Part shown: in pieces, positions 1-64,000 of the stretch
How positions within the stretch are numbered: position 1 is the first letter of the stretch
How the letters are laid out: every line of letters starts with the position of its first letter
Origin: Cenococcum geophilum 1.58
Taxonomy: Eukaryota; Ascomycota; Dothideomycetes; Gloniales; Gloniaceae
Length of the DNA: 64,000 nucleotides
Direction: 5' to 3'
NCBI GenBank assembly: GCA_001692895.1
Contig: KV748220.1
Coordinates: forward strand, 868,358 to 932,357
Made by a program: the position numbers and the translations under genes
The notes under the pieces: generated by a model
The model's input: the letters and a program-made list of their open reading frames with translations, nothing else
What the model was told of the DNA's origin: nothing
Databases searched by the model: none

Positions 1-1192
1 GCTAGTATATACAATAAAGAAGCCGCAGTTATCCTATAGAAGAGAATGGAAAGTCCTATACCTAATCTCCTACCAAAAACTCTACTAGCTCTTCTATACT
101 AGAGTCTAGAGCATATATTATAAACTTTATATACTACTCCTTATCCTTAATTAAATTTAATATTACTTTCCTGTTGTTATACTAGCTATAGCTGTTTTTT
201 ATAAGACTACAGTACTGCTTGAATTATATAAATGACTTATTAGATTTAAACCTTTCTAGCCTACGCTTACCGGTTTCTATATTTAGGATAAAGTAGTATA
301 TTAGGGCGGAGGATATATATTCTGCTAAATTTAACAAACTTAGCTAGTTCTAAAAGTTAAATTAGTAAATATTATAGGAGTAGTAGGGCCCTAGATTTCT
401 AGCTTACTCTAAAGCTCTCTAGTTAGAATATACTTAGTAGACTAGTCTAGCCTACTCTAGAGCTCTCCCTTTAGGACAGACTTAGTAGACTAGATAGCAT
501 AGTCCGGCTCACTAATAAATAGCCTAAGTTATTAACTGTGTTAGTTTTATTATTACTAAGGCTTGCGAGGAACCTCTCTCTTATGTTATTGCTTAGATCT
601 GCTATAAGATTATTAAGGTTATCTTTATACGGGTCCTTAATAATTTCTATAGTTAATTAATCCGGCATTAGGCCCGTAGTATATTTAATAACTATAGGCT
701 AAAGCCGCAGCTAGATTCTAGTTTGCCGTTTTTTGGATATCTAATTCTAGCTAGCTAATAGGTTAGTATAGGCTTCTATAACGGGTTAGAGAATAATAAT
801 AGGTAGTAAAATACTAAATATATACTAACTGCTAACAACGGAGCTATAAAAGCTATCTGTTCTCTTAGACCCAGTTCTATACTCCTTAATTATATAATAT
901 ATTGCTATTAAAATAAAAGTAATAGTATTACTGGTAAGCTTTTTAAATATATTATAAGAGCAGGGTAATTAGGTAAGGCCGTTCCTTCCTTTACCGTAGA
1001 ATATACTAGCTATGCTAGTAACTATCGCGTTAGAACGGAAGCGGTTATTACTTAGCTATTAGCTCTCATTAGTATTTTACTAAATAGCACGGGCAAAATA
1101 CCTTTGTATAATCTAGCGTAATAAAATTATAATTAGTTAGTCGTTCTATAATTAGTTTGGGCATATTATTAAACCCTAGCCTATATACCTCT
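1..1192. other. Unassigned RIP-mutated DNA at the left edge
   Basis: No open frame of useful length and no recognisable domain, terminal repeat or RNA gene was seen on either strand. The stretch is TpA-rich with little CpA or TpG, like the mutated transposons elsewhere in the window. It holds a two-copy 48-bp tandem repeat, listed separately. It ends where X copy A begins, so it is part of the older sequence into which that element inserted. It may be a relic of a repeated element or of a duplicated host segment; I cannot tell which. Confidence 0.6.
398..493. repeat. Tandem repeat, 2 x 48 bp
   Basis: Two adjacent 48-bp units (398-445 and 446-493) both begin TCTAGCYTACTCTARAGCTC and both end ACTTAGTAGACTAG. 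The unit is a multiple of three, so it could descend from a 16-residue protein repeat, but no frame is open today. Confidence 0.75.
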
Positions 1193-2039
1193 CTTTATTA
1201 ACAAATTGTTTATACCTCCTAATAGTACTAATAGGCTCCTAATAGCTCTGTTAGGGCTGCTAGGATCTTTAAAAGACACCTATACTCGGCTTCCTATTAG
1301 GAGCCTGTTAGGAGGCCGTCTGGACTATACGGACTATTAGGACCTTTAGGGCTATTAGGACTATTAGGACCATTAGGATAATTAAAATAATTAGGATAAT
1401 TAGAATAATTAAAATAATTAAAATTATAGATTTCAAAATAAGGTATATTAATACTCCAGTATTTATAGCAGTTAAAATATAAAAATTAGGTTAATTTTAG
1501 GCCCTATTTTATATATAGAATACTTTAAGCTATCTAAATAATCTAAATCGATCCTTCCTACCTACCACCTATATTTATATCTACTTAGGCGTCAAGCAAT
1601 CGATTAATTAAGGAGATAAGGGGTAAGGCTCTCGCAGAGGCTCTAAACCGTTAATTAGCGGTATTCCCAATAATCCGCTGGCCGTATACTGATTTCCTAA
1701 CTAGGCCTAGTACCTACCTACCTGCCTATTTGCCTATTTGCCTATCTACCTATCTACCTATCTACTTATCTGCCTATATTAGTGTCTAATTTAATTTAGA
1801 GGAAGGGTTGGCCCGATTAAAGCCTCTAATTACATTCAAACGGTAGTTGTGTGGGTTGCCTCCCTAGGAGGCCTTAATTCGATTTGGTAACGGGCCAATA
1901 TTAAAGCTTTAGTTTAATTTAATCGATTAATTAATTAAATTGTTTGTGGTGTTTGCTAGCTAGTTATTTAAACGGTTGTTATCTAGTTCTGGCAACGGTT
2001 ATCTAGTTCTAGTAACGGTTATTTAGTTCTGGTAACGGT

Positions 2040-2286
2040 TATTATTAGCGACTTAGTCAATTAAGGCACAAGCATAGCAAAAGGGTCGGGTAAGCCTATA
2101 CGATTGGATTGTCTATAAACAAGGATCTAAAGCTAGAGAAAGGAAAAGGGAAGAAGAGTAGCGCCGCTTGAGGTTTTATGCGATTATCTAGTTACGTAAC
2201 TACGACTGTTTAAAACAGTAAGAAACTGTCTGCAATTGTCCACTACAATCCACTACTACAATCTACCGTTTTCCACTAGCGCTGTA
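2040..2286 (-). repeat. 3' LTR of the family 1 Gypsy element
   Basis: This 247-bp copy pairs with 8191-8418 plus 8681-8699, also 247 bp in total. Roughly 30 positions differ, nearly all C/T or G/A. Both copies begin and end with TA, as expected if original TG and CA termini were mutated. The minus-strand polypurine tract (a run of G after AAA) lies just inside, at about 2290-2306. Confidence 0.85.
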
Positions 2287-2739
2287 ATATTACCCCCCCC
2301 TTTAAAAAAGCCTGCCCTTAGGCTTTATATATCTGTATTATATTTATAGGGTATTCTTATCCTTATGCTTAATAGGCAGCTTATTATCTTCGCTATATTA
2401 GCACTCTATATACTTATTTAGGTACTTTAGAGGTCTGGGCTTGTTAGGGTATTAGTTGTAAAATTCTTTAAGCTTTTAGGGGTAGCCTATAAAGTTTTAA
2501 GCGGGGTACTAGGTTAGGTCTAGATTGTAACCTTTCTATTAAATATGGTATTATAGCGTCCCTTATACTAGTTTATAGGCTAGTATTTTATTAACTTTCT
2601 ATTTATCGTCGCTATTAACTTAAATTAGTAGCAGGGGCTTATTCTTTTATCTAGGTAGCGGGTTATTTATAGCTTTCCGTAGCTTATCTAGTAAGAAAAT
2701 AGGGTAAACTTTAATTAGGTCTAGGAGCTTAATGTAACC

Positions 2740-2917
2740 GACTACGGGTGCTGCCGAGACAGCCTCAACGCCACCCTATATATTGATCGCAGATCAATAT
2801 TACTTGCAGATTACTGTTCCTATTTCAGCTACCATTTCATGTATATATACCTCTTGATTTCCATAGATTTACAATCAAGTCGCTCGTTTAATTTCCACAC
2901 ACTGCAAAGCTTACACT
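2740..2917 (-). mobile_element. Short unmutated insertion (178 bp) in the Gypsy element, possibly a solo LTR
   Basis: TAACC occurs at 2735-2739 and again at 2918-2922, a 5-bp target duplication. The Gypsy coding relic reads on either side. Unlike its host, the insert keeps many CpA and TpG dinucleotides, so it arrived after the host was mutated. On the minus strand it carries a TATA-like stretch (about 2836-2846). Part of it (2836-2914) matches 60841-60925 in reverse orientation. Ends are not clean TG...CA, so solo LTR is only one reading; a SINE-like or other short element is possible. Confidence 0.6.
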
Positions 2918-4659
2918 TAACCTCATATAAGTTGCCTATTTTATTAAGGATCTTATATAGTCCTACTATCTAATAGTCTAGCTTACGGCTAGGTTATTCC
3001 GTCTTTTAGTTCTTTATTATAACCTAGACTATATTTTTTACGGTAAAGTTAGGCTCTTGCTTATACTTATTCGCCTACTATTATATTAATTTTTAGGTCT
3101 TTTCTAGATTTATACGGGTTACTATTTATGCTTCTTCTAAGCGCTTAGCGTACTACTAGGCTTTTTTATAAAATAGTTTTTCGCGTACAGTCTGGGGTCC
3201 TTTTAGTTTTTCCTAGTTAAAGCTTATATAGGGTAAGTAGCCTATTTCTAGTTAGATAGGGGCAAATCCTATAGAGTTATAAGGTAGGGTTGCTTAGGCG
3301 TAGTTTATTAAGGGTAGCAGTTTAACCTGGTTATTTTAAAAGTAGTTAATAAAGGGCTGAAGTCTCTAGTCTAAGTATTAATTTATAATTTCCGTCTAAC
3401 TATTTATTTAGGAGTAGTATATTATCGAAAGCTTTAGCTTAATACCTAAGATCTAGGTAAACTTATTCTAGAAAGCTAATATAAATTACGGCCTATAATC
3501 GGATATAATAGTATCTAGTAGTCTGTAAATTTGGTAGACGTAGTAGATATATAATTAGGCCGCCTCTTTAGCATTAATATTTTTATAATAGGGGATTAAG
3601 AACAGGCGCTTACTAAAGTAGTTAACTAAGATTATAACTATATCGTATCTGTTACGGTCTGTAGGTAGTTTATAGAAGTCTATAGAGATATACTACTAGG
3701 GGCGTTTTAGTATTAGGAGTGGCTTTAATAGTCCTAGGGTTTTATCTTGTGGAATTATAAATCTACGGCAGTTATTATAGTTCTATATATAGTGGTTAAT
3801 ATCTATAACTATTCCGGGCTAGTAGTAGCGGTTACTAATAATTTTATAGGTTTTATTTTTTCTAGGGTAGGCCGTAGAGACCTAGGTATAAGCTTCGGTA
3901 ATAAGCTAGGTTCATAATTTCTATTCCTTAGCTACTACTAGCCGTTCCTAGTACTTAAGTAATCCGTTTTTAAGGGACTATAGGCTAGTAACATTCTTTG
4001 CCTTTTTGCGGTACTTCTATAAAGAGGGGGTTGTTTAGTTAGCCTATAGTAGTTTATTAATAAGGTTAAGTTTAGAGGAGTTAATAGGATATATCTTAGC
4101 GCTAAGAAGTCTATATTTAGTTCTACCTATATCTAGGGGTTAAGGTATTCTAGTTATAGTAGCGTTTAAGTCTGTAATAAGATCTTCGCAACCGTCTAGT
4201 TATTTAGGTTTTATTCGCGCCTTATAAGAGCGTCCGCATAATTTATAGCGCCTAGTCTATATATAATTAAGAAGTTAAATTAAGATAGGATATCCGCCTA
4301 GCGTGCCGGCCAGGCTATAAGGGCCTTAGTTATTATAAAGTATTCTAGGGCCTTATAATCTAAAACTACCTTAATAGGCTTAGGGGTCCCCTCTAGCTAT
4401 ATACGCTAGTACTAAAAGCCAGAGATAATAGCCAGTATTTCTTTATTATAGATATAGTAGTTTAGCTTAGTATTTATTATAGTATTTATATAGTATATAA
4501 TAGGGTGCTATTCTCTATCTAATTACTTCTAAGAAAAAACACTAGCTATTACGCTATTTAAGGTATTAGTTTTTAGTATTAAGGACTATTCCGGGTTAAA
4601 ATAGGCAAGTAAAGGAACTAATACTAGCTGTTTTTTAAGCTTATTAAAGGCCTGCCTAC

Positions 4660-4907
4660 TGTTACGGAAGTGGGCACAAGCTGGAATACAATATACTAAA
4701 CAGGGTAGTAATTGAAGAAGGCTACGTACGCGTAACTATGCGTGGTTGATATAAAGACATTTGGATGCAGAACAGAACAGAACAGGTTAGGTACGGGTAT
4801 AAATAGGGGTTGTAGGGGAACGTGCGTAGGTGTCTCGGGACGAACGTGAGCACGGGTCAAGAACGTCAAAACGCGCAGGGACGTGAGAGCGTGTGAGTCC
4901 CGTGACA
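4660..4907 (+). mobile_element. Solo-LTR-like insertion, 248 bp, unmutated
   Basis: The insert begins TGTTACGG and ends CCGTGACA, an imperfect inverted repeat of LTR type. It is flanked by a perfect 5-bp target duplication CCTAC (4655-4659 and 4908-4912). A TATAAATA box lies near 4799. It is far richer in CpG, CpA and TpG than the surrounding Gypsy RNase H region, so it inserted after that element was mutated. The 70-residue open frame on its minus strand is a by-product. No internal region or second LTR is present, which fits LTR-LTR recombination. Confidence 0.8.
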
Positions 4908-7900
4908 CCTACATATAGCGTTAAAGTAGAAGGGCTGGTCTTTTTTTTAGTAAAACGGTTAAGAGGCTAGGTAATTCTACTATAGTTCTTAATAAAGCGT
5001 TAATAGAAGTTATAAAAACCTAAAAATAATTATACCCCCTTTACGGTCCGTAGGGGTGCCTACTAGTTAATTATGGCCGTTTTCTCTAGATTGGCTTTAA
5101 TTTTTATCTATACTAATAATAAAACCTAAGTACTTTATACGCTTAATACTAAACTTTAACTTCTTAATATTAACCTAAAGGCTAACCTTATAGAGCCATT
5201 ATAGGACTTTATAGACGTACTCCTTGTATTCTAGCTTATTCTTAAAGTAGATTATAATATTATCTAAATAGGCTGTATAGAAGTTGTTAAGGTAGTTAGG
5301 GAGTACATTACTCACATACCGCTAGTATATAGCTAGTCTATTAGTTAGTCTAAAAGGGAGTACTTTATATTTATATATTCTGTAACGGGTTTAAAATATA
5401 GTAAGATCCTTAAACCTAGGGTTTATTCTAATTTAGTAAAAGGCCTAGCGAATATTAAGCTTTATAAAAACCTTAGCTCTACTTATTTAGGCTAAAGTCT
5501 TATTAAATAGGGGTAGCGGATAGCGGTCCTTATAGGTTATATTATTTAGCTTATAGTAGTTAATATAAAAGCGGAGTCCTTTATTTAGCTTTTTAATAAA
5601 GAGAATAGGCGAGGTAAAAGGGGCTTAACTAGGCTTAATAAAGCCCTTATTTAGGTTATTAATAAGATACTGCTTTATACCTATAATTCGGTAATAAACT
5701 GCTTATAAAGGGGGCTAAAGCTAAGGTTATTTTCCTTGCCCTGCTTAATCTTAATCTTATAGTTATATGGTTAGTAAAGTAGAAGTATATTAGACGCTAC
5801 TTTAGAGAATACGTCCTTGAATTTCTAGTGTTAATAGGGCAGCTTTTATTTTACTAGTTCCTTATCTATAAACTTGCTTTCTTATCTACTAAACTTACTT
5901 TTTTTCCCTTAATTATTTAATTAATTTTATATAAGCTAGTTGTAAAGGCAATAGTATTAGGCTAGGCTAAGTTCTAGTAGAATCCTACGGCACTAATATA
6001 GCAGATATTAACTAGTAGGAGGTCCGCTAGTTTCTTTACGGATATCCGTCGGGTTATATTTTATAGATAGTATTTATAGTCTTCCTTAGCTTATATTCTA
6101 TTTTCCATAAATTATCTTTACTATTTATTAGTTTAGTATAGCGTCCAATATTTCTAGCTTTTCTTTATAGCTGCGTAGGGCCTAAATCCTCCGTAGTTAA
6201 CTTAGCTAGATTACTACTAGCTTCCTAAGTCTTTAGTGCGGGTGGCGTAATATAGCTAGTCTAGAGGTGGTGTAGTATATGGATCCGTTACGGGTTACGC
6301 TATATATCTTTCTTAAAGGCCTTATCTCTACATATAGTATCTACTTAATAAATAGTATTAATTTAGGGCCGTATAAGGTTTTCTATTATAATACTGATTT
6401 CTTTTATAAAAGAAGGGGTTAGGGGTAGGGTTTTAGGCTAGATAAGCCGCCTACTTTATATATTAAGCTATAAGCCTAAATAGGCTAGCCATTTTCTTTT
6501 TAACATTATATTATAGCTTCCTAGGTCTATAATAAGGAAGGGAACGTTATACTGCCTTCGTCTATTAACGCGGAGGTAAATTTATAAGATAGTTATAATA
6601 GGTAGCCCTATCCGTCCGTTATACCCGCGAATAGAAATTAGTTTAGGCGGTTCTTTAATAGGTGTATTTAAAAGGTTAGCCAGCTTTACGATATACTGGG
6701 TATCTATTAAAGTAAAGGTATTTGCTCCAGAGTTAGCTAAAGCAGAGGTTAAAACTTAATATCTATTATAAAATAAAGTATAAGGGATAGTGCAGCTTCT
6801 TCTATTAATTAGCTAACCTAGATTAATATATAACATATTAATCCCTTTTAGCCCTAGAGGGAAGTCTTTCTTTAGGGTTCCTCTTTTTCTAACTCTACAC
6901 TATCCTCCTAGATTAATAAAACCTTGTCCGTTTTTATTTATTTATTAGGCAGTCCTTTATATAGTAGCCTTTCTAACCGCATAAGAAGTAAGCTCCTTAA
7001 TCGCTAAGGGCCTATCTTTAGGGGTCGCTATATATAGGCTAAGTATACGCTAGACCCGTAGTAGAACTAGCCGCACAGCTAGCTACTAAATTAATAGTAG
7101 GCTATATAGCTAGTGCTACGGGAGTTGCTAATTATACTAGGGCACTATAGGCCGTTCTTATAGTAGTTTGGTTTAAAGAGTTTCGGGCTTTATACCGTTT
7201 AGCTCTTGCCTTAATTTAATAGAGGCCTTAGTTAATAGCCAAGCACTAGTCTATAAGTTCCTTTAGCGTCTATATAGTAGTAAAACCTAGCAGTATAGCT
7301 CGCTGCAGGTCTAGGGTAAGCTTATTAAATAGGTCTAGCATTAAATCTTTCTAGGGAATTTAAGCTTAGCTAACTAGGTGCAGAAAGCGGGTCTAAAAGG
7401 CTAAAAAGGTCTCCGTTATTTTTATATTTAGGCTTTTATAATTAAGGCGGGCGTTCTATACCTTAAAGGGGTTCTTATAGATAAAAGATAGGTAGTTAAT
7501 TATCTCTTCTCTAGAAAGGAAGGGATTTACTAAGTCCTATGCGTATTACGGACGTAGGTATATCTATACGTCTTTGCCGGTATAGCCAAAGACGTAGGCT
7601 ATTTTAGCTCTAGTAGTAAGGAAGTAGTCCGCATTAACTTTAAGCTTATTCTATAGTTAAAGCTTCCAATTATTAAATATAGGATTAGTTCTATTAGTAA
7701 GTAACGGGGGGTCCGTAACCTTCGCGGACCGCAGTAATACTAATACTATATACTAAACTAGAGCCTTAAGAACCGTAGTAAGTCTCTAGGTGTTTAATAA
7801 CTCCTTACTAGGTATAGGGGGTTCTCTAGCTTTAAGCAGCTCTTAAAGCCGTTTAATTTTAGTATTAGCTGCTATAAGCTCTACCTAGGAGTTTAAGTTA

Positions 7901-8190
7901 GTTACTATTTTACCATTAGAGGTATTTAAGGATCCTATAGCTACTTTACCGGCTGCTGTATTTCTTAGTATAGTGGTATAGTTATTAGGGTAACTTTTAG
8001 TAGGATTCTATAGGGGTTCTAGTCTATGCGTATTCTATAGATCTTATTGTTCTTTTCTATTCTTCTAGTTCTATTCTGTTCTTTAAGTTCTAGTAATAGT
8101 CTTTAGGTCTACTTCTATGTTCTATTTTTATTTATAGTCTATAAATATTTTTAAGTTCCTTCTTAGGAAGAAGAGTAGATAAGCTTTAGA

Positions 8191-8699
8191 TAATATTAGC
8201 GACTTAGTTAATTAAGGCATAAGTATAGCAAAAGGGTCGCGCGGGCCTATATAATTAGATTATCTATAAACGAGGATCTAAAGCTAAAGAAAGGAAAAGG
8301 GAAGAAGGGTAGCGCCGTTTAAGGTTTTATACGATCATCTAGTTACGTAACTATAACTATCTAAAACAGTAAGAAACTGTCTGCGATTGTCCGCCACAAT
8401 CCACCACTACAATCTACCTGTAAGGGTTATTTTGGCCCTTACTCGGCTGCATCGCCTAGGGGCTCTCAGGGGTCGCCAAGGCTAGCCTTCGGCTAGCCCT
8501 TGGCACCTCCTTATAAGCACCTCAGGCTTGCAGCCCTTCCCTCCTCATCAGTTCGTCTCTGTACTCAGGCTATTGCCTACCCTCATTACCATATCGCCTC
8601 TTCCATCGACTCCCTATGTGACTCATGCTCGGCTTGCCTGCTCCCTACCGTACACCCTAGCAATACTGCCTTACACTACCGTTTTCTACTAGCGCCGTA
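8191..8699 (-). repeat. 5' LTR of the family 1 Gypsy element, interrupted
   Basis: The LTR lies in two pieces, 8191-8418 and 8681-8699, around a later 257-bp insertion and one copy of its target duplication. Its outer end abuts the 20-bp repeats of X copy A. Confidence 0.83.
8419..8675 (+). mobile_element. Solo-LTR-like insertion, 257 bp, inside another LTR
   Basis: It begins TGTAAGG and ends CCTTACA, a perfect 7-bp inverted terminal repeat of TG...CA form. A perfect 5-bp duplication CTACC lies at 8414-8418 and 8676-8680. It is GC-rich and unmutated beside a TpA-rich host. A strong stem-loop (about 8472-8503, arms CCAAGGCTAGCC and GGCTAGCCCTTGG) is followed by a TATAAG motif near 8511, as in an LTR promoter. 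The 66-residue open frame starting at 8500 is not supported as a gene. A small TRIM or SINE-like element is the alternative. Confidence 0.78.
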
Positions 8700-9021
8700 A
8701 CAGCTATCTAGTTCTAGCAACAGTTGTTTAGTTCTAGCAACGGTTCTCTACTAGCTGCTATTCTAGTACCTCCTAAAATAGGGAGGATATAAGAAAGGGC
8801 AAAAAATAAGATGGCTATAAAGGGGGTAATTTAGTAGAGGTATATATAGGCTATTAGAAATATAGTGGGGACCTAATAGCACTATATATCGCACGCACGC
8901 GTATATAGAGGGGAGTGTCGCATTAGGGGGGAGGTATCGCATTAAGGAGGAGGTATCGCATTAGGGGGGTGTCGCATTTAGGGGGTATTGCTTAAGGGGT
9001 ATATATAGAGGGGGTTGTTTT

Positions 9022-9040
9022 GGGGGGGGGGGGGGGGGGG
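9022..9040 (+). repeat. G19 homopolymer in X copy A
   Basis: Nineteen consecutive G bases sit in the G-rich part of X copy A, downstream of the GTCGCATT repeats. The matching part of X copy B has only runs of six to seven G, so this is probably slippage expansion; the exact length may be unreliable in an assembly. Confidence 0.9.
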
Positions 9041-9343
9041 ATTAAAAGGGATATCGCTTAGTAGGTGTTCTACCAGGAACCTAATAAGATAATTAGGAAA
9101 TACTAGTTTCCTATTAGGGGCCTAACAGGACAATTAGAAAAATTAAAGATCCTACTAGGAGCCTATTAAGAACCTATTAAAACGACTAGGATAATTAGGA
9201 AAATTAAGACCTTGCTAGGAGGCCTTTAAGATCTTAGCACCCTAATAAAATGCTAATGTTATAACTATATAAGCTTTTATAATCGCGTAGTTCCTAAAGT
9301 TTTCTATTATATTAAATAGCTATATATAATATTAAGATTATTA

Positions 9344-9769
9344 ACGTATTCCACCACCGAGCCGGCAGAACCACCAAGCCGGCAAGTCCATTTCCCCACC
9401 AAAAATCGTAAAAATCACAATATAATATCTTAACAACCACTTAATAATAAATTCTAATAATTTAGATTTAGACTTTTATATACACTCTATAGCTTCTATT
9501 AAAGTTATATAGTAAATAGGTTAGTAGTTTTTAAGGTATTAAAATTTAGGGGCCAAAATATAGCCAAATTACTATATCTTAAAAACTACTAAACTATTTA
9601 CTATATAACTTTAATAGAAGCTATAGAGTGTATATAAAAGTCTAAATCTAAATTATTAGAATTTATTATTTAGTGGTTGTTAAGATATTATATTGTGATT
9701 TTTACGATTTTTGGTAGGGAAATGGACTTGCCGGCTCAGTGGTTCTACCGGCTCGGTAGTGGAATACGT
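9344..9769. mobile_element. Palindromic MITE, 426 bp, with TA target duplication
   Basis: Two arms of about 200 bp are near-perfect reverse complements, with about ten mismatches, around a short centre at about 9550-9565. The ends begin ACGTATTCCAC on both strands and are flanked by TA (9342-9343 and 9770-9771). TA duplication and ACGT ends suit a non-autonomous Tc1/mariner-pogo type element. The outer parts keep GCCGG motifs while the inner parts are AT-rich. No coding sequence is present. It would fold into one long hairpin. Confidence 0.87.
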
Positions 9770-9771
9770 TA

Positions 9772-10290
9772 GTAGATAATTTAATATAATATTTCTAGTA
9801 TATAAATACCTTATAAGTGGACACCAGGTTAGGAATATAATTAGCTTTTTTTAACACTACTTTTAGCTACTTAAAAATAGCTTTTAGCTATACCTTTTTA
9901 TTATACCCTTAACTAAGCCTAAAAAGTGGTTAAACCATAGGTTAATAAGATGCCTATTATAACTCCTAGAGTTAGTTACTAGCGTTACTAGTAAAATAGA
10001 CCTATAAAGCGTAAGTATGGGCTTATATCTCTTAGGTGGATTTCTTTTATATATTGCCGTTATAATATTTAGAGGTACTCTTCTCTTGCCTATAGTACGG
10101 CAGTTAGGTTAAAATCGTTTCTATAGTCTAACTCGTCCTTACTTTCTCTAGCGCTATTTAAGTCCCCTTTAAATTAAATACTAAGTTAGTATACTCTATA
10201 TTAGAGGGAGGTTACTTATTTTATAGACGAAGCTATATTAGAGTTTAGGCGAATATAGCTTACTAGAGAGAATATATAGCTAATACTACG
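9772..10290. other. Unassigned RIP-mutated DNA between two elements
   Basis: No open frame, terminal repeat or domain was recognised. It is probably the same underlying sequence that flanks X copy A on its right (9262-9343) and resumes after 12214, because the intervening elements look inserted. Confidence 0.5.
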
Positions 10291-10697
10291 TCAGGAAAAA
10301 ATTTACCAGCATTTTTACAGCATTTGGCAGCATTTAGCGGCCAAATACGCATTCCGCGCACTATAACGTGTAGCGTATAGTATCGACTAAGGTGCGGCAT
10401 ACTGCCGTATTTAACAATGCGGTGTAGCATACTGCTGTATACTACCGTATTTAATAATATAGTACAGTATACTGCTATATTTAATAATATGGTGCAGTAT
10501 ACTGCCGTATTTAATAATGCGGTGCAGCTAATTACGCATTTTACACTTAATGCGCAATTAATATATAATGCCCTCCTCGCGCATTCTGTATATAATGCCC
10601 TTTTCGCACATTTTATATATCTTATTCTTCTTACGCAGTTAGTGCAAAATAAATTATATTATTTTAGATAATTTAATATATAGCGATAGTTCTTTTT

Positions 10698-10803
10698 TAC
10701 CTACCTACCTGCCTGCCTACCTACCTACCTATTTGCCTACCTGCCTATCTACCTACCTATCTACCTACCTACTTGCCTACCTACTTATCTATCTATCTAT
10801 CTG

Positions 10804-10842
<39 letters not shown>

Positions 10843-10880
10843 GTCTATACCTACCCGTCTATACCTACCTATCTGTGAAA
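10698..10880 (+). repeat. CCTA/CTAT tetranucleotide tract
   Basis: Blocks of CCTA, CCTG and CTAT repeats make the 60-residue YLSIYLSI open frame here a pure repeat shadow. It is the first part of the shared cassette. Confidence 0.9.
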
Positions 10881-10964
10881 ATACCTACCTATATTACCTT
10901 AATTTGATCAATTAATCGAATCGTTTATTATATTCGCTGGCTGGTCGTTTAAATAGTTATTATG

Positions 10965-11165
10965 TGGCTTTAGCAGCGGTCGTATGGCTCTGGCGACGGT
11001 CGTCTAGCTCTAACGACGGTCATCTGGCGACGGCAACGGTCGTCTAGCTCTAGCGACGGTCATCTAGCTCTGGCGACGGTCGTCTAGCTCTAACGACGGT
11101 CGTCTAGCTCCAGCGACGGTCGTCTAGCTCCGGCGATAGTCGTCTAGCTCCGGCGACAGTCGTCT
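10965..11165 (+). repeat. Array of 20-bp units (GGTCGTCTAGCTCTGGCGAC)
   Basis: About ten units of the form GGTCGTCTAGCTCYRRCGAC follow each other with few changes. The same unit recurs at 1975-2039 with 8703-8745, 14936-15175 (reverse), 16680-16780 (reverse, mutated) and 50045-50740. Confidence 0.88.
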
Positions 11166-11299
11166 GCTGGCTGTCTAGGTAGGGAAAATATAAGGAAGGG
11201 TAAAAATTAAGGTGGCTACCTAGGTGTATATAGGGGGTATACTTAGCAGAGGTATGTGTAGAGGCTATCGGGAATATAGCGGGGACCCGATGCGGAGCT

Positions 11300-11925
11300 T
11301 TGTGTAAAGCCTCCGTACGTAAAGCTTCGCGCAGAGCCTCGTGCAGAGCCTTTATACGCAGAGCTTTATATAAGAGCTTTGTGCAAAGCTTCGTGCAGAG
11401 CTTTGTATAGAGCTTTGTGCAAAGCTTTATGCAGAACTTTGTACAGAACTTCGTGCAGAGCTTCGTGCAGAGCTTTATACAGAACTTTATGTAGAACTTT
11501 ATACAGAGCTTTATATAGAGCTTTATGTAGAACTTCGTGCAGAACTTCGTACAGAGCTTTGTGTAAAGCTTCGTGCAGAACTTCGTGCAGAACTTCGTGT
11601 AGAGCTTTATGCAGAGCTTTGTATAGAGCTTTATGCAGAACTTTATGCAGAATTTCGTACAAAGCTTTGTATAGAACTTCGTGCAGAGCTTTGTATAGAA
11701 CTTCGTATAAAGCTTCGTATAGAACTTTATGCAGAGCTTTATATAGAACTTTATATAAAGCTTCGTGTAGAACTTCGTGTAGAGCTTTGTATAGAACTTC
11801 GTATAGAGCTTTATGTAGAACTTTGTGTAGAGCTTTATATAGAACTTTATATAGAGCTTCGTATAGAACTTTATACAGAGCTTTATACAGAACTTTAAAC
11901 TTTATATAGAACTTTATACGGAGCC
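11300..11925. repeat. 12-bp satellite array in Y copy 2
   Basis: About fifty units of the type GTGCAGAGCTTC, many changed to TATATAGAACTT, keep strict 12-bp spacing. The long open frames on both strands (98 and 176 residues of ALYR/CRAL-like repeats) exist because a 12-bp unit with no stop in a frame stays open. They are not evidence of a gene. Confidence 0.9.
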
Positions 11926-11931
11926 TCTATA

Positions 11932-12214
11932 TTAGGAAAAAATTTACTAGAATCTAATTTGACTTTTCTGCTATTTTAGCATTTTCTAGCATTTAGTAGC
12001 TAAATGCTAATACTTAATTATAAATATAGTATTTAGCGGCTAAATACTAATAGTTAGTAATAAATGCAGCTAAATACTAATACTTAATTATAAATGCGGC
12101 ATTTGGCAGCTAAATGCTAGTACTTAGTAATAAATGCCGCATTTAGCTGCTAAACGCTAGGAAATGCTGAAATGGCTAAAAAGTAAAAATAAATGCTGGT
12201 AAATTTTTTCCTAA
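11932..12214. mobile_element. MITE Z, 283 bp, long TIRs shared with the Y family
   Basis: Both ends start TTAGGAAAAAATTTAC and the inverted similarity continues for about 80 bp through GCATTT-TCTAGC and TTTAGYAGCTAAA motifs. The middle is built of repeats alternating AGCTAAATGCTAATACTTA and ATAAATGC. The right end of Y copy 2 coincides with it, and the left end of Y copy 1 (15777-15990) is closely similar. It may be a nested MITE or the natural terminal block of Y. Confidence 0.75.
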
Positions 12215-12222
12215 TGTAGTTG

Positions 12223-12342
12223 TTTACGCGATAAGGTATAAATTAGGCGTATAGAAGAGTATTTTAAACTAGTACGCAATTATTTACGTAGTAAGGTACG
12301 GATTAGGCGTATAGGAGAGTATTTTAAATTAGTACGCAATTA
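12223..12342. repeat. Tandem repeat, 2 x 60 bp
   Basis: Units 12223-12282 and 12283-12342 share TTTACG...TAAGGTA, TTAGGCGTATAG and AGAGTATTTTAAA, ending TAGTACGCAATTA. They differ by a handful of transitions. Confidence 0.82.
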
Positions 12343-14524
12343 TTAAAAGCTAAAGGTATATTGCGAAGATACTGCTTTATATAGCGGTGGGCGGTTAGAT
12401 AATAAAGAGAGTGTTTTATTTACTAAGGCCCACTAAGTGCTAAATAGTAGAGGAAACTATTAAGTATTATAGTTAGACTCTGGTTATATATAAGGGTATA
12501 ACCTACCTTAACTAAAAGATTGGGACTTTGCGTTTTTAATTAAGGAGGTTTTACTACTAGATTATTAACAGATTTAGCGGATTTATTAATATTTAGTTGC
12601 TGTCGTTTTATAAAAGAAGTAGGTATAGACACGTAGTTACTATCTTTATTATTAGATATTACCCTTTTTAGCCAGAGGCGGCTATATATATTCTATACAT
12701 TATTAGCTAGCTTAATCTGTTATATATAATATTAATAGGGTCTATTATATACTTACTCCTCTTTATACCTAAATATAACTAAACTAGAGTTATAATATTG
12801 CTTATTCTAGCTGGGTTTTATATACTTATTCTCTGCTAGCGCGTTCTTCCTCCTATTAACTAGGATATAGGCGACTCCTAATAGTAGGCTAGGGAGAGAT
12901 ATAAGGTTAATTATACTAGCTATTCTTATTTCCTTATTCTACGTTAACTTAAAGTAGGGTTCTTGTTATTAATTTAAGTATTTAATAACGCGTTTTTATA
13001 TTTACCTACTAGAGCAACGCTTTTATATTTACCTAGTTAGTAAAAGGTATAGCTTATAGCTAGAATAAGTTACTTTATAGCTGTTTTTATAATATCTAAG
13101 GCGTATATAGACTAACAACTTAAAAAAACAAATATTAGTATAGTATATATTAAACTAATAGCAGTATTAATAGGAGTGTTATTACTATAGTGTTTATAAA
13201 TAACTTAAATAGAGATATATTTATTATAATTAGCTACTAGTTTTAACTAGTTATAGTTAAGCCGTAACTATAACCTATTAAGTTACGTTAAATTAAGAGT
13301 TAAGAAAATATTATTATATATTCTAAGATTATTAAATACTATTTACTATTATATACAAAACTGTTTTATTCTATTAGTATATCCCTTAGTAGATATTGTA
13401 TAGGTATATAAAATGTTAAATATTAACCCTAGCAATAAAAGCAAAAGACTAGTAAGGCTTATATCTAAATTTAATAAAGAGGCACTTTATTAAACTACAT
13501 TACCAACTTAAGGCGCTGGCTTTTAGATCCTATACCTTATTCTAGCCTATGTATACTAGGTTTAACACCCGTTTCACGCTTAAAGCGAATCTTATCTACC
13601 TTATCCATATAGCTTACTAGTATAAATAATACTAAAGTAGGTATAGGCGGTATGCAGAATAGTAATAATACCTCTATATAGTTATATTACTATATTTTAT
13701 ACCCTTATATAATACCTAGTATTTCTACTATAAATATCTAACGTTATTCTTCTATGTTATTGACCCCGCTAGCCTATTATAAGCCTAACCTACCCCCTAT
13801 ATATATATCGCAATAGTAATTAGATTTAGTAGAATGGTAAGAAAAGCGCAAGTATAGATATAAGGATTGGGTATTAGATACTAAGAGTAAGCTAGAGATA
13901 GTATTAACGTATATTACTCTAATAAGTTTACTAGAAAGAATAGGTATAAACCTTAAGCTTTATTACCTAATTCTTTTAGGCGTTTTAAGGGTGCTAAATA
14001 AGTTATAAGAATATCCTAGGATATATTATTCTAAGACTTCCTTACCTAATAGCACGCTAAGGAGTTCTAATATTAAGCCGTCTATCTTTATATATGATAA
14101 TCTATTAAACTAGTAAGTATCCTAAATAAAGCAGTGGCTTTAAGGCGTATAATCTATATAGCGGTTATTGTTACATCGGGAAAATATTCGCAGGATAAGA
14201 TTTAAGTAGACTTTGTTTAACGCGTTTCGCGTAATTAATATGCAATTGACTAACCTAATACGCAATTGACTAACTTAATATATTTAAAAGTTGGGTAACA
14301 CGTAGTTAACCTACTCGACAACTTTAAAAGCTAACTATATATTCCTTGACACGTAGTTAACCTACTTAACAACTTTAAAAGCTAACTGCATATTTCTTAA
14401 TATGCAATTAAGGCAAAGTTATATACTAATTACGTAAATAAATTTTTACTATTTTTTTTTAGCCTATAGTATGCTAGTATATAACATATTTAACTATTAT
14501 ATATAATCTTATATAATCTTATTA
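12343..14524. other. Long unassigned RIP-mutated stretch
   Basis: I translated parts of both strands and recognised no family. Base use is TpA-rich with scattered CG, like mutated transposons. Apart from the two-copy repeats at 12223-12342 (just outside) and 14299-14400, no terminal repeats pair up. A short doubled motif GCAATTGACTAAC occurs at about 14240-14275. The stretch could hold an older element lacking visible ends. Confidence 0.55.
14299..14400. repeat. Tandem repeat, 2 x 51 bp
   Basis: Units 14299-14349 and 14350-14400 share CACGTAGTTAACCTACT, then ACAACTTTAAAAGCTAACT. Differences are transitions. Confidence 0.82.
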
Positions 14525-15415
14525 CTTAGAGGCTCTATTAGAGGCTCTATATAAGGCTTTATATAGAGCTCTATACAAGGCTTTATATAAAGCTCTATAC
14601 AAAGCTCTATATAAAGCTCTATATAAAGCTCTATACAAAGCTTTACATATAGAGGCTCTGCACGAAGCTCTATACAAAGCTCTATATAAAGCTTTATACA
14701 AGGCTTTATACAAAGCTCTACGTATAGAGGCTCTGCGCGAAGCTCTATATATAGAGGCTTTGCGCGAAGCTTTGTATATAGAGGTTCTACACAAAGCTCT
14801 ACATTAGGTCCCCGCTATATTCCTAATAGCCTCTATACATACCTCTACCCTATATAGCTATCTTATTTTTTACCCTTTTTTTCTTATATCCTCCCTATAT
14901 AGGGAGGCACCAGAATAACAGCTAGTAGAGAACTATTGCTAGAACTAGACGACTATTACTAGAAGTAGATAACCATTACTAGAACTAAATAACCGTCGCC
15001 AGAGCTAGACGACCGTTACTAAAGCTAGACGACTGTTGCCAAAGCTATATAACCGTCGCTAAAACTAAACGACCGTTGCTAGAACTAGACGACCGTCACT
15101 AGAACTAGACGACCGTCGCCAGAGCTAGATAACCGTCGCTAGAACTAGACAACCGTCGCTAAAGCTAGACAATAACGACTAGCCGGCGAATACTATAAAC
15201 GACTTAATCGATTGATTAAATTAAGGTAGTATAGATAGGTAGTTATAAATAGGGAGATACTAACAGGTAGGTAGATATAGAGAGGTAGGTAAATACAGAT
15301 AGGTAGGTAAATGCTAATAGGTAGGTAGATATAGATAGGTAGGTAATATAGATAGGTAGGTAATATAGATAGGTAGGTAGGTAGATATAGATAAGTAGGC
15401 AGATATAGATAGGTC
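14525..15415 (-). mobile_element. Repeat cassette copy 3, reverse orientation
   Basis: Read on the minus strand it has the same order as the other copies: CCTA-type tract (15415-15225), spacer ending in ATTAATCAATCGATT-like sequence, 20-bp units (15175-14936), the linker with a perfect CCTCCCTATATAGGGAGG palindrome at 14890-14907 and a TATA-like box, then the 12-bp satellite (14805-14525). No X-type or Y-type ends were recognised next to it, so how it arrived is unknown. The 90-residue minus frame in the satellite is a repeat shadow. Confidence 0.72.
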
Positions 15416-15776
15416 TATATCTACTACTTTTAATAGCTACTTTTTAGCTATATATATAGATTATATAAAGAAATATATATAACTTGCCTTGCTAGTCTTA
15501 TAAATGGCTTAAAAATAGCCTTTATTTATTATTTATTATTTAAAATATACTATTGGCATAAAAGAGGCAGATGGCTCTAAATATAATTATAGTTGCTAAA
15601 TACGCAGGTTATAGGCAGGCTGCGCGCAGGCTACGCGTAGGCTGTGTATTAAAAAACACAATATAGGCTAGTCGGTCGAGTTGCCAAATGCCCTTAACTG
15701 TGCACTAATTGCGCTAACCACCAACCATTAAGGCCATTGAAAGGGTATAATATTTTGCCGATGTACTACCTTTTGT
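15416..15776. other. Less mutated unassigned spacer
   Basis: This stretch keeps more CpA and TpG than its neighbours. It contains TAGCTACTTTTTAGCTA and GCAGGCTGCGCGCAGGCTAC-like short inverted and direct repeats. No gene was recognised. A weak tRNA-like match at 15668-15726 on the minus strand was considered and rejected. Confidence 0.45.
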
Positions 15777-16289
15777 TAAGAAAAAATTTACCAGCATTTA
15801 ATTTTACTTTGCTGCCATTTTAGCATTTTTTAGCATTTCCAGCATTTTCTAGCATTTAGTAGCTAAATGCGGCATTTATAATTAAGTATTAGTATTTAGC
15901 TGCCAAATACAGCATTTATAACTAAGTTTTAGCATTTAGCTGCTGAATATAGCATTTATAATTAAGTCTTAGTATTTAGCTACTAAATACTAACTATAGG
16001 GTTGCTGAGTATATATAGGGGTATGGTTTTTGTATGTTTGATATGTTTTGGGTTTTGTATATACTTTATTAATATTGGTAAGCATATATAAGGGTGTGGT
16101 TTTAATAGTTTTAATAGTTTTAATAATTTTAAATAATTTTAAATAATTTTAAATTATATATATATTTTATTTATATTAGTAAGCATAATATAGATAATAG
16201 GGTTATAATAGTCAGCTACTGCCTTCCTAATTAGGCTTACTATAAGAATAGTTTAGAACATTAAAATACTGCCCCTTTTAACAAGTGTA

Positions 16290-16556
16290 TGTATAGAGCC
16301 TCCGTATATAGAGCTTTATATAAAGCTTCGTGCAGAGCTTTGTGCAGAGCTTTATATAGAAGTTCGTGTAGAACTTTATATAGAACTTTATACAGAACTT
16401 TATATAGAACTTTATACAGAACTTTATACGGAGCCTCTCTATAAAGTTCTGTACGAGGTTTTATACAAAGCTTTATATATAGAGGCTCTGCACAAAGTTC
16501 TGTATAAAGCTCTATATAAAGTTTTACACAAAGCTCTACGTACGGAGGCCTTATAT
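16290..16556. repeat. 12-bp satellite array in Y copy 1
   Basis: Degenerate 12-bp units alternate orientation: the left half reads AGAGCTTTATATAGA and the right half, after a junction near 16435, reads AAAGCTCTATATAAAG. Such a head-to-head arrangement also occurs in the MITE at 24499-25397. Confidence 0.8.
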
Positions 16557-17127
16557 TAGGTCCCCACTATATTCCCAATAGCCTCTACACGTACCTTTGC
16601 CAAGTATACCCCCTATATAGCCACCTTATTTTTTTTTACCTATCCTTCCTTATATCCTTTTTACTTAAAAAGGCACTAGAACGGTAGCTAGTAAAGGACT
16701 ATCGCTAGGACTAAATAACTGTCGCTAGAACTAGATAACCGTTACTAAAACTAGAACTAGATAATAACTATTTAAATAGCTAGGCAGCAAACACTATAAA
16801 TAATTTAATTAATTAATCGATTGAATTAAACCAGAGCTTTAATATTAGCCCATCGCCATATCAAATTAAGACCTCCTAGGGGGGTACCCTAGATAACTAC
16901 TATTTAAATATATATCTAGTAAACGGCCGTAGAGAATAATTCGAATTAATATAATCAATCAATTAATTAATTAATTAAATTAGGCGAAGCCTTTAATTAG
17001 GCCAACCTTTCCCCTAAATTATAGATAGGTAGATATAGATAGTAGTATAGACAGAAGATATAGATAGTAGGCATAGATAGTAGGTATAGATAGGTAGGTA
17101 TAGATAGGTAGGTATAGATAGGTAGGT

Positions 17128-17159
<32 letters not shown>

Positions 17160-17246
17160 GTAGATAGGTAAGTAGGTAGGTAGGTAGGTAGGTAGTAGGT
17201 AAGTAAGGAGGTAGGTAGGTAGTAGGTAAATAGGTAGGTAGATAGG

Positions 17247-17626
17247 TGTTATAGAACACCCCTATAACACCTTATATATATTTACCTATTTCCACTAACT
17301 TAGTAACTAAAGACCGACTATAAGATAGTAATCTAATAGCAATCTGCGGCAATCTAACGGTAACCTGCTATATTCTGCCATATTCCACTAAGTTCTACTA
17401 AGTTTTACTAAATCCTGCTAAGTTCTGCTAAGACTACTACCTAAATCCTATTCTACTCTATATACGTATTAACTAAGCAACTAAGTCTATAATATATACC
17501 CTTTCTTCCCGTTTTTCTACCTTTTCCTTTTATATAACGTCTTAATCTTATTATATAGTTTATATACATAGCTTAATAATATCTACTTTACTATATATTA
17601 TCGTCGTTTATGCTTACTTTGTAATA
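17247..17626 (+). repeat. 5' LTR of the family 2 Gypsy element
   Basis: The LTR starts TGTTATAG and ends GTAATA. It is the same family as the 370-bp LTRs at 32550-32919 and 38291-38660, which lie on the other strand. Confidence 0.93.
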
Positions 17627-20600
17627 CTATATTACGTTAACTTTATATACCACCTCCAAAATATAGAACGACCCTAAAGCCCCTATAACAACCGCTAGTA
17701 TTATATCCATACTCTAAGAATAACTAGTAAAGATATAGAAGTTTTTTATAGACGCCCTTATATAAAACTAAGCCACTTTAAATTAATAACAAACTAAATA
17801 AGAAGTACGATACTAGTAACTAATTAAGGACCTCTAAGAAGAAATCCGCACTTTTAAGATACCTACGTTAGGGCCTTAAAAATAAACACTATCTTTAGAG
17901 ATAAATATACGGAATATAAGCCCCGAACCTATAATAGCTATTTACCCCAAACTAACTACTATACCGTAATAATCCAAACGATTACTTAACCCTCTAGTAT
18001 TTATTAGTAAACGGCGAAAGCTCTAATTATTTTTAAGCTAGCTTAAGAACAGGCTGGCTAGTGGTGCTGGCTGTTACCTAACTAAAGCTAACTAACTCTA
18101 CTACGCCCTAAGTTAACTAGAAGAAGAGGTAGCTAACCTTATTAAACCCCTTTAACTAAACTTAGTATAAAGCCTAGTTATACTTCTTAAAGCTATATAC
18201 GGTAACCTAAACCGCTAAGCTACTACTTAAAGGAAAACAAACTATATAGCTTAAGGAATAAAAAGTTTCCTAGTATACTTCTTTAAATTTAACTATTACG
18301 TAAAGGAAACTGGCTGGAATAACTCTGCACTAGTTAATAGCCTTATTAAATCCCTAAGCCCTAAACTAAAAACCTTCCTAATAGGCGTAGACCTACTAGG
18401 AGCCCTTAATACTTACATAAACGTTATTAATAAACGGTATAATAATATACTACGCCTAATACCGAAATACGCTCCTTAATATAATATAATAGCCCCGTAA
18501 ACGTCTACTAAGTTATCTTAGCTTAAGCACCCTAACGCTACAGATATTAACACTAGGACCCTAGGATACGCCCTATTAGGGTCCTCTAAATAAGAATAAC
18601 GTATTAAGCTAGGCCTCTGCTTTAAATATAGAAGTAACTTCTACCTTTTTAACTACTACTCTATCCCTATACCTAAACATAATTTATAAACGGCTAATAC
18701 TAGCAACTGTTTACCGCATTAATCTTCCGGTTATTGTCCTTAATCTTTACCTAGTTCCAGCCCTATATTTAGTAAGCACTACTTATAAGGGCGAAGCTAT
18801 AACTAACGTTCTATAGGAACCCCTTCCCGCTTATTACTAAAAGGTATATTTTAGAGTTAAGTTACTTTCTAGGACGGCTCTGCTTTAAGATTTTATTAAA
18901 TGCTTTAGATATTACAAACTCTAACTCTTAGGATTATAGCATAACCGTTAACTATTATTTTTAGTAAAATAATTAATAGGCTAATACTTAAGTCCTAATT
19001 AATATAGGAGCTAGTAGCATAGGATTTATTAATAAGATCTTTGCGTAAGATAATAGTTTTACCTTAACCCCCCTTAACTGGCATATTAATATATTTAGAT
19101 TTAATAGTAAACGCATAGTCTTAAGCCGAATTACCTATATAGTATACCTAAAACTTTAATACCTAAACCACGAAGAACTAATTAGGCTTTTTATTACCAT
19201 CCTAGGTTATCTAGTAATTCTTAAATAATTCTAGATAAAGCTATATAAGGTAACTATTAATTAGGATAACCTTAGGCTTCTATTTACCACCCCCTATTAT
19301 AAGCAGAAGTGCTTTATAACTCGCTGCTTTAACCCTAAACTAAAATTTAGAAAATCCACTAAAATCTATTAGCCTAAGATTTCTACTAATGTCTACTCTA
19401 TACCTAAGGAATCCACCAGATTCTACTAGTATAGAAATTCTACCAAATTTCACTAATATAAGAATTCCACTAATATCTACCAAAGATCTAAAAATTCTAC
19501 TAAATTTTATAAGTTATTACTAAGTACTATACCGCCCTAAACTAAGTAGAAGCTTAAGCTTAGTATATAAAACTACTAAAAGAACTAGTACCCTATAATA
19601 AAAAGAATATTTAAAGAACCTAAACCTAAATCTAATACTAACTCTATACTTAATACTAAACCTAAACTTAAATAAGAAACTATAGACGATCTAAGTAAGC
19701 TCGGCACTTTAAATATCCGTATAATTAGAGCTACTCCATTAGTATAACTTACTAAGAAACCTAAATATATGATCTTTGCTATTACTACAGCTAATATTAA
19801 GAAGGCTTTAGCACTAAAAAAGTATACTAACCTTGCTATAAAGGTACTAATAGAGTACTATAACTGCTTAGAGACATTTTTTATAAAAGAAAGCCAATAA
19901 GCTACCGGAATACTAACTGTATAATTATAAGATTATACTTAAAGAAGGGAAGTAATTTAGATTTGGACCCCTATGTAGGATATTCTAAAATAAACTCTAA
20001 GTGCTATAGAAGTACCTAGATAAGAACCTAAGTAAAGAATTTATTAAAGTAAGCTCTTTACCTATAGCCGTATTAGTAATCTTTATTAAGAAACCGGGCG
20101 GTAAACTATACTTCTATGTAGATTACCGAGCTCTTAACGCTATTACTATTAAGGACTGATATCCGATCCCGCTAACATAAGAGACGCTAAATTAACTAAG
20201 TAAGGCTCGCTTCTATATAAAGCTTAATATTATCTCTATATTTAACCGCCTTTATATTATAAAAGGAGATAAATAGCTTACTATATTTTATACCTAATAT
20301 AAATTATTTAAGTATTTAGTAACACCCTTTAGCCTTATAAACACTCTAAGCTCGTTTTAATATTATATAAATAATACCCTGCGTCCCTACCTAAATATCT
20401 TCTATACTGCTTATATTAATAACATCCTAATATATAATAATAACCTAACTAAATACTGGAAATATGTTTATTTTATTTTATAAGCCCTATAAGGAGCTAG
20501 TTTATAATTAAATATAGATAAATATAAATTCTATAAAATAGAAGTTTTATACCTTAGGCTTTTTATTTTTATAAACGGCATATAAATAGACCTAAAGAAA

Positions 20601-22849
20601 GTTAAAGTAATTATAAACTGGTGGAAACCTAAGAACGTTAAGGATATAAGAGCCTTTATAGGATTTACCAATTTCTACTAACGGTTTATTAATAACTTCT
20701 CCGCCCTAGTTTTATCCTTTATAGCTCTAACCTAAAAAGATAAAGCCTTTATCTTTAATAAGGAATATAAAAAGGCCTTTGCTTATTTAAAGATTATATT
20801 TACTACTACACCTATACTCTAATACTTTAATCTAGAATAAGTAAGTGTTATAGAAGCCAACTTATTAGATTACGTTACTAGAGGTATTCTGTCTTAATAT
20901 AATAAAGAAGGAGTATTATACCCTATAGCATACTTCTTAAAGTAACTAATCTCTACTAAATATAATTATAAGATCTATAATAAAGAATTACTAGCTATTA
21001 TTAGATACTTTGGGCAATAGTAACCTAAACTAAAAGGCGCTGGATTTCTAATTAAGGTCCTTAGCGACTATAAGAACCTATAGTACTTTATAACTACAAA
21101 ACAGCTAAGTTATTGTTAAGCCTGCTAGTTAGAATATCTATCTCGTTTCTAATTCTTAATTATATACTACCTAGGCGTTTAAGGTTAAAAGCCTAATACC
21201 CTAACCTAATGCTTATAAGACGCGCCAGCCCTAAAAAAAGCGCGCTCTTACCGAAATTAAACCCTACTCCGCCCTAAACTATTTAATTCTCCTATAAAAG
21301 ACCTTACAGTGCACGTCCTTAAAATAACTAATTAATTAATTAAATAGATTATAATTAACAAATATTTAAATAACGAGTTTATCTAAGAGACGCTTAAGCT
21401 AATTTAAGATAGTATTAAACGCTTTACAAGGATTTCTTTAAGTAAATACGAAGCTTATGAAAACCGCTTATATTATTAGAACCACCTAGTTGTTCCTAAT
21501 TATAATAAACTTAAGCTTAAGCTCCTTAAATATATATATAACTTACTAGTAGCCGGCCACCTAGGCTAAGGAAAAACCCTAGAGCTACTCTAATAAGAGT
21601 ATTATTAGCTAAATATACACAATACGACACAAAGGTATATCTTTAGCTGCTATATCTATTAACGAGCTAAAGCTTTATACGAGATATATAACGGCCTTTT
21701 AAAGCTACTACCCGTTCCGGACCAAAAATAAAAGGATATCTTAGTTAACTTTATTATTTACCTCCCCGTAAGTAATGGCTATATAAATATTATAGTAGTT
21801 ATAGACCGACTATCTAAGATAAGATACTTAATTGCCTGCCCTAATGTGTTAATACCTACTATTATCTAACTATTTTTAGATTACGTATAGAAACTCTACG
21901 GACTTCTTAAAATAATTATCTCTAATAAAGGTAGCTAGTTTATCTCTATATTCTAAAAAGAACTAACTACCTAACTCCGTATTAAAGTACTATTGTTTAT
22001 AGTATACTACCTAAAAACGGATAGTTAAATGGAATATATAAATGCTATAATGGAATAGTATATTCAGATATATATGTCGTACTTATAAGATAACTAGATT
22101 AACTGGCTTATATTTACTAAGTTTACTATAAATAATTCCGTCTCGGAAACTATAAAGATCTCCCAATTCCTAGCCAACTACGGCTAGTATTTATAAATAG
22201 GTTTTAAACTCTTTAGTAATATTCCTTGCCCTACTTATTACGCCTTATAAGTTATAAAAGTAAATAAATTCGTAGAGAAGATAGAGAAACTATAACAGTT
22301 TCTTACTAACGAAATAATATAGGCTTAATCTGTCTATAAAGCTGTAGCGAATAAGAAATAAACCCTAGCACTAGCCTATTAAATTAGTAACTTTATCTAG
22401 CTAGATATAAAGAATCTAAATATAAAACAACCTATTAAGAAGCTTAATTAAAAGAACGCTGGCCCTTATAAGGTTAAGAAGGTTATTTTCTCCTACGCCT
22501 ATTAACTAAAGCTCCCTAATACGGTTAAAATCCACCCTATATTCTATACATTAGTCCTCTATCCTACTACTCCCGTATTAGACGCCCTACCTAAATAAAT
22601 ATAAGGCCTTCCCCTACTAGTTAAAGTGGATAGTAAGAACGAGTACTTTATTAAAAGAATTAATAATATTAAGTATAATAAACGGAAACGCTAATATATA
22701 TATCTTATAAAATGGAAAGGCTTTACTAAGCCCTTATAGGAACCCATTAACTTTATAGGACTTACATAAACTATAAAAGACCTTTATATACTCTACTTAG
22801 AATTACTATAGCCCTATCTTACAGAAGCTTAAGTTTAAAGGGGGGGTAC

Positions 22850-23229
22850 TGTTACGGGATACCCCCGTAACACCTTATACATATCTACCTATTTTTACTA
22901 ACTTAGTAATTAGAGACCGACTATGAGACGGTAATCTAAGAGCAATCTGCAGCAATCTAACGGCAACCTACCGCATTCTGCTATATTCTACTAAGTTTTA
23001 TTAAGTTCTACTAAATCCTGCTAAGTTCTGCTAGGACTACTACCTAAATCCTATTCTACTATATATATATATTAACTAAGTAACTAAGTCCACAATATAT
23101 ACCCTTTCTTCCCGTTTTCCTACCTTCTCTCCTTATATAACGTTTTAATCTTATTACATAGTTTATATATATAGCTTAATAATATCTACTTTACTATATA
23201 TTATTGTCGTTTATACTTACTTCGTAATA
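22850..23229 (+). repeat. 3' LTR of the family 2 Gypsy element
   Basis: The LTR starts TGTTACGGGATACCCC and ends CGTAATA, directly after the polypurine tract. It retains more C and G than the 5' copy at several places, so RIP acted unevenly on the two LTRs. Confidence 0.93.
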
Positions 23230-23390
23230 ATAGGCAGATAGGTAGACAGGTAAGTAGGCAGGTAGGTAGGTAGGTAGGTAGGTAGGTAGGTAGGTAGGTA
23301 GGTAGGTAGGTAGGTAGGTAGGTAGGTAGGTAGGTAGGTAGGTAAATAAGCAGGCAAGTAGATAGGTTAGTAGATAGGTAGGTAGAAAAG
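23230..23390. repeat. TAGG tetranucleotide tract, right half
   Basis: A nearly pure run of AGGT units (about 23250-23340) continues the tract at 17025-17246 that the Gypsy element split. Confidence 0.92.
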
Positions 23391-23797
23391 AACTATCGCT
23401 ATATTATATTAAAATATCTAAAATAATATAATTTATTTTGCACTAACTGCGCAGACTAAGTACTATTAAGTATATAGGATAAGCATTTAATAATAACTGT
23501 ATAGGAAGAGTAAGATATACAGAATGCGTAAAAAGGGTATTATATATTAATTGCGTATTAAGTATAAAAAAAGCTTAATAGAATAAAGGCACTATTTGCC
23601 TAGGTAGCTATAAATGCGTAATTAGCTATACCGCGTTATTGGTTTTTGTTAAATGCGGTAATATACCGCTTTTTAGTTAATACTATATGCTATACGTTAT
23701 AGTGCGCGGATTGCGCATTTAGCTGTAAAATGCTGCCAAATGCTGCCAAATGCTGCCAAATGCTGCAAAAATGCTAGTAAATTTTTTCCTAACGTTA

Positions 23798-24496
23798 CCT
23801 TTTCTATTACGGGTTAAGGCGTAGAGTAAGGGTTTTTTTTAACTAGGGGAGGTTTTTTAGGGCAGCTATAGGTTAAGTATTACCTAGTATTAACCCGTTT
23901 ACTAGTTCTACCTATTATTAAATATATAGAGTGTAAGTTATTTAGTAAAGGCAAGAGTGCGGAAATAGAGGGTAAGTAATTATATTATTTATAAGCTAAA
24001 TTCGTCCCCTGGCTATCTTATTACTAATATAGTAGTAAAGTGTTTTGCTTTTAGGATCAAAGTTAATATTTTGGCCTAGTATATCTATAAATATATTAAA
24101 GCTTAGATTATTAACGTATATATCTAGGGCGTTATTCTTACTAGTTATTAGCTTTTAGATTAGAATAAATATTAGCTTTTTATTAACTGCCCGCCAGATT
24201 AGTATTATTATTATTTTATATAACCTTAGCGTTCCCTCCTACCTTATTACCTTTAGTATGCCAGCCGGTAGATAATGCGTAATAGCGGAGTATAGGAGTA
24301 TTAGGTTGCTTATTATAATCTACTTAATAAAAGCCGTTTTATTTATTTAATACATTACGTTATAGCTGCAGCGCTAGGTAAGCTATTTAATATATTTAGT
24401 ATATAGGTTTTTAGGTAAACCTAAAAACATAAATAGGAATTTATTAGAGATTTTATTTAATATTTACTATATTTATACCTTACTTATAAGGGAGCG
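23798..24496. other. Unassigned RIP-mutated DNA
   Basis: No open frame or recognisable domain was found. It sits between Y copy 1 and the satellite MITE and is TpA-rich. Confidence 0.5.
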
Positions 24497-24498
24497 TA

Positions 24499-25397
24499 AC
24501 GTAACACATGGGGTTTTGCTCGTCCCTAAGTTTTACTCACACTAGTAGACCACCTCCCTTTTTAGGCTAGAGGGCTTCCTAAAGTAGAATATTGCCACCT
24601 CCCAACTTTGAATATTAACTTTTACTAAGTTATATATTTACAAGTCTATCTAAAGTTAATTTCTAGTGTTTTAGGGCTTAATTGGCTGGTAAATTTGGCC
24701 CCAATCGCTATAGCTCTGCGGAAGCTCTGCACGAAGCTCTGCACAAAGCTCTGCGCGAAGCTCTGCATACGGAGGCTCTGCACGAAGCTCTACACGAAGC
24801 TCTGCATGAAGCTCTACACAAAGCCCTGCGTACGGAGGCTCTGCACGAAGCTCTACACGAAGCTCTGCATGAAGCTCTACACGAAGCCCTGCGTACGGAG
24901 GCTCTGCACGAAGCTCTGCGGAGGCTTTACGCGAAGCTCTGCGCGAAGCTCTGCGTACGGAGGCTCTGCACAATGCTTTTATATAGAGCCTCCGTAGTAG
25001 AGCCGTCGTACGCAGAACCGTCGTACGCAGAGCCGTTCTGCAGAGCCTCCGTATACAAAGCTTCGTACAGAGCTTCGTGCAGAGCCTCCGTACGCAGAGC
25101 TTCGTGCAGAGCTTCGCGCAGAGCTTCGCGCAAAGCCTCCGCAGAGCTTCGTGCAGAGCTTCCGCAGAGCTATGGCGATCAGGGCCAAATTCATCAGCCA
25201 ATCGAGCCCTAAAACACAAGAAATCGACTTTAGATAGACTTATAAATATATATTTATTGCTTTAAGACTCCTTACTAACGATGCAATGGTTTGTGATGGT
25301 TTTTACTAGTTATTTACTACCAAGTTGGCATTTTGGCGCATTTTTAATGTTTAAATCGAGCAAAACCCAGGGACGAGCAAAACCCCGTGTGTCACGT
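24499..25397. mobile_element. MITE W, 899 bp, inverted satellite arms, TA target duplication
   Basis: The ends read ACGTAACACATGGGG and, on the other strand, ACGTGACACACGGGG, and both continue TTTTGCTCGTCCCT. TA lies on each side (24497-24498 and 25398-25399). A second inverted pair (24668-24740 and 25140-25212, starting GTGTTTTAGGGC) encloses 12-bp satellite units, which face each other around about 24985. TA duplications and these ends suit a Tc1/mariner-pogo type non-autonomous element. The central arms are unmutated and rich in CG and CA, while the outer parts carry some RIP-like changes. All seven open frames here (up to 182 residues, EALHEAL/AKLCAKLC repeats) are satellite shadows. Confidence 0.82.
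24712..25172. repeat. 12-bp satellite array in MITE W, head to head
   Basis: The left arm is made of GAAGCTCTGCAC units and the right arm of GTGCAGAGCTTC units, its reverse complement. A GGAGGCTCTG variant (with TACG before it) recurs every 60-70 bp in both arms, so a higher-order unit was copied. Confidence 0.9.
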
Positions 25398-25399
25398 TA

Positions 25400-25884
25400 G
25401 TAGCTGTCTAAAAAGCCCGCGTGTTAACATTTTAATTTTAATATTATAGTAAATTTGTCACGAACAGTGACGATCTGGTAACAATCGGAGTAGAGGAGGA
25501 CTTACCGCCTTATACGGGGCCTAAGTGGACCTAAGTTAGGATAACAAGGTATATCTGGTCCGAGCTGTAGATAGAATTGGACCGATTAGAGGCTTTGCCT
25601 TAATCTAATAAAGTCCTAATAGACGGCGCTAGGTAAAACCACGAGCAGCTGCTCTAGTAGGGGGACAGCTGTTCGTGATGTGTTAAATACAGATAGTATC
25701 CTCCATTAACCAATTGTGCCGAGTTAAGCCTTTTTCTACCATATTAACCTTAGGAACTCCCAGTTCCCTTATACGCGAATAGCTCCTTATAGTACTATAA
25801 GGTTCTTAGACGAATATAAACCTCTAATCACGCAATATAATATCAGGCGCGAACTAACCGTAAATAAAGAAGAACGAATGAAAT
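25400..25884. other. Unassigned relic left of the family 3 Gypsy element
   Basis: The segment is less mutated than average and holds two possible stem-loops: GTCAC/GTGAC at about 25457-25471 and a 12-bp stem at 25640-25651 with 25666-25677 (arms CACGAGCAGCTG and CAGCTGTTCGTG). It continues beyond the Gypsy element at 38947, since GAAAT is duplicated at the junction. It may be the 5' part of an older retroelement, but no matching far repeat was found. Confidence 0.5.
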
Positions 25885-26071
25885 TGTCACGGCACTAACC
25901 TGACGCATACTGTTTTATACTATCTCGTACTATTTCCTACTGTTAGCTGCCCCACCACTAGTACCTTGGCGGCCGGCCCTACTATTTATATACAATACCC
26001 CCTTTCCACCTTCTTCTCCTCTTTATACCATAACGTAGTTATTTAGTCTACTTTATTGCAGCACTGTGACA
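25885..26071 (+). repeat. 5' LTR of the family 3 Gypsy element
   Basis: This LTR is 187 bp, keeps TGTCACGG and CTGTGACA ends, and has a pyrimidine-rich middle followed by a TATACCATAACG stretch. Confidence 0.93.
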
Positions 26072-29000
26072 GTTTATAGTATCTCTAATTATATACTATT
26101 GCGATCTTTATTTTTCCCAGTCCACTATCTCCGTTTTCCCAGTATAATCGCGACCTAGCGCGACCAATAATACCATACCACAGTCCTAAACAATCTCAGC
26201 ACAGTCCCAGCATAGCCTCAGCATAGTCTTAGCAATCTTAGTATTATAGTTAGCCTTATAGATTCCGATTGCCTTACCCAGATCTCCTAGAATGGGCGAC
26301 TATAATATAGATAATATCCCACTAATAAACCCTCGCAAAGCGCTCGCTTGCCTCCTTAATACCTTCTATACTAATATCGCCTAGGTAATTAGGAACGGTC
26401 CTAAATATCTAAAGGACCTTTATATAGTAGGAACCTTTTAATAACTCTCTATATATACAGCCTTCTTAACTAATATTAAGAGCGGCCTTTAAGCCGTCTA
26501 TAGTAAAGGCTAAGCTATAAAGTCCTAATTTAAAAAAGCTTAACACAGAATTAACTTTCTTAAGATACTTAAACTATATATTAAACAATATAAACAGTAA
26601 GCCCTTATATATACCAAGACTATATAAAACCTAAGCTTTTAGATTATTATACTTACCAAGACTATTACTAATAAGAACCCTACTACTAGCTCCCCTTTTT
26701 TAACTAAGCCCTATAGAAAAAGCATAAAGCAAAAAATCTAACCCTATTTAATGGTAAGGAATTACCAATTAAAAAGTAAAAAAAAAGTAAAATATAGGAA
26801 AAAAAATTTAAGGCGTTTTCCGGAGGGATATAAAGCGCTTTAAGACCCTAATAGATAAAATCCTCTATATGTTAGACATAATAATAGATAAGGCTTATAA
26901 CTATATTAAATATAGCCTTAATACGCTACGTATATACCCAAACAACCTAAGTAAATAGACCTTTTCTAACTAAGAGTCTATATTTATATATATAAGAGAA
27001 TACTATAAGACTATAGATATAACCTAAGCGGCTAAAAATAAGTTAGATAACTTAAGCTAAGGTAAGCGTAACTACTAGTCCTAAAAAGCAGAGCTTAATA
27101 AGTTAATAATTAAAGTAAATAAAACCAAGGAATAAAAAGTAGATTTACTTAAGAAGAATATTTCCTCTAAGATAAAGGACCTAGCCTTTACCCTTAGCTA
27201 TAAAATTAGCGATGCTAACTATAAAGGCTAGAGTAAGCAGATAGATGTATTCGCTTATAACCTATAAAACTATACCTACTATACTAAATTAAATACCGCT
27301 AAGCTAAGTGCCGCTAGCAGCTATTAACCCGTATTACTATAGAATAACCTAATAGACCTAGACGCTGTTAAGTTTAGTAGCGGTAGTAATAGCCTCCCTA
27401 ATAACGTCTAAAGACATTATATAAATAATAGACTTTATATAGCGTATAGTTAACCTAGCTACTAAAAAGATACTTATAACCCCTAGTAAAACCTAAATCC
27501 CCTTTTAATATTACCGCGCTAACCCCCCCCCAGCCGCGGCGGATTCTTTAATAGAGGGGATAGTAATTAAGGCGGTAATTGTAGATAAGGACGTGGGTTC
27601 GGATATAAAAACCCACCCCTATAATTCCCTTCCCTAACGTAGCCCTAGCTAATAGTTCTATACGCAAACTATAAATAAGTACTTTGTATTACTACTAACT
27701 GCGAGACCGGCTATATTATTAGTAAAGTACCCCCTAGTATATATATACCGTTAAAGACTAATATATTAAAATATACTAGCTAAGACTATAGCTACTAGCT
27801 AAGCCCTATAACGCAGCTATTAAAAGGTTAACCCTTAGACTAAGTCGCCTTTAAGGGTTAAAACTATACGGGGAGGAGGATAAAAGGATTAGATTTATAC
27901 TACTAGATTAGTTAGACCTTATTTTAAGCTAGCTACTATTTAATTTTAGAACAGTAAATAACAATAGAAATTCTATCCTTATTTAGACTTACCTCTTCTT
28001 ACTATATAACCTACTCCTAGAAGTTCTTATTAAAACAGTAAACCTTACTAATAGTAGTAGTACAGCACTAGTATTTATAGACGAAGACTTATAAAGAAGC
28101 ATAATATTATAATAAAAAGACTTCTAGTTCTAAAACTACTCCGCCTTACTAATGGACTTTAATCTAGCTTTATTATCTATTACTTTACAGCAAAAATAAT
28201 AATCGGCCACTATATAAAATCTATACTTTTCTACGTTATAAAGTTATTACCCTTAATACTAGTAATTCTTAAAATACCCTAGCTTAAAAAGCATAACTTA
28301 AGTATAAACTTCCCCGTTCTAGGGCTTAAGTTTAACTTTAATTACTATGCTTATAACTGTCTTCTATAGTATACCCCTAATTATAACTAAGTAGCACTAT
28401 ACGGACGTATTATACGGCCAACGCTTAAATACTATTAGCTGATAGTAAAAGAGGTACCTAATACTAGTAAGCTAATATACATAGTAAATAAAATAAAGAT
28501 TCTAAAAGACTAGACTACCGCCCTACCCCTAAAAAATACTACCTTACCCCTAAAAATATAAACACTGCCAGAACTATAAGTCCCCTATATACACCTACTT
28601 AACCTAGGCCAGCTAATAAGACACCTAACTCTAAGTTATTTACTATACGTATATATAACCGCGCGTATAACAGCTAAAGGCGCTATAGCTAAAACCAAAA
28701 CTAGAGTAATTAAGACCTCCCCCCTATAACGCCTAACCTTATATCTATCTCCCGCGCATACCGTATAGGGTTGCTACTACGTTTCCGCCCCCTAGGGCCA
28801 ACTAAGCCGCATTAGCCTAGCTATAGCACTAGAGAACTAAACACGCCCTAAACTAGACGACATTAGATATACTTATGCCGTTAATTTTACCTAGTTCTAT
28901 AAATAAAAAGGCGTAAAGGTAATAAGGATCTATATAGCGGAGCTAGTAGAACTAGTTAAATAAGAAAACCACTAATAGCTGCTTAAAGAGCTGCCTATAG

Positions 29001-32000
29001 GCCTAGTAAAAGTACTAAACCTATTAGAAAAGTCTTTCCGCTAGGCAACTATATAATAGAAGAAGCCTATAAAGCGCTACCCCCTTATTTTTATAATTTC
29101 CTTAAAATAAACCTAAAAACTAAGCCTAAGTCTCTACGCCGGAAGATAGTTAATACTAATATTAAAAAATTCCTAAAAGGCAAACTAGGACTAACCTATG
29201 AAGATATTTTATAATGCTTACTAAAGGAGTTCCGCAAATATATTAAGTACTTTCTCCCTAAAAACGTAGATAAGCTGCCCTCTTACTAACTATAGAACTA
29301 TAAAATTAAGATTATCCCTAGAAACTAGGTCCCGTACTATAAAAACAGACTACTCTTACCTACTAAACTTAGTATATAAAAAAGTGGATTAATAAAATGC
29401 TAGATAAGGGTTTTATCCATAAATTAACCTTACTAGCTACCGTACTATTTCTCCTCGCTATTAAGCCTAGTGGCGGTATATAAATCTACTATAACTACTA
29501 AGGCCTAAATACAGTTACTATTAAAAATTAGTACCTACTACTACTAATCTATAAGATACTTAACGTACTTTATAGTGCTAAGTACTTTACTAAACTTAAT
29601 ATAATTGCGAAGGGCTATAAGTAGCTTATAGCATTTATTACCCGGTTCGGACTCTATAAGATACTAGTTATACTATTTAGTCTTTATAATATACCCGCTA
29701 CGTTCTAGAACTATATTAATTATATCTTACATAACGCCCTTAATAACTACTATACTATCTACTTTAACGACGTCCTTGTCTTTTCTAAAACATATACTAA
29801 GTATACTAAGTATATAAATAAAGTCATCTAAAGACTCGGTAATGCTAAACTTTAGATTAATATTAATAAGTTTAAGTTTTACTCTACTAAAACAAAATAC
29901 CTTGGCTTAATTATCTTAACTAATAGTATAAATATGGACCTTAAAAAGGTACAGGCCTTACAGGAATAAAAGGACCTAACATTAATTAAAGAACTATAAT
30001 AATTTCTTAGCTTCGCGAACTTCTACTAATAATTCATCTAAGACTACTCTGCCGTTACTATACCTATAACAAAACTTCTAAAGAAGGATATTAGATAGCT
30101 ATAGGGACTAAAATAAGCCAAATTATTTAAGGCCCTTAAGGGAGCCTTTACCTTAGCACTAGTACTAGCATACTATAACTATATAAAGAAGACAGTGGTA
30201 AAGATAGATGTATTAAATTAGGCTTCTAGCGGAGTTATTTTCTAGTATAATAACGACAGTAAATTAAGACCGGTTGCATTCTTCTCTATAAAGCACTCTG
30301 CGCTAAAATATAACTATAAGATCTATAATAAAGAACTTTTAGCTATTATTAAGGCTTTAGAGGAATAGCGTCCTAAGCTATAAAGGACTAAGGAGCCGTT
30401 TAAAATTATTACTAACTATAAGAACCTATAGACGTTTATAACTACTAAGTAGCTAAATTAACGCTAAGTCTGGTAGGTAGAGTTCCTTTTATAGTTTAAC
30501 TTTATAATTATATATAGACCTAATAGTAAAGCTATACTCCCTAATACCTTAAGCCGGCTACTAGGAATAAGGCCTAAGGACGCTAATAATAAACGCCTCC
30601 GCTACCGAGCCCAAGTCGTTATACCGCCCTAGAAAATTAACCCTATAATCTTAGAAGAATTACTATATAAGTTCTATAACTCTAATAATACGGAGTTTAT
30701 AGCCGCTTTAGACCCTAAAATAGCTAAAAAGTTACTAAATAAGTTAATCTGGTTAGGATACTAAGAGAATAAACTTATAAGAGATATAGTAGCGGCCCTA
30801 TATAATTAGAAAGCTCGCCATTAGCTAAAGAAGATTAGGAAATTACTCCGTTGTAATAAGTTAGAATATAGTATTATTAATAGATAGATTTACTTCCGCT
30901 AACGCCTCTTTGTCCCTAACGCCCTAGACCTTTACCTAGAAGTTATCTATCGCTCTTATAGCAGCGGCCCTATTAGTTACCCTAGCTAGATTAAAACCCT
31001 TAACCTCTTAAACCAAATATACTAGTAGCTAGGAATCTCCCAATTTACGGCTACCTTTATTAAAGACTGTGCCCTATACTTTTATACTAAAACCCCATGT
31101 TTTACCCCGCCTAATTTTCTAAAGCTACTAAAATTACCCGCTCGCCTATAGACCGATATTTTAATTAACTATATTATAACGCTACTGGTATACTAATGCT
31201 ACGACAAGGTATATAAATATATCCTTATTATTATAGACCGCCTAACTAAAATATAATACCTTGTTTTAGTAATAGGACTCTTAATAAAGGAGCTAGTTAA
31301 TAGCTTTATTAATAACATATATAAGCTCTATAGTGCACTAAGTATAATTATCTCTAATTACGGTATATAATTTATTAGCAACTTCTAGTAATAACTAAGT
31401 AAATACCTTAAGATAACCTTAAGACTAAGCTTAGCCTAGCACCTAAAAACAAACAGCTAAACTAAAATTATTAACGCTGCCGTAAATAAGTACCTTTATA
31501 CTTTTATTAGCTTTATATAGAATAACTAGGTTAACTACCTACCGCTTACTAAGTTTGCTATAAATAACTAAGTTAATAAGAGTATAGGCATCTCCCCGTT
31601 TTTTATAAACTATAGCTTTAACTCTCGCCTTAGAATTAAGCCTGCTAGCTCTTACCTACTAATACTATCAGTATAAGTAAAGAAGGAGTTCTTCTACGCA
31701 GACTCTATAGCCAACCGCTTTAAGCGGATATTAATATAGCTTAAGGCCCTAGCCCGGATTTTATAGTAATGCTATAAAGATAATGCTAATACCTATAGAA
31801 ATAAAAGCGCGTTATTCTATAAAGGTAATATAGTTATAGTTAGCTTGAAAAATATAAAGATAAATAGACCTAAAAAGAAATAAGACGATAAATAGGACGG
31901 CTTATACCCTATACTTGTAGTATACTAAGGGGTAGTTATAGTAGACCTCCTAGACCATATCTAAGTAAATAAATCCTTTTATATATTTAAGGTCCGCCTC

Positions 32001-32352
32001 TAGGCTGCTAAAAAGATCCCTAGCTAAGCAAATATTAATACTATAGAGCGCCATAATATATAAGGATAAGTAGCAGAAAGAGATAATAACGGTAATATAG
32101 AAATAAATAGGAGTTTAAGAAAATCCTTAATATATATAATAAAGACCCCTAAGGCCTAACTTATAAGATTAAATGGAAATATTATAAGGATATAACCTAG
32201 CAGCTAGAAGAAGACCTAAAGGGTTATAAATAGGCTATACAGCGCTTTTATAAGCAATACCCTAAGAAGCCAGGACCCCCAAACTGGGTATAAGATAAGG
32301 AAAAGTTATGCTAAGGTTATAGCCGACCACTATATTAAAAATTGTGGTAGTT

Positions 32353-32549
32353 AAGATATTATAAAACTTTAACTAGCGGTTAAAATTATTTAATTAGCTA
32401 GATCTTTACCAAGAAACGCTATATAGATTAATTTAGGTGGTAGTATAGAGTTCTGCTAACCTTACTTACTAAACTAACTAATTAGGATTTTCTATACCCG
32501 GTATAGAAAATTACCATTAGCTTAGTTAAGGGTAGTAAGCGAAACTAAT
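32353..32549 (+). repeat. Hairpin-rich 3' module in the family 3 Gypsy element
   Basis: From AAGATATTA at 32353 the sequence matches the reverse complement of 46033-45832 in a Copia element for about 200 bp; its last bases (ATCTT) lie at 38666-38670, beyond the inner Gypsy. Two stem-loops are visible: 32365-32387 (AACTTTAAC arm) and 32486-32512 (TTTTCTATACC arm, perfect 11-bp stem). Both element families carry the module in the sense direction, near the 3' end. Its ends AAGATATTA and TAATATCTT are inverted repeats. Confidence 0.78.
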
Positions 32550-32919
32550 TATTACGGAGTAAGTACAAGCGGTGATAATATATAGCGAAGTAGGTATTAT
32601 TAAGCTATATACATAAACTGCGTAATGAAGTTAAGACGTTGCGTAAGGAAAGAAGGTAGGGAAATGGGAAGAAAGGGCATATATCGTTAACTTGGTTACT
32701 TAGTTAATATGTATATAGGTAGAATAGGGTTTAGGTTATAGTCCTAGCAGAACTTAGCAGAATTTAGTAGAACTTGGCAGAATATAGCAAAATGCCGTAG
32801 ATTGCCGTTAGATTGCTATTAGATTACCATTAGATTACCATTTCGCGGTTAGTCTCTAATTGCTAAGTTGGTAGAAATAGGTGGACGTATATAAGGTGTT
32901 ATAGGGGTGTCCTATAATA
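32550..32919 (-). repeat. 3' LTR of the nested family 2 Gypsy element
   Basis: It runs from TATTACGGAGTAAG to GTGTCCTATAATA on the plus strand and is followed by the complement of the polypurine tract. Confidence 0.92.
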
Positions 32920-35246
32920 GTACCCCCCCTTTAAACTTGAGCTTCTGCGAGATAGGGCTATGGTAGTTCTAGGTAGAGTTTGTAAAAGTCTTCTGCGGCT
33001 TATATAAGTCCTATAAAGTTAACGGGTTCCTATAAAGACTTAGTAAAGCCTCTCTATTTTGTAAAATATATATATTAGCGTTTCTGTTTGTTGTACTTAA
33101 TATTATTAATTTTTTTAATAAAGTACTCGTTCTTACTATCTACTTTAACTAGTAGAGGAGGGTCTTATATTTATCTAGGCAGGGCGTCTAATATAGGGGT
33201 AGTAGGGCGGAGGACTGACGTATAGAATATGGGGTGGATTTTAACCGTATTAGGAAGCTTTAATTGGTAGGTATAAGGAGAGATAACCTTTTTAACCTTA
33301 TAAGGGCCAGCGTTCTTCTAATTAAGTTTCTTAGTAGGTCGTTTTGTGTTTAGATTTCTTATATCTAGCCAAATAAAATTACTAATTTAGTAGGCCGGTA
33401 CTGGGGTTTATTTCTTATTTGCTGCGGCTTTATAAATAGATTAAGCCTATATTATCTTATTAGTAAGGAACTGTTATAGTTCCTCCATCTTCTCTATGAA
33501 TTTATTTACTTCTGTAACTTATAAGGCGTAATAAGCGGGGTAAGGAATATTACTAAAGGGTTTAAAACCTATTTATAGGTACTAGCCGTAATTAGCTAGG
33601 AATAGGGAGACTTTCGTAGTTTCTAAGACGGAGTTATTTATAGTAAACTCGGCAAATATGAGCTAGTTAATCTAGTTATCCTATAAATATAACGTGTATA
33701 TCCGAATATACTATTCCATTATAGTATTTACGCGTTCCGTTTAGCCATCCGTTTCTAGGTAATACGCGGTAAATAACAGTACTTTAATACGGAGTTAAGT
33801 AGTTAGTTCTTTCTAGAATACTAAGATAAATTAGCTACCTCTATCGGAGATAATCGTTTCGGGGAGTCTGTGGAGTTTCTATATGTAATCTAGGAATAGT
33901 TAGGCGACGGCAGGCGTTAATATATTAAGGCAGGCGATTAAGTATCTTATTTTAGATAGTCGGTCTATAACTACCATAATATTCGTGCAGCCTCTACTCT
34001 TAGGAAGGTTAATAATAAAGTTAATTAAGATATCCTTCTATCTTTGGTCCGGAATAGGTAGTAGCTTTAAAAGACCGTTATACGTCTTATGCGAGGCTTT
34101 AGCTTGTCGGCAGGTATAGTAGCTAAAGACGTACCTTTATATTATATTATATATATTCGGCCAATAATACTCCCGTTAGAGTAGTTTTAGGGTCTTTTTT
34201 TAGCCCGGGTAGCTAGTAATAGGTAGATTATATATGTGTTTAAGAAGTTTAAGCTTAAGCTTATCGTAATTAGGGATAACTAAACGGTTCCGGTAATATA
34301 AGCGGTTTCTATAAGCTTCGCATTTACTTAAAGAAATCTTTTTAGAGCGTCTAATGCTATCTTGCATTAGCTTAAGCGTCTCTTAGATAAACTTGTTATT
34401 TGGGTATTTATTAACTATAATCTATTTAATTAATTAATTACTTATTTTAAGGATGTGTACCGTAAGATCTTTAGTAGGAGGGTTAAATAGTTTAGGGCGA
34501 AGCAGGGTCTGATTTTGGTAAGAGCGCGCTTCTTCTAAGGCTAGCGCGTCTTGTGAGCGTCGGGTTAAAGCATTAGGCTTCTAGCCTTAGACGCCTAGGC
34601 GGTACGTAATTAAGAATTAAAAATAAGATAGATATTCTAACTAGCGGGCCTAATAATAACTTAGCTGTTTTATAGTCGTAAAGTACTATAGGTTCTTATA
34701 GTTGCTAAAGACCTTAATTGGAAATCTAGCGCCTTCTAGTTCGGGTTGCCATTATTTAAAACATCTAATAATGGCTAACAATTCCTTATTATAGATCTCG
34801 TAGTTATATTTGGCTAGGCTTAATCGTTTTAAGAAGTATACTATAGGGTGTAATACTCCATCCTTGTTATATTAAGATAGGATGCCTCTAGTAACGTAGT
34901 TAGATAAGTTGGCTTCTATAATACTTATTCGGTTTAGGTTAAAGTATTAGAGCACGGGCGTAGTAGTAAATATAACCTTTAGATAGGCAAAGGCCTTCTT
35001 ACATTCCTTATTAAAGATAAAGACTTTATCCTTTTGGGTTAGAGCTATAAGGGGTAAAACTAGGGCGGAGAAGTTATTAATAAACCGTTAGTAGAAATTA
35101 GCAAATCCTATAAAGGCTTTTACGTTCTTAACGTTCTTAGGTTCTTACCAGTTTATAATTACTTTAACTTTCTTCGGGTCTATTTATATACCGTTTATAG
35201 AAATAAGGAGTTTAAGGTATAAGACTTCCGTTTTATAGAACTTGTA

Positions 35247-35439
35247 TGTCACGGGACGGGGGTAGTAGCTACAAGACGTATGTATTCGAGGAGTCTACAA
35301 GACGTTGCGCGATTGATCGTAAGGGTCGAGGGCGTAAGGAGGTGATATACCTACGCGTAGCTGACATAAGCTGTACGCGAGGTGTACGCGAGAGCACGGG
35401 GCTCTCCTATGGAGGCCCCTGCGGTAGGGTTCCGTGATA
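35247..35439 (+). mobile_element. Solo-LTR-like insertion, 193 bp, in the nested Gypsy element
   Basis: It starts TGTCACGG and ends CCGTGATA, with a perfect TTGTA duplication on both sides (35242-35246 and 35440-35444). It is GC-rich and unmutated, unlike its host's reverse transcriptase region. The 63-residue open frame from 35246 is its by-product. Together with its two hosts it makes a three-deep nest. Confidence 0.8.
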
Positions 35440-38290
35440 TTGTATTTATCTATATCCAATTATAGACTAGCTTTGTGTAGGGTTTATAAAATAAGGTTAA
35501 CGTGTTTCTAATATTCGGTTAGGTTATTACTATATATTAAGATGTCGTTAATATAAGCAGTATAGAAGATATCTAGGTAGGGGCGTAAGGTATTATTTAT
35601 ATAATGTTAAAACGAGCTTGGAGCGTTTACGAGGCTAAATAGCGTTACTAAGTATTTAAATAGTCTATACCAAGTACGAAATGTAGTAAGCTATTTATCT
35701 CCTTTTGCTATACGGAGGCGGTTAAATATAGAGATAATATTAAGCTTTATATAGTAGCGAGCCTTACTTAGTTGGTTTAGTGTCTCCTATATTAACGGAA
35801 TTGGATATTGGTTCTTAATAGTGACGGCGTTAAGAGCTTAGTAGTTTATATAGAAGCGCAAACCGCTGCTGGGTTTCTTAATAAAGATTACTAGTACGGC
35901 TATAGGTAATAAGCTTACTCTAATAAATCCTTTACTTAGGTTCTTATCTAAATACTTTTATAGTACTTAGAGTTTGTTTTAGGACATCCTATATAAGGGT
36001 CTAAATCTAGGCTGCTTTCCTTCTTTAAGTATAATCTTATAGTCGTATAATCGGTATTCCGGTAGCTTATCGGCTTCTTTTTATAAGAATACCTCTAGGC
36101 GGTTATAGTACTCTACTAGTACCTTTATAGCAGGGTTGGTGTACCTCTTCGGTACTAAGGCCTTTTTAATATTAGCTATAGTAACAGTAAAGATTGTATG
36201 TTTAGGTTTTTTAGCAAGTTACGCTAACGGAGTAGCTCTAATTATGCGGATATCTAGGGTACTAAGCTTGTTTAGCTCGTCCGTAATTTCTTATTTGGGT
36301 TTAGGTTTAGTATTAGGTACGGAGTTAGTATTAGATTTGGGTTTAGGTTCTTTAAGTATTCTTTTTATTATAGGATACTAGTCCTTCTAGTAGTTTTATG
36401 TACTAAACTTAAGTTTCTATTTAGTTTGGGGCGGTGTAGTACTTAGTAATAACTTATGGAGCTTAGTGGAATTTTCGGATCCTTAGTAGGTGTCGGTGGA
36501 ATTCTTATATCGGTGGAATTTGGTGGAAATCTTACGTTGGTGGAATTTAGTGGATTCTTTAGATTTTGGTTCTAGGTCTAAATAGCAAGTTATAAAGCAC
36601 TTCTGCTTATAACGGGAGGTAGTAAATAGAAGCTTAAGGTTGTTCTAATTAATAGTTACCTTATATAGCTTTATCTAGGGTTGTTTAAGAATTACTAAGT
36701 AACCTAGGGTGGTAACGAAAAGCTTAATCAGTTCTTTATAGTTTAGGTATTAGAGTCTTAGGGTTACCACATAGGTGATACAGCCTAAGATAGTACGTTT
36801 GCTATTAAATCCAAATACATTAATATGCCGGTTAAGGGGGGTTAGGGTAAAACTATTATTTTACGTAAAGATCTTATTAATAAATCCTATACTACTAGCT
36901 CCTATATTAATTAGGATTTAAATATTAGCCTATTAACTATTCTACTAAAGATAGCAGTTAATAGTTATGCTACAGTCCTAAGAGTCGGAGTTTATAACGT
37001 TAAATACGTTTAACGAGATCCTATAGTAAAGCCGTCCTAGAGAGCGACTTAGCTCTAGGACCTTCCTTTTAGAGGTAATTAGGGCGGGGTTTTTATAGGA
37101 CGTTAGTTGGAGCTTCGTTCTTATAAGTAGTGCTTACTAGATATAGAGCTAGAACCAGATAAAGATTGGGAACGGTAACCGGAAGATCGATATAGTAAAC
37201 GGCTGCTAGTACTAGCCGTTTATAAATTATTTCGGGGTATAGGGATAAAGTAGTAGTTTAAGAGGTGGGAGCCGCTTCCATATTTAAAGTAAAGGCCTAG
37301 CTTAATGCGTTATTTTTATTTAAAGGACCCTAATAGGGCGTATCCTAGGGTCCTAGTGTTAATATCTATGGCGTTAGGGTGCTTAGGCTAAGATAATAAC
37401 TTAATAGGCGTTCGCGGGGTTATTATGTTATACTAATAAACGGGCTTTAGTATAAGGCGTAGTATATCGTTATACCATTTGTTAATAACGTTTATATAGG
37501 CGTTAAGAGTTTCTAGGAGGTTTACGCCTATTAGGGAGGTTTTTAGTTTAGGGCTTAGAGATTTAATAAGGCTATTAATTAGTACGGAGTTATTCCAGCC
37601 TATTTCCTTTACGTAGCGGTTAAATTCGGAGAAGTATACTAGAAAACTTTTCTTTTCTTAAGTTATTTGGTTTATCTTTCTTTAAGCGGTAGCTTAGCGG
37701 TTTAGGTTACCGTATATAGCTTTAAGAAGTATAACCAGGCTTTATACTAAGTTTGGTTAGAGAGGTTTAATAAGGTTAGCTATATCTCCTCCTAGTTAAC
37801 TTAGGGCGTAATAGAGTCGGTTAGCTTTGGTTAGGTAGCGGTTAGCATTACTAGTTAGCTTATTCTTAAGCCGGCTTAAAAATAACTAAAGCTCTTATTA
37901 TTTACTGGTAAATACTAGGGGGTCTAGTAGTTTCTTAAATTGTTTTAGTGCGGTAGTTGGCTCTATAGGGTAAGTAACTACTACTAATTCGGGGCTTACA
38001 TTCCGCGTATTTATCTCTAGAGATAGCGTTTGGTCTTAGGGCCTTAATATAGGCATCTTAAGAATACGAACTTCTTCTTAAAGTGCTTTAATCAATTATT
38101 ATTATCGTGCTTCTTATTTAGCTTGCTATTAAGTTAAAGTAGCTTAGTACTATATAAGGGCGTCTATAAAGGACTTCTATATACCTACTAATTATTCTTA
38201 AAGTATAGCTATAATAGCGTCGGCCGTTACGGGGGCTTTAGGGTTGTTTTATATTTTCGGAGGGTAGTATAAGTTTTTAACGCAACGTAG

Positions 38291-38660
38291 TATTACAAAG
38301 TAAGCATAAGCGGTAATAATATATAGCGAAGTAGGTATTATTAAGCTATGTATATAAACTGTATAATAAAGTTAAGACGTTGCGTAAGAAAAGAAGGTAG
38401 GAAAACGGGAAGAAAGGGCATATATTGTTAACTTAGTTGCTTAGTTAATACGTACATAGGCAGAATAGGGTTTAGGTTGTAGTCCTGGCAGAACTTAGCA
38501 GAATTTGGTGGAACTTGGCAGAATATAGCAGAATGCCATAGATTGCCGTTAGATTGCTATTAGATTGCCGTTAAATTACCATTTCGCAGTTGGTCTCTAA
38601 TTACTAAGTCGGTGGAAATAGGTAGATGTGTATAAGGTATTATAGGGGTGTCCTATAACA
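38291..38660 (-). repeat. 5' LTR of the nested family 2 Gypsy element
   Basis: It runs from TATTACAAAGTAAG to GTGTCCTATAACA on the plus strand and is followed at once by the CTAAT duplication. Confidence 0.92.
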
Positions 38661-38759
38661 CTAATATCTTTATAATAAAAAACAGGCGACTCTAAACACT
38701 ACCTATTTTAGAGTTATTTATTTAGTTTAGGGACTAAACTATCTAGGGAAAAGGAGTAC

Positions 38760-38946
38760 TGTTACGGCACTAACCTAACGCATACTGTTTTATACTATCT
38801 TATACTATTTCCTACTATTAGCTAGCCCACTACTAGTACCTTAGCGGCCGGCCCTACTATTTATATATAATACCCCCTTTCTACCTTCTTCCCCTCTTTA
38901 TACCACAACGTAGTTATTTAGTCTACTTTATTGCAGCACTATAATA
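38760..38946 (+). repeat. 3' LTR of the family 3 Gypsy element
   Basis: This LTR is 187 bp; its right end is mutated towards TATAATA but aligns base for base with the 5' copy and is followed by the second GAAAT. Confidence 0.92.
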
Positions 38947-38951
38947 GAAAT

Positions 38952-39490
38952 GCGGCAGCGGGGCTATTAAACTCCTAATTGGTATCTAATACGATATAAC
39001 CGGATTTAGAAAACTCTAACAATAAAGGATTAGAGGTAGAAGAATAAAATAAAATAATCTTAACCGAATAGGGCGAGAATACCTTAAATAAGAACCCTAA
39101 AGAGTTACATAAAGAGGAAAACTGGCTTAATTAGAGGCAGAAAACTAAAGTCTAGATAATAAGCTAGTAGCTATATAACTGCAGCTAGAGCTCGCCAAGA
39201 AATAATAGACATTGTCGCAAATAAGGTAAGAATTGGAGGAATATTAACAACCGTAGAAGAGGATAGAAGAACACTAGCAATATCCTTAACCGTGTTAACC
39301 TATTAAACGTAGAAAAGGATAAGGACTTTATCTATTAAATATAGCTCTAGAAGCTCTCTATATAGATTAGGTAAGTCTAAGTAACTAAGTCAAATAGGTA
39401 ATAGAAAGTAGATAATAAGACATTTAGTTATAAGTTCGTATAGACGATCTAGGTCGTTAGATAGTAGTTTAATAGTAATAAAAAAGTCCA
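38952..39490. other. Unassigned relic right of the family 3 Gypsy element
   Basis: This is the continuation of the sequence at 25400-25884. Plus-strand translation gives charged, Glu/Lys-rich stretches that recall a retroelement gag, but I could not assign it. TACCCCCCC at about 39503 could be a minus-strand polypurine tract. Confidence 0.4.
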
Positions 39491-39509
39491 ATTTAGGTCA
39501 GTACCCCCC

Positions 39510-39790
39510 CTAGCTAATCAACTAGTTGGTAATTAGCTAAATATACCAATATACCTAAATAGGAAATATCTATAGTGTTAAACTAATAAGTAAGGAGATA
39601 ATATAAATAAGCTAAACAGTTTGTAAAGCGCCAATCGATCTTATTAATATAGAAATTCTAGTTAAGCTAAAGCTTCTTTTAAGGTCTAGTAATCTAGTAC
39701 TTTTTAATTAGCTCTTCCTTAAATAGTTAAAGCTTTAGTACGTTCTCTCTACGGCAAATCGCCATAATATTATCAATATAGACGCGGTAG
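39510..39790 (-). pseudogene. Ty1/Copia reverse transcriptase fragment
   Basis: Minus-strand translation gives the Copia reverse transcriptase neighbourhood around the Y-x-D-D-type motif, followed by the F-K-E-E-L region. No LTRs were found beside it, so it is an isolated fragment, broken. Confidence 0.55.
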
Positions 39791-39857
39791 GTTTTACGCG
39801 TCTGCTCTTTAGGAACTGCTTCTTCTTAGATAGTAACTATCCAGGCGCAGACGGTCG

Positions 39858-39904
39858 GGGCGCCAGACCCGAAACGGCCTAGTATACGCGAGGTCTTGGC
39901 GCCC
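39858..39904. other. GC-rich stem-loop in an otherwise AT-rich region
   Basis: Arms GGGCGCCAGACC (39858-39869) and GGTCTTGGCGCCC (39892-39904) pair over 12 bp with one bulged base around a 22-base loop. It lies in a GC-rich island (about 39780-39910) that escaped mutation. It may be the edge of a short late insertion, but no target duplication was found. Confidence 0.6.
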
Positions 39905-40300
39905 TAGATAACTTCACTTTTAATTAAGCTCTTTAACCTTAAATACCTTAACGCTTAATTAATAGGCAAAAATCAAGTAAGCTAGAGCTTTATATTAGCT
40001 ATATACGTTATATACTAACTTATATACTAGATTTTTAATCTAATAGCTTTTCCAAAGCTTCAAAAATGCCTCTTAAGTAAGTAGTTTTGAGGTTATATGT
40101 TTTTTATAAAAAATTTAAAAAAAAAAGTCCTTTAGAACTATATTTTTAAATTTATAAAAATTTCTTTTTTCCTTTTTTAGTTTTATATTATATCGCTTAC
40201 CAGTTTCTTAATTATTTTAACATATTAGCTTTAAATTAATAACTTTAATTTTTTTAGGAAATTTGTTTCTTAGTTTTTTACTATAGTAATTACTTAATCT
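39905..40300. other. AT-rich unassigned DNA left of the DIRS-type element
   Basis: Long T and A runs with no open frame. It is probably one sequence with 45044-45517, split by the DIRS-type element. Confidence 0.5.
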
Positions 40301-40443
40301 ATTATTCACACGCTTGCGGAGAAGAGGATTAATTAATCTAATTGGTGGGTACGGGCTTAAAGGCATTAATTAAGAATGGGTATATTTGCAAGGCCATTTA
40401 TAGGGGATTGCCCTGCCTTAACTAAACGTAATACCCATGGACC
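40301..40443 (-). repeat. Split direct repeat B2
   Basis: The terminal copy of B starts ATTATTCACACGC and is less mutated than B1. A 77-bp spacer (40444-40520) separates it from A2. Confidence 0.85.
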
Positions 40444-40520
40444 CGTGCGCAAGCATATTGCTATAGTATCTATTTATAAAGCCCAAAATATATAACTAAA
40501 GAAAAAGGTACGGGTGGGAG

Positions 40521-40629
40521 GGAAAGCAAGCAAGTAAGGCTTAATTTTATAAATATTAATAATATTAGTGTTGCTAAGATGTAGGGGTGCTGCTATAGTG
40601 CTCGCTTAGCCACATAGACATATCTATTT
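40521..40629 (-). repeat. Split direct repeat A2
   Basis: The internal copy of A lies directly against B1, as the split-repeat layout requires. Confidence 0.87.
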
Positions 40630-40773
40630 ATTATTTACACGCTTATAGAGAAGAGGATTAATTAATTTAATTAGTGGGTATAGGCTTAAAGGCATTAATT
40701 AAGAATGGGTATATTCGCAAGGCTATTTATAGGGGATTACCCTGCCTTAACTAAACGTGATGCCTATAGACCT
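40630..40773 (-). repeat. Split direct repeat B1
   Basis: About 143 bp starting ATTATTTACACGC; it matches B2 at an offset of 329 bp with about a dozen transitions. Confidence 0.87.
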
Positions 40774-40989
40774 AGAAGCGTAGCGCCCGTACCATATAAG
40801 GTAAAGTAGGGGGAAGAAAAAATAAAAAATAAAAAAAGGGGGGGAAAGGAGAGATTTAAGTTAATATATTAGAGTACCAAAATAGGCACTCCTATACGCC
40901 GTTATGCCTAAATACCTTCGCCTATTATATCTAGGGCGAGTAATAATAAGAACGGTATTAGCGTTCCATATTAGAAGTTTATACTTAGC

Positions 40990-41530
40990 CGGAATAGGTC
41001 TTTTAGGGATAATAAATAGTAAAGCTGGAACGCTTATAAGGACCACCGGCCTAGTTGCTATATTTAGCCGTTTATAAAACCGTTATCTTAAGCGTGTTAA
41101 GCAGTACCTTTCTAAAACAAGTGTCTGTTATAGAGCTTAGAGTAAAGGCTAAAAGCGGTAACTCTATACTTTAGCTTATTCCTAACTACGTAGCTTATAA
41201 AGGCCGATCTCTTAAAGCGAAAGAGAGGGGCGTTTCTGGGTTAGGGGTTATTTTTAAATAGGTATTTTATAGCTTAAACTGCGCATTTAGGTTGCCCTAA
41301 AGCGGCAATTATAATTAAGACTCCTTAGTAATTAATGTCCGTTTTACTATGCTTTAGACATAATATTATATAGTCCTCTGCTAGCGTTATGTTATTTCTA
41401 GTATATTTTATAGTAGAGAAGGCGTGGCTATCTTTCTAAGCCTTAGTGTAGGTGATTTTGCCTAAATAAAGGAATCCCACAAAGGCCGTGGTAATAACGG
41501 CGTTGAAGTTAAGATCCTTAACGGATTGGG
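40990..41530 (-). pseudogene. Tyrosine recombinase region of the DIRS-type element
   Basis: The minus-strand translation shows the C-terminal core of a tyrosine recombinase: the H-S-F-R-region, then Q-H-A and L-G-R-W motifs about 20 residues later, with the expected place for the catalytic tyrosine just beyond. This enzyme, rather than a DDE integrase, inserts DIRS-order elements as DNA circles. It is a relic. A 61-residue open stretch at 40861-41046 covers its last part. Confidence 0.78.
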
Positions 41531-44500
41531 TATTTGGGGTAACCACTTAGGTAAGGATGTCTTTAGTAATTGGCAATCTTTTAGCCGTAGTAAAGGGATT
41601 TATAAATATTACACCGTCTAGGATTCTTTTAATAATAGGATTATTAAAGACGGAGGTGTTATAATTAGCGTTAATATAATAGGATTAAATTGCGGAGATA
41701 TAGGCTCTAACTATAGTAGGCTTAATACGGCTTATTCCTAAACTAGCATTACTAAAGATCTATTAGGTAATCTATTCTCTTAGGTAGTAAAGGGGCGCTA
41801 GGTACTTTACCGCTCTATAAAAGTTATAGTAGCCCTCCTAACTCTTAATTGCGGGATAGTATAAATCTCTCGTTCTATTAGAGAGGCCGTGCTATAATAG
41901 TTAGCCGAAGCATTCTAAGGGGGCTTTTACCTTAATTTAGAAATTAGGTAGGGGGTCTTTAAGAGGGACTAGGTCTCCTATTTTAGCGTTAGATTAAATA
42001 TAATAAAGAAGCGTATAGTAATGGTAAATTAGAAGTATCCTAATGCGGGTATAGTAATAATACCCTATCGTAATTAAAACGAGATAGAGTATTAGCTAGC
42101 CCGTTTTCTGTAAAGGAAACCTACTCTGTATAGAGCGTAATATCGTAGGCTGCGGCTAGTTAAAGGATCTTATAGAGCGGGTAATTACCCGGTTCTTTTA
42201 TTACCGTATTTTAGAATTTTAAGAGTGCTACTATGTTATCTGTATAGATATAGACTAAGCTATACTCCTACTATATTGCCTAGAGCTAAAACGAGGTCGT
42301 AATTGCTCGGACCTCCCGCTTATTAATTAGGGCAAGGCGGTATTCTGTATTAGGGTAGCAGCTTAAAGAATTGTCTTAGGGTAGAGATACTAAATAGGGC
42401 GGCCATATTATTCCTTAAGAATCCTTAAGGAAGAAGAAGGCCCTATAACTAAGAATTCTAAATGCGTCTGAGAAGAGATAGAATTATTTTTAATCCGTAT
42501 TGTTAAAGAAGAGGATACCATTTAAAAGGGTAAGAGTATCCCTCTACTATAATAAGTCTTGGCAAAGTTTAGCTGTTAGCCGTTAGTAAGGATAACTACC
42601 TACTTTTATAAAAGTGGAGATAAACTCCTAGATAGAGCGGTTATATAAACGCCTAAGCCTAATTACCTAGGCGCTCTAAGTAAGTCTACTAGCTAGTTTT
42701 TAACTCTAAACCAGCGTTAGGGATCTACCACTTAACGCTTTATTAATCTTCTTAATTATAGTGGCCTATTTCGAAGGAGAAAGACACAGCTTAGACTTTA
42801 GAGTATCTATAATATAACTTAGGACTTTAGCTATAGTGCCTTTAATATTCTTTAATTTGTTTTATAGGATGCCTAATTTATTACTTAATTAGTTATATAT
42901 ACTAAGCAATTAAGGGAGAATAGAAGCGTTAGAGAGTATAAAGATAAAGTTATCTAGATAGTGCTTTAAGGCGGCGTTTGGGATATATTGGATAAGTATC
43001 TAGTAAAATCCCTCCGCAAAAAGATTGAATAAAAAGGGTGCAGTTTAAAGGCCAAATAAGAGGCAACGTTTAAAATACACCATACCCTTCTAGGAGAACC
43101 CTATAAGGCGTTAAGCTTTAATAGAAAGTGGGATATTCTAAAAGGCGTCCTTAATATCCCTCTTAATAATTATATAACTACGGCCTATATATATAATATG
43201 TTGGAGAACCTAATTAACTATTAAATATTATAGTGTGGCGAATGCTATAGGGATTAAGTCGTTAACAGATTGGCTAGATAGTAAGGATAAGTTATAAATA
43301 CGGCGCTATCCCTTATCCGCTTTAGGTACTAAACCTAGCGGCAAGGATATAATAGGAGATATTGCTATTGCAATCCTACCTATATCTAAATCGGCGCTAA
43401 TCTTCTCTAAGATTAGGACCGTATTTGCAGCTGTTAAGGCTTAGTTCTTCTAAAAGAGGAGCTTAATTTCTAAGTCTACCCTAATCTGGTATCCGAACTT
43501 TAAGATACCGATAATATTACGTTAGAGGTTGCTAGGGTATAGGGATAGATAACGCCCCTACGCTTAAATAATTAAGGGGGAGGGAGAGTCCTGTAGAGGA
43601 GAGGAGGGTAGGAAGACTGGAAATAATAGTATAGTATTTAGCTTACCCGTACTATAAGGGTAGAGTATAGTTTTAGCGGAGTGTAGGTATAGCTTAATAA
43701 AATTCTCTTCCTCCTTTTCCTTTTCCTTATTAATACTTTCCTCTAGTAATTGCTACTTGTAATTCCTTACAGCATATAGGCTACCGCACTTGCTATAGAT
43801 ATATAGGAACTTGTAATCCTTACCTAGGTTATACTTCCCTCTATTAAAGCTGTAATAGGTTCTTAAGATATTAGTATTTACTTACGCGCGTTTTAAGATA
43901 GATGCGGATTTATAAGTACTAGGATTATAATAGATATCCAGAAAGTTACTAGAGATCTTTTAGTTAGCTAGCTCTAACTAGTTCTTTTAAATAACTATAG
44001 AGTAGTGCTCTAAGGCTATAGTTATTAAGGGAGCAATTTAGTAGGTAGTAGATAGCTAGATAACTTAATTATAGAAGGTAAGTATTTAGGGAATAAGATT
44101 TACTAAAAGATTCTTATATATAACGATTAAAATTATTATATAGTTAAGGAAGCCCTTTACCCATACTTTAACGGACGGGTAGTCCTTTATTATCCCTTTT
44201 TTTAGTCTTATAAAAAGGACGCTGTTAATAATAAGGATATTATTCTAAGGTTTAGACTAGAGCTAGTATATCCAGAGGCGAGAGAGGTTATTAGGTAAGA
44301 AAGTACCCTAAAATACCTTAAGTATCTCTTTATTTAGGACGCCAGGGAGGAGGGTATTTAGGATATTAGCTATAGATAGGAGCAACTTACCTAGTTTATT
44401 AATTAGGGTTAAGGATAATACTGCCGTAGCTAATCTTACTATTACTATAGCGAGGCTTAATATATGGAGTTTAGTCGCCCGATCTTCCTATTCTTTTTAA

Positions 44501-44934
44501 ACGCGTAGTATTTTAGTACGGTCCTCCTGTTCTTAAAGGAGTCTTATTTTCTAGTTAGTTGCCTAGTCCTTAACCTTCTTTACCTAAGCTCTTCTAATCC
44601 TTAGGTCCTTCTCGTATAGTTACTAAAGCCGTTCTTCGGCTTTTTTAGCGGCTAAAGTCTTGCGTTAAGCCGTGGAGAGAGGCGCCATTATGGAGGATAA
44701 AGACTGTGACGCCGGCGTATCGCCTAAAGGTGTAGGGGAAGGTAAGGGAGACTGGTAGGTAACCTCTAAGGAGTTTAGCTCGTCGAGTGTATTATTATTG
44801 GTTAAGTTTTTAAGGTTTTTACGGATAATTCGCGAAGGTTTAGACGAGCGTATAGGTTGTTAAGTTATTAACAGCAACAATTAATTATTAGAAATTAAGT
44901 AAATAAGGTATTAGCTCTTAAATAAGATTAATAT

Positions 44935-45043
44935 GGAAAGCAAGCAAGCAAGGCTCAATTTTGTAAATGTTAATAATATTAGTGTTGCTAAGATGCAAGG
45001 GTGCTGCTGCAGTGCTCGCTTAGCCATATAGACATGTCCATTA
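44935..45043 (-). repeat. Split direct repeat A1
   Basis: This 109-bp repeat starts GGAAAGCAAGCAAG on the plus strand and contains GTGTTGCTAAGATG. It is the element's 5' end in the minus-strand sense. Confidence 0.87.
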
Positions 45044-45517
45044 TCAAATTTTCTAATATCTTAGGCTTTCTTTCTTACTAGGAAGAATTATTTTATATAC
45101 AGCCTCTTACTTAATAAACTTATAATTTTTTTTAAGAATTATTTTAAATTTTGGGTATTAAATCTACTTACTATTACTATCCTTACTGCTAAAAAGGCAG
45201 TATACTAGAAAAGATAGTTATCTAAAAAGCTATTAAAGGCATATTTTTTTTTAGTAGTTTTAAAAATATACTAATTTTATCTAAAAAGAATAAGATAAAG
45301 ACCTTAAGGAGAAATTAAGGTAAAAAATATTCTATTTTTTTTTTAGTTTTTTTTAATATTTTAAGGCCAGTTTCTAGGGGTATAAAGACGTAGATCCTAG
45401 GTGCTATATCTATTATATCTAAAATATAGTATAATTTTACTATTTTTTTTTTAGAAAATGCCTGCTAATAATAAGATTAATAGTACTAAGGAGGTTAAGA
45501 AACTTCCTTATAGCTAC
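45044..45517. other. AT-rich unassigned DNA between the DIRS-type and Copia elements
   Basis: T-rich and A-rich runs; an ATG followed by a short Lys/Asn-rich open stretch at about 45466-45517 continues after the Copia element at 52689. I do not recognise the product. Confidence 0.45.
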
Positions 45518-45696
45518 TATTGGTCATATAGGGTGACTTACCAATAACGACTACTTGAGTAAGGTTATAGTAATGTTGGTTAATAAAGCTTGTTAATTGG
45601 AATTAGGGGGTAGGTAAGGAACTTAAGGTTCCTTACCACGCTAGTGCTGCGGCAACACGTAACGACACGTGACGACTGCTTGCCTCATTCCTAACA
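45518..45696 (-). repeat. 3' LTR of Copia copy 1
   Basis: This 179-bp LTR contains AGGAACTTAAGGTTCC (a short stem-loop) and repeated ACACGTRACG motifs, as does its partner. Confidence 0.88.
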
Positions 45697-45831
45697 CTAG
45701 CAACTCTTCTTTTATAGTTGCCATCTATATACACTTATAGATTGCTAATATATAAAGATATAAAGCTAAGGAGAAGAAGAAGAAGAAATAAAGGGGAAGG
45801 GGTAGCGTAGGTAGATATACGGGTTCGTGCG

Positions 45832-46033
45832 AAGATATTAGTTCCGCTTACTGCTCTTAGCTAAGCTAATAGCGATTTTCCATTCCGGGGATAGAAAATC
45901 CTAATTAGCTAGCTTAACAAATAGCATCGGCAGAACTCCACACCGCCACCCGAATTAATTAGGCGTGGCGCTCTTGGCAAGAATCTAACTAATTAGACAA
46001 CTTTAACCGGCGGTCAAAGTTCCATAAGATCTT
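45832..46033 (-). repeat. Hairpin-rich 3' module in Copia copy 1
   Basis: This 202-bp block has inverted ends (AAGATATTA at 45832, TAAGATCTT at 46025) and two stem-loops (45874-45900 and 45999-46021). It matches the module in the family 3 Gypsy element in sense orientation and, in part, 54200-54370 in Copia copy 2. Confidence 0.78.
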
Positions 46034-49000
46034 AACTTCTCTAAATTTTCCTCTTAACCTAACCTTTAACTCGTATACGTAGAGTATTTATGTTAATAAA
46101 CGTCTCTTTAAAATCAACAAGATGTTAGCAATTTTGTAATCCCTTTAAGCGACCTCTACCGCGTCGTAGTTGCGGCGCATCTACTATAATTATATTAGAA
46201 TTATAGTCGCCTTCTAGAGCACGTTAATTATAGTTCTCCTTTAGGGCCTCTTCTAGGGCATCTTACAAAGGCTTAGAACTGTTATCTTTATAGTAAGGCT
46301 TAATAATAGTTAAACGGAATTAAGTGGGTCTATAAGGCATCTAAATAGTATAAGTTTAACCATTAATTATAATAAGTTAATATAGGCCTAACCACCCTCC
46401 CTTTTTACACTATACGCGTACCTTAAACTGGAGTGGTAGATTAAGCGTAGTTAAAGTGTTTAGGCCATTTCTTATTCCTAGTACGTTATTAACCTAGCAT
46501 ATAGCGTAGAGACGTTATACTTCCTTTATTGCCTTATAAATAGCCTTAACTTATTATATAATAGAGGGAGATAGTAGAGAATTATTAGTTATTTAAGGGT
46601 AGGCACTAAAGACTAGTAACGTAGGTACGAGTCTATCCGGGCCAGCGGAATTATTAATAGCTTTAACAGCTATTTATAAGGTAAATTTTTTGCTAGCGTC
46701 CTCTAGTTCTAAAGAGATAATCTTATATATATAGCGTAATGGCGCGTAATATTGCTCTACTTTTCTAACGCTATTATATGCCTTAATAGGGACTTTCTTA
46801 ACCTTAATTGCCATTGCCATTATCTATTATTTAAACTCTATAGATAAGAAGTTCTTTCCTATATTATAGATAATTTAATTAGAGGGTCCTAGGTAGACAT
46901 TAATCTAGCATAATTAAAAGGTATCCTATATATTCTTAGCTAATATATCCTTTAAGAATCGTGCGGCTTAGAAGGAGGTTAAAAAGTTAATAACTTAGAG
47001 TACTAGCTTGCCGCTAAAATATATAACGTTAACAATAATATAGAAGTTAAAGTTGTAGTTATTTTTAAGGGTGAACTTAAATCGGCCAGGGGACTTCTGG
47101 TTTATTTAGTAGTAATAGTAGTACTTTATAAAATACTTAATTACCTTAACCTTAACTTTATAGCCTACTCGCTAAAGAACCCTAAATAATTAATAAACAG
47201 ATAGGTGGCTAAAATGATGGTGTAGTTAACGTAACTCTAACTTAGTTAGGTAGCTCTAAGCAACACTCTTTTCTAGTTAATAAAGGAGCAACTAAGGGTA
47301 ACCCTACTTGCGCATAACGGGCACCCAATTATCTCCCTAAATAAGTACATCCTTAAGGTTATTAAGCTTAACGCCTAATTTATTTATATCTCTAATGCAA
47401 AATAAAAATAGGGTATTTATAGGAACGACGTAAAAGGTAATATACCCTAAGGGGGTTTAGACCCTAATTATGCTAAAAGAGATTATAGTACCCTTACTAA
47501 AACAAATTGTATATTAGCCTACTATTAAATAGCTAATCTAAACAGAGCTATTAAGCTGCTAAAGGGCTCAAACTTAAGGTTCTCCTGCTATAGATACTCC
47601 TACGGCTTTAGTATCTGGCATAATACTATAGAAGATATTCACTAAGTATCTGTTATTAAAGGAGAACATAGAACTCTCCCTTAGCTTATTAAAGATATCT
47701 AACTTCGTAGTAAAATGGAGCGTAGATTAGTTATTAAGAATAGTAATGGTTTATATACTATCTACCTCACCATATTTAGTAAAGTATTAGTCGGGTAAGT
47801 ACTCCTTAATTTCTATATCTATAAGGAGCTATTCGGCCTTATTAACCTCACCCTTAAGATCTTCTACGCCTTTATATTAAACCAGAAAGCTTTAAAATTA
47901 GGCCGCAGTAACCTCGCGATTTCTAACGTTTCTTACACTCTAGCGAAACTTATTATATACCTCCTTTTGCTTATTAAGAAAATGCCTAGTTAACTAGTAA
48001 TTCGGTTTTTTATAAACATAGCACTTCTTCTAGTAATTACTTTGAAATAAACCTCTATAAGGACCTCCACCTTTACCTTATAGTCGTTAATTATACCCTC
48101 TACTATATTACCTACCCCAGCCACTATATATTTAATCAGTCTAGTTATAATTATATTAGTTAGGCGGGTTAATTAAAGTAGGTTAGAGTTAGGCGTTAAA
48201 TTGCTATACTTTTTAAAAGCGTAGAGCGGTGCTAATAGAAGATCTTAATTAAGCATATACTCCTTTATAAGTATTTGCAGGATTAAAGAGAGTAAGGTTA
48301 TATTCTTTAACACCTTAGCATACGCTAATAACTTAATTACATAGGCTAAAGTCCTCTTAATATAATTTGGATAATCCACGCTAAATCATCTAAAGTTAAT
48401 TAAAGAGCTTTTAAAGATAATTAAGCTAAGGGACACCTAGGTTTATAGCAATAATCCTTAAAAAGGTAGTCTCTCTCCATTCTAACATATACTACTACTT
48501 ATTCTCTTCTATTTTAAAGTGGTATCTTAACTTATATATTATACAGTTAAAATTATATCCTTTTCCTACTAAATAATTATAATAGAAGGTACTAGCTTGG
48601 CCCTTAAGCATAACGGAATAGGCGTTATAGTATTAATTAGACTCTATTCCTACCTTCTAGTAATAGTTATAGAAGATATATAGTTTTAAATTAAGAACAT
48701 TATATAATTCCCTACTAAACTTCTTCTTCTAATCTAAATAGAGCTTCGCAAGCTCTATAAGCAATTTTAAACTACCTCCAATTTAAGATTAAGATAGAGG
48801 AGGTAGGGGTTATATTATAGGCTGCAGTGGGGATATAGGTCTAGTCAGTGGAGTCCAAAAGTTATTAAATCGCGAAGTAATAGGATCCTATGCCTGCTCT
48901 CATTAGGGTATAGTATCCGATATTAAGGTTATAGGTTAAATTAGATACAGAGGAGTTAAAGGCGGAGGTAGGTTTGTCTCTAGAGGTATATTACTTAGAT

Positions 49001-49685
49001 TCTATTATAAGTTAAGCTTCCTTATAGTACGTAGTTAGTACTTAATCTCTTATAGAGTCTATTCGTACTCTTCTTTTGCGTTAATAACCTACTCCTAAAT
49101 ATTATCTCTAATAGTACCCCCGTCCTTAGGGACAAATACTCTATTCTCCTAAAGGAAGTTACGAAAGTCCTATACAATATCCTTATTTACGGGGGCCTAT
49201 ATTTCCTTCATCAGCAAAATGTTTATGCCTCCTGACAGTACTGACAGCTCCTGACAGCTCCTGTCAGGGCTGTCAGGAGCTCCAGGAGACACTCACACTC
49301 GGCATCCTGTCAGGAACCTGTCAGGATGTCGCCCGGACCACCAGGACCACCAGGACCTCCAGGACCTCCAGGACCTCCAGGACCATCAGGACCTCTAGGA
49401 CCATTAGGACCTCTAGGACCTCCAGGACCACCAGGACAATAATAATAAAAAATACTTTGGTATTTACAGCTAGTTCAAAATTTTTAAAAATTAATTTAAT
49501 TATATTAAAATATAAAGCTCCTAATCTAGATTAATCCTTGTCTGTCTGTCCAGGAGCTCTACGATCGCTCGGGCGTCGGGCGATCAATTGAGGAGACAGG
49601 GAGAGCTCGCGGAGGCTCCAAATCGTCGATTGGCGGTGTTCCCGACGATCCGCCGACCGTGTGCTGATTTCCTAACTAGGCCTAG

Positions 49686-49719
<34 letters not shown>

Positions 49720-50044
49720 GCCTGTCCTGCCTGTCCTGCCTGTCCTACCTGTCCGTCCTACCTGTTCGTGCCTACCTGTCTGTGCCTATCTGTCTGTATC
49801 TGTAATTCGGGGAGAGGTCGGCCCGATTAAAGGTTCTGCTTAATTCGATTGCGATTAATTGTATTGATTCGAATCGTTCTCTATAGACGTTCGCTGGCTG
49901 TACGTTTGAACGGTGGTCGTCTGGGGTGCCTCCCTAGGAGGCCTTGATTCGATTTGATTCGGTAACAGGCTGATATTAAGGCTCTAGTTCGATTCGATCG
50001 ATCGATTGAATCGATTGTGGTGTTCGCTGGCTGGTCGTTCGAAC

Positions 50045-50740
50045 GATTATCGTCTGGCTCTGGCAACGGTCGTCTAGCTCCGACGACGGTCGTCTAGCTC
50101 TGACGACGGTCGTCTAGCTCTGGCGACGGTCGTCTGGCTCTGACGACGGTCGTCTAGTTCTGGCGACGGTCTCTGGTTCTGGCGAAGGTCCTCTCCTACC
50201 TGCCTATATCAGTATCTAATTTAATTCGGGGGAGGGGTCGGCCCGATTGAAGGCTCTAATTAATTCAGATCGTTCTCTATGGCCGTTTGCTAGCTATACA
50301 TTCAAACGGTGGTCGTCTAGGGTACCTCCCTAGGAGGCCTTGATTTGATTCGGTGATAGGCCGATATCAAAGCTTTGGTTTAATTCGATCGATCGATCAA
50401 TTGAATCGTTCGTGGTATTCGCTAGCTGGTTATTCGAACAGTCGTCGTCTGGTTCTAGTAACGGTCGTCTAGTTCTACGGTGGTCGTGTGGTTCTGGCGA
50501 CGGTCGTCTGGTTCTAGTAACGGTCGTCTGGTTCTGGTGACGGTCGTCTGGTCCTACGACGGTCGTGTGGTTCTAGCGACGGCCGTCTAGTTCTGGCGAT
50601 GGTCGTCTGGTTCTGGTGACGGTCGTCTAGTTCTATGACGGTCGTCTGGTTGTGTAGTTCTGGCGACGGTCGTCTGGTTCTGGCGACGGTCGTCTAGTTC
50701 TGGCGATGGTCGTCTGGTTCTGGCAACGGTCCTCTACTGG
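50045..50740 (+). repeat. 20-bp repeat arrays in X copy B, in two blocks
   Basis: Units of GGTCGTCTGGTTCTGGCGAC and close variants occupy 50045-50190 and 50440-50740. Between them a CCTGCCTATATC stub and a second copy of the spacer (GGGGAGGGGTCGGCCCGATT to TTGAATCGTTCGTGG) show that the tract-spacer-array part was duplicated within the element. Confidence 0.87.
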
Positions 50741-50867
50741 CTGCCGTTCTGGTGCCTCCCTAGGTAGGGAGGATATAAGGAAGGAAGGGTAAAAAATAAG
50801 GTGGCTACATAGGGCAGAGGCACGTGTAGAGGCTATCGGGAATATAGCGGGGACCCGATGCAGAGCT
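50741..50867 (+). promoter_or_regulatory. Conserved linker with palindrome and TATA-like box
   Basis: A perfect palindrome CCTCCCTAGGTAGGGAGG (50755-50772) is followed at once by ATATAA (50773-50778) and a purine-rich stretch, then a stem of ATCGGG (50835-50840) with CCCGAT (50854-50859). The 12-bp satellite starts directly downstream. The same linker is recognisable in all five cassette copies (about 8760, 11170, 14900 reverse, 16670 reverse). Promoter function is inferred from position and the TATA-like box only. Confidence 0.5.
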
Positions 50868-51475
50868 TCGTGTAGAGCCTCCGTACGCAGAGCTTCGCGC
50901 AGAGCCTCGTGCAGAGCCTCTGTACGTAGAACTTCGTGTAGAGCTTCATGTAGAGCTTCGTGTAGAGCTTCGTGTAGAGCTTCGTGTAGAGCTTCGTGTA
51001 GAGCTTCGTGTAGAGCTTCGTGTAGAGCTTCGTGTAGAGCTTCGTGTAGAGCTTCGTGTAGAGCTTCGTGTAGAGCTTCGTGTAGAGCTTCGTGTAGAGC
51101 TTCGTGTAGAGCTTCGTGTAGAGCTTCGTGTAGAGCTTCGTGTAGAGCTTCGTGTAGAGCTTCGTGTAGAGCCTCTGTACGCAGAGCTTCGTGTAGAGCC
51201 TCGTGTAGAGCCTTGTGCAAAGCTTCGTGCAGAGCTTCGTGCAGAGCTTCGTGCAGAGCTTCGTGTAGAGCTTCGTGTAGAGCTTCGTGTACAGTTTCGT
51301 GCAGGGCCTCGTGCAGAGCCTCTACGCAGAGCTTCGTGTAGAGCCTCGTGTAGAGCCTTATGCAAAGCTTCATGTAGAGCTTCGTGCAGAGCTTCGTGCA
51401 GAGCTCCGTGCAGAGCTTCGTGTAGAGCCTCGTGAGAGCTTCGTGTAGAGCTCGTGAGAGCCTCGTGCAGAGCCT
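50868..51475. repeat. 12-bp satellite array in X copy B
   Basis: Units of GTGTAGAGCTTC include about 18 near-identical copies in a row (about 50950-51165), then variants with GCAGAGC and AGAGCCTC. Five of the six reading frames lack a stop in the unit, which alone explains the 290-residue HEAL-repeat frame and the 199-residue STRS-repeat frame on the minus strand. Confidence 0.92.
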
Positions 51476-52504
51476 CGTTTGGGGTCGTTTGGGGGTGTGT
51501 CGCATTGGGGGGGTGTCTGGAGGGGTGTGGCATAGGAGGTGTCACTTTTGGGGGGTGTCGGCATAGGGGGTATCCTGCCAGGACGATCAGGAAAATACTG
51601 GTTTCCTGTCAGGACCCTGACAGGACCCTGAGAGGACGATCAGGAAATCAAAGATCCTGCTAGGAGCCTGTCAGGACGATCAGGACGATCAGGAAAATCA
51701 AAATCCTGCCAGGAGCCTGCCAGGAGCTCTCAGGACGATCAGGACGCTCCAGGAGGCTCCAGGATCTTGGCACCCCAACACAAATGCTGATGTAGTATTT
51801 AGTAGTCCGTAAATTTAATAGAGTCGTCCTTTATATATTCCTATAGCTGCGGTCTTATTGTATTTACTGTTCTTAATAATATGGTATTCAGTATAGGCGT
51901 TTGCTAAAATCCATTTAACTGTAACTATATTATATTATATCCGTTTGCACGGTTTATTATGGCTTTTTATTCTATATCTTTAGGTCTAATATTTTCCTTA
52001 TACTTCTTTAGGTCGGTTAACGCTATTAGTAGTAGCTTAAGTATTCCTAGGGTCTTATACATTGTAGGTAGGTATAGTTTTCTAGTTTTCCTCGGAGTTC
52101 TTATATGTTTGCTGATTAATAGGTCGGCAACTATTCTTAGATATTGTTATAGCGCGTAGTTTATACTTTTACTTAGGTCTCTATTTTGCTAGGTTATACT
52201 TCTAACTAAAGTACTTAGCCATAATCTTCGCGGATTAAGCACGTCGGTCTATAGATTCTTCGTATTAGAGATTTAAGCCGCTCTAGTATAGGAGCAATCT
52301 TCCTCCGTACTTAAATTAAGGTCTTCTTTTACTAGTTTAATCGTCGGAGGTCCCCCTAAGGCGTTAGCCGTGCGGTTTATAAGTATCGGCGGCGGTTCAT
52401 TAGCCCTATATAAGCTTATCTAAGTACTCCTTTATTAGTGCTAATCTCGTTTTATTAAAAGTCTAGCTACTTTATAGTTATCTATATATTTAAGCACTAA
52501 TTAG

Positions 52505-52683
52505 TCTTAGTTATATAGGGTAACTCACCAATAACAACTACTTAAGTAGGGTTATAGTGATATTAGTTAATAAAGCTTATTAATTGGAATTAAGGGGTAG
52601 GTGAGGAACTTAAGGTTCCTCACCACGCTAGTGCCGCGGCGACACGTGACGACACGTGACGACCGCTTGCCTTATTCCCAATA
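52505..52683 (-). repeat. 5' LTR of Copia copy 1
   Basis: This LTR pairs base for base with 45518-45696; CACGTGACGACACGTGACG-type direct repeats (palindromic CACGTG) stand out. It shares its right half with the 201-bp LTR of Copia copy 2, but the left halves differ, so the two copies are related subfamilies. Confidence 0.87.
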
Positions 52684-52688
52684 GCTAC

Positions 52689-53855
52689 AATTATAAAGTA
52701 TATTATTAAAAATTCCAATATTAGTAATTTAATTTCTTATTTTACCTAGGAATTAATTCTAGAGCTATAATATATAAAGAAGGGTCTTTAGGATATAAGA
52801 AATCTAGTTTATTTCTTATATATTTTAATAAAACTAACTTTTATTTAGGAAATTCCAACTTAAATAAAAAAAATGCTTAAGGCATTTAGGAGATATAAAT
52901 CTTACCTACTTTCCTTTTTTAAGATTTTTTAGTACTTTCTCTATTAAAAAGATATTTATTTCTTGTTTTTTTAACACATTCTTTTATAAGTAAAATTAGC
53001 TGATTTCATGGATTTTCCATTAAGATACTTAATATTAATAGTGCGCGCGTAGCTGCATTAAAGAAGGTTTCTAAAATTAAATCTAAAGGTGGTCTTTAAC
53101 TAGGTACGTAAAATAGCTTCTTTTTCTTAAAATTTACTAATAAATCTTGCTAGCTCTTTATAAATTTTTAGAAGATTCTAATTCTAATTAATAGCTAGAT
53201 ATTTATATATTTTTGGCTTAAATTCTTAGATATACTAAGATTATAGGGGTGTTTTATCTTTTTTATTTAGTTATAATTTGCCTTAGTTTATTTAAAGAGG
53301 ATTTTTAAATTTTCTAAAATTCCTAAAGGATTTTTCTATATAATTTATAAAATCAGGGTTCTTTCCCCGGCGTTAGTGGTTATTAAGAATTTTAATACCC
53401 CCTTTTATTTTCTTAGATATTCTAATAAACCTCTAGTTTATAGCACTTATTTAGTGCCTAAGTAGTTTCTTAAAATTTAGAGAATTACTTAACTAAAAGT
53501 TTTAAATTTCTTTAACTATAATTTATTTATATAAAGCTATATTAATTAAATATAATATATATAATAGGGCTATAATTTATTTATAATATTAAAATTCTAC
53601 TAAATATATAACTATAGGTAGAGTATTTATATAAAGTATTTTATAGTATTATAAGAGGCTACTAGGGCTTCTAACTAAAATATCTAATTATTTAATTAAT
53701 AGTATTAAATAAAAGTTATAGGTAGTTTAAATATAAGACGCATATTAAATATTTAAAAAAAAAAATTTATTTAGAGAATTAGTTTCTTTTAGAACCCGTT
53801 TAAAATAGTAATAAAACCTCTTACTCCCTATTTAACTATATCTTAGCTAATATAC
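52689..53855. other. AT-rich unassigned DNA between the two Copia elements
   Basis: It continues the sequence interrupted at 45517. A/T runs are long and RIP-like change is heavy. I recognised no product on either strand. The last 100-250 bp may be a mutated family 1 Gypsy LTR, because the DNA resuming at 59838 matches the junction of that LTR with its gag leader. Confidence 0.45.
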
Positions 53856-54056
53856 TGTTGGACTTACAAGGGGATATCATATAGCTACGGTTCGTAGATA
53901 GTATAATAGTTATTATTCTTCTTTTTATAGATAGGGGTAAGGGTTAAGGAACTTAAGGTTCCTCGCTACAGTAGTGCCGCGGTAACACGTGACGGCAACT
54001 TACCTTACATGACAGCAATTTACCTTACATGGTGGCAATTTGCCCTATTCCCAACA
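53856..54056 (-). repeat. 3' LTR of Copia copy 2
   Basis: Inside, a 20-bp unit (ACATGACGGCAATTTGCCTT type) is repeated three times near the right end; the same is seen at 59632-59832. Confidence 0.92.
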
Positions 54057-54323
54057 CTAGCAACTCTTCTTTTTATAGTTGCTATTTATATATATATAAA
54101 CAGACAGAATGCAATAATACCAGATAGTATACGATAAGACCAAACACTATATAACAATATAGCAGTTAGCGAAGACGGGTAGGCCGCTAAGACGCTAGCA
54201 GTAAGCGAGCCAATGGCGATTTTCCATCCTGGGGATAGAAAATCCTAATTAGCTAGATTAAGTTAGGGTCTACAGAATATTATACTCCAAAAAGTCTTAG
54301 CAAGAGAATCTAACCAATTAGAT

Positions 54324-54346
54324 AACTTTAACCGCCGGTTAAAGTT
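54324..54346. repeat. Perfect 10-bp-stem hairpin in the Copia copy 2 leader
   Basis: Arms AACTTTAACC and GGTTAAAGTT pair fully around a three-base loop. It is the counterpart of 45999-46021 and 32365-32387. A second conserved hairpin lies at 54218-54244. Confidence 0.8.
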
Positions 54347-54549
54347 CCTGGACATCTTAAGACCTCACATAACTAAGAAATTTCTAGGGACTCCCTTTTA
54401 ACCTAACCTTTAACTTATACATATAGAGTATTCGTATTAATAAACGTCTCTAGTGCCTTATTTGGGTTCGCCTTCGTTATCATATCTACCAGGTTATCTT
54501 AGCCATTAATCTATTAAATCTCAAAGAGTTCTTAACGCTCGTAGAATTA

Positions 54550-54753
54550 CTAAAGTGCCATAATATCAATTATAAGGCGCTTCTCTTTCATAATACCGAG
54601 CTTAACTAAACACTCGTAGAGGGAATATAAGTCGGTATATACAATTATAGGGATAACAAAAAGTTCGAGTCGATCTGTAATTATCTTTAGGGTAGTTCCA
54701 ATTGCAATTACTATATTAACTCCGCTAACTATTCTATATATCTCTAACGCCAA
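54550..54753 (-). pseudogene. RNase H segment of Copia copy 2
   Basis: A 67-residue stretch still reads openly. Its V-x-T-D-x-x-S-L-Y-E-C-L segment and following K-L-G and E-K-R-L-x-x-D-I-M motifs are typical of the Copia RNase H domain. The rest of the polyprotein around it is decayed, so it is a surviving piece and not a gene of its own. Confidence 0.8.
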
Positions 54754-55313
54754 AACACTTTAGGTAACGCGCTTGCTCTTAGTTAAGCTCTAATAAATAA
54801 AATTACCATAGATTATAAAATCATTCTCTCCAGTAAATTTATTCGTAATAATAATCTTATATCCTAACTAGGAGCTAAAATCTTTATTATTTATAAACGA
54901 TCTATTAATAAATACAAAGAGCTTAGCGGTAGGAAGATTAATAGGTATATAAAGTAGTCCCCAATTAAGATAGTTCATTTGCCAGAAAAGACGCTTATTT
55001 AGGGCAAGAATATTATCCTTAGTTAGTTCCTAGTATTAGGCGGCAATAGAGAGATTGAATAAAGCCTTAGGTTAATAGATAGAAGTAACATAAGCTCCGT
55101 AAGCGCGTTGCTCCACGTATTCTTGCTTTAGAGAATTAGCGTTAATAACGTTAATCTTCTTACCTTAACCCTTCTGGCGCAGAGCAATAGAATCCTTATT
55201 TATAGAGAGGATGCATCCGTTAAAGAGTAATAGTGTTATTAAACTAAGCTTTTCCTTTAGCTTTACTATAAGATTTACCTTTACTAGCTTATCTTCTTTA
55301 AGAGCTAAGAATT

Positions 55314-55362
55314 NGTNNTCTCCTAANATAATTATATNNTTAGTTTATATNCNAACAATTCN
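55314..55362. other. Cluster of nine undetermined bases
   Basis: Single or paired N characters are scattered over 49 bp inside the Copia reverse transcriptase region, the only N in the window. Isolated N among called bases suggests conflicting reads from several similar copies, not a gap. Confidence 0.95.
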
Positions 55363-58300
55363 AAATAGAGTTCCTGTAGTTATAATAAGGAAGCAGGGAT
55401 TAAATATAGAAGTAGTTATTAAAAGCTTCTCTTTATAGTGCTTACTATAGGTAGCCCACTAATGAGTTCCTACTTCTGTAATTCTATATAGTGGCTTAAG
55501 CACAACCATAATTGTATCTTCGGGATATTAGTGGCGAATTTGCTCTAGAAGGTATGCTAATATTAAGCGCTAAAGGCGCGTCTCTAATTAGGTATAGGCC
55601 TAAGTAATATCTCACAAATAAACTGCCATTCCGTTCTTCATTAAGAAGGGAGCTAGTACAATAATAACTCGCTAACTAGCTCGTTATATCATAGGAGATT
55701 ACGTAAGAATTACCTCCTTACTATTATCGTTATAACCTTAAATAACAAGCCTTAATTTCTTAAATGGGGCGTTAGTAGCTTTACCCTTAATCTTGTTAAC
55801 TATTCTTAACTTAAAGATGCGAATTCCATCGAACTTAGTAGGGTTATACTTCTTAAATTTAAAGACTTCTCTTGTAATAAAACCGTTAATCTCCTACTTA
55901 TCGGATACTTGGAAAGGAGCTCCTAGGGTTATAATACAACCTTCCTTTTAGAGCTGTTTTGCGAGCTCAAAGTTAGCCTTCTCTTTGGCTGTTATAAAGG
56001 CCATTAATAACTTAACTTTATTCTTAATGGCGGCAACAAATTATTCTTTAAAATTAATAAGGTATTAGCAATTTCATGATCCCTTCGGGCGACCTCTACC
56101 GCGTCATAGTTATAGCGCATCTACTACAATTATATTGGGATTATAGTCGCCTTCTAGAGTATATTGGTCGTAGTTCTCTTCTAGGGCATCTTCTAGGGCA
56201 TCCTATAAAGGCTTAGAATTGTTATCTTTGTAATAAGGCTTAATAACAGTTAAATAGAATTAGGTAGGTCTATAAGGCATCTAAATAGTGCAAGTTTAAC
56301 CATTAATTGTAATAAGTTAATATAGGCCTAACCATCCTCCCCTTTCACGCCATACGCGTACTTTAGACTGGAGTGGCAGATTGAGCGCAGTTAAGGTATT
56401 TAGGCCATTTCTCATTCCTAATGCATCATTAACCTGGCGTGTGGCATAGAGGCATTACACCTCCTTTATTACCTTGCGAATTGCCTTAGCTCGTTACACA
56501 ACGGAGGGAGATAGTAGAGAATTATTAGTTATTTATAGGTAGGCGCTAAAGACTAGCAATATAGGTATAAGTCCATCCAGGCCAGCGGAATTATTAATAG
56601 CTTTAATAGCCATTTATAAGGTAAGTTCTTCGCTAGCGTCCTTTAGTTCTAAAGAGATAATCTTATATACGCGGCGTAATGGCGCGTAATATCGCTCCAC
56701 TTTTTTAATACTATTATATACCTCAACAGGGACTTCCTTAACCTCAATTGCTATTACCTTTATTTGTTATTAGAACTCTATAAATAAAAAATTCTTTCCT
56801 ACGTTATGGACGATTTAATTAGGGGGTCCTAGGTAAACATTAATCCAGTATAACTAAAGGGTATCCCATGTGTTTCTAGCTAATATATCCTTTAAGAATC
56901 GTGCGGCTTAGAAGGAGGTTAAGAAGTTAATAACTTAGAGTACTAGCTTACCGCTAAGGTATATAACGTTAACAATAATACAGAAGTTAAAGTCGTAGTT
57001 ATTTTTAAGGGTAAACTTAAATCGGCTAGGGGACCTTTAGTTTATTTAGCAGTGGTAGTAGTATTTTATAAGATACTTAATTGCCTTAACCTTAACTTCA
57101 TAGCCTACTCACTAAAGAACCCTAAGTAATTAGTAAACTAATGGGTGACTAAAATAACGGTGTAGTTGGCGTAACTCTAACTTAGTTAAATGGCTTTAAG
57201 CAACACTCTTTTCTAGTTATTAAAGGAGCAGCTAAGGGTAACCCTACTTACGTATAATAGGCACTCGATTATCTCCCTACACGAGTATATTCTTAAGGTT
57301 ATCAAGCTTAACGCCTAGTTTGTCTATATCTCTAATACAAAATAGAAATAGGGTGTTTATAGGAATAACGTAAAAAGTAATATACCCTAAGGGGGTTTGA
57401 ACCCTAATTGTGCCAAAAGAGATTGTAGTACCTTTACTAAAACAAATCGTGTATTGGCCTGCCGTTGAATAGTTAATCTAAACAGAGCTATTAAGCTGCT
57501 AAAGAGCTTGAACTTAAGGTTCTTCTACTATAGATACTCCTACGGCTCTAGTATCCGGTATAATACCATAGAAGACGTTCGCCGAGTATCTGTCGTCAAA
57601 GGAAAACGCGGAGCTCTCCTTTAGCTTATTAAAGATATCTAACTTTGTAATAAAATAGAGCGTAGATTAGTTATTAAGAACAGCAACGGTTTATATACTA
57701 TTTACCTCACCATACTTAGTAAAGTATTGGTTAGGTAAGTAGTCCTCAATTTCCATATCTATAAGGAGCTATTCGGTCTTATTAACCTCACCCTTAAGGT
57801 CTTCTACGCCTTCGTATTAAACCAAGAAGCTTTAGAAGTAGGCCGCAGTGACCTTACAATTTCTAACATTTCTTATACTCTAACGGAACTTATTATATAC
57901 CTCTTTTCGCTTATTAAGGGAGTGTCTAGTTAACTAGCAATTTGGCTTCTTATAAACATAGCACTTCTTCTAGTAATTACTTCAAAATAAACCTCCATAA
58001 GGACCTCCATAATTACCTTATAGTCAACATTAATTATACCCTTTGCCGTATTCCCTACCACGGCCGCCATATATTTAATTAGTTTAGTTATAATCGTGTT
58101 AGTCAGGAACGCTTAGTTAGGTAGGGCTTTTAGTATAAAGCTATTAAGATTCTTATATTCGCATCGCAGTACCTATAGCGGAGCGTAGCTCGGTATATAC
58201 TCCTTTAAACGTGTCTATAGGTTTATATAGCGCCAAGTTACACTTAGGAACGCTATAGCATACTAAAATAACCTAGTCCCTTAGGCTGTTCTTGTTTTAG

Positions 58301-59631
58301 TAAGTTTTAATAAGTCCGCGTTAGATTTTCTGGAGTTTATTAAAAAGTAGTTAAAGGCACTCTAGGTAAGTCGTTATTAGGTTAGAAGCAATAACTCTCT
58401 AAAATATAGTCTCCCGCCATTTAGATATATAGAGTTAGCGGTTTTCATTAGTTTTAAAGTAGGCTCTAGTAAGCTAAAGCATTATATTAAAGCTATAGTT
58501 TTTACCTGTAATATAGTCGTAATAGAACGTTGCTACCTATCCCTTTAATATAATAGAGAAAGCATAATAGAACTAGTGGCGTTAGATTCCGACCTTATTG
58601 CAGCAGTTATAAAAGACCTATAGTTTTGCTCTAAGCATGTCGTATAATTCTCCTCTAAACTTCTTCTCTTCGTCTAAATATACCTTTATTAGATTTGTGA
58701 CTTCTTAAGATAGAGGCTTATTAGTTGGCTAAAATAAAGGAGTTAGAGGTAGTAGAGGTAGAGAAAAAGCACCTCTAAGTAGTAGAGTACCTTTAGGTAA
58801 GAAAGTAGCGTTCTAGGGGTTTCGTTCCGAATTAAAGTTGCCTTTTAAAGAATATAGGTTGGTTTTAGGTTTCCGTAGTTAACGTATAATTTTAGCTTCC
58901 GTCTATACTAGTTCTTCTATACTAGTAAGAACGGCGTAAATATTACTGGTAATTAGGTTACCGTTCTTAGTAATATACACCCCATTCCTTCGGAGGGAGT
59001 CTTAAAAATCCTAAATAATATTAACATTACTAAGTGCCCAGGTGTCGGCGGTCCATCCTATAAAATCCTCCCTAAAGTATTCCCATAACTGTAAATCGGC
59101 GTAATAGCTATCTTAGTAAAATAGAATATAGTATAGGAGAAAGCTATTAACTTATTTTACGGTATAGGTTATTGCATTAAAGGTAAATACGTCCCAATCT
59201 TCATTGATAAGTTTCGCGTATATAGCTACCCCTAGTAGTAAGGAGTCTCTCCAGTCATTCGGAGTAGCCATAGTTATGTCTTTAGAGAAAGGGAATATTA
59301 GTGGTATAGGGATTGTCGTTTAGTACGCGTTTATGACATATATTTATAATTATAGGGCTTAGGACCAGTTCTAGCCTTAAATCGCAAAGACTTGTAAAGC
59401 GTGTTATTCTACGTAATAGACGCAAGAATCTATAATCTAGGGAAGGCTTAGGACCAGTTCTGGCCTTTAAATCCTTAGATTCGTGGAAGAGTTTTATTTA
59501 AAGTTCAGGACTAGTTCTAACCTCAAAAAACAGCTTCCCTTAGTACGAGTAGCACTAGTACAGTAGCTTGTCTCTTCTTGGTGAATACCTAGCTGTTTTA
59601 TAGCATAACTGTAAAGTTAACCACTAATTAG

Positions 59632-59832
59632 TATTAGACTTATAAGGGGATATCACGTAGCTACGGTTCATAGATAGTATAATAGTTATTATTCTTCTTT
59701 TTATAGATAGGGGTAAGAGTCGAGGAACTTAAGGTTCCTTGCTACGGTAGTGCCACGGCAACACGTGACGGCAACTTGCCTCACATGACGGCAATTTGCC
59801 TTACATGGCGGCAATTTGCCCTATTCCCAACA
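59632..59832 (-). repeat. 5' LTR of Copia copy 2
   Basis: This LTR is 201 bp and aligns without gaps to 53856-54056; it carries the stem-loop AGGAACTTAAGGTTCCT also found in Copia copy 1. Confidence 0.92.
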
Positions 59833-59837
59833 TATAC

Positions 59838-60710
59838 CTTTATTAACTAAGTTGCTTATATTATCTAAAGCTTTTATTAGTTTTTTTTCTAAAAAGGAAC
59901 TTATATATATTAATAAACTATAAATAGAATAGGAATATAAAATTAGACTAAAACCCTATTTATAGGACCCTAAGAATAAAACCTTAATAGAAACTACTAG
60001 AAATTACCTTTATTTATAAGGACCTCTTTAAGATATAAAATACCTGCCTTAATTATAAAAGCCTAAATATAAAAACAATAAAGACCTTTTTAGCTTTTTA
60101 GATATACTTTTTATACCTAGCTAGCTAAGCCTAAATTTCCTATAAAGACTTAATACTAGACCTCTTTAATAAGCTTACTTTAGACCTATAGCGCGTTATA
60201 ATACTAGTTTTTACTATTATATAGACGTTAAAGGTACTTATAGACTACTACCTAGCTATTAACTAAGGCCTCTATTAAATTAAGGCATAAGCTAAGTAGT
60301 ATAAAGCTAGAAGCTCTATAAGAACGGCTTATAGTACCCTAGTATAATCTATAACTCCTATATCTCCTACTATATAGCCCACCGTTAATCTCGTAACTAG
60401 TTATATAACTAGTCCTACTACAGGCCTAGTATATACTTAGCCTATATATAGCAACCCCTATAAATAAGCCCTTAGTAATTAAAAAGCTTACTTTTTATAT
60501 AACTAGAAAGACTACTCTATAAAGGACTACCTAATAGCGGTAAAGATAAATAAGGTTCTATTAATTTAGAAGGATAGTATAAAATTAGAAAAAGAGGAAC
60601 CTTAGAGGAAGACTCCTTTTTAGGGTTAAAAGGAATTAAAATATTATATATTAATCTAGGTCGGCTAATTAGTAGAAAAAGCTATACTATCCCTTATACT
60701 TTACTAGCGT
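59838..60710 (+). pseudogene. Family 1 Gypsy gag/protease fragment
   Basis: The plus strand matches the minus strand of 8215-6750 in the family 1 Gypsy element, from the end of the LTR through gag into the protease region, with heavy C/T and G/A change. It stops near 60710, where unmutated DNA begins. No 3' part or right LTR is in the window. Broken, with many changes. Confidence 0.75.
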
Positions 60711-60840
60711 CTATATATTGCTTAGCAGTATCTATCTTAGCAACGCACAATGCTAAGACCTCCTGCAATATTCGCGAATATTAAACGCAGTCACTACGTG
60801 GCTAATTCGCTTTTAATACCGCTAAACTTATTAATATTTA

Positions 60841-60925
60841 TAAGCTTTACAGTGTGTGGGAATTAAACAAGCAACTTAATTATAAATCTATGGAAATCAA
60901 GTAGTATAAATACATAAAAGTAAAC
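60841..60925 (+). repeat. Copy related to the 178-bp insertion at 2740-2917
   Basis: TAAGCTTTACAGTGTGTGG and the following 65 bp match the reverse complement of 2914-2836, including ATCTATGGAAATCAAG and a TATAAATACAT stretch. It lies in the leader of the DIRS-type element, so the short insertion could be a solo terminal repeat of that element or of an element nested here. Confidence 0.6.
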
Positions 60926-61123
60926 CCCTAACTCCGAAGCCTATAACTCATTTCTAACGTATCTAAGACATACAAGGGTAGTGCTGACGCAGGTAAAACA
61001 GGGTAATATGCAAGGTCCGGTAGTTAGTTACAATATTCATTATATATTTATTATTTATTTGTTTAAGAATTATTTTATAACGCTATTACCGTCTATAACT
61101 ATATAATTATAGCACCTGTTATA

Positions 61124-61207
61124 CCAACCGCGTGCTTACGCGTTCGGTACACTAACTACGCGTTTACGCGTTCGGTGCACCAACCACCCGCTTACGCGTC
61201 TAGTGCA
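61124..61207. repeat. Tandem repeat, 3 x 28 bp
   Basis: Three 28-bp units (61124, 61152 and 61180) share CYAAC then CTTACGCG-type and TCGGTRCA-type motifs. CG-rich TTACGCGT recurs in each. Confidence 0.85.
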
Positions 61208-61488
61208 CTCCTAAAGCACTAACTAATCAGGGGGAGGTCGCATTAGTATATAGACTACGTAGTCTGCTTTAATACAATCGATAGTCACCACTATCCCAAA
61301 GAGCATACAATACTATACGTATTTCGTGCCCCGGGATATAACTCAATTGTATCATTAAGTTGATACAAACAATAACTAACTAGGATATTTATATACGTGC
61401 ATAATTCTAATAAGTAAACCTACCTAGACGACCTACCTTAACTACACCATTGTCTATAACCGCTACACCCTCCTCTATTAGCCCTATA

Positions 61489-64000
61489 ATGCCATCTAAA
61501 GCTAATATACGCGCTGCTGCCGTAAAAGAGCGTAAAATTACTAAAGAGCAAAGGGAACAAGCCTAAGATAAAAGGGAGATTTAGAAGTATAAGGAAGAAC
61601 GCAAAGCCCGCCTAGTAGAGGAGGCTTGCTAGCATAAATACTACCTAGCTTAAATGGCTTAATTATAGTTAGGCTTGGCCGCTTCGGCCTTATAAGCTAC
61701 TACAACAGCTGCTTTAGCTAATATCCTTAGTAAGCCTTTTCCTCCTAGTGTAAAGTTGCTTAAACTCCGCCTTCTTGGCGTTATAAAAAGGGATTACCTA
61801 GACATTTTTAAGGGCACCTTTAATCTAGTAAACCTCGCCTACCTTTAAGTCTATACCGCTTAAATTAAAATCGCCGATAAGATATGGATTAAGAATGGTA
61901 CTCTAGTTATAAGGAAGGCAAAGGTAGATAGGAAGCTATTTATAGATAAAGGCGTCTAGTTTAAAGGTTTTACTAACTATATAGTTATTACTAGCACCTT
62001 TTATACATGCCCGCTGGACCTTATTACTAGTATACTTCTCTAGATAAACATAATTCGCACCTTATTAACCTAGTATATTTAGGTAGATTATATACTTAAT
62101 TTAGCACTTAACTATTACACCTTTATAATAACTAATAGCTAACTAGAGCCCGCTAATTAGCAAATACCAGCTTAGTATATAGCGCTATACCTTATAATAT
62201 CTAGTACTATCGGCTTCGCCGCCTTAAAGAGACCTAGGTTAGATACCTTCTATACCTCTAATACCTGCCATAAGTTTAATAGTAGAGGCTGCGATAATAT
62301 AGCTTATAAATACCCGCATAAGTACTTAAAGTGTAGTAAAGATTACACTATATTATTTAAAGCTTGCGCCTAGGAATAGTAAGGCGAACCTTATAAAGTA
62401 GGGTCTAGCCTAATAATAATATTAACTTTAATTATACGCCTGGGACCTAGGCCTAATATATTACTATTATTCCCTACCTTTATAAAGGCGAAGGCTCTCC
62501 ACCACTCTTTATCGCCCCTAAGAATCTTAGTATGGTACTTCCTTTTATCTAACTACCCGGGCAATCTACTAGCTATTTTAGTAGGTATTCTAACCTATAG
62601 CTGTAAGATAGGAGCTAAATCTATCCCTACCCTAAGATTGTATAGGAACTATAACTCCTCTTAGGACAACGCCGACCTTATCTCTAAGAAGATAATATTA
62701 GACCTTAAAAAAGGACATATTAGAATTATAATAGGGCCTATTATAGTCTTACCTCTTAGCCTAGTGCCAAAATTAAATAGAGGGTACCGCCGAATTCACA
62801 ACCTCTCCTTTTTACTAGTATCTTTAGTTAATAACACAATCCTAAAAGAATATAGAGCACTAGTATACACTACAGTTACCGCTATTTAAGCTCACGTTAT
62901 TTCTGTAGGTTGTAGATATCTACTACTTAAAAGAGATATTAAAGACGCGTTCTATATAGTCCCCCTATCTTATAGGGTAAGGTTATTAATAGGCTTTTTC
63001 TAGGAAGGTGTTACCTACCAGAAATACTACCTATCCTTTAGTTTTTAAACTGCGCCACTTATATTTAACCTCTTCGCGGAAGGCCTGTACTAAATACTCT
63101 ATTTATAACTACCTTATAAGGTAAAACACTACTTAAACGACTTTATCTTTATCCTTACTAACCTAAATAACTTAGCAGCTGTTACCTAGACTTATATCTC
63201 TATTACTAACTCCCTAGGTATCCCTTAAAATAGCTCTAAGGATATAGTAGGAACTATTATTAAGGTTTTAGGATATACTATTAACACTATATAAATATAA
63301 ACGCGATTATTGCCATAGAAACAATTACGCGCTATTAAGAAAGTTACTACTGCACTCTAATACGGCTTATTATTGCTCCTTTAAGCCTAGTAACTTACGG
63401 GCTACCTCGCATAGTACGCCTATATAATTAGACTTAGTTAATCTTACTTTAAATCCCTTTAAATCTTTATTACTACTTAGCCGGAGACTTTGGTAAATAA
63501 GTATAAACCTAGGCAATTTAGCACTAAGTTATGAAGTGACTTATATGTCTGGCTCGACCTACTTACTATAAGTAATAGGGTATTGTTCTTTAGCGACGTT
63601 AAGCATACCTATATTTATCTCTTTACTAACGCCTCTACCTAGTTCGGGTTTGGCGGCTTTTACTTCTTTAAGGAACTTAAATATAAGGATAACTAGTAGT
63701 GGTACACAGCCAACCTCCCTTAATCTTAGGCGTTTAGTATATTGCCTAAGCCCAGTTAACGAGCAGACTATATTAATCCGAAAGAGATATATGCTATTGC
63801 TTATATATTTAATCTATAGTCTACTAACTAGTAGTATAGCGCGCTATCTATTTACACTAATAGTATAGTGGTTTACTAGGGTATTAAAAAGACTATTATC
63901 CGTAGCGTAGTAAATAAATTACCCCGCAAGATTATACTAGCTGCTATAGCTTACGATATTATAATATCCGCGAAGTAGATCCTAGGTGATTTAAATAGCT
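61489..64000 (+). mobile_element. Second DIRS/Ngaro-type retroelement fossil, cut by the window edge
   Basis: From the ATG at 61489 the plus strand shows a gag-like protein with a Lys/Glu-rich start, resembling that of the element at 40301-45043. A C/H-rich zinc-binding stretch follows at about 62265-62360, then DIRS-type reverse transcriptase (about 62740-63480, with recognisable R-x-I-H/N-L and D-I-K-D-A-F regions) and RNase H (about 63580-63990). The recombinase and 3' repeats would lie beyond 64000. It is broken by many mutations. The 72-residue open frame at 63650 is in another frame and is not a gene. Confidence 0.8.

Follow-up and report, generated by a model that had tools for sequence, protein, structure and literature searches.

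In plants, En/Spm (CACTA) transposons combine CACTA ends and short target site duplications (TSDs) with short subterminal repeat arrays; the repeats of these transposons are subterminal, whereas those that the element types described here have in common are internal. Most termini in the CMCT clade take the general form CA..TG. Within the Plavaka kind, PlavakaB generates TSDs of 2 or 3 bp and has 5'-CATCA..TGATG-3' ends, and the available part of its account describes no cassette like the one reported here (PMC12730594). Compared with PlavakaB as set out in that part, we find three end sets in one genome, a common non-coding cassette and no coding sequence (PMC12730594). Two other systems are known for rebuilt interiors. 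For Pack-TIRs, gap filling and template switching have been proposed, and some of the chimaeras were amplified via transposition; in these elements and in Pack-MULEs, as here, the interior is replaced and the ends are kept, but according to the sections of the source at hand their filler comes from elsewhere in the host genome, whereas here it is a repeat block common to transposon families (PMC8277862). In Galileo, a P superfamily transposon of Drosophila, restructuring has been attributed to gap repair and ectopic recombination (PMC4168063). Like the elements described here, Galileo has coexisting subfamilies and internal tandem repeats in a copy; unlike them, in what we could draw from the source, it makes 7–8 bp TSDs, belongs to another superfamily and has subfamily terminal inverted repeats that can still be aligned (PMC4168063).

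A non-coding cassette in elements with different ends

The window, by which we mean the whole stretch of DNA analysed, comprises 64,000 nt of Cenococcum geophilum 1.58 (GCA_001692895.1, contig KV748220.1, 868,358–932,357), in a genome of 177,193,698 bases on 162 contigs. It carries five copies of a non-coding cassette within elements whose ends differ. The order of the cassette is a CCTA/CTGC tract, a spacer, a 20-bp array, a palindrome–TATA linker and, usually, a 12-bp satellite. An earlier note, made from the sequence alone, had reported this order at several places in the window, and it is real: the tract, the 20-bp array and the satellite were found by Tandem Repeats Finder and by reading of the raw sequence, and the linker aligns at 8755–8873, 11163–11299, 14795–14915 (reverse strand), 16559–16687 (reverse strand) and 50741–50867. 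A search of open-licence papers found no description of the cassette.

The copies lie in a native type C element at 1196–9258 (forward strand; without satellite, interrupted at about 2045–8705, with a degenerate left end located via alignment and a TSD, TT/TT, read by eye), a type B element with cassette and satellite at 10289–12216 (forward; TSD TA/TA), a type A element with cassette and satellite at 14174–15763 (reverse; TSD TA/TA), a type B element with cassette at 15774–23794 (reverse; interrupted at 17256–23229, TSD TT/TT) and a C/A/C mosaic at 49209–51792 (forward; flanks TT/TA, no duplication). The insertions that split two of these cassette elements, at 2045–8705 and 17256–23229, are each about 6–7 kb long. 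All the cassette-bearing elements are gene-less, their copies being devoid of coding sequence, and the five open reading frames of at least 150 aa in the window all lie inside 12-bp satellite. The note had counted two copies with C-type ends, two with B-type ends and one with neither, a correct tally; the last is flanked by a third type, A, at 14174–15763, with the end CATCGGSAAAATAT on the left paired with a ATATTTTCCCGATG-like end on the right. The type B end is CGTYAGGAAAAAATTTACC, and type C has CATCAGCAAAATG on the left and AATGCTGATG on the right in the C loci cut.

The note had further named many copies with several distinct terminal types as support for its reading, and the genome holds both. 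A search with the linker at 50741–50867 gave at least 40 places at 95–100% identity, a lower bound on copy number since only the best 40 of 1,360 first-look candidates were scored. Among the 20 places around which 10-kb stretches were taken (the linker-picked loci), 17 have both A ends, two have one clear A end (L028 and L011, the sole right match of L011 being weak and 3.6 kb off) and one, L025, is a second mosaic. C loci were sought with the left 486 bp of the window mosaic; 40 places were scored and 15 loci cut, which include the window itself and L025 and thus leave 13 other C loci. The B-type linker at 11164–11300 gave 40 other places, of which six were fetched at 2.2 kb each: L044 has both B ends, L045, L046, L048 and L049 have one and L047 has none. 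Set against the first 100 exact B-end matches listed, at least 14 of the 21 B-linker places on contigs 1–33 lie no more than 2 kb from such an end. Genome-wide, the A left motif has 392 matches (0 for its reversed-motif control), the A right motif 425 (control 1), the B motif 451 (control 0) and the C left motif 119 at up to two mismatches, including a CATCAGG variant (control 0). The linker and end-motif numbers are far above chance.

Some B ends are also found far apart. The first 100 exact B ends include ten facing pairs 19.8–35.4 kb apart (on contigs 1, 8, 10, 12, 13, 22, 24, 25, 26 and 30) against two same-strand pairs, and random placement (2,000 times, with 115 Mb taken as the assumed length of contigs 1–33) gave a mean of 0.67 and a maximum of 5 facing pairs. 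Two of the pairs have nearly equal spans, 19,804 and 19,813 bp, and L052 and L053, the ends of one large pair, match B subterminal regions at about 80%. In the 5 kb of ends read from the 19.8-kb candidate, a single open reading frame of at least 60 aa lies within terminal repeats. Such pairs may represent either giant transposons that share these ends or shorter elements that nested insertions have stretched.

Terminal core, target duplications and Plavaka

The three end types had been called unrelated, a description that does not hold for their outermost 12 bp or for the kind of target duplication they make. In these 12 bp, A left and C left agree at 11 positions, B and the CATCAGG variant at 10, and A and B at 8–9; C right and B agree at 6, no better than p of 0.05. 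Duplications are 2 bp long in 16 of 17 A elements for which both ends are present (3 bp in the other), in nine of ten C elements (L036 is without duplication) and in all three B elements. For type C, they were readable in ten of the 15 cut loci, the remainder being the window, L025 and loci whose stretch does not contain both ends. The B end was placed, by comparing both ends, four bases outside the motif of the earlier note, so the three B duplications partly follow from the choice of end position. The duplicated dinucleotides vary (TA, TT, AA, AG, TG, GA, AT and CT). Tc1/mariner transposons duplicate only TA and are ruled out by the others. KDZ transposons make TSDs of 7–8 bp, not the 2 bp seen here, and the KDZ profile PF18758 has no match in the genome, nor in control genomes. 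The 2 or 3 bp of PlavakaB, as the available text of its account gives them, agree with 17 of 17 A, nine of ten C and three of three B elements, though not with the window mosaic and its TT/TA flanks (PMC12730594). With respect to the PlavakaB termini given in the same text, C (CATCAGCA..TGCTGATG) matches exactly and B, which starts CGTC, CGTT, CATT or TGTC, fits loosely (PMC12730594); A, with CATCGG..CCGATG, fits the general CMCT form.

Several insertions have a counterpart without the element. Within the fetched sequences, an empty-site paralogue exists for nine of 17 A elements, eight with a 2-bp and one with a 3-bp overlap; the C element L038 has one inside the window, at 33073–33764, and L025 has one in L019, both with a 2-bp overlap. 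In the C elements L036 and L037 and in some A paralogues the sites are separated by gaps of 2–10 bp with no overlap, which would fit small changes there. Could one cassette element nested inside others mimic several end types? Later insertions do interrupt two of the window copies, as such a history would have it, but the empty sites and duplications mark the type-specific ends as true ends, and the same arrangement of ends and cassette recurs in 19 of 20 linker-picked loci and in each of the 12 native C loci whose sequence continues beyond the linker. We regard nesting as having next to no chance of being right in general, and for the loci examined the empty sites and duplications refute it as the source of the different ends. 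The earlier note had named a single terminal type with nesting as the case that would overturn its reading, and for these loci that case is excluded.

Type A is tied to Plavaka directly, its right end being found on broken Plavaka genes. The Plavaka profile PF18759 has 123 listed matches, which merge into 110 loci, and stop codons occur in each listed match. On contigs 1–12, an exact A right end lies downstream on the same strand of four of 34 PF18759 loci, at 2,103, 2,145, 2,194 and 2,195 bp; beyond these four, no listed exact A right end comes closer than 8.4 kb to any of the 34. In the Plavaka-coding element on contig 3, the last 300–325 bp or so align with A right shells at 77–82% in the longer alignments; the 2.6 kb fetched for this element does not include its left end. 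The sharing of ends with a Plavaka-coding element thus holds for the right end of A. For B and C, the 12 kb around 100 listed C left ends (of 119) and around 100 listed exact B ends (of 451) contain no PF18759 match, in a comparison that omitted 12 of the 123 rows, each the second piece of a listed locus. Since Plavaka matches are absent from this range of the listed B and C ends, we infer mobilisation of B and C by Plavaka solely from their ends and duplications. The window has a TA/AT ratio of 1.72 and a (CA+TG)/(AC+GT) ratio of 0.45; together with the stop codons in all listed Plavaka matches, these values suggest repeat-induced point mutation.

The common terminal core and the 2-bp (once 3-bp) duplications are close to the PlavakaB signature, and exchange between the three types therefore looks like exchange within one broad kind of transposon. 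This bears on the proposal of the earlier note that the cassette had moved between transposon types. The proposal stands insofar as the cassette occurs in three families, one of which got a block from another; it does not extend to movement across superfamilies, given the similar core and the 2-bp, once 3-bp, duplications.

The cassette and the shells compared

We use shell for the terminal inverted repeats together with the family-specific subterminal repeats. Shells of different types were aligned locally, with one example per shell, 12 cross-type pairings and 200 shuffles that preserve single-base make-up only. In nine pairings at least 14 of the 200 shuffles reach the observed score. The other three stand above most shuffles (A left/C left, 0 of 200; A right/B left, 2; B left/C left, 5), with low scores of 23–27, and of these only A left/C left is clearly the terminal core. 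The cassette behaves differently. Between A and B, the common block starts about 55 bp ahead of the tract and extends through the satellite; between A and C, as between B and C, it spans everything from tract to linker and leaves the satellite outside. The edges are sharp in each case. For distances and trees, alignments covering more than 60% of a piece were kept, which left 6 of 20 A, 10 of 13 C and 0 of 7 B rows for spacer 1, 7 of 20, 13 of 13 and 0 of 7 for spacer 2, and 20 of 20 (one being the window's), 12 of 13 and 4 of 7 for the linker. Mean distances between A and C are 0.183 for spacer 1 (transversions 0.026), 0.151 for spacer 2 (0.024) and 0.136 for the linker (0.040), and linker distances are 0.099 between A and B (0.019) and 0.151 between B and C (0.042); within types, mean distances of cassette pieces are 0.03–0.10. 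With families 10–18% apart in the measured cassette pieces, inside shells that hardly align, the cassette pieces are much closer than the shells. Ends and subterminal repeats follow the family; the cassette does not.

These comparisons bear on common descent, by which one ancestral cassette element gave rise to three families whose ends diverged fast with their own transposases, without exchange beyond one mosaic. The likeness of the outermost 12 bp (11 of 12 for A left and C left) is what such descent would leave, and so are the weak similarity in two further shell pairings and the linker tree, in which native C forms a clade (99/96) and native B does too. It fits poorly, however, with a cassette that differs by 10–18% while hundreds of base pairs of shell hardly align, and with the contig 3 Plavaka-coding element, which has the A right shell and no part of the cassette in the last 917 bp read: there the linker match is only 12 bp (E 0.61), no satellite part passes E 1, and the other matches are short pieces of C-specific spacer. 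The mosaic described below, moreover, shows that exchange does happen. We therefore consider common descent without further exchange unlikely, though it is the strongest of the rival readings.

The window also holds, at 24497–25399, an inverted-repeat element with only the 12-bp satellite, arranged head to head; its 42-bp outer arms begin TAACGTAACACATGGGG, and its subterminal part has 38 genome matches, including five arranged as facing pairs with a spacing of about 2.2 kb. The presence of the satellite alone in another element is what might be seen if the cassette were itself a mobile element or a satellite inserting into transposons, which the earlier note had entertained in calling it a cargo or parasite. 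Against this, an inverted match is missing at the cassette edges of the single A element examined, where 407 of 500 shuffles score at least as high, and the edges of the shared block differ by pair, lying about 55 bp further left and including the satellite between A and B, and excluding it between A and C and between B and C. On the edges of that element we reject the cassette as a transposon with its own ends, and we think it very improbable that the cassette moves by itself in any form.

A mosaic copy and the probable passage of the cassette between shells

The earlier note had taken 49209–51792 to be a plain C element with the cassette. Judged from sequence comparison by tiles, distances and trees, it is instead a C/A/C mosaic, with C-type ends and left half and an A-type linker and satellite. 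All its parts lie on the forward strand. The left terminal inverted repeat is of type C (CATCAGCAAAATGTTTATGCC, 49209–49229; 119 genome matches at up to two mismatches, control 0) and is followed by type C left subterminal repeats in units of 9–10 bp (49229–49440), matched in 13 of 13 other C loci, and by a left spacer that locus comparison assigns specifically to type C (49441–49684). The cassette starts with the CCTA/CTGC tract at 49685–49800, delimited by repeat finding and cross-type alignment. Spacer 1 (49808–50045) is C-like, with a mean distance of 0.087 to 10 C and 0.178 to 6 A; the first 20-bp array (50050–50194) does not distinguish A from C. A second tract and spacer (50195–50436), placed by tiles and distances, leads to the second 20-bp array (50444–50735), inside which the switch from C to A probably lies. 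The linker (50741–50867), with the palindrome CCTCCCTAGGTAGGGAGG and TATAAGG, is A-like, at 0.032 from 20 A and 0.122 from 12 native C. It is followed by the 12-bp satellite (50868–51478), found in A and B types and not in native C, by type C right subterminal repeats (51479–51777; repeat finding, tiles) and by the type C right terminal inverted repeat (AATGCTGATG, 51778–51792; end comparison).

The 120-bp tiles from 49205 to about 50440 are nearest to native C, save in the first 20-bp array, where A and C are not clearly different; those from about 50505 to 51405 are nearest to A, and that at 51605 is nearest to C again. Five tiles (50905–51305) have no match at all in native C, and none of the 12 native C loci extending past the linker has a satellite match. 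Approximately unbiased (AU) tests, which on such short pieces reach moderate significance only, reject a clade of A and mosaics for spacer 1 (p-AU 0.029) and a clade of C and mosaics for the linker (p-AU 0.034). For the linker, A and mosaics are also rejected as a clade (p-AU 0.0225), because B and C branch inside A. Because A copies were selected for a linker resembling that of the window copy, and C copies by their left end, the linker result is biased towards A affinity of the mosaic; the satellite evidence is independent of that picking.

With up to one mismatch allowed, the junction between satellite and C right shell is present in three places: the window, L025 (contig 93) and contig 22 at 948936, where the C left end of L030 lies 3.5 kb away. 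Allowing two mismatches adds 27 places, mostly satellite variants (control 3). In the spacer 1 tree, L030 groups with the two mosaics (100/100). This probable third mosaic has other elements, CTACAGTCAATTG...CAATTGACTGTAG, nested in its first 20-bp array, beyond the point where that array starts. The empty-site paralogue of L025, with its 2-bp overlap, implies that the mosaic as a whole has transposed. Between the window mosaic and L025, the elements differ by 18 transversions in 2,436 positions and 17 gaps. Their left flanks have no match; on the right, homology between the flanks begins at the very first position (83%, with 67 transversions in 619 and 24 gaps). The shared right flank could be accounted for if an old repeat had been hit twice at the same site, or if an aberrant transposition had retained one of the flanks. 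The repeat in this flank, at 51793–52474, has the same start base in two diverged copies, one of them beside L025, whose empty site is in L019.

One family thus received a block from another, and the general direction of transfer between families is one that we infer. The account we favour, and hold to be probable, is that non-autonomous Plavaka-type (CMCT clade) shells swap a non-coding cassette by repair or recombination in shared arrays. On this view the elements belong to the Plavaka kind and move by cut and paste as non-autonomous DNA transposons; a family-specific shell would fit recognition by its own transposase, and the internal cassette would be a non-coding cargo passing between shells. 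Most likely, a break or excision gap inside one element would be repaired from an element of another family, with the template switch made within the shared CCTA tracts and 20-bp arrays. As the repaired element would retain its own ends, its own transposase could keep moving it. A bolder version, to which we give a small but real chance, is that the cassette is a selfish non-coding module above single families that passes from shell to shell via repair in its own arrays and rides any active Plavaka-type transposase, with the B shells of apparently 20–35 kb suggesting very large cargo uptake too.

In this genome Plavaka-type ends are tied to hundreds of copies, and the Plavaka genes found are all broken. 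The results urge caution against naming fungal repeat families on internal similarity. One copy visibly combines two families, so elements of this sort can exchange their interiors and keep the ends that give mobility, and a recognisable chimaera that was mobile after its formation makes interior exchange between non-autonomous families directly testable. It is customary to define transposon families by their ends and to classify them singly; in this genome, the history of the ends appears to be separate from that of the cargo.
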